Positions 1-64,000 of a DNA stretch of 64,000 nt are shown piece by piece (the first letter of the stretch is position 1; every line of letters starts with the position of its first letter). Both the position numbers and the translations under genes were made by a program. This DNA comes from Marasmitruncus massiliensis (GTDB taxonomy: Bacteria; Bacillota; Clostridia; Oscillospirales; Ruminococcaceae): contig NZ_FYDE01000005.1 in the NCBI RefSeq assembly GCF_900186535.1, positions 1,340,895 through 1,404,894 on the forward strand, written 5' to 3'. The notes under the pieces are model-generated. The model did not search any database. It was not told where the DNA came from and saw only the letters and a program-made list of their open reading frames with translations.

Positions 1-114
1 GGCGGATTGTTCAGAAGAGGACGAGCTGTTGTCCGGCCCCGCGTTCCGGTTGCAGGCGGTAAATGTACCGAGCATCAGTGTCGAAGCAAGCAGCAGAGCA
101 ATGATCTTTTTCAT
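1..114 (-). CDS. Lipoprotein N-terminal fragment, runs off left edge
   Basis: Only the first 38 codons are inside the window. The start ATG follows a GGAGG ribosome binding site by 11 nt. The peptide begins Met-Lys-Lys-Ile-Ile, has a hydrophobic core and a lipobox-like T-F-T-A-C with the candidate lipidated Cys at residue 21, then a Ser-rich linker. This is the style of the ABC substrate-binding lipoproteins elsewhere in the window, so a transporter binding protein is possible. The functional domain is missing and no family can be assigned. A good sigma-A promoter lies upstream. Confidence 0.7.
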   Translation of the reverse strand, partial: MKKIIALLLASTLMLGTFTACNRNAGPDNSSSSSEQSA

Positions 115-198
115 CTATGTAACGACCTCCGTTAATCGAACAGCAGTTGCCATTCAAACAAGAATTCCCTTATCTACGGGATATTCACATATAAAAAA

Positions 199-227
199 AT
201 TATACCATTTTCCGGATATAAAGTCAA
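199..227 (-). promoter_or_regulatory. Sigma-A promoter for the edge lipoprotein
   Basis: On the minus strand, -35 TTGACT (222-227) and -10 TATAAT (199-204) are separated by 17 bp, with TGG before the -10 (extended form). It lies about 85 nt upstream of the lipoprotein start. The 115-467 spacer holds this promoter and the divergent one at 372-400; I see nothing else in it. Confidence 0.75.
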
Positions 228-371
228 TTGTACCGCATGTTTTCAGGCGGCACAGGAACAATACATTTGAAGAATCGCGGAAAAAACAAGCAAAGAAAAT
301 CCGTATATGGAAAGGATCTTTTATACAGTGTCAGAATTTGTATGATTTACTGCATATTGGAAAAGCGATTG

Positions 372-400
372 TTGAAAAGTATCGGAGAATGCGTTATAAT
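372..400 (+). promoter_or_regulatory. Sigma-A promoter for the ATP-grasp gene
   Basis: -35 TTGAAA (372-377), a 17-bp spacer and -10 TATAAT (395-400), about 68 nt upstream of the ATG at 468. Confidence 0.75.
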
Positions 401-467
401 AACCGCAGCAACAAAATTTTGGCTGATAACAGAAAAGCCTGCAAAGGATAGAATAAGGGGAACAGTT

Positions 468-1487
468 ATGCCGAATATCGACTATCTAGTCAAACGCATT
501 GCCGGGATGAATTACCGGGCGATGCTTGATACCGCCCGCAAGGTTCATGAACGCTCCGGAAAAAACACGGTGGCTGCGCTGGCGGACATTATGTATTGCG
601 GGTTTAAATATCAGGCGGGCTATATGGATTACCTTGTGTTTGAATTTTACAATCTCTCGGCGGGTCAGAGAAAAACATATATTACGCGCGGCAAAAACAA
701 CTATTATGTCAAGCTGCTGAATCCCCAGGAAAACTGGCACCTGCTGGAGGATAAAATTGAGTTTCTCAAGCGGTTCGACGGTTTCCATGGAAGGGCATGG
801 ATTGACCTGCGCGAGACTGACAGGGATACCTTTGAAAAGTTTTGCAGAGAGCATCCGAAACTGGTTGCAAAGCCACTCGACGGCACCTGCGGACGGGGAA
901 TCGAATTTATTGAACTTTCAGATGACAGCAAGATTGTGGGTCTGTACGACATGCTGCTGGAGGGAAAACAGTATCTTGTGGAAGAGTTTATTGTCCAGCA
1001 TCCCGATATCGGCAGGATCTATCCTCTTTCGGTCAATACCCTGCGGCTTGTTACAATCCGCAACGGCGATACCGTTCATCTGGTGTTTTCCAGTATGCGC
1101 ATCGGCAACGGGAAAAGGGTGGACAACCTCAACAGCGGCGGGATGGCTGTGCTGGTCGACATGAAAACAGGCAAGATTTCCACTCCCGGCGCCGACAAGG
1201 AGGGAAAAGCCTATTTCCAGCACCCGATGACCGGAGTGGATCTGGTTGGCGTGCAAATTCCCTACTACCAGGAAGCGGTGGAACTGGTCAGGCGCGCCGC
1301 GCTGAGGATCCCCGAGCTGGGCTATATCGCATGGGACGTTGCGGTTACCGAAAAAGGCCCGATCATCATTGAAGCAAACCATTTCCCGGGGCACGATATC
1401 TACCAGTTTCAGGTGCATCTCGCGCCCGATAAACTGGGGCTGATTCCGCGGTTCGACAGGGCTGTGAAAGGGCTGTCCCCCCGCTGA
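468..1487 (+). CDS. Sugar-transfer-associated ATP-grasp domain protein
   Basis: A 339-residue protein matching the ATP-grasp family found beside sugar-transfer genes (ATPgrasp_ST type). Visible signs are the glycine-rich ATP loop KPLDGTCGRG at residues 135-144, VEEFI at 171-175 (adenine contact region), NTLRLVT at 190-196, and a C-terminal metal-binding segment IIIEANH. Such enzymes join a carboxylate to an amine or similar nucleophile through an acyl-phosphate; the substrate here is unknown. The ATG at 468 was chosen because AAGGGG lies about 8 nt upstream; the frame stays open further 5' but without a ribosome binding site. It is monocistronic, with its own promoter and a terminator at 1523-1560. 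Confidence 0.8.
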   Translation: MPNIDYLVKRIAGMNYRAMLDTARKVHERSGKNTVAALADIMYCGFKYQAGYMDYLVFEFYNLSAGQRKTYITRGKNNYYVKLLNPQENWHLLEDKIEFLKRFDGFHGRAWIDLRETDRDTFEKFCREHPKLVAKPLDGTCGRGIEFIELSDDSKIVGLYDMLLEGKQYLVEEFIVQHPDIGRIYPLSVNTLRLVTIRNGDTVHLVFSSMRIGNGKRVDNLNSGGMAVLVDMKTGKISTPGADKEGKAYFQHPMTGVDLVGVQIPYYQEAVELVRRAALRIPELGYIAWDVAVTEKGPIIIEANHFPGHDIYQFQVHLAPDKLGLIPRFDRAVKGLSPR

Positions 1488-1522
1488 AACGGATGATACG
1501 CGTGTTTACGATATAGATAAAA

Positions 1523-1560
1523 CACCGCAGACATGGTTCAAAAGAACCATGTCTGCGGTG
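1523..1560. terminator. Bidirectional terminator between ATP-grasp gene and trpZ
   Basis: A perfect 17-bp stem (1523-1539 with 1544-1560) and an AAAA loop. On the minus strand it is followed by TTTT, so it fits termination of the trpXYZ transcript. On the plus strand it lies 35 nt after the ATP-grasp stop codon. Confidence 0.8.
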
Positions 1561-1587
1561 CTGTTGATACCTTTTGACCGGCGCTGT

Positions 1588-2382
1588 TCAGGAGAGCAAC
1601 ATCCGGTCGTTATCCAGTTCCTTTTTGCTTTTATCTTTAAACATGGCGAGCAGGTCCGACACGGTCAGCTTGCTCCGCTCGGCGCCTTTGATATCCAGAA
1701 TCATGCGGCCGCCGTCCATCATGATCGTGCGATTGCCGCAGTCCAGCGACTGCTGCATGTTGTGCGTGATCATCATGGTGGTAATCTTCTCTTTCGCGAC
1801 GATTTTCTGCGTGAGCAACGCGACTTTTTCTGCTGTGGCGGGGTCCAGCGCGGCGGTATGCTCATCTAAAAGAAGGAGCTTGGGCGTTACAATGGTTGCC
1901 ATCATCAGTGTGACAGCCTGCCGCTGTCCGCCGGATAAAAGTCCCATTTTGGTTTTCATGCGGTCTTCCAGTCCGAGCCCCAGTTCGGCCAGATGGTCAC
2001 GGAAGGCCTGCTGTTCTTTTTTGCCGACGCCCAGACGGAAGCTGCTTTTAACGCCGCGCTGATAGGCCATCGTCAGGTTTTCTTCAATGGTCATGTTGGG
2101 GGCGGTGCCCTTCAGCGGGTCCTGAAGCAGCCGCCCGATGTTTCTGGCGCGCTTATAATCGCGCAGGAAGGTAATATCCTGTCCGTCCAGCAAAATATTG
2201 CCGCTGTCGATCAGGAACGAACCGGCAACCGCATTGAAAAGCGTTGATTTACCGGCGCCGTTTCCGCCGATGATGGTGACAAAATCGCCGTTTTCCAGCG
2301 TCAGGCTCAGATCGATCAGCGCTTTGCGCTCGTTGATTGTGTTGGGAAAAAAGGTTTTGCTGACATGCTTAAGCTCTAACAT
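1588..2382 (-). CDS. trpZ: Tryptophan ABC transporter ATP-binding protein
   Basis: A 264-residue ABC ATPase: Walker A GGNGAGKST near residue 40, signature LSGGQRQA near 148, and Walker B LLLLDEHTAALDP with His after the catalytic Glu, a form common in this small transporter family. It powers import by TrpY with TrpX as receptor. It is the last gene of the trpX-trpY-trpZ operon and its start overlaps the trpY end by 14 nt, with GGAGG 8 nt before the ATG. The tryptophan assignment rests on the Trp-specific T-box leader upstream of trpX, not on the ATPase itself. Confidence 0.85.
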   Translation of the reverse strand: MLELKHVSKTFFPNTINERKALIDLSLTLENGDFVTIIGGNGAGKSTLFNAVAGSFLIDSGNILLDGQDITFLRDYKRARNIGRLLQDPLKGTAPNMTIEENLTMAYQRGVKSSFRLGVGKKEQQAFRDHLAELGLGLEDRMKTKMGLLSGGQRQAVTLMMATIVTPKLLLLDEHTAALDPATAEKVALLTQKIVAKEKITTMMITHNMQQSLDCGNRTIMMDGGRMILDIKGAERSKLTVSDLLAMFKDKSKKELDNDRMLLS

Positions 2383-3268
2383 TGCGAGACGCCTCCCTCA
2401 TCAGTTTCATCAGCCGGTACCGCCTGATAATCAACGGATAGGAGATCGCCAGAGCGACAATCACCGAAGAAATCAGCTTGAGGTCGTTCGTGGGCAGGCC
2501 GCGCGCGAAAACAAAAGCAATAATGCAGCGGTAAATGACCGCGCCGAAAACGACGGCAATCACATTTCTCCAGACGTTCGGGCGGCCGAAGATCACTTCC
2601 CCGATGATCAGGGAGGCCAGCCCGACAACAACCATCCCGATGCCCATGCTTAAATCAGTAAAGCTCTGATACTGCGAGATGAGCCCGCCAGAAAGCCCGA
2701 CCAAGGCGTTTGCAAGGCCGAGCCCGATGAATTTCATCCGGTCGGTATTAATTGAAGAGGTTCGCACCATTTCCTCATTGTCGCCGGTCGCGCGGATGCA
2801 AAGCCCCACCTGCGTACGGAAAAACAGAACCAAAAAGATGCCGGCGGCAAGTACTACCGCAAGGGCCGCGAACATCTTTCCAAATTTTCCGGTTGCCGCA
2901 GAAAAGAGCGTATCGGTGCCAAGCAGAGAGATGTTTGCCCTGCCGCTCATGACGCGCAGATTGATGGAATAAAGCGCCGTCATGGAAAGGATGCCGGCGA
3001 GGATCGGCTGGATTTGCAGCTTGGTCTGCAAAAATGCGGTCAGCATCCCCGCCATCCATCCTGCGGCAATCGCCATGACCAGCCCCAGGTAAGAATGGCC
3101 GGCGGTGGCGAAAACGGCGGAAACCGCGGCTCCCAGGGTAAAGCTGCTGTCCACTGTCAGGTCCGGGATATCCAGAATCCGGTAGGAAACGAACAGCCCC
3201 AGCGCCAGCAGGGAATAGATCAACCCCAGCTCAACGGCTCCCTGAAAGGCAAACATACTCATGTTCAT
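2369..3268 (-). CDS. trpY: Tryptophan ABC transporter permease
   Basis: A 299-residue integral membrane protein of the BPD_transp_2 class with about eight hydrophobic segments; the GLANALVGLSGGL region in the second half is typical of these permeases. It forms the membrane channel for TrpX-delivered substrate. ATG codons at 3268 and 3262 are both possible starts and a GTG at 3271 is also in frame; the ribosome binding site is weak. A stem-loop between trpX and this gene probably lowers its expression relative to the binding protein. Substrate inferred from the T-box. Confidence 0.82.
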   Translation of the reverse strand: MNMSMFAFQGAVELGLIYSLLALGLFVSYRILDIPDLTVDSSFTLGAAVSAVFATAGHSYLGLVMAIAAGWMAGMLTAFLQTKLQIQPILAGILSMTALYSINLRVMSGRANISLLGTDTLFSAATGKFGKMFAALAVVLAAGIFLVLFFRTQVGLCIRATGDNEEMVRTSSINTDRMKFIGLGLANALVGLSGGLISQYQSFTDLSMGIGMVVVGLASLIIGEVIFGRPNVWRNVIAVVFGAVIYRCIIAFVFARGLPTNDLKLISSVIVALAISYPLIIRRYRLMKLMREASRNVRA

Positions 3269-3298
3269 CACTCACTTCGTTAGAATAAAAAATCAGCG

Positions 3299-3327
3299 CA
3301 AGGGGATGCAGCGGATGCATCCCCTTG
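3299..3327 (-). terminator. Intercistronic stem-loop between trpX and trpY
   Basis: A 12-bp stem (3299-3310 with 3316-3327) with a 5-nt loop, followed on the minus strand by a T6 run near 3285-3290. It has the form of an intrinsic terminator and probably acts as a partial attenuator or 3'-end stabiliser for trpX mRNA, because trpY and trpZ have no promoter of their own that I can see. Confidence 0.75.
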
Positions 3328-3349
3328 TGATTTGGCAAAACAGACCGGA

Positions 3350-4399
3350 TTATTTGACAATCTGAGCGGAGGAAGCCAGATCCTCCGGAATTGTGACGCC
3401 GATCGCGTCGGCGGTTGTCTGATTGATAATCGTGGAGAAATCAGAAAGGGTTTCAACAGGGATATTCTTTACCGGAGTGCCCTCCAGAATTTTCGCGGCC
3501 ATCTGCGCCGTCTGCTTGCCAAGCAGGGTGTAGTCGATGCCCACAGTGGCGAAGCCGCCGTCAATGACCATGGAATCGGCGCCGGTATAGATGGGGAGTT
3601 TTGCCTGCTTGGCGACTTCGGCATAAGCAGCCATTGCGGAAGCGACGGTGTTGTCGATCGGGGTGTAGAACGCTTCACACTTTCCAACCAGAGACTGCGC
3701 GGCCTGCTGGACTTCGCTGGAATTGGTGACGGTTGCTTCCACATAGTTTATGCCGTTCTCATCGCAATATTTTTTTGCCTGTTCAATCACGGATACCGAG
3801 TTGACTTCGCCGAGATTGTAGATCATACCGACGGTTTTCACGTCGGGGGTCAACTGCTTCATCAGCGTGAACACCTGATCGACAGGAATGGCGTCCGAGG
3901 TTCCGGTGATGATGCCGCCCGGCGCGTTCGGGTCGGTCACCAGCTTGGCGGCAACCGGGTCCGTGACCGCGGAAAACACCAGCGGGATATTGGGGGCCGC
4001 CGCTGCCGCCGCCTGCGCGGAAGGAGTTGCAATCGCGACAATCAGGTCTTTTTCATCGCCCGCAAACTTCTGGCAGATGGAGTTCAGGTTGGACTGGTCG
4101 CCGGAGGCGTTGGCATATTCAATCTCAGCTTTGTCGTCGCCATAGCCGAGCACCTTCATTTCTTCTATGAAGGATTCGCGGATTTGATTCAGGGAGGTAT
4201 GTTCCACAATCTGCACAAGGCCGACTTTCACCTTTTCACCGGAAGCGGTCTGGGACGGGGCAGGAGCTTCCGACGATACCTCGGAGGATGCGGGAGCAGA
4301 AGCCGATGCCGCAGAAGAAGTGGCAGCGGAACCGCCGCAGCCGGTCAGCATGGAAAGCGAAAGGACAAGGGATGTCACAAGCACAGTTAACTTTTTCAT
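3350..4399 (-). CDS. trpX: Tryptophan ABC transporter substrate-binding lipoprotein
   Basis: A 349-residue lipoprotein of the ABC_sub_bind family. It has a signal peptide with lipobox L-T-G-C (Cys21), a Ser/Ala-rich linker to about residue 50, then two alpha/beta lobes (KVGLVQIVEHTSL, IATPSAQAAAAAAPNIPLVF, VGIDYTLLGKQTAQMA). It captures the ligand outside the membrane for TrpY/TrpZ. AAGGAG lies 8-9 nt before the ATG. It is the first gene after a complete T-box leader whose specifier codon is UGG, so tryptophan (possibly other aromatic ligands) is the likely substrate. Confidence 0.88.
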   Translation of the reverse strand: MKKLTVLVTSLVLSLSMLTGCGGSAATSSAASASAPASSEVSSEAPAPSQTASGEKVKVGLVQIVEHTSLNQIRESFIEEMKVLGYGDDKAEIEYANASGDQSNLNSICQKFAGDEKDLIVAIATPSAQAAAAAAPNIPLVFSAVTDPVAAKLVTDPNAPGGIITGTSDAIPVDQVFTLMKQLTPDVKTVGMIYNLGEVNSVSVIEQAKKYCDENGINYVEATVTNSSEVQQAAQSLVGKCEAFYTPIDNTVASAMAAYAEVAKQAKLPIYTGADSMVIDGGFATVGIDYTLLGKQTAQMAAKILEGTPVKNIPVETLSDFSTIINQTTADAIGVTIPEDLASSAQIVK

Positions 4400-4482
4400 A
4401 GTTCATTCTCCTTCATTCCATAAAAACAGGTCTATTTTATGTTGGGGCGGTAGGGCATTCGGCTTGCTGTCTCCGGAAACAA

Positions 4483-4742
4483 CAAAAAACACCTGTCCTC
4501 TTGCAAGGACAGGTGTTAAACCTGCGGTACCACCTTGATTGATGCAAAATGCATCCACCTCTTCAGAGCGCCAACACGCCCATCGCCATTTAACGCTGGC
4601 TTGCGTTGCGGAATACTTAGCATTTTGCTGTTCACCGCACCCTCAGGAGTCCATTTGTCCGCTCCGCTTTCGTCCGGGTTTTCAGCATCCCCGAATCTCT
4701 GTGCGCGCGCTTGCGGTTTTACCTCTCCATCATCGGTTTATG
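4483..4742 (-). promoter_or_regulatory. T-box riboswitch leader, Trp (UGG) specifier
   Basis: The minus strand carries the conserved T-box AAGGTGGTACCGCAGG (4521-4536), then an 11-bp terminator stem (4488-4498 with 4507-4517) and a T run. Stem I contains the AGAGA motif and a specifier segment AAATGGACTCCTGAG, giving the codon TGG at 4651-4653 read on the minus strand. In the T-box family, uncharged cognate tRNA pairs with the specifier and with the T-box bulge to form an antiterminator. Here uncharged tRNA-Trp should switch on trpXYZ. Leader start inferred from the promoter at 4749-4777. Confidence 0.93.
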
Positions 4743-4748
4743 GGAACT

Positions 4749-4777
4749 ATTAAACCACAAAAGTCCTGAATTGTCAA
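4749..4777 (-). promoter_or_regulatory. Sigma-A promoter of the trpXYZ T-box transcript
   Basis: -35 TTGACA (4772-4777), a 17-bp spacer and -10 TTTAAT (4749-4754) on the minus strand. It starts only about 15 nt after the aroC stop codon, so trpXYZ is an independent unit nested behind the aro genes. Confidence 0.85.
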
Positions 4778-4791
4778 GACCCATTTCTATA

Positions 4792-5919
4792 CTATGCTCT
4801 GTGCGGCGCTTGTGCTCCATCCAGCACCGCCGGAATCCTGCCTTCGGACTTGAGGATATCCGTGATGGCAACCGCCGCCGCCGCTTCTACGACGGGAACC
4901 GCGCGCACCACGACGCAGGGATCGTGCCTGCCCTTGATGGAAAGTTCCGCAGGAACATTTTTTTGGAAATCCACGGTGCTTTGCGTCCGGGAAATGGAGG
5001 GAGTCGGTTTGAACACCGCCCGGAACAGGATCGGCATGCCGGAGGAGATACCGCCCAGAATGCCGCCGTGACGATTCGTCTGCGTGCGCACTGTGCCGCC
5101 GTCCATCACAAAGGGGTCATTATTTTCAGAACCGCGCAGGTCGGCGGCGGCAAAGCCCGCGCCGAATTCAATCCCCTTGACAGCGGGAATTCCAAACAGG
5201 ATGGAGGCAATCCTGTTTTCGATTCCGTCAAAAATCGGGGAACCGATACCGGCGGGAACGCCGATTATCCCGCACTCTATAATGCCTCCCACCGAATCCT
5301 GCGCAAGCCGGGCAGCTTCAATCGCTTCCCGCATTCTTCCGCCGGCCTGCTCATCGAGTACCGGAAAATCGCGGGCTCCGGCGCTCAGCAGCGTCTGCGT
5401 ATCCAGCTTTACATCATCGAAACGCTCGTCGTCAATGCCTGCCGCGCGGGCAATGTGCGCCCCGACGAAGATACCGTATGCGGCAAGAAGCTGTTTCGCA
5501 ATCCCGCCGGCAAATACCAGAGGGGCCGTCAGGCGGGCGGAAAAATGGCCGCCGCCGCGCACATCGTTAAAACCGCCGTAACGCAGAAACCCGGTATAGT
5601 CGGCGTGGCCGGGACGCGCGAGCGAGGAAAGCTCCGCGTAGTCGCCGGAATGCGTATCGCTGTTGCGGATGAAAGCGGTCAGGGGTGCGCCGGTGGTGAC
5701 ACCGTTCAGAATGCCGGACAGCAGTTCCGGTCGGTCGCTTTCTTTTCGCGGGGTACTGGTTTTGTCCCTGCCGGGGGCGCGGCGTTTCATAAAAGCCTCC
5801 AGCATTTCAAAATCCAGTTTTAAACCGGCAGGCATTCCGTCGATCACCACGCCGACGCCCGCACCGTGGCTTTCCCCGAACAAAGAGATCTGAAAGGAGT
5901 TTCCCCAGTTAGATGACAT
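4792..5919 (-). CDS. aroC: Chorismate synthase
   Basis: A 375-residue enzyme converting EPSP to chorismate with reduced FMN, the last shikimate-pathway step. Family signatures are visible: GESHGAGVGVVIDGMPAG near the N-terminus, RPGHADYTG and RYGGFNDVRGGGHFSAR around residues 100-125, and TNRHGGILGGISSG in the C-terminal half. The ATG at 5919 has GGAGG 8 nt upstream and overlaps the aroA end by 11 nt; an in-frame TTG 15 nt further up lies on the ribosome binding site and was rejected. Third in the aroB-aroA-aroC run. Confidence 0.95.
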   Translation of the reverse strand: MSSNWGNSFQISLFGESHGAGVGVVIDGMPAGLKLDFEMLEAFMKRRAPGRDKTSTPRKESDRPELLSGILNGVTTGAPLTAFIRNSDTHSGDYAELSSLARPGHADYTGFLRYGGFNDVRGGGHFSARLTAPLVFAGGIAKQLLAAYGIFVGAHIARAAGIDDERFDDVKLDTQTLLSAGARDFPVLDEQAGGRMREAIEAARLAQDSVGGIIECGIIGVPAGIGSPIFDGIENRIASILFGIPAVKGIEFGAGFAAADLRGSENNDPFVMDGGTVRTQTNRHGGILGGISSGMPILFRAVFKPTPSISRTQSTVDFQKNVPAELSIKGRHDPCVVVRAVPVVEAAAAVAITDILKSEGRIPAVLDGAQAPHRA

Positions 5920-7174
5920 CGTAACGACCTCCAAGCCTTTTTAGATCTTCAAAGAAATCCGGATAGGATTTCCGGACAGCCTGCGCGCCGCGGATGACGA
6001 CCGGTTCGTGGCAGAACAGCGCGGCAATCGCGGCACTCATGACAATGCGGTGGTCGTTCATCCCGTCGACCTCGCCGCCCCGCAAACCGCCGCTTCCCCG
6101 GATAATCAGCCGGTCGGGAAATTCCTGCGCTTCGCCGCCCAGATTCCGGATCAGCCCGGAAACGGCGGATAGCCGGTCGCTTTCCTTGATACGCAGCCGC
6201 GCGGCATTGTAAATTTCGGTATCCCCCTGTGCAAACGCGGCGGTCACGGCAAGGATCGGGACCAGATCTGGAATCGGCGCCGCGTCGATGCGGATGCCGC
6301 GCAGCGGCGCGCTTTCAACAGTAATCTGCCCGTTTTGAGCGGATACAGACGCGCCGAATGCCTGCGCCAGTTTCACGATGGCACGGTCGCCCTGCACGGA
6401 TTGCCCTTGAAGTCCGTCAATCGCAATTGTCCCTCCGATTACGCCCGCGCACAGCCAGAACGCGGCGTTGGAAAAATCCCCCTCGACGGTTTTTCGGCCC
6501 GGGCGGTAGAGTTGCCCGCCTTTGATCAGAAAACCATCCCCGGTGCGTTCAATTCGAATGCCCGCGTCCGCCAGTGCGGAGAGGGTCATATCGACATATG
6601 CCGCGGATTCCAGCGGCGTGGTCAGGCGGATTTCGCTGTCCTGCATGAGCAGGGGCAGAGCGAACAGCAGCCCGCTGATAAACTGTGAGCTGACATCGCC
6701 GGGCAGGGTAAAGACACCGCCGGTCAGCTTTCCTTTGATGGAAAACGGCATGCCGCTGCCTGTGACGGAAATGCCGTGCCGAGTGAGTTGTTCCGTCAGC
6801 ACACCGATCGGACGTTCAGGAAGCCTGCCTTCCCCGAGAAAGGTTGCGGAAAGCCCCAGCGCGGCGGCAACCGGCAGCAAAAAACGCAGTGTGGAGCCAC
6901 TTTCGCGGCAGTTGAGTACAACAGGCTGCTTCACCCACGGCATCCCGCGAAACCGGACGGTTTTTCCGTCACGTTCGGTCCGCTGCCCCATGGCGGCGAG
7001 CACGCCGAGCGTTGCCGCCATGTCGGTGGAATCGGACACCGGCGCGATTTCGCTTTCGCCTCGCGCCAGCGCGGCGCAGATCAGCGCTCTGTGTGCCGCC
7101 GATTTGGAGGGGGGGGCAGTCAGGCAGCCCGAGGGCCTGCCGGGATAAACACGCACGTCACTCACTGCGTTCAC
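5909..7174 (-). CDS. aroA: 3-phosphoshikimate 1-carboxyvinyltransferase (EPSP synthase)
   Basis: A 421-residue enzyme joining phosphoenolpyruvate to shikimate 3-phosphate. Seen: the N-terminal phosphate-binding APPSKSAAHRALICAALA, the ESGSTLRFLLPVAAALG segment near residue 90, and RIKESDRLSAV plus DGMNDHRIVMSAAIAAL in the C-terminal half, all standard for AroA. It overlaps aroB by 17 nt and aroC by 11 nt, showing tight translational coupling. Confidence 0.95.
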   Translation of the reverse strand: MNAVSDVRVYPGRPSGCLTAPPSKSAAHRALICAALARGESEIAPVSDSTDMAATLGVLAAMGQRTERDGKTVRFRGMPWVKQPVVLNCRESGSTLRFLLPVAAALGLSATFLGEGRLPERPIGVLTEQLTRHGISVTGSGMPFSIKGKLTGGVFTLPGDVSSQFISGLLFALPLLMQDSEIRLTTPLESAAYVDMTLSALADAGIRIERTGDGFLIKGGQLYRPGRKTVEGDFSNAAFWLCAGVIGGTIAIDGLQGQSVQGDRAIVKLAQAFGASVSAQNGQITVESAPLRGIRIDAAPIPDLVPILAVTAAFAQGDTEIYNAARLRIKESDRLSAVSGLIRNLGGEAQEFPDRLIIRGSGGLRGGEVDGMNDHRIVMSAAIAALFCHEPVVIRGAQAVRKSYPDFFEDLKRLGGRYDVI

Positions 7175-8222
7175 CTGCCAGAAAAGAGTACAGCTTCTTC
7201 GCTTCCACAGGGTAAAGCGCGGCTTTGCCGATCTTCTCCAGAACTACCAGACTGATTTTGGATCCGGTTCGCTTTTTATCCCCCATGCAGGATTTGCACA
7301 GAATTTCCAGCGGCGCGTCGGTTGAAACGGGCAGCCCGTAACGACGGCAGCAGTTCGAAATGCGCGTTGCGGTTCCCTTCGGCGTGACGCCCGCTTTTTC
7401 ACAGGCCTCGCAGATCATGACCATACCGATGGCGACGCCGCGCCCATGGGGCAGGGTATAGTTGGAGCAGGCCTCTGCCGCATGCCCCAGCGTGTGCCCG
7501 AAGTTGAGCCATTGACGGACGCCTTTATCGCGCTCGTCCTGTTCCACAACCTCCCGCTTCAGATCGACACAGCGGCTGATCACCGCTTCAAGATGTTCCT
7601 GCAAATCGCCGCTTTCCAGTAATTCAAATAAATCGCCGTCGAGGATGGCGCCGTATTTGATTGCTTCCGCCACGCCGTCGGCGAAGGTCTCCTCCGGAAG
7701 CGTCCGGAGCGTATGAGGGTCGCAGACCACCAGTGACGGCTGCCAGAAAGCGCCCACAAGGTTTTTGCCCTGCGGGATGTCCACGCCGGTTTTGCCGCCG
7801 ACGGAGGAATCAATCATCGCCAGAAACGTCGTGGGAACCTGCACAAAATCAATCCCGCGCAGCCAGCTGGAAGCCGCAAACCCCGCCAGATCGCCCACAA
7901 CGCCGCCGCCCAGCGCAAGGATAACATCCGAACGCGTGATGCTGTTGGCGGCGAGAAAATCATAAACACGGCTGACAGTTTCCAGTGTTTTGGAGTCTTC
8001 CCCGTGCGCAAACGCAAACTTGCAGACCGGGTAGCCCGCATCCGCAAGCTGACGGCATAAGGGTTCCCCATAGAGCGCGTCGACCGTATCGTCAGTGACG
8101 ATGGCAAGCGCCGGTTTTCTGTTGCCGTAAACATCCGCAAGCAGCTCCGGAAAACGTCGCAGCAGCCCGTCTTCAATCTGAATGTGATAAGGTCTTCCGG
8201 TTTTCACCGCGATGGTTTTCAT
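7158..8222 (-). CDS. aroB: 3-dehydroquinate synthase
   Basis: A 354-residue NAD- and metal-dependent enzyme turning DAHP into 3-dehydroquinate. The NAD-binding LGGGVVGDLAGFAAS, the VPTTFLAMIDSSVGGKTGVD stretch and the metal-site GHTLGHAAEA and LPHGRGVAIGM motifs are present. It overlaps tyrA by 4 nt upstream and aroA downstream. DAHP synthase, dehydroquinase, shikimate dehydrogenase and shikimate kinase are not in this window. Confidence 0.95.
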   Translation of the reverse strand: MKTIAVKTGRPYHIQIEDGLLRRFPELLADVYGNRKPALAIVTDDTVDALYGEPLCRQLADAGYPVCKFAFAHGEDSKTLETVSRVYDFLAANSITRSDVILALGGGVVGDLAGFAASSWLRGIDFVQVPTTFLAMIDSSVGGKTGVDIPQGKNLVGAFWQPSLVVCDPHTLRTLPEETFADGVAEAIKYGAILDGDLFELLESGDLQEHLEAVISRCVDLKREVVEQDERDKGVRQWLNFGHTLGHAAEACSNYTLPHGRGVAIGMVMICEACEKAGVTPKGTATRISNCCRRYGLPVSTDAPLEILCKSCMGDKKRTGSKISLVVLEKIGKAALYPVEAKKLYSFLAGERSE

Positions 8223-9073
8223 TGGTCAAGCGCCTCCTTGATTTTTCTGCCTTCCTCCAGCAGCGCGTACAGCCGCCGGTCATCCTTTGCCGCAATCGCG
8301 TCGCGGTATTCCTGCAAATGTTCCTGAATGGTATCAATTTCGTCCAGCAGGCATTCCCGGTTTTCCAAAAACAGCTCCGTCCACATCTGTGGATTCAGCT
8401 TCGCCACGCGGGTCAGATCCTTATAGCTGCCCGCGGAAAATCCTTCATGCTGACGCGCGCGCGGGCTTTTGATATAGGCGCTGGAAACCACATGCGCCAG
8501 CTGCGAGGTGAACGCAATCATGCTGTCGTGCGCCTTTGGCGTGGTAACGGTCATGCGGCCGAAGCCGATCCCCGCAAACAGCTTTTCCAGCTGACTCAAC
8601 AACTCCTGCGGAACCAGAGTATCCGGTGTGATAATCATGCTGGCTCTGCAAAACAGGTCCGCGTCCGCGCTGGAAAACCCCCACCGCTCTTTACCAGCCA
8701 TCGGATGCCCGCCGATATAGGTGATCTGATGGTCGGCGCAGATACCGCTCAGGTTCTCTGTCAAATACTGCTTCACGCCGCATAAATCGATCACGATGCT
8801 GCCCTGACGAAAGCTGTCGATATTTTTCTTCACAAATTCCACCGCATGGCGTGGGTATAATCCCAAAAAGATCAGGTCGCATGCCGAAAGCCCTTCCGCG
8901 CCGATTTTACGGTCGATGGAACCTGTGTCCAGAGCGCTTTGGACGACGGAATCGTCGATATCATACCCGTAAACCGTATGTCCGGTATATTTTTTCAGCG
9001 CCTTTGCCATCGACCCGCCGATGAGCCCGAGCCCGATGATTCCAATGCGCGCCGTTTCCCACTCAAAATCCAA
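8219..9073 (-). CDS. tyrA: Prephenate dehydrogenase
   Basis: A 284-residue protein with an N-terminal Rossmann motif GLGLIGGSMAKAL, the prephenate dehydrogenase pattern HPMAGKERWGFSSAD, and TPKAHDSMIAFTSQLAHV before the helical dimer domain. It oxidises prephenate to 4-hydroxyphenylpyruvate for tyrosine synthesis. I chose the TTG at 9071-9073 because AGGATGGGG lies just upstream and the Rossmann fold follows within 12 residues; the frame stays open to 9190 without a better site. First gene of the tyrA-aroB-aroA-aroC operon. No ACT domain is visible. Confidence 0.9.
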   Translation of the reverse strand: MDFEWETARIGIIGLGLIGGSMAKALKKYTGHTVYGYDIDDSVVQSALDTGSIDRKIGAEGLSACDLIFLGLYPRHAVEFVKKNIDSFRQGSIVIDLCGVKQYLTENLSGICADHQITYIGGHPMAGKERWGFSSADADLFCRASMIITPDTLVPQELLSQLEKLFAGIGFGRMTVTTPKAHDSMIAFTSQLAHVVSSAYIKSPRARQHEGFSAGSYKDLTRVAKLNPQMWTELFLENRECLLDEIDTIQEHLQEYRDAIAAKDDRRLYALLEEGRKIKEALDQ

Positions 9074-9127
9074 TAAGACCCCATCCTTTCGGTCGGCCGT
9101 GAACCGCTCACTCCGATGCTGGACTTT

Positions 9128-9133
9128 ATTATA
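9128..9133 (-). promoter_or_regulatory. -10 element upstream of tyrA
   Basis: A perfect TATAAT on the minus strand, 55 nt upstream of the proposed tyrA start and just after the terminator at 9176-9209. No convincing -35 is seen at 16-18 bp. Confidence 0.5.
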
Positions 9134-9175
9134 GCAAAGTTCTAAAGAAAATGGTAGCGTAAATTTTAGAAAAGC

Positions 9176-9209
9176 AAAAACACCCTTCATTACAATGAAG
9201 GGTGTTTTT
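9176..9209. terminator. Terminator between aldo/keto reductase gene and tyrA
   Basis: A 12-bp perfect stem (9180-9191 with 9194-9205), flanked by A5 on the left and T4 on the right, so it can work in both directions. On the minus strand it lies just after the aldo/keto reductase stop codon. Confidence 0.85.
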
Positions 9210-9221
9210 CGGATTCATGAT

Positions 9222-10217
9222 TCAGTCGCCTGCTTTTGCGATCGCTGCTTTGGAAAGCTCGTCAATCTTTTTAAAATCCTCATCCGACAGCGAAAGCGCT
9301 CCCGCCGGGAAATTGTCCTCTACCTGCGGCAGGGTGCGTGCGCCGCAGATGACATTGAAGCTGCCGCTTCTCTTTGCCGTCCAGGCAATCACCAGTTGGG
9401 GCAGGGAGCAGCCGTATTTTTCACACAACGGCTTGATCTCGTCCAGCAGTTCGAGTACGAGCGGCAGACGGTCGGATTTGAGCCACTGGATGGTCTCGCG
9501 GGAGCTGCCTTTGGGCGGTTCATATCCAAGCTGGAACTTCCCGGTGAGCGCGCCGCGTTCCATCGGGGAATAACATTGGAAGGTGATGCCGTTTTCCTCG
9601 CAGAACGGGATCAGTTCTTTTTCCCCGGCGCGGTCGAGCATGCTGTATTTTTGCTGAATCAAATCCAGCTGCCCGTATTTCATATACTCTTTGACCTGCT
9701 CTAAAGAAATGTTGGAAGCGCCGATTGCGCGCAGCTTTCCCTCTTTTTTCAGATCCATCAGAGCGCCCATGGTTTCCGCAATCGGCGTGACGAATGGCGG
9801 CACGGACTGCCAGTGGGTGATGAAAACATCGACATGATCGGTCTGCAACCGTTTGAGGCTTTGCTCCATACCGGCCTTGATGCAGCGGGCGGATGTGTTT
9901 TTATAAACGTCATGCCCGTCGCGGGAAAAATGGTAAGAGCCTTCCTTGTCATCCCACCAAAGGCCGCATTTTGTGGAAATCAGCGCCTGATCATGGTATC
10001 CGGCCAGTGCCCGTCCGACGACTTCTTCACTGTGTCCAAATCCGTATACCGGCGCGGTATCAACAAGGTTCACACCAAAGTCCAGAGCACGGCGGATGGA
10101 CCGGATAGACACCTCATCATCATTATCGCCCCACCATTCCCCGCCGCCGATTGCCCAGGCGCCAAGGGAGAGGGCCGAAGCCTTTAGCCCGGAATGTCCG
10201 ATTTCACGATACTCCAT
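9222..10217 (-). CDS. Aldo/keto reductase
   Basis: A 331-residue TIM-barrel NADPH-dependent oxidoreductase. The catalytic tetrad can be placed: Asp53, Tyr58 (in VDTAPVYGFG), Lys83 (STKCG) and His135 (VFITHWQS). The N-terminal GHSGLKASALSLGAWAIGG is typical of the YccK/IolS-like branch. It reduces aldehydes or ketones, substrate unknown. GGAGG stands 7 nt before the ATG, and TGGTATAAT upstream (10251-10259) looks like an extended -10. Single-gene unit ending in a strong terminator. Confidence 0.9.
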   Translation of the reverse strand: MEYREIGHSGLKASALSLGAWAIGGGEWWGDNDDEVSIRSIRRALDFGVNLVDTAPVYGFGHSEEVVGRALAGYHDQALISTKCGLWWDDKEGSYHFSRDGHDVYKNTSARCIKAGMEQSLKRLQTDHVDVFITHWQSVPPFVTPIAETMGALMDLKKEGKLRAIGASNISLEQVKEYMKYGQLDLIQQKYSMLDRAGEKELIPFCEENGITFQCYSPMERGALTGKFQLGYEPPKGSSRETIQWLKSDRLPLVLELLDEIKPLCEKYGCSLPQLVIAWTAKRSGSFNVICGARTLPQVEDNFPAGALSLSDEDFKKIDELSKAAIAKAGD

Positions 10218-10250
10218 GTCAAAACCTCCATTACTTTTTAGTCCGGTTTT

Positions 10251-10259
10251 ATTATACCA
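10251..10259 (-). promoter_or_regulatory. Extended -10 promoter of the aldo/keto reductase gene
   Basis: TGGTATAAT on the minus strand, 34 nt before the start codon. No good -35 is visible, which fits extended -10 promoters. Confidence 0.5.
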
Positions 10260-10269
10260 TAATTACAAA

Positions 10270-10415
10270 CCAGTTTATGGTTTGATTCGCCGCAGCGCGG
10301 CGACAGCCGACATTGTCGGCTGGATTATGGTTTAACATCCGCAGCGCGGCGCATCAGCGTCGCTGACCACGCAAAGCGCGGCCACAAACAGCTTCGCTGT
10401 TTGTTCTGCGGTTAT
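10270..10415. repeat. Palindrome-rich intergenic repeat block
   Basis: Two near-direct copies of a unit ending in CCGCAGCGCGGCG (starting near 10274 and 10325, each preceded by TTATGGTTT). Between and after them are perfect small hairpins: an arm CAGCCGAC paired with GTCGGCTG (10304-10322), CAGCG paired with CGCTG near 10355-10365, and AAACAGC paired with GCTGTTT near 10386-10402. CCGCAG (10339) and CTGCGG (10406) can close the right half into a branched structure. It resembles a REP/BIME-type element. It fills most of the 10218-10537 spacer. Confidence 0.5.
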
Positions 10416-10537
10416 TATAACACGTAGGATGTCTTGCCTGCAACTCAAAAAGGCTGTTTTTATTGGACGATGCCCGGAATTTTGCTGTCAGCCATAAACG
10501 CGGAACCGCTTTCATAGACTGTCATGAGGTGATGATG

Positions 10538-11101
10538 ATGTTTGCCGTATATACAGGGAAAAGGTTCGTACTGGTTCTGGCGGTGACGCTGGCAGTGGTA
10601 TGCTGTCTGCTTGGCACTGTAAAAACCGCGATCCGCACGAACGCGGTCCCGCGGGAACTGCCGATTTATTCGGTCAATACGCCGGAAAAACAAATGGCGC
10701 TGACCATTAACTGCGCCTGGGATGACAGCGACGTCGACCAGCTGCTGCAGATTTTAGAGGACAGGAACATCAAGGCGACCTTTTTTATAGTCGGGGACTG
10801 GTGTGACAAATATCCGGACGCGGTCCGAAAACTTGCGGACGCGGGACATGAGCTCGGGAGCCATTCAGACACCCACCCGGATATGGCACGGCAGACCCGC
10901 GAGCAGATTACGGCGGAGCTGAATGCGTCCAGGCGAAAAATCGAAGATGTTTCCGGGCAGGAGATTCATCTATTCCGGCCGCCTTCCGGCTCTTATAACA
11001 ACCTGGTGGTATCCGCCGCGCGGGCACTCGGATGGGAAGTCATCCAATGGTCAAATGATATTGGCTATACAAATTCAAACCCCTTTGCAATCGGGGATTA
11101 A
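10538..11101 (+). pseudogene. Polysaccharide deacetylase, 5' part, interrupted by the island
   Basis: The N-terminal two thirds of a NodB-type polysaccharide deacetylase resembling PdaB. Residues about 7-25 form a membrane anchor. Catalytic motifs are seen in order: NCAWDDSD (metal Asp), KATFFIVGDW, GSHSDTHP (His-x3-His) and FRPPSGSYN, then GWEVIQWSND at the junction. After codon GAT at 11057-11059 the reading frame enters island DNA and stops 14 codons later. The missing end, beginning SVDWKEP, lies at 34538-34777. Joined, they give about 253 residues, the usual PdaB length. ATGs at 10532, 10535 and 10538 are all possible; GAGGTG favours the last. Confidence 0.9.
11040..11082. other. Left attachment junction (attL)
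   Basis: Deacetylase codons run up to the core GAT (11057-11059). The island begins with ATT and then the arm GGCTATACAAATTCAAACC (11063-11081), which is the inverse of the arm at the right end with 18 of 19 positions matching. The crossover is placed at GAT because that restores the QWSNDSVDWK reading of the host gene. Confidence 0.85.
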
Positions 11102-11179
11102 ACCGCATGAGAATGATGGCGTGCGGCGTGCGGGATATACTTTGAAAAAGGATGCTTGCGGGAAAACATGGTTTTTGTC

Positions 11180-11208
11180 TTGCACATTTTAAGAAAAATA
11201 GATATGAT
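11180..11208 (+). promoter_or_regulatory. Sigma-A promoter of the sensor kinase gene
   Basis: -35 TTGCAC (11180-11185), a 17-bp spacer and -10 TATGAT (11203-11208), 30 nt upstream of the ATG. Confidence 0.6.
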
Positions 11209-11238
11209 GATGAAAAAATAAAAAAGAGGGATCGAAAA

Positions 11239-13005
11239 ATGTGGAAGATATCTTTTCGGGCAAAACTGATCCTCATTTTTATAGTTGTCGCAATCGTGCA
11301 GGGAACTTTGATCGGGTATTATTCTCATCAGTATGCTTCAGAAATTGTCATGAGCAATAAGAAAAGTGATATGGCCGATCTTGTCAACAGGATTGATATT
11401 AATATCAACGATAAGGTCCGCTATATGACAAGGCAGATTGAAAATACAGTCAGCAGCCATGTGCTTCGTAATTATCTTGATAACAGAAATCTGGCATATG
11501 ATAAATCGGCCTATTTTTCAGAATATTTCCATTTCATGGCAAATTCTTTTTCCGCAATCACCAATGTGATGATACTGGATGAGAGCGGGATTCTCTATGA
11601 TCAGGACGGAGGGGCGAAAGGCTTGCAGGGAGCGGATCGTCTGAGCGGCATTTTTCAAGCGGTATCACAAAAAAATGGACAGGCAGTCTGGCTTGGGATG
11701 GTTGACGAACTTTCGGGGAAACGGGATGAAGTTGGAAAGCAGGTCATCTCTGTGGCAAGTGCGATTGTGAACCCGGCGACAGAAAAAACAGAAGGGATTT
11801 TGCTGATCGAACTGGACCCGGACAGTTTCAGCAGTATGCTGCTGAACAATTACAATACCTATCAGAATCAATACACCTTTATTATCGATAAGAAATGGGA
11901 AGTGATCTGCAGCAACAAACTCATCGATTCGCAGTGGGTGGATCTGATTGCCGCGGAATTTGACCTGGGAAACCGCAGATTTGAAATGAACTGGCAGGGA
12001 AAGGACTATTATGTTTGCGGCCAGTATAATGGGGTTACGGGCTGGGAGACTTTTTCGGTGATCGCAAAGGATAATATTTTTACACAAACCAAAGAACTGC
12101 TCCAGCTGATTAAAGCGTTTGTTATTCTGTGCACTTTCGGCGTGTCGATGATCATTATGGCGATTTCCTACACCATGACAAAACCCTTGCAGCAGCTGTC
12201 CGAGGCCATGCGGCGGCTGCAGGCGGGAGATTTTTCCCAACAGATAAAAACCGAACGCAGAGACGAAATCGGCAGGCTGATCAGCTCCTTTAACTATATG
12301 GCAAAGAAAATTGATACGCTGATCAATGAGGTGTATCAGGAAAAAATCGCGCAGAAAAATGCGGAGATCAAGGCACTGCAGTCCCAGATTAATCCCCATT
12401 TTCTCTATAATACGCTGGATTCCATCAACTGGATGGCAATTGACAGAGGCGCGTATGACGTCAGCGACATCATTATCGCCCTTGGCGACCTGATGAAATA
12501 CAGCGTGGATCAGCATAGCAGCATGGTCAGGCTCGAGCAGGAGATGCGATATGTCGTAAGCTATCTTCGCATCCAGAAAAACCGTCTGGAAGAAAAGCTG
12601 CAGTATGAGATTGAAATCCCGGTAGCCCTCATAACCTGCCTTGTACCAAAGCTGATGCTCCAGCCGATTGTCGAAAATGCCATTACGCACGGGATAGAAC
12701 CGATGAAGCAGGGCGGGCTGATCCGAATTGAAGGCAGGGAATCCAACGGAATCATCTATATCGAAGTATCTGATAACGGGAAGGGGATGGATCAGGAGAC
12801 CTTAGAACGGATTATGCATCATATCGACCATGAGGATGAGGGGTTCACCAACATCGGTGTCAGGAACGTGCACAAACGGATACAGCTTCATTACGGCGAC
12901 GAATATGGTCTGGAAATTGAAAGTGCTCCCGGAAAAGGTACGAAAATTATTATCCGCATTCCACACAGGGAAGGGGGAATCGGCAGTGAAAATTATGATC
13001 GTTGA
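11239..13005 (+). CDS. YesM/LytS-type sensor histidine kinase
   Basis: A 588-residue membrane kinase. An N-terminal transmembrane helix (about 9-31) is followed by an extracellular sensor region of about 270 residues, a second helix (about 300-322), a HAMP linker (TKPLQQLSEAMRRLQAGDF), then the His_kinase domain with the phospho-acceptor His387 in INPHFLYNTLDSINWM, and an HATPase domain (QPIVENAITHGI; DNGKGMD). The ATG at 11239 has GAGGG 8 nt upstream. It overlaps the response regulator by 20 nt. Placed just ahead of the BMP-type transporter, it probably senses that transporter's ligand. Confidence 0.9.
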   Translation: MWKISFRAKLILIFIVVAIVQGTLIGYYSHQYASEIVMSNKKSDMADLVNRIDININDKVRYMTRQIENTVSSHVLRNYLDNRNLAYDKSAYFSEYFHFMANSFSAITNVMILDESGILYDQDGGAKGLQGADRLSGIFQAVSQKNGQAVWLGMVDELSGKRDEVGKQVISVASAIVNPATEKTEGILLIELDPDSFSSMLLNNYNTYQNQYTFIIDKKWEVICSNKLIDSQWVDLIAAEFDLGNRRFEMNWQGKDYYVCGQYNGVTGWETFSVIAKDNIFTQTKELLQLIKAFVILCTFGVSMIIMAISYTMTKPLQQLSEAMRRLQAGDFSQQIKTERRDEIGRLISSFNYMAKKIDTLINEVYQEKIAQKNAEIKALQSQINPHFLYNTLDSINWMAIDRGAYDVSDIIIALGDLMKYSVDQHSSMVRLEQEMRYVVSYLRIQKNRLEEKLQYEIEIPVALITCLVPKLMLQPIVENAITHGIEPMKQGGLIRIEGRESNGIIYIEVSDNGKGMDQETLERIMHHIDHEDEGFTNIGVRNVHKRIQLHYGDEYGLEIESAPGKGTKIIIRIPHREGGIGSENYDR

Positions 13006-13741
13006 TGACGAGGCAAAAATTCGCAACGGGCTGTTAAAACTGTTAAGCTCCTATCAGCAGTGGGAAATGCCGGTCGTGTTCGGAGACGCGGAATCGGCGT
13101 TTGAATATCTGCGTGAAAACCGCGTGGATGTGATGATAACGGATATCAAAATGCCCGAAATTTCCGGACTTGAACTCATCAGAAGAATCCGGGAAATCAA
13201 CGGGCAGGTACAGATCATCATTCTCAGCGGATACAGCAATTTTTCCTACGCGCAAAAGGCAATTGAAATGGGGGTACGCAGATATCTGACCAAGCCTACC
13301 AACCCACGGGAGGTCATTTCCATTCTGATGAAGCTGGAGGAAGAATTGGAATCAGATCAAATTGCGGATGAGGAGGAATCCCGTGGAGAGAAGGAACCTG
13401 TTGAGGTATCCAATCTTGCGGTGGCGAAAGCAATCCAGTATGTGGAAAGCAACTACGCGAAGAAGATGACGCTCAGGGATGTCGGGGACAAACTGTATCT
13501 GTCGCCTAATTATCTTTGCAAGCTCTTCAAAAAGCATACCGGGAAAAACCTGTCCGAATTTATAACTGAATACAGGATCGAAAAAGCAAAGGAATATCTG
13601 CGGGACGTTCGATATAAGGTGTCCGACGTTGCCGAACTGGTCGGATTCGGCGATACAAAATATTTCAGCAGCACGTTTAAAAAGCTGTGCGGCATGACAC
13701 CTATGGAATTCAGAAACGGGAAAAACGCCGATACTGAGTAA
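12986..13741 (+). CDS. YesN-type response regulator with AraC DNA-binding domain
   Basis: 251 residues. The receiver domain shows Asp7/Asp8, the phospho-acceptor Asp53 in MITDIKMP, and the Lys of YLTKP. The C-terminal half holds two AraC helix-turn-helix units (MTLRDVGDKLYLSPNYLCKLFKK and the VSDVAELVGFGDTKYFSSTFKK region). It starts with GTG at 12986 behind AAGGGGG and overlaps the kinase gene. The likely target is the promoter of the BMP importer that follows (13772-13800). Confidence 0.9.
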   Translation: MKIMIVDDEAKIRNGLLKLLSSYQQWEMPVVFGDAESAFEYLRENRVDVMITDIKMPEISGLELIRRIREINGQVQIIILSGYSNFSYAQKAIEMGVRRYLTKPTNPREVISILMKLEEELESDQIADEEESRGEKEPVEVSNLAVAKAIQYVESNYAKKMTLRDVGDKLYLSPNYLCKLFKKHTGKNLSEFITEYRIEKAKEYLRDVRYKVSDVAELVGFGDTKYFSSTFKKLCGMTPMEFRNGKNADTE

Positions 13742-13771
13742 TATTTTAAACCAAATGGCAATTTTGAATCA

Positions 13772-13800
13772 TTGTTTTCATTTTTTCTGCTCTTTATAAT
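13772..13800 (+). promoter_or_regulatory. Promoter of the BMP-type transporter operon
   Basis: -35 TTGTTT (13772-13777), a 17-bp spacer and a perfect -10 TATAAT (13795-13800), about 125 nt before the lipoprotein start. The leader contains a tandem AAGCTTGG repeat near 13822-13836. Confidence 0.65.
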
Positions 13801-13925
13801 TGATTCATAGAACATATTCTAAGCTTGGAAGCTTGGTTTATCTGGCGGACAGAAGTTTGTTCAATCTCAAAGCTGAAAAGCCGGAGATGTGCAATATGAA
13901 TTTATGATAGCAGGAGGAATGAAGA

Positions 13926-15020
13926 ATGAAAAAGAAACTGAGTATGCTGTTGGCGGCGCTGCTGGTTGCGTCAACCACCCTGTTGGGTGCATGCGGAAGC
14001 TCCGCACAAACCGCGGGCTCGCAGAGCGCTCCCGCAAGTTCCCAAAGCGCGGCCGAGAGCTCGCAGGGTGCAAGCGAGGCTCCGTCGTCCGCCACAGGAA
14101 AGAACGCGGAAGACTACAAAATCGTATTGCTGCTGCCCGGACCTATCAACGACCAGAGCTGGAATGCCACAAACTATGCCGGGCTGGAAGCCTGTAACCA
14201 GAATCTCGGAACCAAGATGGAATATGTGGAAAACGTGCAGGCCTCCGATTTCGAGTCGACCCTGAGGGAATATGCGGAAAGAGGATACGATTTGGTCATG
14301 GCTGCAGGTTCCCAGTTTGACGAGGCGGTTGCAAATGTCGCTCCAAACTACAAGGATACGACTTTCTGTGTCGTGAACGGTTCCAAATGCGACGGCGACA
14401 ATGTTGCCCCGATCTTCCCGAAGGAATATGAAGCAAGCTATCTCGCCTCGATCATCGCGGGCAATGTCACGACAAACGGAAGCTTCGCCACCATCGGCGG
14501 ATTCCCGAATGAGCCGATGGAACACCTGATGGATGTCTATGAGACCAATGCGGTCGCAATCGCCAAAGAGCGCGGCATTGCGGATTCCAAGGCGACCAGA
14601 GCCTATGCGAACAGCTGGGACGACGTGGCGCTTGGAAAGCAGATGGCGGAACAGATGATTGACAACGGCGCCGACACCCTGTTCGTATACGCGAACGAGG
14701 TGGGCCTTGGCAGCATCGAAGCGGCGAAGCAGAAGGGCGCGAAGGTAATCGGCTTCTCCAGTGACCAAACAACCATCGACCCGAACACAGTCGTTGCTTC
14801 TGTGGTGTTTGATTTCGAAACGTTCTATGTATGGTCGATTATGCAGTATATGGACGGAACGCTGACCGGCAATACGGTGCACGAGGCAGGCATTAATGAA
14901 GATATCTTCAAACCGGTTTACACCGACAGCATTTCGCAGGAAACCAAGGACGCTGTGGACGCGGGGATTCAGAACTTTAAAGACGGCAAGGTTGACCTGA
15001 AAGCGATGTTCGCAAAATAA
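13926..15020 (+). CDS. BMP-family ABC substrate-binding lipoprotein
   Basis: A 364-residue lipoprotein: lipobox L-L-G-A-C (Cys23), a Ser/Ala/Gln linker to about residue 58, then a periplasmic-binding-protein fold of the Bmp/Med class (YKIVLLLPGPINDQSWN, REYAERGYDLVMAAGSQFDEAV, VIGFSSDQTTIDP). Bmp receptors usually bind nucleosides; related ones bind other small ligands. AGGAGG is 8 nt upstream. It is followed by a 12-bp hairpin and then by ATPase and two permease genes. Confidence 0.9.
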   Translation: MKKKLSMLLAALLVASTTLLGACGSSAQTAGSQSAPASSQSAAESSQGASEAPSSATGKNAEDYKIVLLLPGPINDQSWNATNYAGLEACNQNLGTKMEYVENVQASDFESTLREYAERGYDLVMAAGSQFDEAVANVAPNYKDTTFCVVNGSKCDGDNVAPIFPKEYEASYLASIIAGNVTTNGSFATIGGFPNEPMEHLMDVYETNAVAIAKERGIADSKATRAYANSWDDVALGKQMAEQMIDNGADTLFVYANEVGLGSIEAAKQKGAKVIGFSSDQTTIDPNTVVASVVFDFETFYVWSIMQYMDGTLTGNTVHEAGINEDIFKPVYTDSISQETKDAVDAGIQNFKDGKVDLKAMFAK

Positions 15021-15039
15021 TCAGTCATAAAAACGGAAA

Positions 15040-15067
15040 CGAATGGCACTCTTATGAGTGCCATTCG
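15040..15067 (+). terminator. Intercistronic stem-loop after the BMP lipoprotein gene
   Basis: A perfect 12-bp stem (15040-15051 with 15056-15067) and a TTAT loop, with no T run. It is more likely an mRNA 3'-end stabiliser or partial attenuator than a full terminator, since the ATPase gene follows at 15102. Confidence 0.65.
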
Positions 15068-15101
15068 CAAATCCGGAGAAAACAGCCGGGGAGTGATGAG
15101 A

Positions 15102-16628
15102 ATGCAAGCACCTTTTTTCGAATTGCGGAATATTTCCAAATATTTTACCGGAGTTGTTGCGAATAAAGACATCTCTTTCTCTATCCAGCGCGGTGAAGTC
15201 CTGGCTCTCCTGGGAGAAAACGGCGCGGGCAAAAGTACCATTATGAAGATCCTCTACGGGCTTTATAAAGCCGATGCGGGCAAAATCCTGATGGAAGGCA
15301 GGGAGCAGAAGATCACCTGCCCGAAGGACGCGATGGCGCTTGGGATTTCCATGATCCAGCAGCATTTTTCGCTTGTCCCCGCCCATACGGTCACAGAAAA
15401 TATCATCCTGGGCAGCGTACACGGGAAAATCGATTATAAAAAATGCGAAAGCGAAGTCAAACGGCTTGCGGACCAGTATGGGTTTGAGATTCCGGTGGAT
15501 GCGAAAATCAGCGAATTGGATGTGGGTGTCCAGCAGAAGGTTGAAATTATCAAGGCACTGTACCTGAACGCCAAACTGCTGATTATGGACGAACCGACAG
15601 CGGTCCTCACCCCGCAGGAGTCCCAAAAGCTGATGGACTTTGTGAAGGATTATGTTGCGAAAGGCAATTCCGTCATTTTTATTACGCACAAACTGAAAGA
15701 AGTCATGGATGTCGCCAACCGGATTATTGTTATGCGCAACGGGGAGGTCTGCGGCGATCTGAACGCGTCGGAGACAAATGAAGGGGAGCTTTCCCGTCTG
15801 ATGATCGGCAGGGAGCTCGTCATGCCGGAAAAGGACCGGCAGGAACATTCGGGGCAAAAGGTACGGTTATCCGTAAAAAACATAACGGTTGAAAAAAAAG
15901 GCGAAACTCCCGTTTTAAAAGACATCTCCTTTGAAATCCATGAGGGCGAGATTTTCGGAATCGCGGGCGTCAGCGGAAACGGGCAGGAAGAACTGTGCGA
16001 GGTGATTTGGGGCGCTTTAAAAGCGGATACCGGAACCATCAGCCTGGATGGGCAGGATATCACCCATTTATCCATCCGCGGCCGGATTGGAAAAGGAATC
16101 GGCTATGTGCCGGTGGACCGCCACCGCGACGCGATGGTGATGGACATGACGCTTGCCGAAAATATGATGCTGAAATCGAGCTATGACGCAAAATGGACCC
16201 GGCACGGATTGATTGACAGGAAAAAACTCAGCGATTATACCAAACAGGCAATCAGCGATTTTATGATTAAAGCGCCTGGGCCGGATGCACAAGCCAAGGG
16301 TCTCTCGGGTGGAAATCAGCAGAAGGCCCTGTTGGCAAGGGAAGTCGGGCACGCCGGCGCGCTGCTGATTCTGAACCAGCCCACCAGAGGGCTTGACCTC
16401 GGCGCCATCAATAACATCCATACCACCATTTTGGAAGAACAAAAACATAAAAAAAGCATCCTGCTGGTATCCACGGAACTGTCGGAAATCTTCAAGCTGT
16501 GTGACAGAATCGCGGTGATGTATAAAGGCTCCTTTATGGGAATTTATAGCGGCGATGAACTCAATACCGAGAAAATAGGACTTTTAATGGCCGGATATTC
16601 TGCGAAAAGAGAGGCGGCGAAGGGATGA
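15102..16628 (+). CDS. Nucleoside-type ABC transporter ATPase (duplicated NBD)
   Basis: A 508-residue protein with two ABC modules, as in YufO/NupO and RbsA. Module 1 has Walker A LLGENGAGKST near residue 38, the Q-loop in MIQQHFSLVPAHTV, and Walker B LLIMDEPTAVLTP. Module 2 has a degenerate Walker A (IAGVSGNGQEEL), signature LSGGNQQKALLARE and LILNQPTRGLD, where Asn-Gln replaces the usual Asp-Glu of Walker B. So site 2 is probably catalytically weak, as in this family. The ATG at 15102 is 8 nt after GGGGAG. Confidence 0.9.
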   Translation: MQAPFFELRNISKYFTGVVANKDISFSIQRGEVLALLGENGAGKSTIMKILYGLYKADAGKILMEGREQKITCPKDAMALGISMIQQHFSLVPAHTVTENIILGSVHGKIDYKKCESEVKRLADQYGFEIPVDAKISELDVGVQQKVEIIKALYLNAKLLIMDEPTAVLTPQESQKLMDFVKDYVAKGNSVIFITHKLKEVMDVANRIIVMRNGEVCGDLNASETNEGELSRLMIGRELVMPEKDRQEHSGQKVRLSVKNITVEKKGETPVLKDISFEIHEGEIFGIAGVSGNGQEELCEVIWGALKADTGTISLDGQDITHLSIRGRIGKGIGYVPVDRHRDAMVMDMTLAENMMLKSSYDAKWTRHGLIDRKKLSDYTKQAISDFMIKAPGPDAQAKGLSGGNQQKALLAREVGHAGALLILNQPTRGLDLGAINNIHTTILEEQKHKKSILLVSTELSEIFKLCDRIAVMYKGSFMGIYSGDELNTEKIGLLMAGYSAKREAAKG

Positions 16629-17695
16629 ATGCGAAATTAAGGGATTTAATCGTAACAAACCTGCTGGCTGTTTTTGCCGGCCTGTTTTTAAGCGGAATAC
16701 TGCTGCTCTTTTTGAAGATTAATCCGCTGATTGTCTTTAAGCAGGCAGTAGTAACAATGGTAACAGATAAGTATACCCTCGGAGACGTCTTTCTGAAAGC
16801 AACGCCGCTCATCTTTACGGCATTGGCGTTCGCCTTTACCTTCAAGGCGAACCTGTTTAATATTGGCGCGCAGGGGCAGTTCTATATGGGCGCAATTGTT
16901 GCGGTTGCTGTTTCCCTGAAACTGGACGGAGTGGTTCCGACCCCTGTTTTACTGGTTGTTGTGTGTGTGCTCACCTTCCTTGCGGGAGGGGTTGTCGGCG
17001 GGCTGATCGGCTTTTTAAAAGCGCGGTATCACGCCAACGAATTTCTGGTCAGCATGATGTCAACCTATGTGGCACTTGCAGTTATGAATTATCTGCTTCG
17101 CACTTTTTTAAAGGAATCAAAAGGAGAATATCCGCAGACGGACGCAATCTCAAACAGCGGCTGGATTCCAACCCTGATCAAGGGTACAAGGCTCCATGCC
17201 GGATTTCTGCTGGCGATGCTGACCGCGGTTGCCGTTTGGATTCTGCTTTATAAAACACCGCTCGGCTATCGCATCCGGGCGGTCGGCAGCAATGCCTCGG
17301 CGGCTCAGATGTCCGGAATCAATTCCGGCAGAATCTATGTCGCCGCATTCTTCATCAGCGGCGCTCTGGCCGGAATGGCGGGGTTCACCGAAGTAAACGG
17401 CGTGCAGCACATGCTGATACAGAACTTTAATCCGGATGTCGGCTCCGCCGGGCTTGGAATCGCAATCCTGGCAAACGCGAACCCAATTGGGATTATCTTT
17501 GCGTCCCTGCTTTTCGGAGCGCTAAATGTGGCGGGGAACCTGATGGGACGGATGCCTGGGGTGAATGTCCCGTCCAGCATTATCGATCTGATGCAGGGAT
17601 TTGTCATGACATTCGTGATCATTTCTTACTTTGCAAGAACTTATCTGGATCGTCAAAGGAAAAAACGCGAATTGCAGAAGGCGGTGGAAAAATGA
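16625..17695 (+). CDS. Nucleoside-type ABC transporter permease 1
   Basis: A 356-residue BPD_transp_2 membrane protein with about nine to ten helices. Motifs such as NLFNIGAQGQFYMGAI and GYRIRAVGSNASAAQMSGIN are those of YufP/NupP-like permeases. Its ATG overlaps the ATPase stop (ATGA) and its own stop overlaps the next permease in the same way, so the three membrane-complex genes are translationally coupled. Confidence 0.9.
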   Translation: MNAKLRDLIVTNLLAVFAGLFLSGILLLFLKINPLIVFKQAVVTMVTDKYTLGDVFLKATPLIFTALAFAFTFKANLFNIGAQGQFYMGAIVAVAVSLKLDGVVPTPVLLVVVCVLTFLAGGVVGGLIGFLKARYHANEFLVSMMSTYVALAVMNYLLRTFLKESKGEYPQTDAISNSGWIPTLIKGTRLHAGFLLAMLTAVAVWILLYKTPLGYRIRAVGSNASAAQMSGINSGRIYVAAFFISGALAGMAGFTEVNGVQHMLIQNFNPDVGSAGLGIAILANANPIGIIFASLLFGALNVAGNLMGRMPGVNVPSSIIDLMQGFVMTFVIISYFARTYLDRQRKKRELQKAVEK

Positions 17696-18609
17696 TGATC
17701 AGTTTGTTGAGCCGTGCATTAATGATGAGTACCCCCTTGATGCTGGGGTCGATCGCGGAGGTCATTGCGGAACGTTCCGGCATGATGGTGACCGCGATCG
17801 AAGGAATTTTTCTGGTAGGCGCGTGGGGTGGCTTTGTCGGGACCTACCTGACCGGAAGCGCATGGATCGGAATGCTCACTGCAATTCTCTGCGGTCTGAC
17901 AGTTGCCGCCATCTATGGCAGCATCAGCATTTTTATGCGGCAGCATCAGGTTGTGACAGGTACCGCCCTGAATATCCTGGCGGCCGGATTTTGTGCTTAT
18001 TTTCAGAGGGTACTGTTCGGAGTACCGACGTCTCCGTTGAAAATAACGCCGCTTCAAAGCCTGAGCATCCCGCTGCTTTCCCAAATACCGGTGCTCGGGC
18101 CGATCTTTTTTCAGCAGAATGCTTTGACCTATTTTGTCTATCTTTTAATCCCAATCGCATATATTGTCCTTTATAAAACATCCGTCGGGCTGACCATCCG
18201 TTCCACCGGCGAAAACCCGGAAGCGGTTGACGTCGCCGGCATTCATGTGAATACCGTCCGCTTTTTGACCGTGCTGACGGCGGGCGTCTTAGGAGGGCTT
18301 GCGGGTGCGTTCTATTCCGTCGGATATCTGGGAATGTTTACGACCAACATGATCGGAGGCAGAGGCTGGATTGCGTTCGCAATCTGCTTCCTCGGAAACT
18401 GGAATCCGAAAGGGGCTGTGATCGGGACAGTCGTGTTCGGGCTTGCGGAAGCGGTTGCGATTTATATGCAGTCGATCGGCGGCAACGGATATTTCCCGAA
18501 TGAGCTGTTTATCGCGCTGCCTTACATCCTGACGATCGTGCTGACCGTTGCGCGGCGGAACTTCAATGTCCCTGCCAAACTGGGCGTTGCATATTGCAAG
18601 GAAAGCTGA
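17692..18609 (+). CDS. Nucleoside-type ABC transporter permease 2
   Basis: A 305-residue partner permease, BPD_transp_2 class. It has the early SIAEVIAERSGMMVTAIEGIFLVGA (in most relatives the glycines are in GxxNIGxEG) and the later GLTIRSTGENPEAVDVAGI loop that contacts the ATPase. It forms a heterodimer with permease 1. It ends the operon; a terminator follows at 18654-18690. Confidence 0.9.
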   Translation: MMISLLSRALMMSTPLMLGSIAEVIAERSGMMVTAIEGIFLVGAWGGFVGTYLTGSAWIGMLTAILCGLTVAAIYGSISIFMRQHQVVTGTALNILAAGFCAYFQRVLFGVPTSPLKITPLQSLSIPLLSQIPVLGPIFFQQNALTYFVYLLIPIAYIVLYKTSVGLTIRSTGENPEAVDVAGIHVNTVRFLTVLTAGVLGGLAGAFYSVGYLGMFTTNMIGGRGWIAFAICFLGNWNPKGAVIGTVVFGLAEAVAIYMQSIGGNGYFPNELFIALPYILTIVLTVARRNFNVPAKLGVAYCKES

Positions 18610-18653
18610 TGAGCATACTGATCGGTTATTCTCAGTGCCTTGCATGAAAAACA

Positions 18654-18690
18654 GATTTCTTTTGACGGAGTGAATTTGTCAAAAGAAATC
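18654..18690 (+). terminator. Terminator after the BMP-type transporter operon
   Basis: A 13-bp perfect stem (18654-18666 with 18678-18690), an 11-nt loop and a downstream T-rich tail (CGTTTTATTTTAT). It lies 45 nt after the last permease stop codon. Confidence 0.85.
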
Positions 18691-18720
18691 CGTTTTATTT
18701 TATAGATTCTGTAAAAACAG

Positions 18721-18749
18721 TTGCGGAAAATGGTTTCGTCAAGTAATAT
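18721..18749 (+). promoter_or_regulatory. Promoter of the FMN-binding protein gene
   Basis: -35 TTGCGG (18721-18726), a 17-bp spacer and -10 TAATAT (18744-18749), about 75 nt before the ATG. Confidence 0.55.
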
Positions 18750-18825
18750 GAAAAGCGGAAACTACTTTTTTAGGGAATTTTATTTTGCCTGAAGTTTCAG
18801 ACAGCCAGGCGGGGAGGAATCGGAT

Positions 18826-19233
18826 ATGACAAAAAGAGCGAAATCAATACTGTTCGGTACAGCGGCAGCTTTTTTGCTGATCGCCGTTGTCTGGGGGTTC
18901 TCTTATCTGAACAGGGTTTCCAGTTATAAAAACGAGGTTAACACGCTGGCGGTCGGCGATGTTGATTTCAGTCAGGTTGCGGACGGTGTTTATATCGGGG
19001 ACTGCGATGTGGAGTTCATTTATGCCAAAGTGCAGGTGACTGTGGAGAACGGAAAAGCAACGGATATTCAGATTTTGGAGCACCGGAACGAACGGGGCGC
19101 TCCGGCCGAAACAATCATTGATGCAGTTCTGCAAGAGCAAAGCCTGTCGGTTGATACTGTTTCCGGAGCGACAAACTCCAGCAGGGTGATCTTAAAAGCC
19201 GTTGAAAACGCGGTTTCGCAAAAACAACAATAA
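18826..19233 (+). CDS. Membrane-anchored FMN-binding domain protein
   Basis: A 135-residue protein with one N-terminal membrane helix (about 5-25) and an extracytoplasmic FMN_bind domain. The segment DTVSGATNSSRVI fits the flavinylation motif in which the Thr of SGAT is linked to FMN by ApbE-type transferases. Such domains carry electrons outside the membrane (Rnf/Nqr-like or extracellular flavin relays). No ApbE gene or redox partner lies nearby. It has its own promoter, a GGGAGGA ribosome binding site and a terminator, so it is a separate unit between the importer and the recombinase. Confidence 0.82.
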   Translation: MTKRAKSILFGTAAAFLLIAVVWGFSYLNRVSSYKNEVNTLAVGDVDFSQVADGVYIGDCDVEFIYAKVQVTVENGKATDIQILEHRNERGAPAETIIDAVLQEQSLSVDTVSGATNSSRVILKAVENAVSQKQQ

Positions 19234-19255
19234 AGACTTAACTATGGCGCATAGG

Positions 19256-19291
19256 AAAGAACCGTTTCGGCAGAAGCTGAAACGGTTCTTT
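19256..19291. terminator. Convergent bidirectional terminator
   Basis: A 13-bp perfect stem (19256-19268 with 19279-19291) with AAA/TTT at its base, between the FMN-binding gene (plus) and the recombinase gene (minus), touching the recombinase stop codon. Confidence 0.8.
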
Positions 19292-20754
19292 TACAGTTTC
19301 CAGATGACTTCCAGGCTGTCGGATGACAGCAGAATTTTTTCAATGATTCTGAAAGCGACTGCCTTTTTCTCTTCAAATTGCAGCTTTTCAAAGTCAAACT
19401 TTGCCGGTTCCTTTTTAAACTCCAAACGTTCCAGTTGTTTTATCTGTTCTCGCAGGGATTGTTTCTGTTGGTCGAGCCGCAGCAGTTCGGCATTTATGTA
19501 CTTTACTGAAACGGAATTCCCTTCGGCAAGGGCACCGATTAAACGGCAGATTTTGGTTTCGACAGCGGATAAATCCTCCCGAAGCCGCTGGCCGGTATCG
19601 CCCGGCTGTTCCGTGCCGGCACAGCCGGAGAAGAGCGCTTTGACTTCTTCGGAGACTGCGTGCTCAATTTCTATGATGGAGAGCCGGAAAGACTGGCTGC
19701 AAATCCTGTAGTTGCTGCGTCCGGTACAGGACAGGTATTTCCGTCCTTTGCTGACGGATACCTTGGCGCTGTAACCGCAGCTGGCGCATTTGAGCAGCCC
19801 GCTCAGCCAGGTGTGTTTCCCTTTTCCGGTATTTTGAATCTGCCGGTTATGACAAAGCTTATATTGGCAGTTCAGCCACAGATCGGCGGGGATCACTCCT
19901 TTGTGGTTGAGAATGATAACCCGCTGTTCCTCCGGCTGCGTATATCGGCTTTTTGCACGGTCACGCCTGCCTTCAATCCGGCAGGCGGAGGTTCCGTCAA
20001 ATGCCTCCTCAGGGGGAAGTCCCCTGATTCCCTGTGAAGCGAAATAATCCCGGACTGCTGTTGTCGACTGCACATAGGCGGTGTTGTGCAGAATCCTTGA
20101 AACGGAAACACTGTCCCAGGCGGGCCTTTTCCCGCAGGGAATTGCTTCTTCATTCAGCTCTTTTGCGACTGTGCTCAGCGAGGTCCCCGGCAAAGCGTAT
20201 GTTTCGAAGATGCGTTTTACGATTTCACATTGCCGGTTGGGGATCAGGGCGGGGGATTTTTTCCCGGTTTCCTCCGTGACCCTGCCGAGATCAAATCCGA
20301 AAGGCGCACTGCCTCCCGCCCATTCCCCGCGTAATATTCTTTGCTGGTAATTATCCCGGATGCGTTCCGCGATGGTTTCTCGTTCCAGTTGGGCGAATAC
20401 CATAATGATGTACAGCATGGCGCGCCCCATGGGGGTTGAGGTGTCAAATTTTTCATTGATGGATACGAACTCAACATCTTTGCTCTGAAAAATCTCCCAA
20501 ATTCGTCCGAAATCCGCTATGGAACGGCTGAACCGATCCATCCGGTAGACCACCACTTTTTGAATCCGTCCTGCTTTCACAGAGTCAATCATTTTTTCAA
20601 AGGAAGGACGGTGCGTATTTTTCCCGGAAAATCCCTTGTCCTTATATATCATGAACGCATCCCCGATACATTCACTCCGACACAGCTCAATTTGCCCCTC
20701 AATGGAAAGACTGTCCTTTTTGTCTACAGACTGCCGCGCGTAGATTGCTGTCAA
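19291..20754 (-). CDS. Large serine recombinase (integrase)
   Basis: A 487-residue site-specific recombinase. The resolvase domain has Tyr5-x-Arg7-x-Ser9 (nucleophile Ser9), YRMDRFSRS and the RAMLYIIMVFAQLERETI helix leading into the DNA-binding region. Next come a recombinase domain (AKELNEEAIPCGKRPAWDSVSVSRILHN) and a zinc ribbon CASCG...CTGRS...CSQSF (about 330-370), with a coiled-coil tail. Length and order are those of phage and ICE large serine integrases. It starts with TTG at 20754 behind GGGGGAGG. It is the obvious candidate to have moved the 11.06-34.54 kb island, though it sits mid-island. Confidence 0.93.
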   Translation of the reverse strand: MTAIYARQSVDKKDSLSIEGQIELCRSECIGDAFMIYKDKGFSGKNTHRPSFEKMIDSVKAGRIQKVVVYRMDRFSRSIADFGRIWEIFQSKDVEFVSINEKFDTSTPMGRAMLYIIMVFAQLERETIAERIRDNYQQRILRGEWAGGSAPFGFDLGRVTEETGKKSPALIPNRQCEIVKRIFETYALPGTSLSTVAKELNEEAIPCGKRPAWDSVSVSRILHNTAYVQSTTAVRDYFASQGIRGLPPEEAFDGTSACRIEGRRDRAKSRYTQPEEQRVIILNHKGVIPADLWLNCQYKLCHNRQIQNTGKGKHTWLSGLLKCASCGYSAKVSVSKGRKYLSCTGRSNYRICSQSFRLSIIEIEHAVSEEVKALFSGCAGTEQPGDTGQRLREDLSAVETKICRLIGALAEGNSVSVKYINAELLRLDQQKQSLREQIKQLERLEFKKEPAKFDFEKLQFEEKKAVAFRIIEKILLSSDSLEVIWKL

Positions 20755-20788
20755 AGTGTGTACCTCCCCCCGGCAACATTGATGAACG

Positions 20789-20953
20789 TTACGGAGTTTT
20801 CCGCCTTTGTTTTTTGGGGGACCGAGCAGTTACATGAGACGACGGGCTTTCCTTTCCCTGCAGAAGTTGGCACAGTTCACAATAGACGGCGCTGATCTGC
20901 TGTTTTCTTGTGTTTTCGTCCGGATAACCGGGATGAATATGCTTTACCGTCAT
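20789..20953 (-). CDS. Small ORF upstream of the recombinase
   Basis: A 54-codon ORF starting MTVKHIHPGYPDENTRKQQ, containing CELC and ending in a basic tail. A strong GGAGG lies 8 nt before the ATG, and it ends 34 nt before the recombinase start in the same direction. I do not recognise a family. Position and size suggest an accessory factor such as a directionality factor or a leader peptide, but this is inference. Confidence 0.5.
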   Translation of the reverse strand: MTVKHIHPGYPDENTRKQQISAVYCELCQLLQGKESPSSHVTARSPKKQRRKTP

Positions 20954-21043
20954 ACCGCCGCCTCCTGCTGTGCTAGTTCAATTGTATGTAACAATCTATG
21001 GGAACTTTACCTTCCTCCTGAAAAAGATAAAAAGCACAGCAAG

Positions 21044-21081
21044 AAGAAGCCCACAGCCGGATTAAAGGCTGTGGGCTTCTT
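21044..21081 (-). terminator. Terminator of the citrate lyase operon
   Basis: A perfect 15-bp stem (21044-21058 with 21067-21081) and an 8-nt loop. On the minus strand it is followed by a T-rich stretch (CTTTTTATCTTTTT). It lies 36 nt beyond the last gene of the cit operon. Confidence 0.85.
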
Positions 21082-21116
21082 ATAAAGTAAAAATCAATGT
21101 AAAAAAGTTGTCCGAT

Positions 21117-21584
21117 TTATTCGTGCAGCGGAGCGTGCTGCATACCGTCAGAAGTGATATCCAGCATTTTTACGGTTGCCGCCGCTGACTGTCTCATCTG
21201 CAAGGTTTCCCAAAAATGATGCGCCGACAACAACAGAATTACGGCCGCGCAGCCCGCAAGCGTTTCCATCAGACTCCCATGGCTCAGCACGACCTGACGC
21301 GTAATGGCAAACAGCAGGATTTCCATAATCGACTCCGGCGTACGGTTCAGGAATGTTTTGATAAATTCAATTCCGATTACAAGGATCAGCAGGTCCGCTA
21401 AAAAGTTCTGCAGCCCGCTGGGACCGATGAGCGGAGAGGGAATGCAGAAATATTTTTTCAGCAGGCAAAAACCGCAGATGGTGATTCCCGCAAATACCAC
21501 CCACGAAAGGGCCCCTTCAAAAATTGCCGCAGCAATTTGTAACCCTTGCTGTGATTTTTTTCTGATGATTTGATGCAAAACCAT
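21117..21584 (-). CDS. PsiE-like membrane protein
   Basis: A 155-residue protein with four hydrophobic helices. The pattern IEFIKTFLNRTPESIMEILLF followed by an Arg and a His (ITRQVVLSHGS) and a last helix resembles the phosphate-starvation-inducible PsiE family. Function unknown. It is the last gene of the citDEF cluster, 33 nt after citXG, so it may be co-transcribed. Assigned by pattern only; an unrelated small membrane protein is possible. Confidence 0.5.
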   Translation of the reverse strand: MVLHQIIRKKSQQGLQIAAAIFEGALSWVVFAGITICGFCLLKKYFCIPSPLIGPSGLQNFLADLLILVIGIEFIKTFLNRTPESIMEILLFAITRQVVLSHGSLMETLAGCAAVILLLSAHHFWETLQMRQSAAATVKMLDITSDGMQHAPLHE

Positions 21585-21617
21585 GCTCCCTTCTGCCTGT
21601 AAAGATACTTAAGCAGG

Positions 21618-23090
21618 TCATTCCGGTTTGTGGCTTTTCATGATAGAGATGGAGGCGGAGCCAATCGCAGAACGAAAAACCGTATATGCAGTCGTGCTGC
21701 CTGCGGGGATTTTCCAGATGTCCTCCAGAAATAAAGTCATCCATGCGCAGGCCAGCAGGTCCGCGCAGCCTCCTGCGCTCAGGTTCTGCTGGCGCATAAA
21801 TGTATCGAGCTGCCATGCGGAGGCGGTTTGTTCCTGAACGGTTTGCCGTCTTTGCAGCAGTCTTCCGATCACTTGACTGAACTTGTGCTGGACGCTGAGA
21901 CTGGAGCGATGGATCAAAGTGCTGTCACTGACATTTGCCATTAAGGAAAGAAGCGCGGCTGTTCCCGCCTCGTCTTTGCTGTATCCGTCCGCCAAAGTCT
22001 TTTTCAGGACCGGCAGGGCGAAGTCTTTGACAGATGGAAAGCCGCCTGCGGCTTCTCCGCGTACGCCGGTCAGCCCATATTGGATAAAAAGGCGCTCCCC
22101 GGCGGTTTTTGCGCTTTGTGCTGTTATGGTCTTGAAATCATCGAGCGCGCAGGCGGCAATCTGTGCACTCAAAGAGAACATCTTTTCTTCCGACATCTGC
22201 TGCCCTTCTCTTAGCAGGCGGCCGCCGGCCGCCACGAGAATTCCGAGCAGAAAAATGGCGCCTTTATGGGTGTTGACGCCGTTTGTTGCGGCGTGCATGG
22301 CGCGTTCCGCTTCCACTCCGAGAAGACGAAGTTTCGAAAACAGCTCGGATGGTGTACCGGCAAACCGGAATCCAAGCCGTGCCGATTCGCGGAAGTAGGG
22401 GAGGAGCGCTGCCGTACTGTCAAGAAACAGATAGAAATCCATATCCTGATGCGATCCGTTGTTGCTGCGGTCTACAAGCCCGGGTTTGGGGGTTACGGCC
22501 ACCTCGTAGAGCAATGCGCGGACAGCGCACGCGGCAATCCGGTCGCAGACGGTTTCCCCGAAATAGCGCTTCATGACGGAGATCGTATGTACAGTCAGTT
22601 TGTCAACCGTATGAGCGCGGCTTCGCGCGCAGACAGCCGCCGCCTGATCGCAGATCAGGCATTTTCGCTCTGCAAAGCCAACCTCCACGCGCGAAATCTT
22701 ACTTCCATCGGATTTCAAAACATCAATATCAAAGATGCGCCCAAGCGGGCATCCTTCTTCGAGCCGGGTCATCCACTGCTTTACTTTACGGGCGTCTTCC
22801 TGAACCGAGAAAAAAGCTGTTGGCCCGGTTTTATTCAGCTGCTGCTCAAAATGGGCGACAGGCGTTTTTTTCTCCTGTAAAAGTTCGGTGATCTGTGAGA
22901 CAGCCTCGCGGAACGTCTGAATTGCCAGAGAAAATGCTTTATACGGTCCCGCGATATTAAGAGTCAGGCAGATCAGCGAACCCTGCCATTGCTTCAGGAG
23001 TTGCTGTTGGCGGCGCACGCGCGCTTCGCGCGCGTCCAGCATTTCCTCCAACGCTACGGGTTCACAGCCTGACAGTTCCGGTATCATCAT
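21618..23090 (-). CDS. citXG: CitX-CitG fusion: citrate lyase prosthetic group synthesis and transfer
   Basis: A 490-residue two-domain protein. The first about 175 residues match CitX, which attaches the phosphoribosyl-dephospho-CoA group to the acyl carrier subunit (PLGRIFDIDV motif). The remainder matches CitG, which makes triphosphoribosyl-dephospho-CoA from dephospho-CoA and ATP (ALLYEVAVTPKPGLVDRSNN, then GVNTHKGAIFLLGILVAA). Natural CitXG fusions are known in several bacteria. The start overlaps the citC stop as ATGA. Confidence 0.92.
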   Translation of the reverse strand: MMIPELSGCEPVALEEMLDAREARVRRQQQLLKQWQGSLICLTLNIAGPYKAFSLAIQTFREAVSQITELLQEKKTPVAHFEQQLNKTGPTAFFSVQEDARKVKQWMTRLEEGCPLGRIFDIDVLKSDGSKISRVEVGFAERKCLICDQAAAVCARSRAHTVDKLTVHTISVMKRYFGETVCDRIAACAVRALLYEVAVTPKPGLVDRSNNGSHQDMDFYLFLDSTAALLPYFRESARLGFRFAGTPSELFSKLRLLGVEAERAMHAATNGVNTHKGAIFLLGILVAAGGRLLREGQQMSEEKMFSLSAQIAACALDDFKTITAQSAKTAGERLFIQYGLTGVRGEAAGGFPSVKDFALPVLKKTLADGYSKDEAGTAALLSLMANVSDSTLIHRSSLSVQHKFSQVIGRLLQRRQTVQEQTASAWQLDTFMRQQNLSAGGCADLLACAWMTLFLEDIWKIPAGSTTAYTVFRSAIGSASISIMKSHKPE

Positions 23091-24091
23091 AGAGGGTTCC
23101 TTTCCGGGGAATTTTTGAGGGAAGCCAAATAAGAAAATGTGGGTTCGGGTACGAGGGGACGAATTTCTTCGAGCTTTCCTTCTGCAAGCAGCCGCCGTAC
23201 CTGAGAAGCGCTGACGGCCAGCCCGTTCTCTTCCCTGCGCGGAATCGTAATCAGTTCAATTCCGTTTCCGGGAAGGGTTTCCCGCAGGGCCTGATTGTAA
23301 CGGGCTGTCACCGGGCAAAAAGGTTCCTCCCCGACGTAGCGGCGCGTGATATGGAGCGGCTTGGCAAAGCATTTGCAGAAAACCTCCAAATCCAGCGCAC
23401 AGTTGACTTCCGCCGTTCTGGATTTGTCTTTCAGAAAATAATTGGGGAAGGTCGCGGAGGAAATCAGATATTCCCCGGTGGGGTGCACGAACACATTCGG
23501 GAACCGCGCCGCCGTTTTTTGCGCGAGTTCCATGCGGACTTCGAAAGGAAAGGTACTCTGCTCTTCCGAAAGAATGAACAGATGCAACGTGCCGCATTGG
23601 CTTGCGGCAGTTTCGACCAGATACAGGTGCCCGTTTGTAAACGGGTTTGCGTTGGCCACAATTGCGCCGGTGATGCCTTTGGTATCCGGAACGGCGAAAG
23701 AAGCCACAAAATCCCGCACGCCGTTTTTTTGATTTTCCATCAGCAGAACGTCACCGGTTACGGCAATGGGATAGAAGCCCAGCCCTGAAAACAGCTCCTG
23801 ATTCGACGGTGTTGTAAACAAAAACAGATGAGAAAATCCGGCCGCGATTGCATCCTGAACCAGCACTGTCATAACAGCCGCGGCCAGACCTTCCCCCCGC
23901 CTTTCAGGGGAAACACCAATGCACTTCAGGAGATTTTTGTCCCGCGAGCCGGTTGCCAGCAGTTCGCCGTCTTCTTCGAGGAGGACTGTAACCTGTACCT
24001 TCGGGTCAAAACTGAGGGAAAGGCGGTCTAAAAACCGGATGACGTCCGCTTTTTTCCGGCCGGCAGCCGGCGCCATGACAATTGTTTCCAT
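23087..24091 (-). CDS. citC: [Citrate (pro-3S)-lyase] ligase
   Basis: A 334-residue enzyme that acetylates the prosthetic thiol of citrate lyase from acetate and ATP, switching the lyase on. The N-terminal half is an acetyltransferase-like domain (CIGVSPERRGEGLAAAV). The C-terminal half is a nucleotidyltransferase domain with VANANPFTNGHLYLVE (HxGH-type site) and AVSASQVRRLL. The ATG at 24091 has AGGAG 7 nt upstream; the open frame runs further up to 24142 but without support. It begins 15 nt after the hydratase gene ends. Confidence 0.92.
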   Translation of the reverse strand: METIVMAPAAGRKKADVIRFLDRLSLSFDPKVQVTVLLEEDGELLATGSRDKNLLKCIGVSPERRGEGLAAAVMTVLVQDAIAAGFSHLFLFTTPSNQELFSGLGFYPIAVTGDVLLMENQKNGVRDFVASFAVPDTKGITGAIVANANPFTNGHLYLVETAASQCGTLHLFILSEEQSTFPFEVRMELAQKTAARFPNVFVHPTGEYLISSATFPNYFLKDKSRTAEVNCALDLEVFCKCFAKPLHITRRYVGEEPFCPVTARYNQALRETLPGNGIELITIPRREENGLAVSASQVRRLLAEGKLEEIRPLVPEPTFSYLASLKNSPERNPL

Positions 24092-24105
24092 AGATGTTCT
24101 CCTGT

Positions 24106-26382
24106 TTAAGAGCGGTTTTGCCTGTTGAAATTGATCAGGCATCCCGCAAGCAGAATCCGCTTCTCATCGGGAGTCAGTTCCGCCACGCGCATGGTGAACG
24201 GCTGGAACGGGTTACCGACAAGATAGGCCTGGATGGAGGAAGTACCGGACAGAATCGCATCGCGGATATAGGGAACGAGCAGGTAGCTGCCGTTTTCAAA
24301 CAGGGGCGGCTCCTCCAGAACAAAGGGAACCATCCCCCAGTTGATCAGATTGGAGCGGTAGCGCTTGGTCGCGTATTCTCTGGCGATGTTGGCCGCACCG
24401 CCCAAAACGCGCTGGCAGCTTGCGGCCTGCTCGCGGGCGGAGCCGTCCCCCGGCTTGACGGCGTAGATGACCGAACCAAGGCCGGTATTTTCCGTATGGA
24501 TTCCGACGATTTCCGCTGCCTGAATTTCCGCAAACACGACCCGCAGTTCTTCGGGGACATGTCCGCCGGCGCGTTCCTTTTCCATTGCCTGCACCGTTTT
24601 TGCTTTTGCCACATATAACGGGTCCCTGCGGGAGAGGGTAAATTCCGCGAGCCCCAGCGGGTTGGAACGATAGGAAGAGGTTTCACCGGAGGGAATCAGT
24701 TCGTCGGTGGTGGTAACGGGGTCGGTAATGAAACTGACGACCTTCAGCAGGAGATGTTCCGGCATCGGATTTATTTTCGGCCAGTCAATGATATTGGGGC
24801 CGTACTTGAGTTCGGCGGCCGGGTCAGGTTTGCCAAATCCGTTATAAACGCGGTTATGATATGGCTTCTGGTCAAAATAATAGCCGGAGTGGTCATATTT
24901 CACCTCATCAAGCTCGGTAGCCGGCGTCAGCAGGCCGCCGTGAAGCGCCGTGGCCGCGATCGAGCGGGCATCCATCAGGGCCACGCCCGCAGCCTGATTT
25001 CCGGAAGGTTTGCTGCCCTCCCGGTTCGGGAAGTTGCGGGTCGTGTGCCGGATGGAGAGAGCGCCGTTCGCCGGTACATCCCCCGCGCCGAAGCAGGGTC
25101 CGCAGAACGCGGAACGCACCGTTGCGCCCGCCTGCATCAGTTCGGAAATCGCGCCGTTTTTCACCAGTTCCAGCATCACCGGCTGGCTTGACGGATAAAC
25201 CGAGAGGGAAAATTCTCCGTTCCCGATGCTGTGCCTGCGAAGGATGGAGGCCGCCGCCATTACATTGGTATAAGTGCCGCCCGCGCATCCGGCAATCACG
25301 CCCTGTTCCACCTGTAAACGTCCGTTTTTGATCTTATCGGTCAGGCGGAGCCCTTTCAGGGCAGCCTGTGTCTGTCTTTCCGCTTCACGCAGGATATCTC
25401 CGGCGTTTTGATTCAGCGTATCAATCTCGTAGACATTTGACGGATGGAACGGCAGGGCAATCATAGGCTTTATGCTTGAAAGATCGACCTCGATCAGTCC
25501 GTCGTAATAAGCCACACCGGCAGGGTGCAGCGGGGCGTAATCCTCCGGACGCCCGTGGACTTCAAAAAACTCGCGGGTGTCCTCATCCGTTTCCCAGATG
25601 GAGGACAGACAGGCGGTCTCGGTGGTCATAACGTCAATGCCGCAGCGGTAATCGGTCGGCAGGCTGGAAATTCCCGGGCCCACAAACTCCATAACGCTGT
25701 TTTTCACCGTCCCTTTTTCAAACACCGCGCCGATCATTGCGAGCGCCACGTCCTGCGGCCCGACTCCCGGACGGGGCGCACCGGTGAGATAAACCGCTAC
25801 AACACGCGGATAATTGATGTCGTAGGTGTTGCAGAGCAGCTGTTTGACCAGTTCGCCGCCGCCTTCACCGATTGCCATAGTCCCCAGCGCCCCGTAACGG
25901 GTATGGCTGTCGCTTCCCAGAATCATCTTTCCGCACCCGGCCATCATCTCGCGCATGTACATGTGAATCACCGCCAAATGCGGGGGGACGTAAATCCCTC
26001 CGTATTTTTTTGCCGCGGACAAACCGAACATGTGGTCATCCTCGTTAATGGTCCCGCCCACCGCGCATAAGGAGTTGTGGCAGTTTGTCAGCACATAGGG
26101 AACCGGGAATTTCTCCAGGCCGCTGGCTTTCGCGGTCTGGATAATGCCGACATAAGTAATGTCATGGCTGGCAAGCGCGTCGAACGTGATCTGCAGCTTA
26201 TCCATGCCGGAGGAACGGTTGTGATGTTTCAGGATGGAGTAGGAAATTGTTCCTTTTTTGGCTTCCTCAATGGAAACTGCTTTGCCGTGCAGATTCCGCA
26301 GCTGAGCTTCCGCGTTGCAGTCTGCGTCGATGATTCTGGAACCGCCTGACAGAAAGACACCGTTTGTATGTATCTTGATCAT
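24106..26382 (-). CDS. Aconitase-family hydratase in the citrate lyase operon
   Basis: A 758-residue member of the aconitase superfamily, nearest in type to the YbhJ-like putative hydratases. It has [23 protein letters not shown], candidate 4Fe-4S cysteines in [12 protein letters not shown] and [11 protein letters not shown], and a swivel domain with NFPNREGS. It should dehydrate or rehydrate a tricarboxylate or a C5 dicarboxylate. Sited between citF and citC in one operon, it probably feeds the lyase (for example isocitrate or aconitate to citrate, or mesaconate to citramalate). The true substrate cannot be read from sequence. Its ribosome binding site overlaps the citF end. Confidence 0.85.
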
Positions 26383-26388
26383 AGCAGC

Positions 26389-27930
26389 CTACTCCTTTAC
26401 CTCATAAATCAGATCGATAATGCTGTTGTCGCGGTAGGTCACAATACCTACCACTTTATCGGTATACAGGATCGGGTCGGCTTTCCCCACAATTTTTTCC
26501 GCCTTGCTCCGCAGTTCATCAATCGAGCAGACAGGCAGCCGGGCGGCAATGAGCCGGTCTTTCAGATCCGGGCGTGCCGGGTTCACCGCAATCCCCTGAT
26601 CGGTGACCACAACGTCAATACTCCGCCCGGGTGTGACAATGGTGTTTACATGATTCACAATGGTGGGGATTCTGCCGCGCGTGAGCGGTGCCACAACAAT
26701 GGAGACGCTAGCGCCTGCCGCCGTGTCCGGGTGGCCGCCGATTGCGCCGCGGATTACGCCGTCGCTTCCGGTGAGCACATTTACGTTGAACCCGGTGTCC
26801 ACCTCAAGCGCGGAAAGCACCACGACATCCAGCTGGTTGACGGCTGTGCCGGGGTTGGACGGGCTGGCATAATAGCTTGCGGAAATCTGCTGATGGAAGC
26901 GGTTGTTCTTCAGGCTTTCGGCGGCGCGCAGGTCAAAACTCTGCACGTCCAGAATTTTGCGCACCAGCCCTTCTTCCAGCAGTTCCACAACGCTTCCGGT
27001 AATTCCGCCGAGCGCAAACCCCACCTTGATGTTTTGCTTGATCATGTCCTCGCGCAGGAAGCGGATTGTCGCGAGGGAAGCGCCGCCCGAACCCATCTGC
27101 ATGGAAAAACCGTCGTAAAAATGACCGCTGTTTTCGATGACTTTGGCGGCGTATTCCGCAATCAGAAGCTCTTTCGGGTTTTTGGTAAAGCGGGTCGCGC
27201 CGCTCATAATGCCGGCGGGATTTCCGATCTCCGGAACCTGCACGACATAGTCCACATTCGATTCCGGAATTCCGAACGGAGCGTTCGGGTAAGGAACCAG
27301 ATTATTGGTGATGATGATGACCTTTTTCGCGTATTCGGCGTCCTGCTTTGCGTACCCCATCGATCCGCACATGATACCGGTGTCGCCTTCACGGGAATAT
27401 CCGTTTGCGTTTCCGAACGCGTCGCAGGAGGGTGCCCCGAGGAACGCCACGTCAATTGCCAGTTCGCCTGATTCTATCGCGTAAGCGCGGCCGCCGTGAC
27501 TGCGAAATACCACCGGGATATCCATCAGCCCGTGGCTGATGGCATCCGCCAGTTTGCCGCGCAGGCCGCTTGTCTCAATGCGCCGGATGACGCCGCTTTT
27601 GATGTGGTCCATGAGAGGAAAGTGGCAGTCGGTCAGGCTGCTTGCCGCCAGGACCAGATCCTTAAAGCCCATTTCCGCGAGCTTGGCCATCACCATGTTG
27701 ATGATATAATCGCCGCCGCGAAAATGATGATGAAAGGAGATGGTCATGCCGTCCCGCAAACCGGACAGCCGGATAGCCTCATCCAGATCGTTCACCAGCT
27801 TTTTGCTGTGCAGGGAACGCTCCGCCAGTGTCCGCACATCTTTGGGCTGCAGATTTTGTTCGTCGCTGTAACTACCGCCTAAGGCGCAAAATTCCTCCAA
27901 ATGGGGAATTGATGAAAGTTCTAAGCTCAT
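26389..27930 (-). CDS. citF: Citrate lyase alpha subunit (citrate:acetyl-ACP transferase)
   Basis: A 513-residue CitF. It exchanges the acetyl group on the acyl carrier subunit for citrate. Family stretches seen include MTISFHHHFRGGDYIINMV near residue 60, GFALGGITGSVVELLEEG, and the C-terminal TVVTDQ-like IDVVVTDQGIAVNPARPDL. The ATG at 27930 has AGGAG 8 nt upstream, 13 nt after the citE stop; the in-frame extension to 27972 overlaps citE and lacks a ribosome binding site. Citramalate lyase alpha subunits are close relatives and cannot be excluded. Confidence 0.92.
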   Translation of the reverse strand: MSLELSSIPHLEEFCALGGSYSDEQNLQPKDVRTLAERSLHSKKLVNDLDEAIRLSGLRDGMTISFHHHFRGGDYIINMVMAKLAEMGFKDLVLAASSLTDCHFPLMDHIKSGVIRRIETSGLRGKLADAISHGLMDIPVVFRSHGGRAYAIESGELAIDVAFLGAPSCDAFGNANGYSREGDTGIMCGSMGYAKQDAEYAKKVIIITNNLVPYPNAPFGIPESNVDYVVQVPEIGNPAGIMSGATRFTKNPKELLIAEYAAKVIENSGHFYDGFSMQMGSGGASLATIRFLREDMIKQNIKVGFALGGITGSVVELLEEGLVRKILDVQSFDLRAAESLKNNRFHQQISASYYASPSNPGTAVNQLDVVVLSALEVDTGFNVNVLTGSDGVIRGAIGGHPDTAAGASVSIVVAPLTRGRIPTIVNHVNTIVTPGRSIDVVVTDQGIAVNPARPDLKDRLIAARLPVCSIDELRSKAEKIVGKADPILYTDKVVGIVTYRDNSIIDLIYEVKE

Positions 27931-27943
27931 TTCTTTCGCTCCT

Positions 27944-28828
27944 TTAAAAAGTAATGCCGGAAGCATGGGCAATTTCGAGAATCCGTTCCGCGCGGGCCAC
28001 GACCGGCTTGTCGATCATTTTGCCATTCAGGGCAATGACGCCGCTGCCTCGCTCTTTGGCTTCTTTGATGGCGTCCATAATGGCAAGGGATTTTTGGATT
28101 TCCTTGTCGGAAGGGGTGTAAAGGCTATGCACAGGCTTGATCTGCCTGGGGTTGATGACCGACTTGCCGTCGAACCCCAGCTGCTTAATGAGCTTTACTT
28201 CCGCCTCAAAGCCTTCCATGTTATTAACGTCGCTGTAAACGGTGTCGATCGCGGCAATGCCCGCCGCGCGGGCCGCAAGCAGGATCACGCTGCGGGCGAA
28301 CAGCAGTTCGATTCCGTCAGAACTGCGGCTGGTTTTCAGATCTGTCACATAATCTTCCGCGCCGAGCGCGATGCCGATCAGCCTTTTGGAACTGACGGCA
28401 ATTTCCCGCGCGTTCAGAACGCCCAGCGCGCTTTCAATTGCGGCCATCATGCGCGTGGACCCGGCCGGGATACCATTCTCCGCTTCTATTTCAGCAATAA
28501 CGTTTTCACAGTAGGTGACATCTTCCGCACACTCGGTCTTTGGCAGGCGGATAATGGCCTTTCTGGTGCAGACAATGGCGGTAAGGTCGTCCTTTCCGAC
28601 TTTTGTCCGGGGGTCATTTATACGCACGACCAGTTCGATGCCATTGTAGTCATAGCAGTTCAGCGCTTCGCTGACCAGGAAACGGGCGGAATCCTTCTGG
28701 TCGACCGCCACGCTGTCCTCCAAATCGAACATAATGGAGTCGCTTCCGTAAATATAGGCGTCTTTCACCATGCCGGGGTTGTTTCCGGGCACAAACATCA
28801 TGGTGCGGCGCAGTTTATATGTATCCAT
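27944..28828 (-). CDS. citE: Citrate lyase beta subunit (citryl-ACP lyase)
   Basis: A 294-residue HpcH/HpaI-type TIM barrel that splits citryl-ACP into acetyl-ACP and oxaloacetate. Motifs: LRRTMMFVPGNNPGM at the N-terminus, DSIMFDLEDSVA (Mg-binding Asp/Glu), VRINDP, and MAAIESALGVLNA. The start codon overlaps the citD stop by 1 nt (TAATG), typical of citDE pairs. Confidence 0.94.
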   Translation of the reverse strand: MDTYKLRRTMMFVPGNNPGMVKDAYIYGSDSIMFDLEDSVAVDQKDSARFLVSEALNCYDYNGIELVVRINDPRTKVGKDDLTAIVCTRKAIIRLPKTECAEDVTYCENVIAEIEAENGIPAGSTRMMAAIESALGVLNAREIAVSSKRLIGIALGAEDYVTDLKTSRSSDGIELLFARSVILLAARAAGIAAIDTVYSDVNNMEGFEAEVKLIKQLGFDGKSVINPRQIKPVHSLYTPSDKEIQKSLAIMDAIKEAKERGSGVIALNGKMIDKPVVARAERILEIAHASGITF

Positions 28829-29124
28829 TAATTCTGCCCTCCAAACTGATAGCTGTCACAATTACAGGCACGGTAAGCCGCCGTTTTGACGCGGGCACGC
28901 ACTGTGCAGTCCAGAGCACCTTTATCCAGAGCTTTCACGTGGGCATTTTTTACATCCAGTTCTGTTAAAACATCCTGAATCGTGCTGCGGATGGCATTTC
29001 CGAATTGTTTCTCCACAGAACTTTCCAGTTCGATTTCAATTCCCCCCACGCTGCCGGGAGAAAGCGTTACCATAATATCGCTGGACTCCATTGTCCCGGC
29101 GACGGCTGTTTTTTCAATCTTCAA
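28828..29124 (-). CDS. citD: Citrate lyase gamma subunit (acyl carrier protein)
   Basis: A 98-residue carrier of the phosphoribosyl-dephospho-CoA arm. With a TTG start at 29122-29124 (AGGAGGGG 7 nt upstream) the protein begins MKIEKTAVAGTMESSDI, placing the conserved prosthetic-group Ser at position 14, as in characterised CitD proteins. The frame is open 20 codons further up but that would displace the serine. First gene of the seven-gene minus-strand operon. Confidence 0.93.
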   Translation of the reverse strand: MKIEKTAVAGTMESSDIMVTLSPGSVGGIEIELESSVEKQFGNAIRSTIQDVLTELDVKNAHVKALDKGALDCTVRARVKTAAYRACNCDSYQFGGQN

Positions 29125-29222
29125 TCTGGTCCCCTCCTGTAAAATAATCAGCGAGTCAAGAGGCACTGGCCCGCTCCACTGCACGCTTATTTTAACGCGT
29201 GAAACTTAAGATCAAATAAAAA

Positions 29223-29245
29223 TATCTTAAAAAAAAATTAAGATA
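29223..29245. repeat. AT-rich dyad in the cit/tct intergenic region
   Basis: Arms TATCTTAA and TTAAGATA (29223-29230, 29238-29245) around a poly-A loop, inside the very AT-rich cit-tct spacer (29125-29594). It may be a regulator site or a weak hairpin near the citD promoter; I could not place a clean citD promoter. Confidence 0.35.
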
Positions 29246-29463
29246 AATATGAAAAAAATGTCGTTATTTATGCCGAAAATTTGCATCATGAAAAAAATAA
29301 TACGTCAAAATAGAACAAAATAAACGCTGAATTTGTATAAATGCGTTCAAGGAAAATCAGTTGAACCACTTTTATAAAATGCAAAGCCGATTTGAAAACT
29401 GCTGTCAGTTACTACCTTTTATAAATAAGGATTTAATAGAAAGCAATTTCGGAATTCTTTCGT

Positions 29464-29496
29464 GCAATGTGTGCATTCATGCTATGCGCACATTGC
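29464..29496. promoter_or_regulatory. Operator-like inverted repeat upstream of tctC
   Basis: Two 13-bp arms, GCAATGTGTGCAT (29464-29476) and ATGCGCACATTGC (29484-29496), with 12 of 13 positions complementary and 7 nt between them. It ends just before the tctC -35, in the divergent cit/tct control region. A long spaced dyad in this position suits the LysR regulator encoded at 32824-33756. Confidence 0.6.
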
Positions 29497-29498
29497 AT

Positions 29499-29528
29499 TT
29501 GCTAATTGGTTCAGAATGCTTTTATACT
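29499..29528 (+). promoter_or_regulatory. Promoter of tctCBA
   Basis: -35 TTGCTA (29499-29504), an 18-bp spacer and -10 TATACT (29523-29528), 66 nt before the tctC ATG. Confidence 0.55.
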
Positions 29529-29594
29529 AGAGCCACTGGCTAAACGGCAATATTCAGTGCCGTAGTCTGGAAAAAACAAAAAGGAGAACGAGAT

Positions 29595-30638
29595 ATGAAA
29601 AAGTTAATGGCAGTTGTTTTGACAGCTGGAATTGTACTGTCTCTTGCGGCGTGCGGTTCCAATTCCAATGCGCCTGCGGCGACGCCGTCTGCACAGAGTC
29701 CGGCAGCATCCAAGGCGGAGCAGAGCAGTGCCGCAAGCGAAGAAGAGTCCTGGACATTTGAACGCAATATTGAAATAGTCTGCCCGTGGGGCGCCGGCGG
29801 CGGTGCTGATACGACACTGCGTACCTTTGCGGCGGCGCTGGAAAAGGAAATCGGCGTTAAAGTGGTAATCAACAATAAGGCCGGCGCAGGCGGCACAACC
29901 GGTGTGGAATATGCCATGCAGCAGCCTGCCGACGGGTACACCTGGCTGCTCTGCACGCAGAGCCCGCTTCTGGCTCAGCTGACGGGCGCATCCAATGTGG
30001 ACATGGCCGGGATTGAACCGGTTGTCCGGCTGGTCCACGATACCAACGTCATTGTGACGGGAAAAGATTCCCCCTATAACAACTATAAAGAACTGGTTGA
30101 TTACATCAATGCAAATCCCGGTGTCGTAAAAGCCGGCTGCATGACAATCACAGGTCTTGACGGCCTTGACGTGCAGCTGGCCTTCGACGGCAAGGTTGAA
30201 CCGATTGCTTATTCCGAGGGGGCGCAGCTGAACAGCGATGTGATGGCCGGACATATTGCACTCGCATCCGTGGGACCGGCGGAAATCGAAGCGCTTGTGG
30301 CTTCAGGGGATGTGAAGCCGATTCTGGTCTGCTCCGAAGAACGGATGTCTACAGAATCGTTCAAGGACTGCGAATGTGCCGGCGAGCTTGGCATTGACTG
30401 CTATTATGGCCCTTACCGTGGGATTTTTGCGGCAAAAGGCACACCGCAGGCAGCAATCAAAGCATTTGAAGCCGCCGCTGAAAAAGCTGTCGCAAGTGAT
30501 ACCTTCCAAAAATGGGCGGCCTCACAGGGGCTTGACCAGCGTCCCGGCTGGCAGAATACAGCCGACTTCACAGCAACCTGGAATCAGGATGTCGAGAACC
30601 TGTCTGCACTTGTTTCGACCATGAATGCCGCAAAGTAA
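29595..30638 (+). CDS. tctC: Tripartite tricarboxylate transporter receptor lipoprotein
   Basis: A 347-residue Bug/TctC-type solute receptor: lipobox L-A-A-C (Cys20), a Ser/Ala linker, then the fold with IVCPWGAGGGADTTLRTFA (carboxylate-binding loop) and INNKAGAGGTTGVEYA. It captures tricarboxylates outside the cell for TctB/TctA. AAGGAG lies 8 nt upstream. It is divergent from the citrate lyase operon, so citrate or a related tricarboxylate is the likely ligand. Confidence 0.92.
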   Translation: MKKLMAVVLTAGIVLSLAACGSNSNAPAATPSAQSPAASKAEQSSAASEEESWTFERNIEIVCPWGAGGGADTTLRTFAAALEKEIGVKVVINNKAGAGGTTGVEYAMQQPADGYTWLLCTQSPLLAQLTGASNVDMAGIEPVVRLVHDTNVIVTGKDSPYNNYKELVDYINANPGVVKAGCMTITGLDGLDVQLAFDGKVEPIAYSEGAQLNSDVMAGHIALASVGPAEIEALVASGDVKPILVCSEERMSTESFKDCECAGELGIDCYYGPYRGIFAAKGTPQAAIKAFEAAAEKAVASDTFQKWAASQGLDQRPGWQNTADFTATWNQDVENLSALVSTMNAAK

Positions 30639-30647
30639 AGGGATTGC

Positions 30648-30682
30648 ATGAGGAGGGAACCTTCCTGTCGTTCCCTCCTCAT
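30648..30682 (+). terminator. Intercistronic stem-loop between tctC and tctB
   Basis: A perfect 13-bp stem (30648-30660 with 30670-30682) and a 9-nt loop, followed by TTTTAAAA. It is probably a partial terminator that keeps receptor mRNA above tctB-tctA mRNA. Confidence 0.75.
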
Positions 30683-30704
30683 TTTAAAAGGGAAAGTGAG
30701 TTGA

Positions 30705-31211
30705 TTGACTTTGACGATTGAACTGGTTTTTAATGCTTTGATGCTGATCTTTTTCAGTTACTGTTATTTTTATATCGGTGCAACCTTGCCGCCTTCCGCA
30801 AACACTGAGCTTGGTGCGGAGCAGTGGCCGCAGATTATTTTGGCGCTGCTGGTCCTGATGCTGATCATAAACATTGTAAAAATTGTAAAAAACCTGAAAA
30901 CGGTTCCCGCTGAAAAACAGCTGAATGTAAGCCTCCTGAAAGGCTTTTTTACAAGCAAACTGTTTATCGGAATTATCATCGTTTTTGTTTTGGCGGTTCT
31001 TTTAGGCAAGATCGGGTTCATACCGTCCTGTATCCTGTTCCTCATCGCATATTCCCGGCTGCTGGGAGAAAAACGGTGGTATATCAGCCTGATCTGCGCG
31101 GTTGTGATCACAGCGATTTTGTTTATTCTGTTTTATAAAGGCCTTAGTATTATGCTGCCGCGCGGCGAGGGGATTTTCCGTACGTTTGCCCTCCTGCTGG
31201 AATCTATCTAG
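30705..31211 (+). CDS. tctB: Tripartite tricarboxylate transporter small membrane subunit
   Basis: A 168-residue protein with four predicted membrane helices and a central loop, the TctB/DUF1468 type. It stabilises or assists TctA. It starts with TTG at 30705, about 11 nt after AAGGGA; no ATG is available before the first helix. Confidence 0.85.
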   Translation: MTLTIELVFNALMLIFFSYCYFYIGATLPPSANTELGAEQWPQIILALLVLMLIINIVKIVKNLKTVPAEKQLNVSLLKGFFTSKLFIGIIIVFVLAVLLGKIGFIPSCILFLIAYSRLLGEKRWYISLICAVVITAILFILFYKGLSIMLPRGEGIFRTFALLLESI

Positions 31212-31227
31212 AGGAAGGAGAGTTAAA

Positions 31228-32739
31228 ATGTTAGATATCTTAATTTCCGGCGCGCAGATTATCTTTCAGCCGCTTACTTTTCTGTTTATTTTGTGCGGAA
31301 CCTGTCTGGGCGTTGTATTCGGGGCGATGCCCGGTGTCAGCGCATCTATGGCAGTTGCACTGGCACTGCCGTTTGCCTATTCCATGAGCCCTGTTGTTGC
31401 AATTGCCTTTCTCGTCTCGGTATATTGTGCCGCGATTACCGGAGGCGGGGTAACGGCTATTCTGTTTAAAATTCCGGGGACTCCGTCCAATGCCCCTACG
31501 ACGTTTGACGGTTATCCGATGGCCCAGCGGGGGGAGGCCGGAAAAGCTCTGGGCGTTTCTCTGGTGTGCAGCGCGTTCGGCGGTATGATTGCCGCATTTG
31601 CGATGGCTTTGATCAGCCCTCAGCTTTCTGCTGTCGCGCTGAAATTCGGCCCGTCTGAACTGTTCGCCGTATCCTTTCTGGGGCTTTCCGTTTTGACCTG
31701 CCTTGACAGCGGCAATATCGTCAAAACGATTATATCCGGATTGATTGGTCTGTGGCTGTCGACCATTGGCATGGACCCGATGCTTGGGCTTGCTCGTTTT
31801 ACATGGGGAAACAGTACACTGCTGGGCGGTGTTGAAATGATCCCGGTTATGATCGGTATGTTTGCAGTTACAGAAGTGCTCAAAGAAACCACGAAGCCGC
31901 GGGTAATGAATGGATCAGACAAACAGACCGGTGTAAAAACAACATTCCCGGGAGTCAAAGAGTTCCTGAGCATTAAATGGGTGATGATCCGGGCTTCCAT
32001 TATCGGGACGATCGTGGGAATCCTTCCCGGTGCCGGCGCGACAATCGCTTCATTTTTATGTTACACAACGGAAAACAAGCTCAGCAAGCATCCGGAAAAA
32101 TTCGGTACCGGCTGCATAGACGGTATCGCGGCATCGGAATGCGCCAACAATGCCGCTACCGGAGGCTCCATGGTTCCTTTGCTTTCTCTTGGAATCCCGG
32201 GCGGCAACGCGGCGGCCATCATGATGAGCGCCCTGGTAATGATGGGCGTGCAGGTGGGTCCACTGCTTGTGCGCACCCAGCCTGAATATCTCTCCAGCGT
32301 GTTTACGTCCATGCTGGTTACCAACATTTTGATGGTTGTAATCTCCATGCTGGTTGCTAAGATTTTTGCGAAGATTCTGGCGGTTCCGTACAGCATTCTC
32401 GGGCCTACCATCATCATGCTGGCTGTGATCGGTTCCTATGCGCTGAACAACAACGTCGGAGACGTCATGCTGATGACTATCGCCGGTACGATTGGATATT
32501 TGTTTGTAAAACAGGGATTCTCTGCCGCCGCACTGGTTTTAGGATTGGTACTCGGGCAGATGTGTGAATCTAATTTGCGCAGGGCGATCAAAATCGAAAA
32601 CGGAAATTTGCTGGCTGTATTTTCCAAACCGATTACCGCGGTACTGATGACTGCGTGCATTATTATGCTTGTATATCCGGTTGTCAAGCCGATTATTTCG
32701 CGGAAATTCGGCAAAAAGGCGAATGTCTCCGCAGTTTAA
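31228..32739 (+). CDS. tctA: Tripartite tricarboxylate transporter large membrane subunit
   Basis: A 503-residue TctA with about 12 helices. Two conserved repeats are seen: GAMPGVSASMAVALALPFAY near residue 32 and GILPGAGATIASFLCY near 265, plus KIPGTPSNAPTTFDGYPMAQRGEAGKALG. It is the ion-driven transport channel. AAGGAG lies 7 nt before the ATG. It ends at a bidirectional terminator facing the LysR gene. Confidence 0.94.
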   Translation: MLDILISGAQIIFQPLTFLFILCGTCLGVVFGAMPGVSASMAVALALPFAYSMSPVVAIAFLVSVYCAAITGGGVTAILFKIPGTPSNAPTTFDGYPMAQRGEAGKALGVSLVCSAFGGMIAAFAMALISPQLSAVALKFGPSELFAVSFLGLSVLTCLDSGNIVKTIISGLIGLWLSTIGMDPMLGLARFTWGNSTLLGGVEMIPVMIGMFAVTEVLKETTKPRVMNGSDKQTGVKTTFPGVKEFLSIKWVMIRASIIGTIVGILPGAGATIASFLCYTTENKLSKHPEKFGTGCIDGIAASECANNAATGGSMVPLLSLGIPGGNAAAIMMSALVMMGVQVGPLLVRTQPEYLSSVFTSMLVTNILMVVISMLVAKIFAKILAVPYSILGPTIIMLAVIGSYALNNNVGDVMLMTIAGTIGYLFVKQGFSAAALVLGLVLGQMCESNLRRAIKIENGNLLAVFSKPITAVLMTACIIMLVYPVVKPIISRKFGKKANVSAV

Positions 32740-32776
32740 TTTACCTACTCTCTTACCTCTCATTCGTTTTGTAGAG

Positions 32777-32815
32777 GTCAAAAAGCCACCGCCCGACAGG
32801 CGATGGCTTTTTGAC
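32777..32815. terminator. Bidirectional terminator between tctA and the LysR gene
   Basis: A 17-nt stem with one G-T type mismatch (32777-32793 with 32799-32815) and a 5-nt loop, A- and T-rich at its base on both sides. It separates convergent genes. Confidence 0.85.
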
Positions 32816-32823
32816 GGACAAGG

Positions 32824-33756
32824 TCAGCTTTTAAACAGATACGGCAGGGCGGTTTTGCAGATTTGTATAAATTCCAGAGCGGCTTCCGTAAGGGAATCTT
32901 CGGACAGAAAACAGACAACAAACTCCCAATGCGGGAAGTAACGTTCCTCAATCCTGTAAAAGCGGACGGATGCCGAGATGTTGCTGAGCATGGAACAGTA
33001 GCTGGACGGGACGATGCTGACCCCCAATCCGAAGCTGACCAGACGCATAACCGTATGAATATTGCAGGTTTCAAATTTGATTCTGGGACGAATGCCTGCG
33101 GCGTCCAAAATGCGCTGTGCGGCCCGTCTGGTTCCCTGTGTCGGGTGCGTAAGAATAAAATTCCTGTTGGAAACCAATTGCAGATCCAAAAACGGCAGGT
33201 CACCGATTGGCTGTTCGGTAATCAGGTCATTCACCGCGTCGTTTGAAGGCACCATCAGCAGAAGGTTTTCCGAACAGATTTGCTGATAAGGGATGCCTGT
33301 GTTTGCCAGCGGCAGATGAAGAAGGGCAAGATCAACGCTTCCGTCCAGCAGTTTTGCCTCAATGACGTTAGGGTCTTTCTCAACAAGTTCAATTTCAATT
33401 CCAGGGTACACGCCGCTGAAGGTGCGCAGTATTTCGGGAAGTACGACCGCACCGAACTGGCTGGTCGTGCCAATGACCAGATGGCCGGACTGCAGATGGT
33501 TGATCTGTGAGATTTCGTTTTCCAGGTCGCGGGTCATTTTCATAATTTGTTTGGCGCAGAGCAGGTACTTTTTTCCCGCATCCGTAGGAATAAGCCCTCC
33601 CGGAGTGCGCTTAAACAAAGAAACGTTTAAAGAGTTTTCGATTTTCTGTAAACTTCGGCTGAGGGATGACTGGGACATATCCAGCTTTTCTGCTGCGCGG
33701 GAAAGACTCCCCGATTCGGCGATGGCAATCATATAAAGCATTTCTTTGCTGTTCAA
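32824..33756 (-). CDS. LysR-type transcriptional regulator
   Basis: A 310-residue LTTR: N-terminal helix-turn-helix (SGSLSRAAEKLDMSQSSLSRSLQKIE), linker helix, and an effector-binding domain beginning GHLVIGTTSQFGAVVLPEIL. I chose TTG at 33756 because GAGGAGG lies 8 nt upstream; the ATG at 33774 would put that site inside the gene. Convergent with tctA and divergent from the AbrB-type gene. It probably controls cit and tct in response to a tricarboxylate, acting at the dyad 29464-29496. Confidence 0.88.
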   Translation of the reverse strand: MNSKEMLYMIAIAESGSLSRAAEKLDMSQSSLSRSLQKIENSLNVSLFKRTPGGLIPTDAGKKYLLCAKQIMKMTRDLENEISQINHLQSGHLVIGTTSQFGAVVLPEILRTFSGVYPGIEIELVEKDPNVIEAKLLDGSVDLALLHLPLANTGIPYQQICSENLLLMVPSNDAVNDLITEQPIGDLPFLDLQLVSNRNFILTHPTQGTRRAAQRILDAAGIRPRIKFETCNIHTVMRLVSFGLGVSIVPSSYCSMLSNISASVRFYRIEERYFPHWEFVVCFLSEDSLTEAALEFIQICKTALPYLFKS

Positions 33757-33804
33757 AGCAGAGAGCCTCCTCATGTTTAAAATTACGAAAGGGAAGTGCG
33801 TAAA

Positions 33805-34518
33805 ATGCCGCTCGATTTGCTTTTCACCCTGCTTGCAGCCTTTTGCGGCGGATGGATTTTATTAAAAGTCAAAGTGCCCGGGGGGATGCTTGTAGGGTCG
33901 ATTTTAGGAGCGGCCGCTTTGAACATTGCGGCAGGGTCGGCTGTAATGACGGCGGGGGCGAAAGTATTCGCGCAGATTGCCGCGGGCGCTTTTATCGGCT
34001 GCACTGTTCGGAAAGAGGATATCCGGGAAATGCGCCGTCTGCTCAAACCGGCGGTCATCACGCTTTCCTGTATGTTGCTGCTGAATCTGGCTGTCGGCTT
34101 TGCCATTTATGCGGTCGGAGACGGCCTGGACCTGGTTACGGCGTTATTTTGCGCGGTGCCGGGAGGAATCAGCGATATCCCGATTATCGCTGCGGATCTG
34201 GGTGCCAGCGCTCCGCAGGTAGCTGTTATGCAGTTCGTCCGCCTGCTGGTCGGCATTGGGATCTTTCCCGGCCTCATTCACCGGATAACCAGGGGGGAGC
34301 CGTCTGAGCCCGTTCAGGCTGAAACACAGCCCCCCGCAGAAACTGAGAAAAAGAAACCGGAAAAGCTGTCCTCTCTTGGGGTGACACTTGCCGTAGCTTC
34401 CGCCGCAGGCATTTTGGGAAAATATCTGGGGATTCCTGCCGGCACACTGGTCTTTGCAATGCTGGGAGTCATCCTGCTGAAGCTTTCACGTTTAAAACGG
34501 CTTGTGGAGGCGGTTTGA
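33805..34518 (+). CDS. AbrB-type membrane protein (possibly truncated)
   Basis: A 237-residue membrane protein of the AbrB-duplication family (PF05145-type), often found with tct genes. The first repeat is complete (KVPGGMLVGSILGAAALNIAAG, then AVPGGISDIPIIAADLGASAPQVAVMQFVRLLV). The second repeat begins (GKYLGIPAGTLVFAMLGVILL) but ends soon after; full-length relatives are usually about 100 residues longer. Its TGA stop lies inside the right att arm, so the gene may have been cut short at the element's end. Start ATG at 33805 with GAAAGGGA upstream. Function unknown. Confidence 0.75.
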   Translation: MPLDLLFTLLAAFCGGWILLKVKVPGGMLVGSILGAAALNIAAGSAVMTAGAKVFAQIAAGAFIGCTVRKEDIREMRRLLKPAVITLSCMLLLNLAVGFAIYAVGDGLDLVTALFCAVPGGISDIPIIAADLGASAPQVAVMQFVRLLVGIGIFPGLIHRITRGEPSEPVQAETQPPAETEKKKPEKLSSLGVTLAVASAAGILGKYLGIPAGTLVFAMLGVILLKLSRLKRLVEAV

Positions 34519-34555
34519 ATTTGTATGGCCGGGGGATTCCGTTGACTGGAAGGAG
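34512..34555. other. Right attachment junction (attR)
   Basis: The arm GGTTTGAATTTGTATGGCC (34512-34530) and GGGGGAT, with core GAT at 34535-34537, then deacetylase codons TCC GTT GAC TGG. The arm is the inverse of the left-end arm at 11063-11081. Confidence 0.85.
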
Positions 34556-34777
34556 CCTGCTGTCGACGAGATGGTTGACCGCGTACTGAAAAAAGCGGCG
34601 CCGGGCGATATCCTGCTGTTTCATGCGGGAAAGAAAAATACTCCCGCCGCTCTGGAAATGATTCTCGACCGGCTTCTGGAGGAGGGGTATCGTTTTGTAA
34701 CGGTTGGGGAGCTGATTTATCCCGCACCTTATACCATCGACCATGCCGGCAGACAGTCTGCCTTATCATCAAAATAA
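34538..34777 (+). pseudogene. Polysaccharide deacetylase, 3' part, cut off by the island
   Basis: The last 79 residues of the deacetylase whose front lies at 10538-11059. SVDWKEP completes the WSNDSVDWK motif, then DRVLKKAAPGDILLFHAG provides the last catalytic His motif, and ALEMILDRLLEEGYRFVTVGELI is the typical C-terminal helix and strand. The frame joins exactly at codon GAT/TCC. No own start or ribosome binding site is evident, so it is not expected to be made while the island is in place. Confidence 0.9.
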
Positions 34778-34878
34778 TATGATGAACGGTAATTTTCGCA
34801 TTTCTATCAGTTTCATGAATCAAAACAGGAAAATTCATCCACCAATGAATTAGAAGATAAAAGTGAAGGAGGATTTTT

Positions 34879-36168
34879 ATGAAGCGTTTTTTCCTGTTTT
34901 TCATGTCTATGTTAACGATTGCAGGTTTTGGGCTGAATGTTGCGGCGGCGAACACGCCGCTGGTCAAGCCTGTCTATCCGAAAGCCGCTGCCTATGATGA
35001 TTATGACACACGGCGCAAAACGGAAGAGGACAATCCGGTTGACGCCGCATTCCTGGCTTCCGTCAATTCGTTTTCCTATGCTTCAGCGTCCAGCATCCTA
35101 AGCAAGCAGAGTGAAAACCTGATGTATTCCCCAACCAGCCTCTATATGGCGCTGTCGCTTGCGGCGGCCGGGGCAAAGGGGGCTACGCAGTTGGAACTGC
35201 TGAAAACGCTTCAATTCCAAGGTAAGACCACGAGCGAACTTGCAAAACAAAACGGCAACCTGTTCCGGCTGCTTTACAGTGACAATGAAGCCGGAAAATT
35301 AAAGATTGCAAATTCGATCTGGCTGCAGCAGGGTGTGGAATTCCGAAAGAACTACCTCAATACCGCCGCAAAGCAATTTTACGCATCCGCTTTTACAGTT
35401 GATTTTACCAAAAAGTCGGCCAGGCAGGCGATGGGCAAATGGGTCGCTGACCAGACCAATGGGGTGCTTTCGCCTGATATTCCGGTCGAAAAAGATCAGC
35501 TGATGGCAATTATGAATACAGTCTATTTTAAAGACGCGTGGTTATACCATTTTAGCAAAGCAGATACGAAACCGGATGTTTTCCATCTAAAGGATGGAAC
35601 AACGGTCAATACTGATTTTATGCATACTGCCAATACCGGCAATGCTTTCTGGAAGGGTGAAGGCTATACCGCCGCAGAGATGGACTTTTGCAATGCGGGC
35701 AAAATGGTGCTGATTCTACCGAACCGGGGAATTCCGCTGGAAAGTATGGTTTCTGATCCCCAAAAAGTCGCCGCAATGATTCACCCGGAAGGGGTGGAAT
35801 ACCGGGAGGTTCATTTTCCTCTCCCCAAGTTCTCGTTTGGAAGCAGCATGAAGCTGGAAGATCTGCTCCAGACGATGGGAATTCAGACCGCATTTACCGA
35901 TTCCGCTGATTTTTCCGGTATGCTTTCCAAAGAGAAAGCGAAAATCTCCAAAGTCATACAGGAAACCCACATTTCCATAGATGAGGACGGCGCGGAAGCC
36001 GCCGCCTATACAGTCATTATAATGCCGGCGACTGGCGGCGGTGCGTTTAATGACCAAGACCCGATTGAGATGAAGCTTGACCGCCCTTTCCTGTTTGCAA
36101 TTATTTCAGACAGGCAGACGGATGTCCCGCTGTTTATCGGCGTTGTCAGCAATCCGGCAGAGACCTGA
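34879..36168 (+). CDS. Secreted serpin (serine protease inhibitor)
   Basis: A 429-residue serpin with an N-terminal signal peptide (about 1-24, cut after VAAA). The body starts with NLMYSPTSLYMALSLAAAGAKGATQLELL; IMNTVYFKDAWLYHF and VHFPLPKFSFGSS are serpin landmarks. The reactive-centre hinge EDGAEAAAYTV is of the inhibitory type (small residues at P12-P9), followed by IIMPATGGG, with the scissile bond probably around Ala-Thr-Gly; then DRPFLFAIISD. It would trap serine proteases outside the cell, as described for gut-bacterial serpins. AAGGAGG lies 6-7 nt upstream; single gene with terminator. Confidence 0.92.
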   Translation: MKRFFLFFMSMLTIAGFGLNVAAANTPLVKPVYPKAAAYDDYDTRRKTEEDNPVDAAFLASVNSFSYASASSILSKQSENLMYSPTSLYMALSLAAAGAKGATQLELLKTLQFQGKTTSELAKQNGNLFRLLYSDNEAGKLKIANSIWLQQGVEFRKNYLNTAAKQFYASAFTVDFTKKSARQAMGKWVADQTNGVLSPDIPVEKDQLMAIMNTVYFKDAWLYHFSKADTKPDVFHLKDGTTVNTDFMHTANTGNAFWKGEGYTAAEMDFCNAGKMVLILPNRGIPLESMVSDPQKVAAMIHPEGVEYREVHFPLPKFSFGSSMKLEDLLQTMGIQTAFTDSADFSGMLSKEKAKISKVIQETHISIDEDGAEAAAYTVIIMPATGGGAFNDQDPIEMKLDRPFLFAIISDRQTDVPLFIGVVSNPAET

Positions 36169-36189
36169 CAGCACCCCTAAAGCCGGTTG

Positions 36190-36227
36190 CCCCCGTTGGT
36201 TGACGGATTGCCGTCCACCAACGGGGG
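36190..36227 (+). terminator. Terminator after the serpin gene
   Basis: An 11-bp stem CCCCCGTTGGT (36190-36200) with its complement at 36217-36227, an inner GACGG/CCGTC pairing, followed by TTTTG. Confidence 0.85.
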
Positions 36228-36276
36228 TTTTGTAATTTTTGACGGGTTTGGTTTTTCAAACCAGTGCGCAAACTAT

Positions 36277-36292
36277 ATGCAAAGGTTTTCAT
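36277..36292. promoter_or_regulatory. LacI-type operator candidate 1 (Liv-type operon)
   Basis: ATGCAAAGGTTTTCAT, an imperfect palindrome sharing ATGCAAA with the better site at 36375. Confidence 0.45.
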
Positions 36293-36374
36293 ACACTGAA
36301 ACGGTTCTTTTGTCATCAAATATCACAAAACAGATGATTCAAAAATGTGCATTATCACACATACTATCGGCATT

Positions 36375-36390
36375 ATGCAAACCTTTGCAT
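36375..36390. promoter_or_regulatory. LacI-type operator candidate 2 (Liv-type operon)
   Basis: ATGCAAACCTTTGCAT, a perfect palindromic pair of ATGCAAA arms, the form bound by LacI/GalR proteins. It lies 40 nt upstream of the promoter. A LacI regulator is encoded at 43296-44303. Confidence 0.6.
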
Positions 36391-36429
36391 AAAAATATTT
36401 ATGTAAAACGGGGAAAAAATGATTTTAGA

Positions 36430-36459
36430 TTGACAAATTAGAAACGAAAATGATAATAT
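36430..36459 (+). promoter_or_regulatory. Sigma-A promoter of the Liv-type operon
   Basis: A consensus -35 TTGACA (36430-36435) and -10 TAATAT (36454-36459, 18-bp spacer) or GATAAT (36452-36457, 16-bp spacer). The transcript leader is about 160 nt. The spacer 36169-36624 otherwise holds the serpin terminator and three TGCAA-type dyads. Confidence 0.7.
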
Positions 36460-36494
36460 GTACTCAAAGAATCATGATTAAACATAAAAATCTT

Positions 36495-36505
36495 TGCAAA
36501 TTGCA
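36495..36505. promoter_or_regulatory. LacI-type operator candidate 3 (Liv-type operon)
   Basis: TGCAAATTGCA, perfect TGCAA/TTGCA arms around a single A, placed just downstream of the likely transcription start, a typical repressor position. Confidence 0.55.
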
Positions 36506-36624
36506 TAGATTTTTTTTAAAATTATTTCTACAAACGATTTCATAACTCTATTTTTTTCGATCGTATATGATTGCCTGCAGCAATGCGGGCAGTATATAAA
36601 ATGTAATTTTAGGAGGAAAACTCA

Positions 36625-37854
36625 ATGAAAAAAGCACTTGCACTTCTTGTAGCTGCCGCTTTAGGGCTGAGCATGACTGCTTGCGGCGGCGCAGCTTCAT
36701 CTTCCGGCGCGGCTTCGTCTTCAGGAGCAGCTTCTTCTGCTGGCGGAGCAAGTTCTGCGGCGTCTTCCCAGGCTGCAGGAGAGGGCGGCGAAATCCTGAT
36801 TGGATGTCTGCAGGATGTCACCGGCGCCACTTCGTCTCTCGGACAGATGGTTCAGGCGGGCGCCCAGTGGGCGGTTGATGAGATCAACGCAAACGGCGGA
36901 ATCGGCGGCAAGACCATTAAAATGAACACTTATGATACAAAAGGTGATGTAACCGAAGCTGTCAACGCATTTACCAAAGCCGTCACAGTCGATAAGGTCA
37001 GCATCATCGTCGGCCCGCCGGTTGCAAACATTGCGCTTGCAATCAAAGAGACCAGCGAACAGTATGATGTGCCTGTTATGGGCTTGGCGCTCGATAGCAA
37101 TGCCCAACTGAAAACAGACGGGACTCCCTATAAGAATATGTTCAGCTTCCAGCCGAACGCCGATCAGCAGGGCGCGATCATGGCGAAGTACGCAATCAAG
37201 AACAATTTTAAAACCTTCGGCGCGATCTATAACGAAAGCAATGCGTACTCCACATCTCTGCTGACACCTTTTGTTGAGACGGTGGAAGGCGCAGGCGGCA
37301 CGCTGCCGAAAGAACTGCAGGTTGCCTATAATGCAAACGATACCGACTTCAAGACCCTGCTCGCTCCGATCGTAAACGCGAAAGTAGATGCGATCTTCGT
37401 TCCGAACTACACCAAAGACCTTGTCAACATCACAACAGCTGCCCGCGCAATCGGGTATGAAGGCGCGCTGGTCTGCGGCCTGGATGCCTGCCCGCCGTTC
37501 AATACGATGCTGGGCGGAAGCTGCGATGGCGTTTATTACATCAACAACATCGACGATACCCAGACAGTTCTGCAGGAAATGATCAAGGCAGTCAAAGACA
37601 AGACCGGCATCGATGCGACAAACAAATTCTTCCTCGGCTATGATATTGTCCAGGTTGCCGCTCAGGTTTTGAACGAAACAGGCACGGAGGATCCCGAAGC
37701 GATCCGCACCGCGATTGAAAATGTCACCGATTTTGAAGGCTTCACCGGCAACATCACCATCGACCCGAAGACCCACATGACAACCGGAATGGAAATGGTT
37801 ATGTTCACTTATGAAGGCACTACGCCGAAGCTCCTCGAAAAATTCGCAGCATAA
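36625..37854 (+). CDS. Liv-type ABC substrate-binding lipoprotein
   Basis: A 409-residue Peripla_BP_6 receptor: lipobox M-T-A-C (Cys20), a Gly/Ser/Ala linker, then EILIGCLQDVTGATSSLGQ, GIGGKTIKMNTYDTKGDV and IIVGPPVANIALAIKE. This class binds branched-chain amino acids, amides, urea or aromatic acids. The downstream genes are carbohydrate-type enzymes, so a non-amino-acid ligand is likely. AGGAGG lies 8 nt before the ATG. Confidence 0.9.
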   Translation: MKKALALLVAAALGLSMTACGGAASSSGAASSSGAASSAGGASSAASSQAAGEGGEILIGCLQDVTGATSSLGQMVQAGAQWAVDEINANGGIGGKTIKMNTYDTKGDVTEAVNAFTKAVTVDKVSIIVGPPVANIALAIKETSEQYDVPVMGLALDSNAQLKTDGTPYKNMFSFQPNADQQGAIMAKYAIKNNFKTFGAIYNESNAYSTSLLTPFVETVEGAGGTLPKELQVAYNANDTDFKTLLAPIVNAKVDAIFVPNYTKDLVNITTAARAIGYEGALVCGLDACPPFNTMLGGSCDGVYYINNIDDTQTVLQEMIKAVKDKTGIDATNKFFLGYDIVQVAAQVLNETGTEDPEAIRTAIENVTDFEGFTGNITIDPKTHMTTGMEMVMFTYEGTTPKLLEKFAA

Positions 37855-37883
37855 TTTTCGCACAATATCATTGATCAAAGACG

Positions 37884-37916
37884 ATAGGGATTCCTCTTTT
37901 GCGGAGGAATCCCTAT
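37884..37916 (+). terminator. Intercistronic stem-loop after the Liv-type receptor gene
   Basis: A perfect 13-bp stem (37884-37896 with 37904-37916) and a 7-nt loop, without a T tail. It sits between the receptor and first permease gene. Confidence 0.65.
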
Positions 37917-37934
37917 ATGAAAGGAGGACATACC

Positions 37935-38807
37935 GTGTCACTGCAGATCGTTGTCAACGGTTTGGCGACAGGTTCGGTTTATGCCCTGATTGCCACCGGA
38001 TTTTCTCTGATTTTCAACGTCCTGAAGTTTTCCAACTTTTCTCACGGCGCACTGATGACGCTCAGCGCTTTCGCGGGGTATTTTATCGCGGCTCAAAGGG
38101 GGTTGGGCCTGATACCCACAGTTCTGGTGGCTATGGTAACCGGCGCATTGGTTGCGCTGGCGGGGGAGTTTATTGCGTTTCGCCGTATCACCTTGCATAA
38201 CACGTCTCCAGTCTATTTCTTTGTTTCCTCGATCACACTGGGCACGATGTTTGAAGGAATTGTAACCGTCAAGGTCGGTGCAAACTTCTATAACTATCCG
38301 CAGTTTTTTCAGAATGCGACGATTAAATTAGGAAATGTCGTTATTTCCACATCGGATTTGCTGATGTTTTGCTGCAGTGCGGTTGCGCTGTTGGTTCTTG
38401 CTTATATCATTCAGAAAACACGGGTTGGACGTGGCCTGCGCAGCGTAAGCTTTGACAGGGACACCGCCAGCCTCATGGGAATAGATGTGACGCGCACCAT
38501 TCAGTTCACCTTTCTTGTTTCGGGTGCGCTGGCCGGACTGGCGGGAGTGTTCCTTGGCATCAATTATACGCTGTATCCCACCCTGGGCAGCCTTGTAGTC
38601 AAAGGATTTATCGCGTCGGTGATCGGAGGGCTTGGATCCCTTTCCGGCGCTATTATCGGTGCAGTCCTGCTCGGCCTCATTGAAACGCTGTCGATCAGCA
38701 TGGTTGGATCCGGATATACGCCTGTCATTACATTTTTACTGATGCTGGTATTCCTGCTTGTACGCCCCAGCGGCATTGCAGGCTCTAATATCCAGGAAAA
38801 AGCTTAA
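37935..38807 (+). CDS. Liv-type ABC permease (LivH class)
   Basis: A 290-residue BPD_transp_2 permease: LQIVVNGLATGSVYALIATGFSLIFNV at the N-terminus and FTFLVSGALAGLAGVFLGINYTLYPTLG, with the GLGSLSGAIIGAVLLGLIETL helix, are LivH signatures. GTG start at 37935 with AAAGGAGG 7 nt upstream; the frame opens earlier within the preceding hairpin. Confidence 0.9.
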   Translation: MSLQIVVNGLATGSVYALIATGFSLIFNVLKFSNFSHGALMTLSAFAGYFIAAQRGLGLIPTVLVAMVTGALVALAGEFIAFRRITLHNTSPVYFFVSSITLGTMFEGIVTVKVGANFYNYPQFFQNATIKLGNVVISTSDLLMFCCSAVALLVLAYIIQKTRVGRGLRSVSFDRDTASLMGIDVTRTIQFTFLVSGALAGLAGVFLGINYTLYPTLGSLVVKGFIASVIGGLGSLSGAIIGAVLLGLIETLSISMVGSGYTPVITFLLMLVFLLVRPSGIAGSNIQEKA

Positions 38808-38819
38808 GGAGGATCTGAA

Positions 38820-39698
38820 ATGGCCTTATATCTTTCAATATTCACCCAGATCCTGATTACCATTGTGGCGGTTTCCGGTGTTTATGTCCTGACCGGCCTG
38901 ACCGGGATGTTCAGCCTTGGGCAGGCGGCCTTTATGGCGGTCGGCTCCTATGCATCCGGTATTCTGGTGGTCAAACTCGGTGTTCCGTTTCCGCTGGCCT
39001 GCGTGTTGGCGGTTATCATTGCCGTTGCAATTGGCTATGTTGTTGGCTTTCCGACCGTTCGCCTGCGCCGCGACTACATTTCGCTGGTCACGCTCGGCTT
39101 CGGTGAGGCGATTACCGCGCTGCTGAACCGGGCAACAAAACTGACGGGCGGCGCTTCCGGATTTATCGGAATCCCGAAAAAAACCACCTTTTTGATGGCG
39201 CTGCTGTCTGCAATTGCCGCGATTGCGCTCGTAAGCTGGTTTAAGACCAGCAAATACGGCCGCCAGTGCATTGCTGTGCGCAGCGACGAGCTGGCCGCAA
39301 AAGCAATGGGAATCAATGTACCGAAAGTTAAAATGACAGCGTTTTTGTTCAGCGTCGCGGTTACGGCGTTCAGCGGCTGTCTTTACGCGTTTTATATTAC
39401 TTATGTGGACCCGACCATTTTCGGCTGGAAGAAAAGCGCCGACTGGGTCATCATGGTATTCTTCGGCGGCGTCAACAGCCTGACCGGCTCTGTGGCGGGT
39501 GCGTTTATCCTCAGTGGGCTTCCGGAGCTGCTGCGCTCTCTCGATCAGTACCGCAGCATCATCTACGCGATTCTTGTTCTTCTCATCATCAACTTTAAGC
39601 CTTCCGGAATTTTCGGAGAGTGGGAACTGACTTTTGGTAATCTTAAAAAACTGGGGAGCAGACGCTCCAGGAAAGCTCTGAAGGAGGGGAAAAACTGA
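38820..39698 (+). CDS. Liv-type ABC permease (LivM class)
   Basis: A 292-residue partner permease with GLTGMFSLGQAAFMAVGSYASGIL, LRRDYISLVTLGFGEAI and the AVRSDELAAKAMGIN loop typical of LivM. It begins 12 nt after the LivH-type gene with AAGGAGG upstream, and its TGA overlaps the next ATG by 1 nt. Confidence 0.92.
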   Translation: MALYLSIFTQILITIVAVSGVYVLTGLTGMFSLGQAAFMAVGSYASGILVVKLGVPFPLACVLAVIIAVAIGYVVGFPTVRLRRDYISLVTLGFGEAITALLNRATKLTGGASGFIGIPKKTTFLMALLSAIAAIALVSWFKTSKYGRQCIAVRSDELAAKAMGINVPKVKMTAFLFSVAVTAFSGCLYAFYITYVDPTIFGWKKSADWVIMVFFGGVNSLTGSVAGAFILSGLPELLRSLDQYRSIIYAILVLLIINFKPSGIFGEWELTFGNLKKLGSRRSRKALKEGKN

Positions 39699-40462
39699 TG
39701 GCACTGCTTGAAGTCAAAAACATTCATAAAAGCTTTGGCGGCGTAAAAGCCATTCAGGATTTTTCCCTCGAAGCGAATCCCGGGGAAATTCACGGAATCA
39801 TCGGGCCTAACGGCGCGGGAAAAACAACGATATTCAATGTCATTTCCGGCGTTTATGCGGCAGACCAGGGCTCTGTTACACTTGATAGCAAAAATATCAC
39901 CAAAATGGAGCAGCACATGATTACCCGCGAGGGCATGGGCCGCACATTCCAGAACATCCGCCTGTTTAAGGGTCTGAATGTGCTGGAAAATGTTCTGTGC
40001 GCGTTTGACCCGCAGTCAAAGTACAGTATTGTGGGAGGATTGCTGCCCACGCCGAAGCGTCGCTCGGAGGAAAAACGCGGCCGGGAAATCTGCGAGCATT
40101 TTCTGGAGATGGTGGGCATGACGGCGTTCCTAAACGAACGGCCTGAGAATCTGGCCTACGGCATGCAGCGCCGGGTAGAGATCGCGCGTGCGCTGACCTG
40201 TAATCCAAAGGTTCTGCTGCTGGATGAACCGGCTGCCGGTTTGAATCCCACCGAGGTCGCGGAACTGACGGAGCTTATACAGCGCCTTTCCAAAGAGATC
40301 GGCTTTGCGATTCTGTTGATCGAACATCGTCTGGAACTGGTCATGAGTATTTCTCATCAGATTCACGTACAGAACTTCGGGAAAACCATCGCGGTCGGCA
40401 CGCCCGCGGAGGTACAGCATAATCCGGAAGTAATTGAAGCCTATCTGGGGAAGGAGGAATAA
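39698..40462 (+). CDS. Liv-type ABC ATPase (LivG class)
   Basis: A 254-residue ATPase: Walker A IGPNGAGKTTIFNVISG, the LivG-type GMGRTFQNIRLF Q-loop, LAYGMQRRVEIARAL in place of the usual LSGGQ, and Walker B KVLLLDEPAAGLNP. It drives the importer with the LivF-class partner. Confidence 0.93.
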   Translation: MALLEVKNIHKSFGGVKAIQDFSLEANPGEIHGIIGPNGAGKTTIFNVISGVYAADQGSVTLDSKNITKMEQHMITREGMGRTFQNIRLFKGLNVLENVLCAFDPQSKYSIVGGLLPTPKRRSEEKRGREICEHFLEMVGMTAFLNERPENLAYGMQRRVEIARALTCNPKVLLLDEPAAGLNPTEVAELTELIQRLSKEIGFAILLIEHRLELVMSISHQIHVQNFGKTIAVGTPAEVQHNPEVIEAYLGKEE

Positions 40463-40465
40463 GCG

Positions 40466-41170
40466 GTGGCAATGCTGGAAGTTACAGATTTGAGCGTCAG
40501 CTATGGCTATGTAAAAGCGCTCAAGCGTGTCAGTGTTGAGGCAAACGAGGGAGAGATCGTCAGCATCATCGGTTCAAACGGAGCCGGGAAAACATCTTTG
40601 CTGCGTACCATCTCCGGACTGAAAAAGCCTACCGAAGGTTCGGTGCGGTTTCAGGGAGAAGCACTGCCGCATAAGCCGAATAAAATTGTGGCAAAAGGGA
40701 TTGTGCACGTGCCGGAAGGCCGGAAGACATTCTCGGGCCTCACAATCCGCGACAATCTTCTGGTGGGCGGTTACCTGTTTAAAGGAAAGGATCTGGAAGA
40801 GGAACTGCAGGAGCAGTATAAACTGTTTCCGATTCTCAAGGAGCGGCAAAACCAGTTTGCGGGAACCCTTTCCGGCGGCGAGCAGCAGATGCTTGCCATC
40901 AGCCGCGGCCTGATGTCCCGGCCGAAAATCATCCTTCTGGATGAGCCGAGCCTTGGGCTTGCACCCATCATCGTCAACCAAGTGTATGACCTGATCAGAC
41001 AGATTCGGGATTCCGGCATTACGGTGCTGCTTGTGGAACAAAACGCCCGCAAAGCTCTTTCGATCTGTGATAAGGCTTATGTGCTGGAGAACGGCTTCAT
41101 CCATATCAGCGGCACAGGGGAAGAACTGCTGCACAGTGATACGGTGAGAAAAGCCTATCTCGGGGGCTGA
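40466..41170 (+). CDS. Liv-type ABC ATPase (LivF class)
   Basis: A 234-residue ATPase: IIGSNGAGKTSLLRTISGL, VPEGRKTFSGLTIRDNLLVGG, TLSGGEQQMLAISRGLM and KIILLDEPSLGLAP, all LivF-like. GTG at 40466 is preferred: AAGGAGG is 8 nt upstream, whereas the ATG two codons later is too far. Confidence 0.93.
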   Translation: MAMLEVTDLSVSYGYVKALKRVSVEANEGEIVSIIGSNGAGKTSLLRTISGLKKPTEGSVRFQGEALPHKPNKIVAKGIVHVPEGRKTFSGLTIRDNLLVGGYLFKGKDLEEELQEQYKLFPILKERQNQFAGTLSGGEQQMLAISRGLMSRPKIILLDEPSLGLAPIIVNQVYDLIRQIRDSGITVLLVEQNARKALSICDKAYVLENGFIHISGTGEELLHSDTVRKAYLGG

Positions 41171-41174
41171 CGCC

Positions 41175-41558
41175 ATGGAAGAACAGCAGAATGATCTTGG
41201 TTTCGAAGTGGTGCATTTCGGCGTCAACTGTTCCGGCAGGGAGGAGGCCATGCGGCAGGCGGGACTGTTCCTGCGTCTGTTTGAGATTCTGCCCGCCGAG
41301 GGGAAAGATTCCGTTTATGCCGGCCCGCTGGTGGAACTGATGAAGGGAAATGGCCGCGGCACGCACGGACATATTGCGGTGGCGGCAAACAACATCCATG
41401 CCGCCCGCGCCTATTTGGAAAGTCTGGGCTGTACCTTTGACGAAGCCAGCGCGAAGTTTAACGACCGCGGCGGATTGATCGTAATTTATCTCAAAGAGGA
41501 AATCGCCGGATTTGCAGTGCATCTGTTACAAAAGGAAACGATAGATTGTGAGGCGTAA
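41175..41558 (+). CDS. Stand-alone VOC/glyoxalase-like domain, as in KDPG-aldolase C-termini
   Basis: A 127-residue protein with [43 protein letters not shown] and [22 protein letters not shown]. This is the glyoxalase-like domain that some Clostridia carry fused after a KDPG/KHG aldolase (Eda) domain; here it stands alone between an importer and a sugar-acid-type dehydratase. No aldolase half is present next to it. It may bind a keto-deoxy sugar acid or serve as a partner subunit. The assignment rests on remembered family sequence. Confidence 0.6.
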
Positions 41559-41562
41559 CATT

Positions 41563-43224
41563 ATGATTCGTGAGTGGAACGAAGAATCTTTAGACCATCG
41601 GAACACACTTTTATATGCGATGGGAATTTCCGAGGAGGATGCCAAACGCCCGGTGATTGGTCTGGTTAACTCCTGGAATGAAATGAATCCCGGGCACTTT
41701 CCGTTTAAAGACGTCATTGCCGAGATGAAGGAAGAAATCTATCAGGCGGGCGGTATTGCGCTGGAACTGCCTGTCAGCGGTATCTGTGACGGCATCTGCT
41801 CCAACACCCCCGGAGACCGCTACACCCTGCCCGCGCGCGATCTGGTTTCCAGCGAGGTGGAAACGGTAGCCGAACTGAATATGCTTGAGGGCATGATCGT
41901 CATGGCAACCTGCGACAAGGTTGTCCCGGGCATGGTAATGGGCGCACTCCGCGTGAATATTCCCACGGTGATGTTTACAGGCGGTTTTATGGCCGCCGGG
42001 CATTACAACGGGAAAATGCTGACACTGACACATACAAAGCAGGCCTATGCAGCCTATATAGCCGGCGACATCAGCCGCGAGGATTACAAGGGAATTGTAA
42101 AAAACGCCTGTCCGACGCCGGGGGCATGCCCGTTCATGGGTACCGCCAACACCATGTGCGCGATGGCGGAAGTGCTGGGGCTCACGCCGCATGGAAATGC
42201 CAGCGTCCGCAGCCAGAGCCCCGAATGGCATGAAATGGCCCGTTCGGCTGCCAGAAAAGTCATGGAGGCGGTCCATCAGGAACTTCGTCCGCGGGACTTC
42301 ATCAATCAGGAGAGCTTTGAAAATGTGGTGCGCTACATGATGGCGACCGGCGGCTCCACCAACAGCCTGCTGCACATCCCTGCGATTGCCCGCCAGATCG
42401 GCTGCGACATCACACCGGAAACATTTGATCAGATCAGCCGTGAAGTCCCGGTGATCAGCGCAATCTATCCGAACCACCCGACCTATACTATGGAGGAATT
42501 TTCCGCCGCGGGAGGGCTCGGCGCGGTCGTGAAGGAACTGGCGGGCGCCGGAAGGATTGCCGGTGATGCGAAAGGCCTGTTCGGCACAATTGAAGAAAAG
42601 GCAAAGCTCGCGGAAAACAAAGACCATAACGTCATCCATCCGGTTGCCAGCCCCATTCATGAGCAGGGAGGCCTTGCGGTTCTGCACGGCAATATCGGCA
42701 GCGAGAGCGCGATTGTGAAATTCAGCGCGGTGGACCCGGATGCCTGGAAGTTCGAAGGGCCCGCGAAGTGCTATGACTCTCAGGACAGCGCGTGGAACGC
42801 CATTCTGAAGGACGAAATTGTAGCGGGAGACGTGGTTATCATCCGCTATGAGGGTCCGAAAGGAAGCCCGGGTATGCCGCATATGGAAACATTTATGGCT
42901 GCGGTGCTCGGCAAAGGCATGGGTAAGGACATCGCTTTGGTGTCTGACGGCCGGTTTTCCGGTGCCACTGGCGGCCTTGCCATTGGGCATGTGAGCCCGG
43001 AGGCGTATGAAGGCGGAAACCTTGCCTTCATTCAGGATGGTGACAGGATTCATATTGATATTGAAGCAAGAACGCTTACGGTAGATGTCAGTGAAGAAGA
43101 GTTCGCCCGCCGCCGTGCATCATGGAAGCCAATTATCAAGCCCGCAACCGGATGGCTTCGGCTGTACCGCAAAAACTGCACATCCGCGCACCGAGGAGCG
43201 ACCGTCTACTGGGATAAAGATTAA
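41563..43224 (+). CDS. IlvD/Edd-family Fe-S dehydratase (sugar acid type)
   Basis: A 553-residue member of the dihydroxy-acid / 6-phosphogluconate / sugar-acid dehydratase family. Features: [13 protein letters not shown], Fe-S cysteines in TCDKVVPGM and [28 protein letters not shown], and [20 protein letters not shown]. It removes water from a polyhydroxy acid to give a 2-keto-3-deoxy acid. The locus lacks other valine/isoleucine genes, so a catabolic sugar-acid dehydratase is more likely than IlvD. The ATG at 41563 follows GAGG by 9 nt and the preceding gene end is just behind. Confidence 0.88.
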
Positions 43225-43295
43225 CCAGTTCCTTTTTCAAACATGGTTGCAGGCTCTGGAAAAGAATGGTATGATTCATTTTGAGGTGATTGGTT

Positions 43296-44303
43296 TTGAC
43301 AAACATTAAAGATGTCGCAGCGATGGCCGGGGTCTCAGCAAGCACCGTATCGCGGGTACTCAGCGGAAAGAGCTATGTAAACGCGCAGACCCGTCAGCGG
43401 GTGCTGGAAGCGGTCAAACAGATGGATTACAGCCCCAATGTGCTGGCCAAAAGCCTTAAAATGGGACGCAGCAATACAATTGCGCTCATGGTTCCGAGCA
43501 TTCAGAACCTGATTTTTCCCGATATCACCCGGGGTGTGGAGGATACGGCGCGTAAAAACGGTTTTACGGTTGTCCTCTGCAATACCGACGAGGATGTCGA
43601 AATCGAAAAATCTTATATCAATAAATTAAAAAAGCGCTGGATCGACGGCTTCATCGTCTGCTCGATGATGCCCGGTTCCGACCATATCCGCGTCCTGAGG
43701 GACGAAGGGTTTCCGCTGGTGGTTGTCAGCCGCTGCAGCAAGGAAGATCATCTTGACGCGGTCATCGTTGACAACTATCAGGCGGCGTACAATGCAGTTA
43801 ACTATTTGATCCGCACCGGCCACCGCCGGATCGCGCTGGCCCTCGGCCGCGAGGAGGTGATCCTCTATCGGGAACGCTGTGAGGGATATCTTGCGGCCCT
43901 GCGCGACAACCATATCCCGGTGGAGGAAAACCTCATCATGCGGGAGACCAACGGAAATAACAGTTTTTATTATTTAACAAAAAGCATGCTGGCGGGTGAT
44001 TCCTGGCCGGACGCGATCTTCGCGACAAGCGACCCGAAAGCGATTGTAATTCTGCATGCGCTTCATGATATGGGCGTCCGCATCCCGGAGGACATTTCCG
44101 TGCTCGGATTCGATAACGTCTATATGTCCGCGCTGGTGGAGCCGCCGCTTTCCACAGTGGCCCAGCCGCTGTATGAGATGGGCGTTGTGGCGGCTACCAA
44201 GCTGATTAACCAAATTAAATTCAAGGATCAGACCGGCCTTCTGCCTGCGCCGGCTGTTGATATCCTGAATACGGATCTTGTGATCCGGAAATCTACCCGC
44301 TGA
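43296..44303 (+). CDS. LacI-family transcriptional regulator
   Basis: A 335-residue repressor: N-terminal HTH IKDVAAMAGVSASTVSRVL and hinge YSPNVLAKSLKMG, then a sugar-binding-type core (NTIALMVPSIQNLIFPDI; PEDISVLGFDNVYMSALVEPPLST). TTG at 43296 lies 7 nt after GAGGTGAT; the TTG at 43290 is too close. It probably represses the Liv-type operon and the 45259-50471 operon via TGCAA/TTGCA dyads. Confidence 0.9.
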   Translation: MTNIKDVAAMAGVSASTVSRVLSGKSYVNAQTRQRVLEAVKQMDYSPNVLAKSLKMGRSNTIALMVPSIQNLIFPDITRGVEDTARKNGFTVVLCNTDEDVEIEKSYINKLKKRWIDGFIVCSMMPGSDHIRVLRDEGFPLVVVSRCSKEDHLDAVIVDNYQAAYNAVNYLIRTGHRRIALALGREEVILYRERCEGYLAALRDNHIPVEENLIMRETNGNNSFYYLTKSMLAGDSWPDAIFATSDPKAIVILHALHDMGVRIPEDISVLGFDNVYMSALVEPPLSTVAQPLYEMGVVAATKLINQIKFKDQTGLLPAPAVDILNTDLVIRKSTR

Positions 44304-44313
44304 GAGGTTTAAA

Positions 44314-45150
44314 ATGAACTGCTTTGGCATCAATTTATGGAACTGGACAAACGGCCTCGGGCCGGACTGCCTGGGGCTTCCCGCCAAAATTGCGGGAATG
44401 GGGTTCGACGCGGTCGAACTGCCGATGACGCAGCCCGCAGTTGATGAGCGGCTGGCGCATGAAATCTGCGCAAACGGCCTCAAGGTGACCCTTTGCGCCG
44501 CAATGTCGCCGGGGAGGGACCTTTCCAACTTTGACCCTCAAATCCGCGCGGACACGATGGACTACCTGCTGCGGTGCCTTGATACGGCGCAGCAGCTCGG
44601 AGCCGGGGTGTTTGCGGGCCCGCTGTATACGGGCGGGGGAAAACGGCATCTTCTGCCGCCGGAGCAGGCTGCCCGGGAATGGGAGCTGGCGGTGACCGGT
44701 CTGCGCACGCTTTCCGCCCGCGCGAAGGAATGCGGCGTGAAGCTTGCCATCGAGCCGCTGAACCGCTACCGGACGAGTGTGGTCAATACGGCGGAGCAGG
44801 GGCTTCGTATGGTGCGGGATGTAGGCGAGGAAAATGTCGGAATTCATTTTGATACATTCCACGCCGGTATTGAGGAGTCCGACCTTTGCGGCGCATTGGA
44901 AAGTGTGCTCGCAGCGGGCAAGCTTTTTCATCTGCATGCCTGCGCCAATAACAGGGGCGCGCCGGGGCAGGGATTTTTCCCATGGGACCGTATTTTCGGC
45001 CTCACCCGCAGTTATGGCTATCAGGGACATATTACAATGGAAACTTTTGCGCCGGGCGGCCTGGACAGCGGCTGGACACAGCTTGGGGAAAGCCCTGACG
45101 AGTTGGCGCTTTCCGGGCTGCGTTATCTGCGCAGTATATTTTCTGAATAA
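44314..45150 (+). CDS. Sugar isomerase/epimerase-like TIM barrel
   Basis: A 278-residue AP_endonuc_2-type protein similar to D-tagatose/D-psicose 3-epimerases: LAIEPLNRYRTSVVNT (catalytic/metal Glu), HFDTFHAGIEE (metal Asp and His), HLHACANNRGAPGQG and ITMETF (second Glu). It would epimerise or isomerise a ketose or keto-acid. It starts 10 nt after the LacI gene with GAGAGG upstream, so it is probably in the lacI transcript. Confidence 0.85.
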   Translation: MNCFGINLWNWTNGLGPDCLGLPAKIAGMGFDAVELPMTQPAVDERLAHEICANGLKVTLCAAMSPGRDLSNFDPQIRADTMDYLLRCLDTAQQLGAGVFAGPLYTGGGKRHLLPPEQAAREWELAVTGLRTLSARAKECGVKLAIEPLNRYRTSVVNTAEQGLRMVRDVGEENVGIHFDTFHAGIEESDLCGALESVLAAGKLFHLHACANNRGAPGQGFFPWDRIFGLTRSYGYQGHITMETFAPGGLDSGWTQLGESPDELALSGLRYLRSIFSE

Positions 45151-45197
45151 CTGCCTCAAACGGAGAAGCGTTTGCGGGCATCTTCTGCAAAAATGAT

Positions 45198-45211
45198 TGC
45201 AAACGATTGCA
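45198..45211. promoter_or_regulatory. LacI-type operator over the second catabolic promoter
   Basis: TGCAAACGATTGCA: perfect TGCAA/TTGCA arms with 4 nt between them, overlapping the -35 of the promoter at 45207-45235. It matches the dyads in front of the Liv-type operon. Confidence 0.6.
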
Positions 45212-45235
45212 GAATTTTCCTTTTGCGTTTTAATT
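45207..45235 (+). promoter_or_regulatory. Promoter of the oxidoreductase operon
   Basis: -35 TTGCAG (45207-45212), a 17-bp spacer and -10 TTAATT (45230-45235), 24 nt before the ATG at 45259. Confidence 0.5.
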
Positions 45236-45258
45236 GGTAAGGAAGGTATGGTGATTTT

Positions 45259-46635
45259 ATGGCTTCGCATGAAAAATTTGGGTTTAAGACCTTGGATGAG
45301 GTCAGAGATAAAATAACTTCGCTCAAAGCGGATATCCGCCTGAGCGAAGACTTCGCACCTCTGCATAAGCAGGTGAAGGTGGGCAGCAAAACAGCCCCGA
45401 ACGCAATTGCTGTTTTGCCGATGGAAGGCTGCGACTCCGATCCGGACGGTTCTCCCTCCGAATTGGTGGAGCGGCGCTATCTGCGTTTTGCGGAAGGCGG
45501 CGCCGGGCTGCTGTGGTGGGAGGCATGCGCCGTCGTCCGTGAGGGCCGCGCCAATCCGCTTCAGATGATGCTTACAACAGAGAATGTCGGCAAGTTTGCG
45601 GCACTGCTGCAAAAAACAAATGCCGCGGCGGAAGCGGCGAACGGTGCGGGTCACCGTCCCCTAAATGTGCTTCAGCTGACGCATTCCGGCAGATATTCGA
45701 GGCCGGACGGCCATAAAGGCGCGCCGATCGTGCCGCAGCATGACCCGCTTCTTGACCCCCGCGTGGGGCTTGACCCGGATGCTCCTGTCGTGACGGATGA
45801 GTATCTGGATGCGCTGACGGAAAAATACGTCCAATCCGCCCTTCTGGCAAAAGAAGCCGGGTTCGACGGCGTGGATATTAAAAGCTGCCACAGATACCTG
45901 CTCAGCGAACTGCTGGCTTCCCATACGCGTGAAGGCAAGTATGGCGGCAGTTTTGAAAACCGGACCCGGTTCCTGCGCGAAACCGTCCGGGCAGTGCGCA
46001 AAGCGGTCGGGCAGGATTTTATCATTGCCTGCCGCTTTAATGTGTTCGACGCGCATCCCTATCCTTACGGGTTCGGCGTGGACAAAGAAGACCTGTGGAA
46101 GGTCGATTTCACAGAGCCGATGCAGCTGGTGAAAATGCTGGTGGAGGAAGGGGTCGACCTTCTGAGCAATTCGGCGGGGAACCCTTATTACATCTATCCG
46201 CAGGTTACGCGCCCCTTTGACCTGTCCAGTATGGGAATCCCGGTCCCGAACGAGCATCCGCTGGAGAGCATGGCGCGGCTGTTTGACTTTACCCGCCGGA
46301 TTCAGGAAGCCGCCGGGGACGTCCCGGTGGTGGGCAACGGATATACCTGGCTACGGCAGTTCCTGCCTTATGCGGGGGCCGCAAATCTGGCGGACCGCAG
46401 CTGCAGCTTTGTGGGGCTTGGCCGTTCCAGCTTTGCCTATCCGGAAGCGCCGCGCGATATTCTGAAAAATGGCAGGATGGAGCCCGGAAGATGCTGCGTT
46501 ACCTGTTCCAAGTGCACACAGATCATGCGCGATCATGGCCGAACCGGCTGTGTTATCAAGGACAGCGCACTTTATGCGCCCCTGTATAAGCAGGCGCGTG
46601 AAGAAACTGACCAGCGTGAACACAGCTTTCAGTGA
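45259..46635 (+). CDS. NADH:flavin oxidoreductase with C-terminal Fe-S cysteines
   Basis: A 458-residue Old Yellow Enzyme-type FMN barrel: LQLTHSGRYSRPDG, GFDGVDIKSCHRYLLSELLASHTREGKYGGSFENR and FVGLGRSSFAYPE. The C-terminal CCVTCSKCTQIMRDHGRTGC resembles the 4Fe-4S site of the 2,4-dienoyl-CoA reductase branch, but the FAD/NADPH half of that enzyme is absent. The usual active-site H-x-x-x-Y appears as CHRYL, so substrate handling may differ. It probably reduces an activated double bond made during dehydration. First gene of a four-gene operon. Confidence 0.85.
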   Translation: MASHEKFGFKTLDEVRDKITSLKADIRLSEDFAPLHKQVKVGSKTAPNAIAVLPMEGCDSDPDGSPSELVERRYLRFAEGGAGLLWWEACAVVREGRANPLQMMLTTENVGKFAALLQKTNAAAEAANGAGHRPLNVLQLTHSGRYSRPDGHKGAPIVPQHDPLLDPRVGLDPDAPVVTDEYLDALTEKYVQSALLAKEAGFDGVDIKSCHRYLLSELLASHTREGKYGGSFENRTRFLRETVRAVRKAVGQDFIIACRFNVFDAHPYPYGFGVDKEDLWKVDFTEPMQLVKMLVEEGVDLLSNSAGNPYYIYPQVTRPFDLSSMGIPVPNEHPLESMARLFDFTRRIQEAAGDVPVVGNGYTWLRQFLPYAGAANLADRSCSFVGLGRSSFAYPEAPRDILKNGRMEPGRCCVTCSKCTQIMRDHGRTGCVIKDSALYAPLYKQAREETDQREHSFQ

Positions 46636-46652
46636 AAGGAAGGAAAATCGAA

Positions 46653-47681
46653 ATGGGCGAATGGATGAGCCGGGTCGGTCGTGTGGCCGAGCCGATGAAG
46701 GTAGATTTTCTGAACAGAAGTGTACCCGCTCCCGCTGAGGGGCAGGTAGTCATAAAAGTAGTTTCCAGCGCCATCTGCGGCAGTGACCTGCATATTTTTA
46801 AAGGGAAGCATCCGGCGGTGCCGCTGCCTGTGACCATCGGGCACGAGTTCTCCGGCGACGTCGCGGCGGTCGGAGCCGGCGTGACGGAGGTTCAGGTCGG
46901 CGACCGGGTGACGGTGGAACCGTGCCTGGTCTGCGGGAAATGCGAAGCCTGCCGTCATGGAAATTACGGTTATTGCGAACAAATCAGCTTTACTTACCGG
47001 CAGGGAGACGGCGCGATGGCCGACTATGTAACGGTGCAGGCACCCTATGTCTACCGCCTGCCGGATGACCTGAGCTATGACGCCGGGGCGCTGATCGAAC
47101 CGCTTTCGGTTGCAACCCATGCTGTTCGCCGCGCCGATATCAAGCTGGGCGAAACCGTTCTGGTCATTGGGGCGGGCGCAATCGGGATGCTGATTGCCGC
47201 AATCTGCAAAAAGAGCGGGGCGGCGAAAGTAATCATAGCCGACCATTCGGATGTCCGGCTGAAAATGGCTCTGGAATTGGGCGCGACAGACGCTGTGAAT
47301 TCCAAAGAAGAGCCGCTGGAGGCCGCGCTGGCCAGACTGACCGGCGGAAAAGGCGTGGATAAGAGCTTTGAATGCGTAGGGCTGGAAGCCACTTTTGTGC
47401 AGGCGATGATGGCCTTGAAGCAGAATGGCCTTGCAACGATTGTGGGAATCTTTGAGAACCCGAACATTGTGATCCCTGCAAGCAGGTTTGTTTCCGGGGA
47501 AATCCGGGTGCAGGGGGCACAGGGTTATTGCTGGGACTTCCCGATTGCGCTGAAACTGAGCAGGGAGCTGAACCTGGAAAAGCTGATTACGCATGTTTTT
47601 CCTTTGGATGACTTGCAAAAAGCGCTTGAGACCTGCCTGGACCGCAACGCCGGCAGCGTTAAGGTGCTTTTGAAACCGTAG
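46653..47681 (+). CDS. Zinc-dependent medium-chain alcohol/polyol dehydrogenase
   Basis: A 342-residue MDR enzyme: catalytic zinc ligands in SSAICGSDLHIFKG and IGHEFSG, structural zinc cysteines in CLVCGKCEACRHGNYGYC, and a Rossmann fold VLVIGAGAIGMLIAA. It resembles sorbitol/threonine/galactitol-phosphate dehydrogenases and oxidises a secondary alcohol. ATG at 46653 preceded by AAGGAAGG. Confidence 0.9.
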   Translation: MGEWMSRVGRVAEPMKVDFLNRSVPAPAEGQVVIKVVSSAICGSDLHIFKGKHPAVPLPVTIGHEFSGDVAAVGAGVTEVQVGDRVTVEPCLVCGKCEACRHGNYGYCEQISFTYRQGDGAMADYVTVQAPYVYRLPDDLSYDAGALIEPLSVATHAVRRADIKLGETVLVIGAGAIGMLIAAICKKSGAAKVIIADHSDVRLKMALELGATDAVNSKEEPLEAALARLTGGKGVDKSFECVGLEATFVQAMMALKQNGLATIVGIFENPNIVIPASRFVSGEIRVQGAQGYCWDFPIALKLSRELNLEKLITHVFPLDDLQKALETCLDRNAGSVKVLLKP

Positions 47682-47721
47682 CGGCAGTGCAAGCTTACAA
47701 AAAGGAACAGGAGAAAACTAT

Positions 47722-48489
47722 ATGAAAAAAACCGCAATTGTCACAGGGGGAAGCCGGGGGATCGGATTTGCGATTGCCCGTCGGCTTGGTCTGGACGGTT
47801 TTGCCGTTGTCATTTTTGCAACAACACCCGAGGAAAAAAACAAAGAGAACCTGAAACTGCTTGAAGCTGACGGGACAGAATATCACTATGTACAAGGAAA
47901 TATCGGCAGCACGGAGGACCGGCGGAGGCTGGTGGACGAAGCGGTATCCAGATTCGGCGGCATCCATGTGCTGGTGAACAATGCGGGCGTGGCGCCGAAA
48001 GTGCGTGGCGACCTGCTGGAAATGACGGAAGAAAGCTTTGACTATGTCATCGGCATCAACACAAAAGGAACGATGTTTTTGACGCAGGCGGTTGCCAATC
48101 AGATGCTCAAACAGCCGATGGTGGGGAAAAAGCGCGGAACGATTGTCAATGTTTCCTCCTGCTCGGCGGAGGTGTCTTCGGTGAACCGCGGGGAATACTG
48201 CGTTTCCAAAGCCGGGGTATCCATGCTGACGACCCTGTATGCGGATCGGCTGGCGCGGGAGGATATTCTGGTGCACGAGGTGCGGCCGGGCGTCATTTCA
48301 ACAGACATGACCGCCGGAGTACATGAAAAGTATGAATCCCTGATTGAACAGGGCATCTTCCCGATTGCCCGCTGGGGGACTCCGGAGGATGTGGCCGGGG
48401 CTGTGAGCGCATTCTGCGGCGACGCGTTCCTGTATACCACCGGCAATTATATTGACATAGACGGCGGTTTCCATATCAAACGCCTGTAA
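47722..48489 (+). CDS. Short-chain dehydrogenase/reductase
   Basis: A 255-residue classical SDR: TGGSRGIGFAIA cofactor loop, NNAGVAPK, catalytic Ser in NVSSCSAEVSS, Tyr-x3-Lys in YCVSKAG, and the C-terminal GNYIDIDGGF. NAD(P)-dependent oxidation or reduction of a hydroxy/keto group; probably works on the same pathway intermediates as the zinc dehydrogenase. Confidence 0.9.
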   Translation: MKKTAIVTGGSRGIGFAIARRLGLDGFAVVIFATTPEEKNKENLKLLEADGTEYHYVQGNIGSTEDRRRLVDEAVSRFGGIHVLVNNAGVAPKVRGDLLEMTEESFDYVIGINTKGTMFLTQAVANQMLKQPMVGKKRGTIVNVSSCSAEVSSVNRGEYCVSKAGVSMLTTLYADRLAREDILVHEVRPGVISTDMTAGVHEKYESLIEQGIFPIARWGTPEDVAGAVSAFCGDAFLYTTGNYIDIDGGFHIKRL

Positions 48490-48506
48490 TCATTCGGGAG
48501 GTGCCT

Positions 48507-50471
48507 ATGAAAACGTCACTGATGCAAACCCCGCAGGGAACGGTCCGGGTTTATTCCATGAATACCGTGATTGTCGGCACGGGTGCGGCGGGCTATAACG
48601 CCGCCGACCGCCTGTGGAGTCTGGGCCAGCAGGATATTGCCATTGTAACCGAGCATATCAGGGCGGGAACGTCCCGCAATACCGGTTCTGACAAGCAGAC
48701 CTACTATAAGCTGACGCTTTCCGGCGGCGAGCCGGACAGTGTGCGGGAAATGGCGGAAACGCTGTTTTCCGGCCAGTGCGTGGACGGCGACCTTGCGCTC
48801 TGCGAAGCGGCGCTTTCCGCGCAGGGATTCCTGCGGCTTGCGGAACTTGGTGTACCGTTTCCGCGCAGCCGTTACGGGGAGTATGTGGGCTATAAAACAG
48901 ACCATGATCCCCGCCGCAGGGCGACCAGCGTGGGCCCGTATACCTCCAAAATCATGACCGAGTGTCTGGAAAAGGCGGTTATGGCAAAGAAGATTCCGAT
49001 GTTTGACCATATGCAGGTTATTCAGATTCTGTCAAACGGTACAAAAGCATATGGGCTTCTTTGCCTGGATACGTCGTCGCCCGAAGACCTGGATCAACGC
49101 TTCGTCGTCTTCCACTGCAAAAATATTATTTATGCGACCGGCGGCCCCGCCGGAATGTATGCGAACAGCGTCTACCCGTTTGGGCATTACGGGGCCACCG
49201 GCATCGCTTTTGAAGCCGGGGTAAGAGGGAAAAATCTGACCGAATGGCAGTATGGGCTGGCTTCCGTCAAACCGCGCTGGAACGTGTCCGGCACCTATAT
49301 GCAGGTCATGCCGCGGTTTATCTCCAAGGAAAAGGATGGTTCCGGCGAACGGGAATTTTTATGCGACTTCTTTCATGATAAAGGGGAGATGCTCACAAAA
49401 ATATTCCTGAAAGGGTATCAGTGGCCGTTTGACGTGCGCAAGGTAGATAACGGCAGCTCGATCATTGACATTCTTGTCTATTTGGAAAGCTGCAAAGGCC
49501 GCAGGGTCTTTCTTGATTTTTGCTCCAATCCGGGAAAGGAAGAGGTCCCTTTCAAAGCGCTGGGAGAGGAAGCGCTCGACTATCTGGAAAAGGCCGATGC
49601 CTGCTTCGGTACCCCGTATCAACGCCTGCTGCACATGAATACCCCCGCTGTGGAGTTTTACCGCGGCAAAGGCGTCGATCTGTCACAGGAGCCTTTGGAA
49701 ATTGCCCTTTGCGCGCAGCACAATAACGGTGGGCTGACGATTGACGCCTGGTGGCAGACGAATCTGGAGGGGTTCTTTGCTGTCGGGGAAGTCAGCGCAA
49801 GCCACGGCGTCTACCGCCCGGGCGGCAGCGCACTGAATGCCGGACAGGTCGGTTCCGCCCGCGCGGCCGAATATGTGGCGGCTTGCCGCGCAGGAGAGCC
49901 GGAGGAAGAACCGAGGTTTTTCGACCGCGCACAGTCCGGCGTGCGTATTGCGGCGGAGCTGGCGGCTGCTGCAGAACGAAATGTTGCCGGAACGGCTGTA
50001 CAAAAGCTCTGGGACGCGGCCGCTGAACGCATGAGCCAGTTCGGTTCGGCAATCCGCAGCCGCGACGGGATTTTGACCGCGCTTCGAGAAGTTCAAACAG
50101 AGCTGACCACGTTTTCCGACCTTGTCGGCGTTGCTGCGCCCACAGAACTGAGCAGGCTGTTCCGTCTGCGCGATGTCCTGATCTGCCAGTACGTATACCT
50201 TTGCGCAATGAAGGATTATATGGAACAGGGCGGCAAGAGCAGAGGCAGCGCGCTCTACACTGATCCCAAAGGGGAAAAGCCTTACTCTGTCCTGCCGGAT
50301 GCGTTCACCTTCTGTCTGGACGATGGCTCCAGAGGCAGCCTGATTCAGGAGGTAAGCTACCAAAACGGTGACTGCACCTTCCTGTGGAGGCCGGTACGGC
50401 CGATTCCGGACGACGACGATTTCTTTGAAAATGTCTGGCGTTCCTACCGTGAAAATAAGAACATCTATTAA
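48507..50471 (+). CDS. FAD-dependent oxidoreductase, fumarate reductase-like
   Basis: A 654-residue flavoprotein of the FAD_binding_2 (succinate dehydrogenase/fumarate reductase/aspartate oxidase) type: N-terminal VIVGTGAAGYNAADRL, TSRNTGSDKQTYYK where fumarate reductases have a Ser/Gly-rich loop, YATGGPAGMYANSVYP, and GLTIDAWWQTNLEGFFAVGEVSASHGVYRPGG close to the end of the FAD domain. It is the last gene of the operon and may dispose of electrons onto an unsaturated intermediate, or oxidise one. ATG at 48507 with GGGAGG upstream. Confidence 0.85.
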   Translation: MKTSLMQTPQGTVRVYSMNTVIVGTGAAGYNAADRLWSLGQQDIAIVTEHIRAGTSRNTGSDKQTYYKLTLSGGEPDSVREMAETLFSGQCVDGDLALCEAALSAQGFLRLAELGVPFPRSRYGEYVGYKTDHDPRRRATSVGPYTSKIMTECLEKAVMAKKIPMFDHMQVIQILSNGTKAYGLLCLDTSSPEDLDQRFVVFHCKNIIYATGGPAGMYANSVYPFGHYGATGIAFEAGVRGKNLTEWQYGLASVKPRWNVSGTYMQVMPRFISKEKDGSGEREFLCDFFHDKGEMLTKIFLKGYQWPFDVRKVDNGSSIIDILVYLESCKGRRVFLDFCSNPGKEEVPFKALGEEALDYLEKADACFGTPYQRLLHMNTPAVEFYRGKGVDLSQEPLEIALCAQHNNGGLTIDAWWQTNLEGFFAVGEVSASHGVYRPGGSALNAGQVGSARAAEYVAACRAGEPEEEPRFFDRAQSGVRIAAELAAAAERNVAGTAVQKLWDAAAERMSQFGSAIRSRDGILTALREVQTELTTFSDLVGVAAPTELSRLFRLRDVLICQYVYLCAMKDYMEQGGKSRGSALYTDPKGEKPYSVLPDAFTFCLDDGSRGSLIQEVSYQNGDCTFLWRPVRPIPDDDDFFENVWRSYRENKNIY

Positions 50472-50508
50472 AAAACCGGCGGCCCAATGAAATGGGCCGC
50501 CGGTTTTT
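50471..50508. terminator. Strong convergent terminator
   Basis: A perfect 16-bp stem (50471-50486 with 50493-50508) with A5 and T5 ends and a 6-nt loop. It ends the plus-strand catabolic operon and the minus-strand kinase-aldolase operon. Confidence 0.9.
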
Positions 50509-50513
50509 GGCTG

Positions 50514-51362
50514 TCACCGCATGGAAAAGATACGCATAGCCTCCCGGACATTTGCTTTCATCGCGTCTGTTGCCCACAGGGAGATATCGTGGAAGAATAC
50601 CGTATCATCCGGGCTTTTGCCCGATAGCTTTCGGATAACCTCCTGCCCGCCGGCAAGGGTCATATAGGTGTAGTAATTGATTTTGGTAATTCCGTTTTTG
50701 ATCGCGGTTCGAAACTCTGTTTCGGATAAGCCGCTGCCGCCGTGCATGACGAACGGAATATCTACCGCTTCTTTGATTTTAAGGATACGGTCCAGATCGA
50801 GCACGGGTTTCACTTTGTAGATGCCGTGCGCGGTGCCGAACGCAATTGCGAGCGCATCCACGCCGGTTCTTTCCACGAAATCACGCGCGGACGAGGGGCT
50901 GGTGTAAATATCGTCCGGATTTTCAGGCTGTCCGCTGTTTTCAGATGTGAGAATATGGCCTAGCTCAGCTTCCACCGACACACCGCAGGCGTGCGCAATT
51001 CGAACCATCTCTTCTGTCTGCGCCACATTGGCTTCGTATTCGGCGCCGGAGGCGTCATACATGATCGAGGTGAAGCCAAGCCGGATTGCTTTGATACACA
51101 TTTCAAAGGTGGTGCCATGGTCAAGGTGCACGCAGACGGGAACAGACGCTTTCTTTGCAAAATCCAGCATGACCGGTGCGATTGTTTCAATGGGAATCAG
51201 TGTGTTATGTACTTCCGCGTGGTTCAGGATCACCGGACATTGCAGTTCTTCCGCCGCCCCGATAATTGCCAGAACGGATTCCAGATTGGGGCAGTTGAAA
51301 GCGCCGACAGCATAGGATTTTTCTTTTGCGTCCGCCAAAAGTTCTTTTAAAGGTACCAGCAT
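50514..51362 (-). CDS. Class II (zinc) sugar-phosphate aldolase
   Basis: A 282-residue aldolase of the fructose/tagatose-bisphosphate (FbaA/GatY) family: AVGAFNCPNLESVLAI, VCVHLDHGTTFEMC (Asp and His), SVEAELGHI, IAFGTAHGIY, and VMHGGSGLSETEF with phosphate-binding NGITKINYYT. It splits a ketose (bis)phosphate into DHAP and an aldehyde. ATG at 51362 follows GGAGTG by 6 nt. Second gene after the FGGY kinase. Confidence 0.9.
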   Translation of the reverse strand: MLVPLKELLADAKEKSYAVGAFNCPNLESVLAIIGAAEELQCPVILNHAEVHNTLIPIETIAPVMLDFAKKASVPVCVHLDHGTTFEMCIKAIRLGFTSIMYDASGAEYEANVAQTEEMVRIAHACGVSVEAELGHILTSENSGQPENPDDIYTSPSSARDFVERTGVDALAIAFGTAHGIYKVKPVLDLDRILKIKEAVDIPFVMHGGSGLSETEFRTAIKNGITKINYYTYMTLAGGQEVIRKLSGKSPDDTVFFHDISLWATDAMKANVREAMRIFSMR

Positions 51363-51397
51363 CGTAAACACTCCATTTCTATTATTTTCAGAATTGC

Positions 51398-52897
51398 TTA
51401 CCCTTGAAAAATGGCTTTACCCGCCTGATACAGTCTTTGAAACTGCTCGTATTTTTCCATATAGCGCAGATGCATGCTTTCGTCAGGCTCAAAATATGCC
51501 CCGACATCCAGATAAACCGATGCCGCCTCCTCCAGATTCCGGAAAGCTCCGGTCGCAACGCCAGCAATCATGATGCATCCGGTGGTTCCGGCTTCGGCGT
51601 TTTTCAACTGCTGAATGGGCAGACGGTAAATATCGCTCTGCATTTGCAGCCATTCCCTTGAGTGAGCGCCGCCGCCGCAGGCCCGCAGAAAATCGATAGG
51701 GACGCCGGCCGATTTGAGGGTATCAAGCGAATGGCTCATTTCAAAAGAAATCCCTTCCAGAAACGCGCGATAGAGCTCCGGCAGGGTGGTGTCGAGCGAA
51801 AGGCCTGCAATCATGCCGCGGGAGGCGTCATCCATATAAGGCGCCGCGGCCCCGGTGAAATGGGGGAGTACCAGCAAGCTGCTTGGCTCTTTGCCGATCA
51901 TGCCGTCAAGACGGCTGTAAACACTTTCCCCTCTTGAGACAGCTTCCTGGAATTCCCGCCTTGCGAGCGTATCCCGGAACCAGCGGATGATGGAGCCGCC
52001 GCTGAAGGTATAGGCATAGGTAGCGTACATTCCATCGGTCGCGTGCGGGCAGCAGGCATAACCGGAGCGGATGGTGGTTTCGTTGATGACCGGATGGTCA
52101 AAGACCGGCGTGATGCACTGGGTAGACCCCATGCTGTTCGCGGCCTGACCGGGCTTGAGAATCCCGCAGCCGACGGCGGCGCAGATCTGGTCCTGTGCGC
52201 CGACAACCACTTTCGTGGTGCTGGGGAGTCCCAGCTCTTTTGCAATCTTTGGCCTGACGGTGCCGACAATTGTGCCGGTGCTCCTTGGAGTGGAAAAAAG
52301 GTCAGGGGAAATACCGGCGGCATCAAGAATTCTTTGCGACCAGCATTTATGTACAACATCAAACGCCATCGTGCGGGAGGCCAGCGCGTAGCTGACTACG
52401 GTTTCTCCCGAGAGCATAAATGTGACAAAATCTTCAAACTGGAGAAATTTATAGACCTTGCTGAACAGTTCGGGCCTGTGGTCGCGCATCCACATCACCT
52501 TGGAAAGCGCAAACATCTTGTTCGGCGTTACGCCGGTGACCAGACCGATCTCGGTGCGCCCGACCTTTTCGCACAGGTCGTCCACATAGCAGGCGCCGCG
52601 GCTGTCGGTGTAAACCATCGCGTTTCCAAGAATCCGCCCGCTGCGGTCAACGGGAACGCAGGCTTCCCCCAGCGAGGAGCTGCAGACCGCTTCCACCGTC
52701 TGGCCGGGGGATTTTCGGATGGCGCTGCGGATGACCGTTTTGATGCTTTCCCACACCTGTGAGGAATCCAGCTCGTGATGCCCGCCCCGGCAAACGGCGC
52801 TGTATTCGCGGTAGTCGGTACCGTACAGGACGCCGTCTTCATCGTAAACGGAACATTTGCAGCCGCCTGTACCAATGTCAATTCCCATAAATGCCAT
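51398..52897 (-). CDS. FGGY-family sugar kinase (xylulokinase-like)
   Basis: A 499-residue two-domain kinase: MGIDIGTGGCKCSVYDEDG phosphate loop, SSLGEACVPVD, GAQDQICAAVGCGILKPGQ and RACGGGAHSREWLQMQSDIY. It phosphorylates a ketopentose or similar sugar with ATP. ATG at 52897 behind GAGGTGA. Together with the neighbouring aldolase and the D-lyxose isomerase/importer across the IS element, it suggests a pathway for a rare pentose or hexose. Confidence 0.9.
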   Translation of the reverse strand: MAFMGIDIGTGGCKCSVYDEDGVLYGTDYREYSAVCRGGHHELDSSQVWESIKTVIRSAIRKSPGQTVEAVCSSSLGEACVPVDRSGRILGNAMVYTDSRGACYVDDLCEKVGRTEIGLVTGVTPNKMFALSKVMWMRDHRPELFSKVYKFLQFEDFVTFMLSGETVVSYALASRTMAFDVVHKCWSQRILDAAGISPDLFSTPRSTGTIVGTVRPKIAKELGLPSTTKVVVGAQDQICAAVGCGILKPGQAANSMGSTQCITPVFDHPVINETTIRSGYACCPHATDGMYATYAYTFSGGSIIRWFRDTLARREFQEAVSRGESVYSRLDGMIGKEPSSLLVLPHFTGAAAPYMDDASRGMIAGLSLDTTLPELYRAFLEGISFEMSHSLDTLKSAGVPIDFLRACGGGAHSREWLQMQSDIYRLPIQQLKNAEAGTTGCIMIAGVATGAFRNLEEAASVYLDVGAYFEPDESMHLRYMEKYEQFQRLYQAGKAIFQG

Positions 52898-52970
52898 ATG
52901 CTCACCTCGCGCGGACGATTCATGTCGACAAGATTGCCTGAAAAAAAGACATGTTGTTGAGCATTTCTCT

Positions 52971-52999
52971 ATATAATATATTGAATCATTCCTAAACAA
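52971..52999 (-). promoter_or_regulatory. Likely promoter of the kinase-aldolase operon
   Basis: -35 TTGTTT (52994-52999), a 17-bp spacer and -10 TTATAT (52971-52976) on the minus strand. The 52898-53165 spacer otherwise shows only A-rich sequence running into the IS110 3' side. Confidence 0.45.
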
Positions 53000-53109
53000 T
53001 TCCAAGAAAAAGAAAAAAGCCAGGCAAATTCTCTATGTTCGCAAAATCTTATATCAATTTAGCCTGCAAATAAAAAGTCAATAGGTTAAGAGAAAAAACA
53101 AGTTAAGGA

Positions 53110-54630
53110 AAATAAGCAACACAAAAAGGCCACCGCCGAAGCGCTGACCTGAAGTTGGCAGTACGCTACCGAGAAAGGCCGGTTGAATCCATATCCACAG
53201 GCTCGTTCACGGCGTTCAGATACTCTTTCACCTTGCCGTAGTAAATGCGTAGAAGCTTGTTGCATCCGGCGGTCATGTAAACGTAATAGGGCTTTCCCTC
53301 AGCACGCTTTTTGTCCAGAAATCGAAAGACCGGGTCGTCCGGCGGAGCCTTTTGCAAAAGAACTGTCATCACCATAAAGAGTGTTTTTCGTAGTTCCGGC
53401 GAACCGCGTTTTGAGGAACGAGTGCTTATGGCTTCGTATGTACCGGACTGGTTTGCACCTGGGTCCACTCCTGCAAAAGCGGTCAGAGAGCCCTTGTGGG
53501 CAAAACGGCGCACATCTCCAATCTCAGCCATGAGCTGTGGGCCAAGAGAGCTTCCAACGCCGTACATGCCCATCACAACAGGGTACTCGGGAAGCTGCTC
53601 GGCAAGCTGATTCATCTCGGAACGAAACACTTCGACCGTTTTGGAGATGGAGTTAAGCTGGTTAATGGCTTCCTGCACCATCACTTTAGATAGTGGATTT
53701 TTCGGCAGCATAGCAATCAATTCTTTGGAATCCGCATAAATTTCAGCTACCTTGGTGGCATTGAAGTTGTAGCCGTGCCTCTTGCACCATTTGTGGTATC
53801 GTTCCACAAATGCGCTTTCCCCTATGCTCCGTACACAATCAACATGCCAGAAGGACGCGGCGAAATCCACCCACTTTTGGCTCCCATCCGTACGGACAGG
53901 GCTGTCAAAAAGAGCGTTTACACCGGGGTAGGTCTGGTCAAGAAGCGCAATCAGATTGTTCTTAAAGGCAACCTTGTTTTTGGTGTACAGACAGTACTGC
54001 CGGTTCATGCTTTTCAGTTGGTAACGAATTGTATCCATAGAAGTATGCTCTCGCAGTTCAACCCAATTGTCAAGACCGTACCGTGCAATCTTTAAAGAAT
54101 CAGCCTTATCTGTTTTGACTTTGCGCAGAGAATTGTTCCCGTATTCCTTGATGAGCAGTGGATTGACTGCGCTGACAAAAACTCCGGCATCATGGAGCAT
54201 CTGCGCCACAGGCTCATAATAACGTCCGGTATGCTCCAAAACAACACGCGTTTCACCCTCCAGACTTTTTAGCGAGTTTGCCAGCTCCCTGAGTTCACTG
54301 GAGGTGTGGCGTACCTCGTAGGGCTTTACCACCAATTCTCCAAAGGGTCGGACAACAGCAACCATGCTTTTGCCCTTGGAAACATCAATTCCCACTGCGT
54401 TCATAAAAACACTTCCATCACAGATTTACAATTGGCGAACCACCCTTTCCTCATTACCGATTCTATCTGTTTGATGACACGAACGCACCGAATGGCGGCT
54501 CTACCTGCACAAATCGAACGCTGCGAACGAGAGGATGGCTAACTGACTAAATTACGGACGCAAAGTCCTTGGAGGTGCCCGTCAGACCCATTGTCCTCTC
54601 ATTCTAACAGCTTAGGCAACAAGATGGAAA
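53110..54630 (-). mobile_element. IS110-family insertion sequence (ends approximate)
   Basis: The transposase gene plus an upstream non-coding segment able to fold like a bridge RNA. IS110 elements lack clear terminal inverted repeats and often make no target duplication, so the exact ends cannot be read here. The element lies between the divergent kinase-aldolase and ribose-type importer operons. Confidence 0.6.
53166..54404 (-). CDS. IS110-family transposase
   Basis: A 412-residue DEDD transposase. The N-terminal RuvC-like domain has GIDVSKGKSMVAVV (first Asp), VLEHTGRYYEP (Glu) and KTDKADSLKIARYG (Asp pair). The C-terminal transposase_20 domain has MGMYGVGSSLGPQLMAEIGDVRRF and AFAGVDPGANQSGT, with the Ser that acts in strand exchange. 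It appears full length and intact. IS110 enzymes are guided by a bridge RNA made from the element's non-coding end. Confidence 0.94.
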   Translation of the reverse strand: MNAVGIDVSKGKSMVAVVRPFGELVVKPYEVRHTSSELRELANSLKSLEGETRVVLEHTGRYYEPVAQMLHDAGVFVSAVNPLLIKEYGNNSLRKVKTDKADSLKIARYGLDNWVELREHTSMDTIRYQLKSMNRQYCLYTKNKVAFKNNLIALLDQTYPGVNALFDSPVRTDGSQKWVDFAASFWHVDCVRSIGESAFVERYHKWCKRHGYNFNATKVAEIYADSKELIAMLPKNPLSKVMVQEAINQLNSISKTVEVFRSEMNQLAEQLPEYPVVMGMYGVGSSLGPQLMAEIGDVRRFAHKGSLTAFAGVDPGANQSGTYEAISTRSSKRGSPELRKTLFMVMTVLLQKAPPDDPVFRFLDKKRAEGKPYYVYMTAGCNKLLRIYYGKVKEYLNAVNEPVDMDSTGLSR

Positions 54631-54632
54631 AA
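54405..54632 (-). ncRNA. Candidate IS110 bridge RNA region
   Basis: A non-coding segment directly upstream of the transposase start, the place where IS110-group elements encode their bridge RNA. A nested stem is visible: 54529-54535 pairs with 54594-54600 (7 bp), CTGAC 54544-54548 pairs with GTCAG 54581-54585, and GGAC 54556-54559 pairs with GTCC 54565-54568. Between the outer and inner stems are two unpaired strands (54536-54543 and 54586-54593), the kind of internal loop that holds guide bases. The RNA identity is inference. Confidence 0.45.
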
Positions 54633-54653
54633 GACATGGCTGGATGCCATGTC
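54633..54653. terminator. Hairpin just upstream of the ribose-type operon
   Basis: An 8-bp perfect stem GACATGGC/GCCATGTC around a 5-nt loop; on the minus strand it is followed by TTTTT. It could stop transcription running from the importer side into the IS element. It may mark the IS border. Confidence 0.45.
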
Positions 54654-54688
54654 ATCAACCAATATCTATAGTAACAGGAGGAAATGAA

Positions 54689-55714
54689 ATGAAAAAAATC
54701 TGCGCAATTTTGTCAGCTATTGCTTTGGCATTGTCGCTCTTTGCAGGATGCGGCGGTCAGGCCCCGTCGGCACCGGCAAGCTCCGCGCCTCCCGCAACCT
54801 CCGCAGCGCCGGAGGAAAACAAACCGGAAGCGGCGCCTGCGGAACCGGAAAAATCGGAAGGCCCGCACAAATTTGGCTATACCTGTATGACCATGAATAA
54901 CCCGTTCTTTATTACGCTGGAGAAATCTATCCGTACAGAGGTTGAAAAAAACGGGGACATCCTGATCACGACCGACCCCGCGATGGATGTAGCCAAGCAG
55001 ATCAATCAGATCGACGACATGATCACGCAGGGAATCGAGCTGATCTTCCTGAACCCCGTTGACTGGGAAGGTATCCGCCCGGCACTGGAGGCTCTGAAAG
55101 CTGCGAATGTTACCATTGTCAACTTTGACACGGAGGTCAAAGACATGGACTACGTGACCGCTTATGTCGGCTCGGACAACAAGAACGCCGGATTTGTCTG
55201 TGGCGAAGACCTTGTGAAGCGCTTCCCGGACGGCGGCCCGATCGTTGTCCTCGACTCTCCAACCATGAATTCCGTCAACGACAGGATCAGCGGCTTTATG
55301 GAGGCGATAGATGGAAAAGGCTTCGAGATTGTCGCCCAGCAGGACGCGAAAGGCGACCTCCCGACCGCGCAGGGGCTGATGGACGATATCCTGCAGGCCC
55401 ATCCCGATATCATCGCGATCATGGGCGGAAATGACCCGACCGCGCTCGGCGCTCTGGCGGCCTGCAAGTCCGCGAACGCTACCAATATCCTGATCTACGG
55501 TGTCGACGGTTCTCCCGACATTAAAGCGGAAATTGCCGCCGGCAGCCAGGTGGCGGGTTCCGGCGCGCAGTCTCCGGTTCAGATCGGTGTGAAGTCGGTT
55601 GAAGTCGCCTATCAAATTCTGAAAGGGGAGCCGTTTGAAGCCAGAACGCCGGTTGAGACCTTCCTAATCAACGCGGATAACGTCGCGGAATACGGCACGA
55701 CTGACTGGCAGTAA
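54689..55714 (+). CDS. Ribose-type sugar ABC substrate-binding lipoprotein
   Basis: A 341-residue Peripla_BP_4 receptor of the RbsB class: lipobox F-A-G-C (Cys21), a Pro/Ala/Glu linker, then HKFGYTCMTMNNPFFITLEKSI, INQIDDMITQGIELIFLNPVDW and IIAIMGGNDPTALGALAACKS. It binds a monosaccharide for the importer. ATG at 54689 with AGGAGG 8 nt upstream. Its promoter should lie in or beyond the IS element, so the insertion may have changed its control. Confidence 0.9.
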   Translation: MKKICAILSAIALALSLFAGCGGQAPSAPASSAPPATSAAPEENKPEAAPAEPEKSEGPHKFGYTCMTMNNPFFITLEKSIRTEVEKNGDILITTDPAMDVAKQINQIDDMITQGIELIFLNPVDWEGIRPALEALKAANVTIVNFDTEVKDMDYVTAYVGSDNKNAGFVCGEDLVKRFPDGGPIVVLDSPTMNSVNDRISGFMEAIDGKGFEIVAQQDAKGDLPTAQGLMDDILQAHPDIIAIMGGNDPTALGALAACKSANATNILIYGVDGSPDIKAEIAAGSQVAGSGAQSPVQIGVKSVEVAYQILKGEPFEARTPVETFLINADNVAEYGTTDWQ

Positions 55715-55747
55715 GCCTGAACCGGCACTTTCAGACAGAATAGAAAC

Positions 55748-55784
55748 GGGGGGCTTTCTCTTTCTTGGCAAGGGCGAGCCCCCC
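55748..55784 (+). terminator. Intercistronic stem-loop after the ribose-type receptor gene
   Basis: An 8-bp G/C-rich stem (55748-55755 with 55777-55784) and a long loop, followed by TTC. Another receptor-to-ATPase hairpin. Confidence 0.6.
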
Positions 55785-55852
55785 TTCTGCATCAAAAATC
55801 CGGAAGGCAGAATCGTCCGTTTTCAATACTGAAAGGCAGGAAGGTGGTCCGT

Positions 55853-57358
55853 TTGTCAAATCCAAAGCTGCTTGTGATGCGGGGCATTCACAAGCGTTTT
55901 CCGGGTGTGTATGCGCTGAAGGATGTGCATCTGGAACTGGAATCCGGCGAGGTGCATGCGATTCTGGGCGAGAACGGCGCGGGAAAATCGACGCTGATTA
56001 AGGTCCTTGGCGGCATATACAGCATTGACCAGGGAGAAATCTATATTGATGGGGAACGGGTTTTTATCAACAATGTGCACGACGCACAGGCCAACGGAAT
56101 CAGCATGATCCATCAGGAACTGGTGCTGGTGCCGTATATGACGGTGGCGGAAAATATCTTTCTGGGGCGCGAACCGCTCAAGGGCGGATTTGTCGACTAC
56201 GGCAAAATGGAACAGGAAGCGCAGGAGCTGCTGGATGCCTATGAAATGCACATTGACGCCTGCGTGCAGGTGCGTTCACTTACCATTGCCCAGCAGCAGA
56301 TGGTGGAAATCGTCAAAGCCATCTCGTTCCATTCCAAAATTCTGGTGATGGATGAGCCTACCTCCTCTCTTTCGGATAAGGAAGTCGCGTTTTTGTTTGA
56401 TACTATCCGTACGCTGAAGTCAAGCGGTGTCGGTATTATTTATATCTCCCACAAGATGAGCGAGCTGCAGCAGATTTGTGATCGTGTGACGGTGATGCGG
56501 GACGGCGAATATATCGGCACCAGAATCGTCAGAGAAACCTCGAATGCCGAACTGATTGCCATGATGGTCGGCCGGGAACTCACCAGCTACTATACCCGCA
56601 CCTATCAGGAACCGGGGGAGACGGTGCTTGAAGTAAAAAATCTTTCGGATGGCGGGATGGTGAAGGATGCCAGCTTTGCAGTCAGAAAAGGAGAGATCGT
56701 GGGGTTTGCCGGTCTGGTAGGCGCGGGGCGGAGCGAGGCAATGAAATGTGTTTTCGGGCTTTCTCCGCTGACTCACGGAGAAATTCTGGTGGACGGCAAA
56801 CCGGCTCAGATCCGCCATCCGGATGATGCAATGCGGCACGGCATCGCGCTGGTGCCTGAAAACCGCAAGGAAGAGGCGCTGTTTGCGGTGCAGAGCGTGC
56901 AGTATAACCTGACCATTAAGGTGCTGGAATCGTTTATCAAGGGGATTTTTGTCAACCAGGCGTTGGAATCGGAGATCGCCGGGCGGTATATCCGGATGAT
57001 GTCGATTAAAACCCCGTCCTTTCAGCAGCTGACAGGCAACCTGTCGGGCGGCAATCAGCAAAAGGTAGTGATCGGCCGGTGGCTCGCAACTAATCCGCAG
57101 ATTCTGATTCTGGACGAACCTACACGCGGCGTGGATGTCGGCGCGAAAAGCGAAATTTATATCATCATGAATGAGCTGGTCAAAAACGGGGTTTCCATTG
57201 TTATGATCTCCTCCGAACTCCCGGAAATCATCAATATGAGTGACCGCGTTTATGTCATGTGCGAAGGAAGGGTAACCGGCTGTTTGGAACGCGGCCAGAT
57301 GACGCAGGAGCAGATTATGCGGCTGGCGACTGCGGACAGCAATTCTGTAAAAATTTGA
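55853..57358 (+). CDS. Ribose-type sugar ABC ATPase (duplicated NBD)
   Basis: A 501-residue RbsA-like ATPase. Module 1: ILGENGAGKSTLIKVLGG, IHQELVLVPYMTVAENIFLG, LVMDEPTSSLSD. Module 2: FAGLVGAGRSEAMKCVFGL, LVPENRKEEALF, LSGGNQQKVVIGRWLA and LILDEPTRGVDVGAK. TTG at 55853 is favoured by GGAAGGTGG just before it; GTG at 55844 is the alternative. Confidence 0.93.
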   Translation: MSNPKLLVMRGIHKRFPGVYALKDVHLELESGEVHAILGENGAGKSTLIKVLGGIYSIDQGEIYIDGERVFINNVHDAQANGISMIHQELVLVPYMTVAENIFLGREPLKGGFVDYGKMEQEAQELLDAYEMHIDACVQVRSLTIAQQQMVEIVKAISFHSKILVMDEPTSSLSDKEVAFLFDTIRTLKSSGVGIIYISHKMSELQQICDRVTVMRDGEYIGTRIVRETSNAELIAMMVGRELTSYYTRTYQEPGETVLEVKNLSDGGMVKDASFAVRKGEIVGFAGLVGAGRSEAMKCVFGLSPLTHGEILVDGKPAQIRHPDDAMRHGIALVPENRKEEALFAVQSVQYNLTIKVLESFIKGIFVNQALESEIAGRYIRMMSIKTPSFQQLTGNLSGGNQQKVVIGRWLATNPQILILDEPTRGVDVGAKSEIYIIMNELVKNGVSIVMISSELPEIINMSDRVYVMCEGRVTGCLERGQMTQEQIMRLATADSNSVKI

Positions 57359-57387
57359 TTTCTGCTGAATAGGGGAGGCGACAGTTT

Positions 57388-58386
57388 ATGTCCCGGACAG
57401 AGTCTGCAAAAAAGGAACTTACGATTTTTCAAAGGCTGGCAAGGTTCTGCCAGAACTTCTTTAAGGAAAACATGGGGATTTTAATTGCCCTTTTCGTCAT
57501 CTGTATTGCGCTGTCCTTTTTGAGCGATGTATTCTTAACGCAAAAGAACATCATGAATGTGCTTCGCCAGATGTCCACCAATCTGTATCTGGCCTGCGGT
57601 ATGACCATGGTGATCATTCTCGGGGGCATTGACCTTTCGGTCGGCTCGATTATCGCGTTTTCGGGCGTTGTGACCGTGGGGCTGATTGCGAGAAACGGAA
57701 TGCCGATTGCGGCGGCAGTCCTGGCCGGTATTTTCATCGGCGTTGTGGTGGGCGCTTTCAACGGCATGGTGATTGCCAAGACGACGATTCCACCGTTTAT
57801 CGTGACGCTGGCTACGATGAACATCGCCCGCGGCGCGGCTTATATTTACACGGGCGGCCAGCCGATACGGGTGATGTCGGATGAGTTTAACTTTATCGGT
57901 TCCGGATATGTCGGGGATGTTCCGACGCCTGTCATCTATCTGGCCATCATCGTGTTTGCCTCTTTCCTGATTATGAATCAGACGAAATTCGGCCGCCATA
58001 TTTACGCGGTCGGAGGCAACACGCAGGCCGCGAAATTTTCGGGCATCAACACCGCGCGGGTAAAATTTTATGTACATACCTTTTCCGGGCTGATGGCGGG
58101 CATAACCGGCGTCGTGCTGGCCTCCCGCATGTTTTCCGGGCAGCCCACCTCCGGCGACGGCGCGGAAATGGACGCGATCGCCGCGGTTGTGCTCGGCGGT
58201 ACCAGCATGAGCGGCGGCTCGGGCAAAATCGGCGGCACGGTGATCGGCGGCTTTGTGATCGCCGTTTTAAATAACGGACTGAACCTCATGAATGTCAATT
58301 CCTTCTGGCAGTATGTGGTAAAAGGCGCGGTGATCCTGATTGCCGTCTACGTGGATTATATTAAGAAACTGCGCTCCAGGATATAA
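57388..58386 (+). CDS. Ribose-type sugar ABC permease
   Basis: A 332-residue RbsC-class BPD_transp_2 permease: NLYLACGMTMVIILGGIDLSVGSI, GAFNGMVIAKTTIPPFIVTLATM, IYAVGGNTQAAKFSGI and AIAAVVLGGTSMSGGSGKIGGT. A homodimer forms the sugar channel. It follows the ATPase gene by 29 nt with AGGGGAGG upstream. Confidence 0.94.
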   Translation: MSRTESAKKELTIFQRLARFCQNFFKENMGILIALFVICIALSFLSDVFLTQKNIMNVLRQMSTNLYLACGMTMVIILGGIDLSVGSIIAFSGVVTVGLIARNGMPIAAAVLAGIFIGVVVGAFNGMVIAKTTIPPFIVTLATMNIARGAAYIYTGGQPIRVMSDEFNFIGSGYVGDVPTPVIYLAIIVFASFLIMNQTKFGRHIYAVGGNTQAAKFSGINTARVKFYVHTFSGLMAGITGVVLASRMFSGQPTSGDGAEMDAIAAVVLGGTSMSGGSGKIGGTVIGGFVIAVLNNGLNLMNVNSFWQYVVKGAVILIAVYVDYIKKLRSRI

Positions 58387-58419
58387 CGATGATTGATACA
58401 AAAAGGAGATTTTAAAATC

Positions 58420-58965
58420 ATGACCAGACAACAGTATGAACTCTACCGGAACCGGACGCTGGAGTATTTTGAGAAAGCCCGAATCGTCCTGACCGGTCAG
58501 GAAAAAAGACGGATCGAGGTGTCCGATTTCGGACTTCGGAATCAGGAGCAGATCGGACTGCAGCTGATTGAGTATGCCAACACCGAGCGCTGCTGCGCAA
58601 AGGATCTGGTACTGTTCCCGGGGCAGACCTGTCCGGAGCACCGCCATCCCTCCGCAAATGGAATCCCAGGCAAGGAAGAAACTTTCCGCTGCAGAATGGG
58701 GCGGGTTTTCCTTTATGTAGACGGAGAGCCGACCAAGGAGATACAGGCCGTGATTCCGGAGCAATACCGGGGCAAGGGGAAATTTACAGTCTTTCATGAA
58801 ATTGTCCTGAATCCGGGCGAGCAATATACCATCTTCCCCGACACACTGCACTGGTTTCAGGGCGGGCCAGACGGCTGTATCGTTTCGGAATTCAGTACCT
58901 CCAGCCATGACGAGACCGACATTTTCACCGATTCGGACATCACACGCATTCCCATAATCGAATAG
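58420..58965 (+). CDS. D-lyxose isomerase family protein
   Basis: A 181-residue cupin-fold sugar isomerase: CCAKDLVLFPGQTCPEHRHPSANGIPGKEETFRC supplies two metal His and a Glu, and FPDTLHWFQGGPDG the third His, as in D-lyxose isomerases that interconvert D-lyxose and D-xylulose (and often D-mannose and D-fructose). ATG at 58420 after AAGGAG, 33 nt behind the permease. It predicts that the importer takes up lyxose, mannose or a similar aldose, whose ketose could be phosphorylated by the FGGY kinase. Confidence 0.88.
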   Translation: MTRQQYELYRNRTLEYFEKARIVLTGQEKRRIEVSDFGLRNQEQIGLQLIEYANTERCCAKDLVLFPGQTCPEHRHPSANGIPGKEETFRCRMGRVFLYVDGEPTKEIQAVIPEQYRGKGKFTVFHEIVLNPGEQYTIFPDTLHWFQGGPDGCIVSEFSTSSHDETDIFTDSDITRIPIIE

Positions 58966-58994
58966 CGGCCGGTATAAGAAAACACATTTCTGCC

Positions 58995-59023
58995 GCATAG
59001 CGCCTTTGAGACTGTTTATACTA
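58995..59023 (+). promoter_or_regulatory. Candidate sigma-G promoter of splB
   Basis: GCATA (58995-58999), a 17-bp spacer and TATACTA (59017-59023), close to the sigma-F/sigma-G forms GYATA and CATnnTA. splB is forespore-expressed under sigma-G in Bacillus, which supports the reading. Confidence 0.55.
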
Positions 59024-59040
59024 GCCTCGAAGGTGATAAT

Positions 59041-60036
59041 ATGAACCCGGAACAGATTTATTACGAACCGAAAACGCTGGATTATGAGCTCGGCAGAAAG
59101 CTGCGGGAAAAATTCGGCGATGCCGTCTGGATTCCGATTGAAAATCACAACAATATTGAAGAATTGCGCAGCAATCCCAACAGGGAATTTGGCAGAATGA
59201 AACGCCTGCTGATTATCGGAATTCGGAAAACCCATAAATATGTGGAAAACCACAAGGTATCGGATTTTCTGGTGCCGTATACTTCTTCGGGCTGCAGCGC
59301 CGCGTGCCTTTACTGCTATTTAGTCTGCAATTATAATAAGTGCTCTTATCTGCGGCTGTTTGTCAACCGGGAGCAGATGCTTGATAAGCTCTTAAAAACC
59401 TCCGCCGCTTCACAGCAGGAATTGACCTTTGAGATAGGGAGCAACAGCGATCTGGTGCTGGAAAATACCATCACGGATAATCTGGTTTGGACAATCGAAC
59501 GCTTTGGGAAAATGGAAAAGGGGTTCATTACCTTCCCGACTAAATTTGATCTGGTGGACCCGCTGCTGCATCTGGAACACAAGGGCAGGACAATCTTCCG
59601 GATGAGCGTGAATCCGCAGGAGATTATCCAAAAAGCGGAGTTCGGAACCTCCCCGCTGAAAAGCCGGATTCAGGCACTGAACAGGATGTGCGATGCGGGC
59701 TACCGAATCGGGCTGCTGATTGCGCCGGTCATCCTGATGGAAAACTGGCCTGCGCTTTATGCGCAGCTGATCGGTCAGCTTGCAGACGAGCTTTCTTCCA
59801 AGGCAAAAAAGGGGCTGCTGATAGAAGTTATTTTTATGACATACAGCTATGTCCACCGTGCAATCAATAACGAAGCGTTTCCCAATGCGGTGGAGCTCTA
59901 CGACCCGTCGATCATGACCGGAAGAGGGCGCGGGAGGTATTGCTACCGGGACGAACAGCGCGCGCAGGCCGAAGAGTTTTTGCTTTTGCAAATCCAGCAA
60001 AAACTGGGTGAAAGCTCGGTTTTATACGTGGTATAA
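59041..60036 (+). CDS. splB: Spore photoproduct lyase
   Basis: A 331-residue radical SAM enzyme that reverses the thymine dimer (spore photoproduct) formed in spores under UV. The Fe-S motif is Cys85-x3-Cys89-x2-Cys92 in SSGCSAACLYCYL. LTFEIGSNSDLVLENTIT, EKGFITFPTKFDLVDPLL and RMSVNPQEIIQKAEFGTSPL follow the known family order. The region that in Bacillus holds the hydrogen-donor Cys141 reads EIGSNSDLV, without Cys; Cys96 and Cys101 near the cluster are candidates for that role. GAAGGTGAT precedes the ATG. Confidence 0.93.
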   Translation: MNPEQIYYEPKTLDYELGRKLREKFGDAVWIPIENHNNIEELRSNPNREFGRMKRLLIIGIRKTHKYVENHKVSDFLVPYTSSGCSAACLYCYLVCNYNKCSYLRLFVNREQMLDKLLKTSAASQQELTFEIGSNSDLVLENTITDNLVWTIERFGKMEKGFITFPTKFDLVDPLLHLEHKGRTIFRMSVNPQEIIQKAEFGTSPLKSRIQALNRMCDAGYRIGLLIAPVILMENWPALYAQLIGQLADELSSKAKKGLLIEVIFMTYSYVHRAINNEAFPNAVELYDPSIMTGRGRGRYCYRDEQRAQAEEFLLLQIQQKLGESSVLYVV

Positions 60037-60080
60037 TAGCCACAAGCGGCTGTCATACATTCGTGGCAGAATGCAGAAAA

Positions 60081-60108
60081 ACAAGGTGCCATGATCATGG
60101 CACCTTGT
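60081..60108. terminator. Terminator between splB and the racemase gene
   Basis: A perfect 28-bp palindrome (60081-60108), preceded by AAAA and followed by TTT, between convergent genes. Confidence 0.8.
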
Positions 60109-60192
60109 TTAAGAGTAAAAGACTATGAAGCCTGTATGTGACCTTCCGGGAAATTCTCGGCTATTCAAGCGGTATATCTGTTTACGGCGGTT

Positions 60193-60882
60193 TTATGCAA
60201 TCGAATACAGAGCGGCGCTTTCAGCGTGGATCAGGGTAGTATCAAAAAGAGGGACATCGGTGTCCTTTTGTCCAACCAGCAACCCAATTTCTGTGCACCC
60301 AAGAATAGCACCCTGGGCGCCCTGGTCGGCCAGACCGTTCATGATAGAGAGAAACTTCTGACGCGATGCTTCCTGAATAACTCCTAAGCATAACTCATTA
60401 TAGATAACAGAGTTAATTAATTCCCGGTCATTTTCATCGGGGACGACGACTGTTATTCCGTTTTGTGTCAACTTTGAGCGGTAGAAATCCTGCTCCATCG
60501 TATATTTCGTACCGAGCAATGCAACCTTGGAGATGTCGTTTGCTTTTAACTGGCGAGCGGTAACCTCGGCAATATGTAAAATAGGAATGGAAACCGCACT
60601 CTGGATCGTGTTTGCGACCTTATGCATGGTGTTGGTACAAATCACAATAAAGTCGGCCCCGGCTTTCTCCAAACGCTGTGCCGCATCCGAAAGAATTTCC
60701 GCGCTTTTTGCCCAGTCACCCTTGGATTGACATTCTTCAATTTCAAAAAAATCAACACTGTATAAAAGGCATTTTGCGGAATGCAGCCCTCCGAGCGTCC
60801 GTTTTATGGTCTGATTAATGATTTGATAATAGGTTACAGTACTTTCCCAGCTCATACCGCCGATGAGGCCAATCGTCTTCAT
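60193..60882 (-). CDS. Aspartate/glutamate racemase family protein
   Basis: A 229-residue YgeA-like racemase: N-terminal IGLIGGMSWESTVTYYQIIN, first catalytic Cys in VICTNTMHKVA, second in ILGCTEIGLLV. It interconverts L- and D-amino acids without cofactor; substrate uncertain. Minus strand, 103 nt after the HD-domain gene, probably its own unit or the end of a short operon. Confidence 0.9.
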   Translation of the reverse strand: MKTIGLIGGMSWESTVTYYQIINQTIKRTLGGLHSAKCLLYSVDFFEIEECQSKGDWAKSAEILSDAAQRLEKAGADFIVICTNTMHKVANTIQSAVSIPILHIAEVTARQLKANDISKVALLGTKYTMEQDFYRSKLTQNGITVVVPDENDRELINSVIYNELCLGVIQEASRQKFLSIMNGLADQGAQGAILGCTEIGLLVGQKDTDVPLFDTTLIHAESAALYSIA

Positions 60883-60985
60883 TGAACGTATCCTTTCTTA
60901 TGATTTTTGCAGTCCTGATCATACATCATTTTTTCTTCAAGTTCTGAACCGTGATAACGCCGTACCACTTCACCCTCCCGGCAAA

Positions 60986-61498
60986 TTATTTGGATTCCGC
61001 GGCGATGCGGCCGCCATAAAGGGTGTTCAACAGCTGTGTTCCCGTGCCGGTGCGGAACAATTTGTCACGGACGCTTTGAATTGCCGGCCCTGAAAGCTGA
61101 GCTTCAAATGCGTTGACAAGAAAATCCGCTTCCACCAGAATCTGATAATCGATTTCCGTGATTGCATCGTAGATATGATGATGAGCGATCAGCCAGCAGA
61201 CCCGCGCTATCAGCGGTTCATGGAATCCCAGGCGTTCCAGCAGCTTTCTGGCTTCCGGCGGCCCTTCCAGCTGCTGATAGGTTCCCTCGGCGCTCTGATA
61301 TTTGATCTCGCTGTTTTTAATCCCGATATCATGCGTCAGCGCGGCAACCTCCAGAATTTTCTGCGTCTCCTGCTCCAGCCCTTCGGCTTCGCCGATCGCT
61401 TTTGCAAACCCGTAAACCTTCAGAAAGTGGTTCACGCGCCGCACATCCCCGGCATAATATTCAATCATGGCGTTTAAAACCTGTCCGATTGCTTCCAT
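60986..61498 (-). CDS. HD-domain phosphohydrolase
   Basis: A 170-residue HD protein: His in VNHFLKVYGFA, the HD pair in AALTHDIGIKNSE, and IAHHHIYDA further on, with a final Asp in VEADFLVNAFE. It probably hydrolyses a phosphate ester or nucleotide. It is 36 nt downstream of the Gfo/Idh gene in the same direction. Confidence 0.85.
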   Translation of the reverse strand: MEAIGQVLNAMIEYYAGDVRRVNHFLKVYGFAKAIGEAEGLEQETQKILEVAALTHDIGIKNSEIKYQSAEGTYQQLEGPPEARKLLERLGFHEPLIARVCWLIAHHHIYDAITEIDYQILVEADFLVNAFEAQLSGPAIQSVRDKLFRTGTGTQLLNTLYGGRIAAESK

Positions 61499-61534
61499 CC
61501 TACACCTCCGAGTTATTAAAAATAGTTCGCCCTA

Positions 61535-62599
61535 TTATCGCACATCCGATGAATCCGTTGCATCGCTATAAGAAAAAAATTGTCTTCCCTGTACAAGATC
61601 AAACAGCCTTGCGGTTTCGAGGGTATCGGAAAGCGGCATCACCGGACTCTCGGGTTTTCCTTCCAGGACACAGGCGGCCGCATGTTCAATTTCAAACTCA
61701 AAACCGGATTGGACAGGATGCAGAAAGGTTTCAGCCGGTTCTGCTTTATAGTCCCGCGGGCCGGGCAGCGGTCCGGTGAACAGTTCCACTTTTTGCGCGC
61801 AGTGAAAATAAGGGGCGATGCGGATGTACCCTCTGTCGCCGTAAATCCATGCTTCGTTGCAGGCATGAAACTGAATGCTGCATTTGATTTCGCCCACCAG
61901 CCCGTCATCATATTGAAGATGCACAAAGGTGGACGCGTCAACGCCGGTGCCTGCGGGAACGCTGAGCGGAAACGCCTGTATGAGTTTTCGCCCTTTCGCA
62001 AGGTACTGTACCAGTGAAAAGGCGTAAACTCCAAGGTCATAAAAAGCGCCGCCGCCCATACCGGGGTCATAAAGCCGCTGGTAATCCCCGGGATCTCTTG
62101 CCGCGCAGAAGCTTGCGCTGATGCAGCGCAGGTTCCCGATATGCCCGTCCGCAGCCCACTGGGCGGCTTTCCGGGTTGCCGGCAGGAAACGGGACCACAT
62201 CGCCTCCATCAGGAAAACACCTTTCGCCTTTGCGGCATAAATCAGTTCGGCGGCTTCCTGCCCGGTAAGCGCGAGGGGCTTTTCACACAGGACATGTTTT
62301 CCGGCGGCGATGGCATCCATACAGCATTGAAAATGCGCGTTGTTGGTGACTGCGACATAGACGAGATCTATCCCGGGGTCGCCGAGAAGCGCGGCATAGC
62401 TCCCGTAGCTTCTGGCGATACCATGGGAAGCGGCAAATTCGGCCGCCCGTTTTTCATCTGTGGAAGCAACCGCGGACAGGACGGAATTGCTTACCAGCCC
62501 TGAACGAAACGTATCCGCAAATTTTTGAGCGATGCGCCCGGCGCCAATCATTCCATATCTGCAAGGACCCGAAGCATCCCTTTGAGTCGCATTGATCAT
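61535..62599 (-). CDS. Gfo/Idh/MocA-family oxidoreductase
   Basis: A 354-residue NAD(P)-dependent sugar dehydrogenase: Rossmann GMIGAGRIAQKFADTF, AGKHVLCEKPLAL with the catalytic Lys, LMEAMWSRFLPA, and DPGMGGGAFYDLGVYA in the substrate domain. ATG at 62599 with AGGAG 7 nt upstream; the frame opens earlier inside the preceding terminator and was not used. Substrate unknown. Confidence 0.9.
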   Translation of the reverse strand: MINATQRDASGPCRYGMIGAGRIAQKFADTFRSGLVSNSVLSAVASTDEKRAAEFAASHGIARSYGSYAALLGDPGIDLVYVAVTNNAHFQCCMDAIAAGKHVLCEKPLALTGQEAAELIYAAKAKGVFLMEAMWSRFLPATRKAAQWAADGHIGNLRCISASFCAARDPGDYQRLYDPGMGGGAFYDLGVYAFSLVQYLAKGRKLIQAFPLSVPAGTGVDASTFVHLQYDDGLVGEIKCSIQFHACNEAWIYGDRGYIRIAPYFHCAQKVELFTGPLPGPRDYKAEPAETFLHPVQSGFEFEIEHAAACVLEGKPESPVMPLSDTLETARLFDLVQGRQFFSYSDATDSSDVR

Positions 62600-62670
62600 C
62601 GCTTTTCTCCTTTTAATGGAAATTACGGAAACATTATAACCTACTTTTCCAAAATAGGGAATGGGTTTAT

Positions 62671-62720
62671 AAAAAACGCAGACAACAGCTACCAAATGGT
62701 AAGTGTTGTCTGCGTTTTTT
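62671..62720. terminator. Terminator of the ABC exporter gene
   Basis: A 16-bp perfect stem (62671-62686 with 62705-62720) with A6 and T6 ends, 18 nt after the exporter stop codon on the minus strand. Confidence 0.88.
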
Positions 62721-62738
62721 TATGTCTGCGTGTCGAGG

Positions 62739-64000
62739 TTAATCGAGTTCGGCGGCTCCGGTATAAAGCTGGTAGTATCTTCCATGTGCCTTGAGCAGAT
62801 CGTCATGGGTCCCACGCTCGATGATTTCACCCTGCTCCATGACCATGATGGCGTTGGAGTTACGCACGGTGGAAAGCCTGTGGGCGATGACAAAGGTGGT
62901 CCGCCCCTGCATCAGGCGGTCGAGCCCGTGCTCAATGTGCCGTTCTGTACGTGTATCCACCGAGCTGGTCGCCTCGTCGAGAATCAGGATCGGTGCGTCC
63001 GCCGCCGCGGCCCTTGCAATATTGAGCAGCTGGCGCTGCCCCTGCGAAAGGTTTGCGCCGTCTCCTTCGATAACCGTATCATACCCCTGCGGCAGACGGC
63101 TGATAAAGGAATGGGCACTGGCAAGCTTTGCCGCCGCTTCCACTTCCTCGTCGGTGGCGTGGGGATTTCCGTAGCGGATATTCTCCCGGACGGTTCCTGT
63201 AAACAGATGGGTATCCTGCAAAACCATGGAAAGCGAGCGGCGCAGGGCATCTTTTTTGATGGTGCGGATATCGATGCCGTCAATGGTGATTTTTCCCTGG
63301 CTGATATCATAGAAGCGGGTCAAAAGATTCGTAATCGTAGTCTTTCCGGCTCCGGTAGAACCTACAAAAGCGATCTTATGCCCCGGTTTCGCATAAAGCG
63401 AAATATGCTTCAGCACCGTTTTATCTTCCGCATACCCGAATGTGACATCTTCAAACCGGACATCGCCTCTTACCGGGATGCGGTCCGACGGTTTGCCGTC
63501 ATGGTCATATGTCTGCCAATAAAATTCCCGTCCTTCTTCTACCAGGTCAGCGGCATTTTCAGGGTCGGGTTCTTCGGCAGGCTCCGCCATCACCTCACAG
63601 ATTCGTTCCGCGCCTGCAATGGCGGTAATGACCGCGTTATACTGGCTGGATGCCTCGTTGATCGGGCGTCCGAACTGCCGGGCAAGCTGCAGGAATACGA
63701 CCAGCGCGCCGACACTGAGGTTTCCGAAAACGGCGAGCAGTCCGCCGATCATGGCGACAAGGGCGTAATTGATCGTGTTGATATTCATCATGATCGGCAT
63801 CATAAGGCCGGAATAGCTCTGCGCAGTGGTCGCGGAGTCACAAAGAGCCTCGTTCAGGCTGTCAAAGGAGGTCAGCGCTTCCTGTTCGCGGCAGAATACC
63901 TTGACGACCTTCTGCCCGGTGATGATTTCCTCAACATATCCGTTCACCTTGCCGAGATTCGCCTGCTGCGCAACAAAATACTTGCTGCTGCGCTTCATGA
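62739..64000 (-). CDS. ABC exporter, C-terminal part, runs off right edge
   Basis: About 420 residues of a fused membrane-ATPase exporter of the MsbA/LmrA type. The part inside the window covers the last membrane helices (about residues 60-115) and a complete ATPase domain: VGSTGAGKTTITNLLTRFY, Q-loop MVLQDTHLFTGTVRENIRYG, NLSQGQRQLLNIARA (Gln replacing the second Gly of LSGGQ) and ILILDEATSSVDTRTE, with the His-loop IAHRLSTV. The N-terminal helices lie outside. Drug, lipid or peptide export is possible; a second half-transporter often lies just upstream. Confidence 0.9.
   Translation of the reverse strand, partial: MKRSSKYFVAQQANLGKVNGYVEEIITGQKVVKVFCREQEALTSFDSLNEALCDSATTAQSYSGLMMPIMMNINTINYALVAMIGGLLAVFGNLSVGALVVFLQLARQFGRPINEASSQYNAVITAIAGAERICEVMAEPAEEPDPENAADLVEEGREFYWQTYDHDGKPSDRIPVRGDVRFEDVTFGYAEDKTVLKHISLYAKPGHKIAFVGSTGAGKTTITNLLTRFYDISQGKITIDGIDIRTIKKDALRRSLSMVLQDTHLFTGTVRENIRYGNPHATDEEVEAAAKLASAHSFISRLPQGYDTVIEGDGANLSQGQRQLLNIARAAAADAPILILDEATSSVDTRTERHIEHGLDRLMQGRTTFVIAHRLSTVRNSNAIMVMEQGEIIERGTHDDLLKAHGRYYQLYTGAAELD

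Follow-up and report, generated by a model that had tools for sequence, protein, structure and literature searches.

A YbhJ-family aconitase homologue encoded within a citrate lyase gene run and its possible part in tricarboxylate fermentation

The citrate lyase and aconitase families are both known, as is the biochemical route that leads from aconitate by way of citrate to the lyase. Acidaminococcus fermentans, for example, ferments trans-aconitate via citrate and oxaloacetate, and the authors of that work note a tendency of the trans-aconitate pathway genes to cluster (PMC3035267, excerpts). In the chemistry of aconitase, Ser642 serves as the base and three cysteines are held on the cluster (PMC8184944, excerpt). 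Isomerization between trans- and cis-aconitate is carried out by the PrpF-superfamily proteins TarA and TbrA (PMC11495376, excerpt). In E. coli, the excerpted text of PMC9068703 treats the regulation of ybhH and ybhI and gives YbhJ no role. Among the matches listed from the open-licence literature, none was found that assays any member of the YbhJ family, that places an aconitase gene inside a cit operon, or that assigns a role to YbhJ.

An aconitase-like gene occurs within a citrate lyase gene run in the window, by which is meant the whole stretch of 64,000 nucleotides analysed here (C3:1340895-1404894 of a 3.76 Mb genome). Its open reading frame covers exactly 24106-26382 on the minus strand, starts with ATG and encodes 758 amino acids with no internal stop. 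A preliminary description had placed an aconitase-family gene between citF and citC, and this is borne out: the intact frame begins 6 bp past citF and ends 14 bp ahead of citC. Read along the minus strand, the genes come as citD-citE-citF-ybhJ-citC-citXG-psiE-like, and the successive gaps are -1, -29, 6, 14, -4 and 33 bp when citC is taken to start at 24091 and not at 24142, the start of its longest ORF. The genes of the run and its surroundings are as follows.

21117..21584, minus strand: PsiE-like small protein, the last gene of the run, 33 bp past citXG (PF06146 27.6 bits, cut-off 23.9)
21618..23090, minus strand: citXG fusion, holo-ACP synthase plus triphosphoribosyl-dephospho-CoA synthase (TIGR03124 168.0 bits, cut-off 105.25; TIGR03125 282.2 bits, cut-off 272.3)
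23087..24091, minus strand: citC, [citrate lyase] ligase (TIGR00124 296.1 bits, cut-off 262.1, scored on the longer ORF)
24106..26382, minus strand: ybhJ, YbhJ-family putative aconitase, 758 aa (NF008503 1278.4 bits; PF00330 and PF00694; AlphaFold2 model)
26389..27972, minus strand: citF, citrate lyase alpha subunit, longest ORF (TIGR01584 739.8 bits, cut-off 501.45)
27944..28828, minus strand: citE, citrate lyase beta subunit (TIGR01588 449.9 bits, cut-off 443.4)
28828..29184, minus strand: citD, citrate lyase acyl carrier protein (TIGR01608 113.7 bits, cut-off 63.5)
29595..30638, plus strand: TctC-type receptor of a tripartite tricarboxylate transporter, divergent from citD (PF03401 89.2 bits)
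30705..31211, plus strand: TctB-type small membrane subunit (PF07331 60.4 bits)
31186..32739, plus strand: TctA-type large membrane subunit (PF01970 472 bits)
32824..33774, minus strand: LysR-type regulator (PF03466 and PF00126)
33796..34518, plus strand: AbrB-family protein (PF05145 138.7 bits)

The genes citD, citE, citF, citC, citX and citG are all present in a single run, and the TctA, TctB and TctC subunits of a tripartite tricarboxylate transporter are all found in the window. CitF, CitE, CitD and CitC score above the cut-offs of their NCBIfam equivalog models for citrate lyase, in the case of CitE by a small margin; in the fusion, the CitX part and the CitG part each passed a single model (TIGR03124 and TIGR03125, respectively) and missed the others. 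For citF, the ATG at 27930 is judged from the sequence to be a likelier start than that of the longest ORF, and the true start of citD may lie inside the called ORF, with homology beginning at about residue 21. AAGGAG, which resembles a ribosome site, is found at the end of citF, and AGGAG lies ahead of the citC start at 24091. A scan against shuffled sequence gave 19 promoter-like sites (9.9 in shuffles) and 27 terminator-like sites (19.4 in shuffles), with none of either kind in the gaps that flank ybhJ. The spacing suggests that ybhJ is co-transcribed with the cit genes. Neither an isomerase gene nor an isocitrate dehydrogenase gene occurs in the run. AbrB-type proteins (TIGR03082) are again encoded beside citDEF-YbhJ at two other loci, L225 and L226.

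The window protein belongs to the aconitase superfamily. Both Pfam domains are found (Aconitase, PF00330, 302.6 bits with a cut-off of 28.7; Aconitase_C, PF00694, 25.5 bits with a cut-off of 22.8), and the AlphaFold2 model (pLDDT 85.8) matches 1nis/7acn; for 1nis, a mitochondrial aconitase, the Foldseek E is 2.4e-44 and Z is 36.4 over 649 residues. The highest Z, 37.1 over 402 residues, is that of a homoaconitase large subunit, tied with aconitase. The model falls below pLDDT 50 in two stretches, 104-111 and 452-460 (the latter including R454). Within the superfamily the protein is a full-length member of NF008503 (PRK11413, 'hydratase', the family of E. coli YbhJ), with a score of 1278.4 bits (cut-off 641) and residues 1-757 on positions 1-752 of a 753-position profile. 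It is not a member of the second-best NCBIfam family, the PRK07229 aconitases (NF005558), for which it scores 344.2 bits, below the cut-off of 612, and it scores far below the NCBIfam cut-offs for AcnA, AcnB, AcnD, homoaconitase and LeuC. A decayed gene is ruled out, because the ORF is intact and, in a comparison of 138 rows, position 462 is the only one at which the window copy departs from residues conserved at 97% or more.

The active site was compared in an alignment of 18 YbhJ proteins, seven PRK07229 proteins, E. coli AcnA, AcnB and LeuCD, the LeuCD-like pair of L009 and stretches of pig aconitase; the pig numbering was checked in this alignment except for R580, whose pig stretch lies outside it. 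C366, C427, C430 and D158-S159-H160-T161 are present, in agreement with the earlier remark that the 4Fe-4S cysteines and the DSHT motif look intact. Equivalents of C358, C421, C424, D165, S166, H167, H147, H101, E262, R447, R452, R580, S642 and R644 are all found in the window protein, and none of these 14 positions, which comprise cluster, catalytic and arginine residues, varies in the 138 YbhJ rows compared, a few identical copies among them. R572, in the motif YRSN, aligns with an arginine in all seven PRK07229 proteins and in AcnA; we take it to be the equivalent of pig R580, the presumed binding residue for the third carboxylate. Other residues near the cluster are changed from those of classical aconitase. 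D100 is replaced by C, N360 by G and N446 by T in all 138 rows, N258 by V in 137 of them, and Q72 by H and S643 by A in 17 of the 18 YbhJ proteins compared. Since AcnB also has C at 100 and T at 446, the classical residues at these two positions do not define aconitase activity. Judged by its residues, the YbhJ site looks like a working tricarboxylate site: the arginines would argue for a tricarboxylate substrate, and the changes near the cluster leave room for a shifted preference.

The arrangement in the window is not unique, because 11 further copies of YbhJ linked to citrate lyase were found. The statement in the preliminary description that standard cit operons carry no aconitase-like gene thus agrees with the two operons named in the literature (excerpts) and has to be qualified in the light of these copies. 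Of the 12 linked copies in total, ten stand in a single run with the lyase genes and two (L009 and L181) are divergent. One case (G008, divergent) comes from the window genome's own genus, and three (L102, L131 and L134) come from 80 named YbhJ loci, the best 80 of 591, which belong to Lachnospiraceae, other Clostridia, Collinsella, a Citrobacter and others. LysR genes lie upstream of YbhJ in six of these 80 loci. Layouts were assigned by family tests for some genes and for the rest by tblastn similarity to proteins of the window or of L009.

L093 and L094: citDEF-X-C-G-YbhJ-NADP-isocitrate dehydrogenase
L092: as L093 and L094, without a citC match
L134: MatC/CitMHS-type carrier-PrpF-YbhJ-citDEF-G-C
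L102: citDEF-YbhJ, with carrier- and PrpF-like matches about 7 kb further
L131: YbhJ-citDEF, then the contig end
L224: PrpD-like-YbhJ-citDEF-racemase-like-TctCBA
L225: PRK07229-TctC-[166 aa]-TctA-YbhJ-citDEF-AbrB type-malic enzyme
L226: TctCBA-AbrB type-citDEF-YbhJ
L009 (window genome): YbhJ with two PrpD-family genes and LeuCD-like genes, divergent from a second citDEF, with a TRAP-type transporter near

The dehydrogenases of L092, L093 and L094 are each above the NF006156 cut-off, and the PrpF protein of L134 is above Pfam and below NCBIfam cut-offs. L226 repeats the TctCBA-AbrB-citDEF-YbhJ set of the window; no citC, citX or citG was found within its 13.6 kb contig. The arrangement recurs in several lineages with changing partner genes, which suggests that such a run handles isocitrate and aconitate besides citrate.

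The reading preferred here is that the YbhJ protein is a [4Fe-4S] aconitase, acting on citrate, cis-aconitate and isocitrate, that is co-expressed with citrate lyase and feeds it; we give this a probability of about 0.5. It is quite probable that the protein truly is an aconitase for citrate and isocitrate and works together with the lyase; if so, it is fairly likely that the lyase is what it feeds. We infer the activity, substrate range and direction of the window enzyme from its sequence and surroundings. Tricarboxylates would be imported, perhaps via the adjoining TctCBA, the aconitase would convert isocitrate and cis-aconitate to citrate, and citrate lyase would split the citrate to acetate and oxaloacetate. 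The equilibrium of aconitase favours citrate, and removal of citrate by the lyase would pull imported isocitrate or cis-aconitate toward it. Run in reverse, the enzyme could send part of the citrate through isocitrate to 2-oxoglutarate and NADPH by way of an NADP-isocitrate dehydrogenase encoded elsewhere in the genome. At loci where PrpF is added trans-aconitate could join, and at those with an added isocitrate dehydrogenase citrate could flow to 2-oxoglutarate. Most likely, citrate fermentation would thereby use isocitrate and cis-aconitate and could leak citrate to 2-oxoglutarate.

The idea that an isomer or a dehydrated form of citrate is a substrate, already put forward from the sequence of the window, gains indirect support from the aconitase site, retained with R572, and from the partners found elsewhere (PrpF and a MatC/CitMHS-type carrier at L134, NADP-isocitrate dehydrogenase at L092-L094). 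The accompanying claim, which denies that citrate is the true substrate, is too strong: aconitase has citrate among its own substrates, and six of the 13 citF genomes in a 295-genome sample of the order have neither YbhJ nor PRK07229 at the thresholds used, so the lyase presumably works without this hydratase. G002 and G005, of the same genus, likewise have citF and give no match to the YbhJ model. By gene content, then, citrate lyase does not appear to need YbhJ.

The same enzyme may work mainly in the opposite direction, with imported citrate passing through isocitrate to 2-oxoglutarate, glutamate and NADPH and so balancing the reduction of the oxaloacetate made by the lyase. This is unlikely on the whole, although it is a serious contender. 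L092, L093 and L094 end in YbhJ-NADP-isocitrate dehydrogenase right behind the cit genes, each in a genome with a single YbhJ, and the window genome has the same kind of dehydrogenase at L189, outside the cit run. The window run itself, however, has no isocitrate dehydrogenase, and such a route could already be covered in this genome by two citrate synthases and by a separate YbhJ, that of L010, which is not part of a cit locus. L134, L224 and L009 fail to fit as well, having PrpF or PrpD-family partners and not a dehydrogenase. Because the L010 YbhJ and the L189 dehydrogenase are also present, the operon YbhJ is an extra copy, which favours a catabolic role. Feeding of the lyase by the aconitase is the more likely direction for such a surplus gene, set in a catabolic run next to a transporter; as the window run has neither isomerase nor isocitrate dehydrogenase, the argument about direction rests on the other loci. 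A search of the window genome with PF00330 gave three copies of YbhJ; all other frames were of the length of LeuC (429-495 aa). YbhJ is linked to citrate lyase twice in this genome (in the window and at L009), and a PrpF-family gene is present within a transporter-PrpF-LeuCD run. Recent duplication from the other YbhJ copies of the genome was ruled out by identities of 64% and 56% and by the separate positions of all three in the tree.

A second alternative is that YbhJ has a different tricarboxylate as its substrate, be it trans-aconitate, 2-methylcitrate, homocitrate or a further stereoisomer of isocitrate, and works with partners of the PrpF, PrpD-family or LeuCD type to pass citrate or a homologue to the lyase. 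The residues near the cluster, different and nearly fixed, would suit this, as would the PrpD-family proteins near YbhJ in L009, L184 and L224 and the LeuCD-like proteins in L009 and L184. The substrate arginines, including that for the third carboxylate, are unchanged, however, and the distribution of YbhJ is best explained by the same function as PRK07229. In the order sample YbhJ was found in 120 of the 295 genomes, PRK07229 above its cut-off in 141 and neither in 34; both together occur in none, against 57 expected (Fisher p about 1e-51, a value that ignores shared ancestry). This mutual exclusion concerns one pair of families in one order, the aconitase families searched being YbhJ and PRK07229 in the order and YbhJ in the class. 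Every YbhJ genome of the order sample has a single copy at E <= 1e-150 except the window genome, which has three, and among neighbour families present in at least four of the 80 named loci there is no recurrent tricarboxylate partner. Single copy, exclusion and no recurrent partner together look like the pattern of a replacement aconitase. The counter-case is L225, where a PRK07229 aconitase (931.9 bits) and YbhJ both stand beside citDEF, so plain duplicate function does not explain YbhJ there; E. coli, similarly, keeps YbhJ in addition to AcnA and AcnB. All told, a substrate other than those of aconitase is doubtful.

That a housekeeping aconitase was inserted by chance, with no functional tie to the lyase, is very unlikely given the recurrence. 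It is true that 77 of the 80 named loci have no cit match in the stretch examined. Of the two genome samples, that of the order (295 genomes) has citF in 13 genomes, and that of the class (391 genomes) has citF in 37 and YbhJ in 99, with the two best YbhJ candidates scored per genome of the class, so that extra copies there can be missed. Thirteen genomes of the two samples have both genes. The two form one cluster in seven of these (G000, G280, G301, G328, G502, G587 and G653; G502 has 11% contamination), the window genome showing this twice, and are apart in five (G203, G208, G263, G548 and G563), and in one more (G677, contig fragments only) linkage cannot be judged. Across the order, YbhJ is present in 7 of 13 genomes with citF and in 113 of 282 without it, which is no association (Fisher p 0.39), so the case rests on physical linkage. 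PRK07229, by the same count, never occurs with citF (0 of 13 genomes with citF against 141 of 282 without; p 0.0002, a value that ignores ancestry).

Nor do the linked copies form one clade. An AU test on an earlier set of nine linked copies, which excludes L224-L226, rejected their union in one clade (p 5.5e-7). In a tree of 55 YbhJ rows, 12 of them linked and L224-L226 included, the cit label needs eight changes, a count that does not separate gains from losses, and at least six of these are forced by starred branches. Only 4 of 500 shuffles were as low, which means that the label is clustered and that at least some of the linked copies are not independent gains. The L226 protein forms a long branch in this tree. 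Among the window, L009 and L181 the CitF proteins are closely related, and in the CitF tree, whose change counts are set aside because the linked rows L212 (= G653) and L215 (= G587) carried the unlinked label, one starred set of eight has seven linked members. The eighth is G590, in which the class search, with two candidates scored, found no YbhJ. Related citrate lyases are thus joined to YbhJ proteins of several lineages, and the association has therefore been kept or remade, not merely inherited.

A mesaconase-like hydratase making citramalate for a citramalate lyase, also proposed in the preliminary description, is rejected, on the sequence of the run, as extremely improbable, for although citramalate lyase and citrate lyase are homologous and CitE is above its citrate-lyase cut-off only narrowly, CitF, CitD and CitC pass their citrate-lyase models clearly and the arginine for the third carboxylate, useless for mesaconate, is kept.

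A broader and rather unlikely extension of the feeding role is that YbhJ and citrate lyase are the fixed core and common outlet of a modular system for tricarboxylate fermentation, with exchangeable front ends each suited to a different substrate. The front ends might be PrpF isomerases, proteins of the PrpD family, LeuCD-like hydratases and TctCBA, TRAP or MatC-type importers, and they might bring trans-aconitate, isocitrate stereoisomers and other plant tricarboxylates to citrate. The narrower proposal already offers a testable function for YbhJ, a family that takes the place of PRK07229 in 120 of the order's 295 sampled genomes and may serve them as aconitase. Isocitrate and aconitate are found in plants; if some citrate-fermentation operons handle them, as is suggested here, the substrate range of such bacteria would be read differently from their genomes.

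Among known systems, E. coli YbhJ is like the window protein in sequence (64% identity), in belonging to the same NCBIfam equivalog and in having the same residues at the positions compared. The partners of ybhHIJ, the PrpF-family YbhH and the putative tricarboxylate transporter YbhI, have counterparts in the PrpF and carrier genes of L134 (with cit genes) and L155 (without). E. coli YbhJ differs in that it is annotated 'putative hydratase' and has no cit genes in the surrounding 12 kb. PRK07229 (NF005558) shares the superfamily, the YRSN motif and the catalytic residues and replaces YbhJ across the order sample, but is only about 28-29% identical to the window protein. The classical operons citCDEFXG of E. 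coli and oadHDB-citCDEFX-oadA-citMG of E. faecalis have citDEF, citC, citX and citG parts in common with the window; as described in excerpts of PMC3198936 and PMC4684311 they lack an aconitase and are served by CitT or CitM-type transport (with oad genes as well in E. faecalis), where the window has TctCBA. The tar/tbr systems of Bacillus resemble L134 in combining a PrpF-superfamily isomerase with a carrier, and they yield cis-aconitate; unlike in the cit-YbhJ runs, this cis-aconitate enters central metabolism, and citrate lyase has no occurrence in the text of the paper (PMC11495376). In Acidaminococcus fermentans, unlike in the window, the citrate lyase genes (Acfer_0408-0410) lie apart from the aconitate hydratases (0096, 0631, 1971 and 1973), as judged by the locus tags of Table 6, and no aconitase family is named for the latter (PMC3035267). 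The route itself is nonetheless like the one proposed here, from aconitate to citrate and on to oxaloacetate, with genes listed for both an aconitate hydratase and a citrate lyase (PMC3035267, excerpts).

Complete sets of citrate lyase (cit) genes are found in two other genomes of the genus, G002 (locus L183) and G005 (locus L182). In these same-genus genomes the model for YbhJ, the aconitase-superfamily family NF008503, has no match at E <= 0.001.

The window's own genome, G000, has a second citDEF locus (L009, G000:C1:784500-803500). There citDEF is divergent from a run in which a further YbhJ gene is accompanied by genes for two proteins of the PrpD family, one protein resembling LeuC and one resembling LeuD; TRAP-type transporter genes are also present. 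The locus has the look of a pathway for a different tricarboxylate. In G008, a genome of the same genus, L184 holds a comparable run that lacks cit genes. Elsewhere in G000, a PrpF-family gene, LeuC, LeuD and two TRAP-transporter-like genes (the latter assigned by eye) form a run at L012:2796-8556 (G000:C3). The LeuC scores over the TIGR02083 cut-off; despite this it may be part of a catabolic hydratase.

YbhJ genes have also been observed in tandem, at L155:6377-15243 and L172:1409-6228. One of the L155 copies is divergent, sharing 49% identity with the protein of the window. After the other copy come genes for a protein resembling PrpF and for a citrate:proton symporter that passes the TIGR00784 cut-off. 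Two aconitase families, PRK07229 (NF005558) and YbhJ, occur side by side in a single cluster at L225:4566-18558, together with TctC, TctA, citDEF, an AbrB-type protein, malic enzyme and an RraA/oxaloacetate-decarboxylase-like protein that scores under cut-offs.

Other genes of the window are as follows:
21117-21584, minus strand, PsiE-like small protein, final gene of the cit run
19291-20754, serine recombinase (Pfam), close behind the cit run
53166-54404, IS110-type transposase (Pfam), farther from the cit run
within the run at 41548-50471, IlvD/EDD-type dehydratase (Pfam)
within the same run, dehydrogenase-like genes, judged by eye

The 41548-50471 run also encodes a large FAD protein, whose matches to models of fumarate reductase/aspartate oxidase all score far under the cut-offs. 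This run is perhaps a sugar-acid route.
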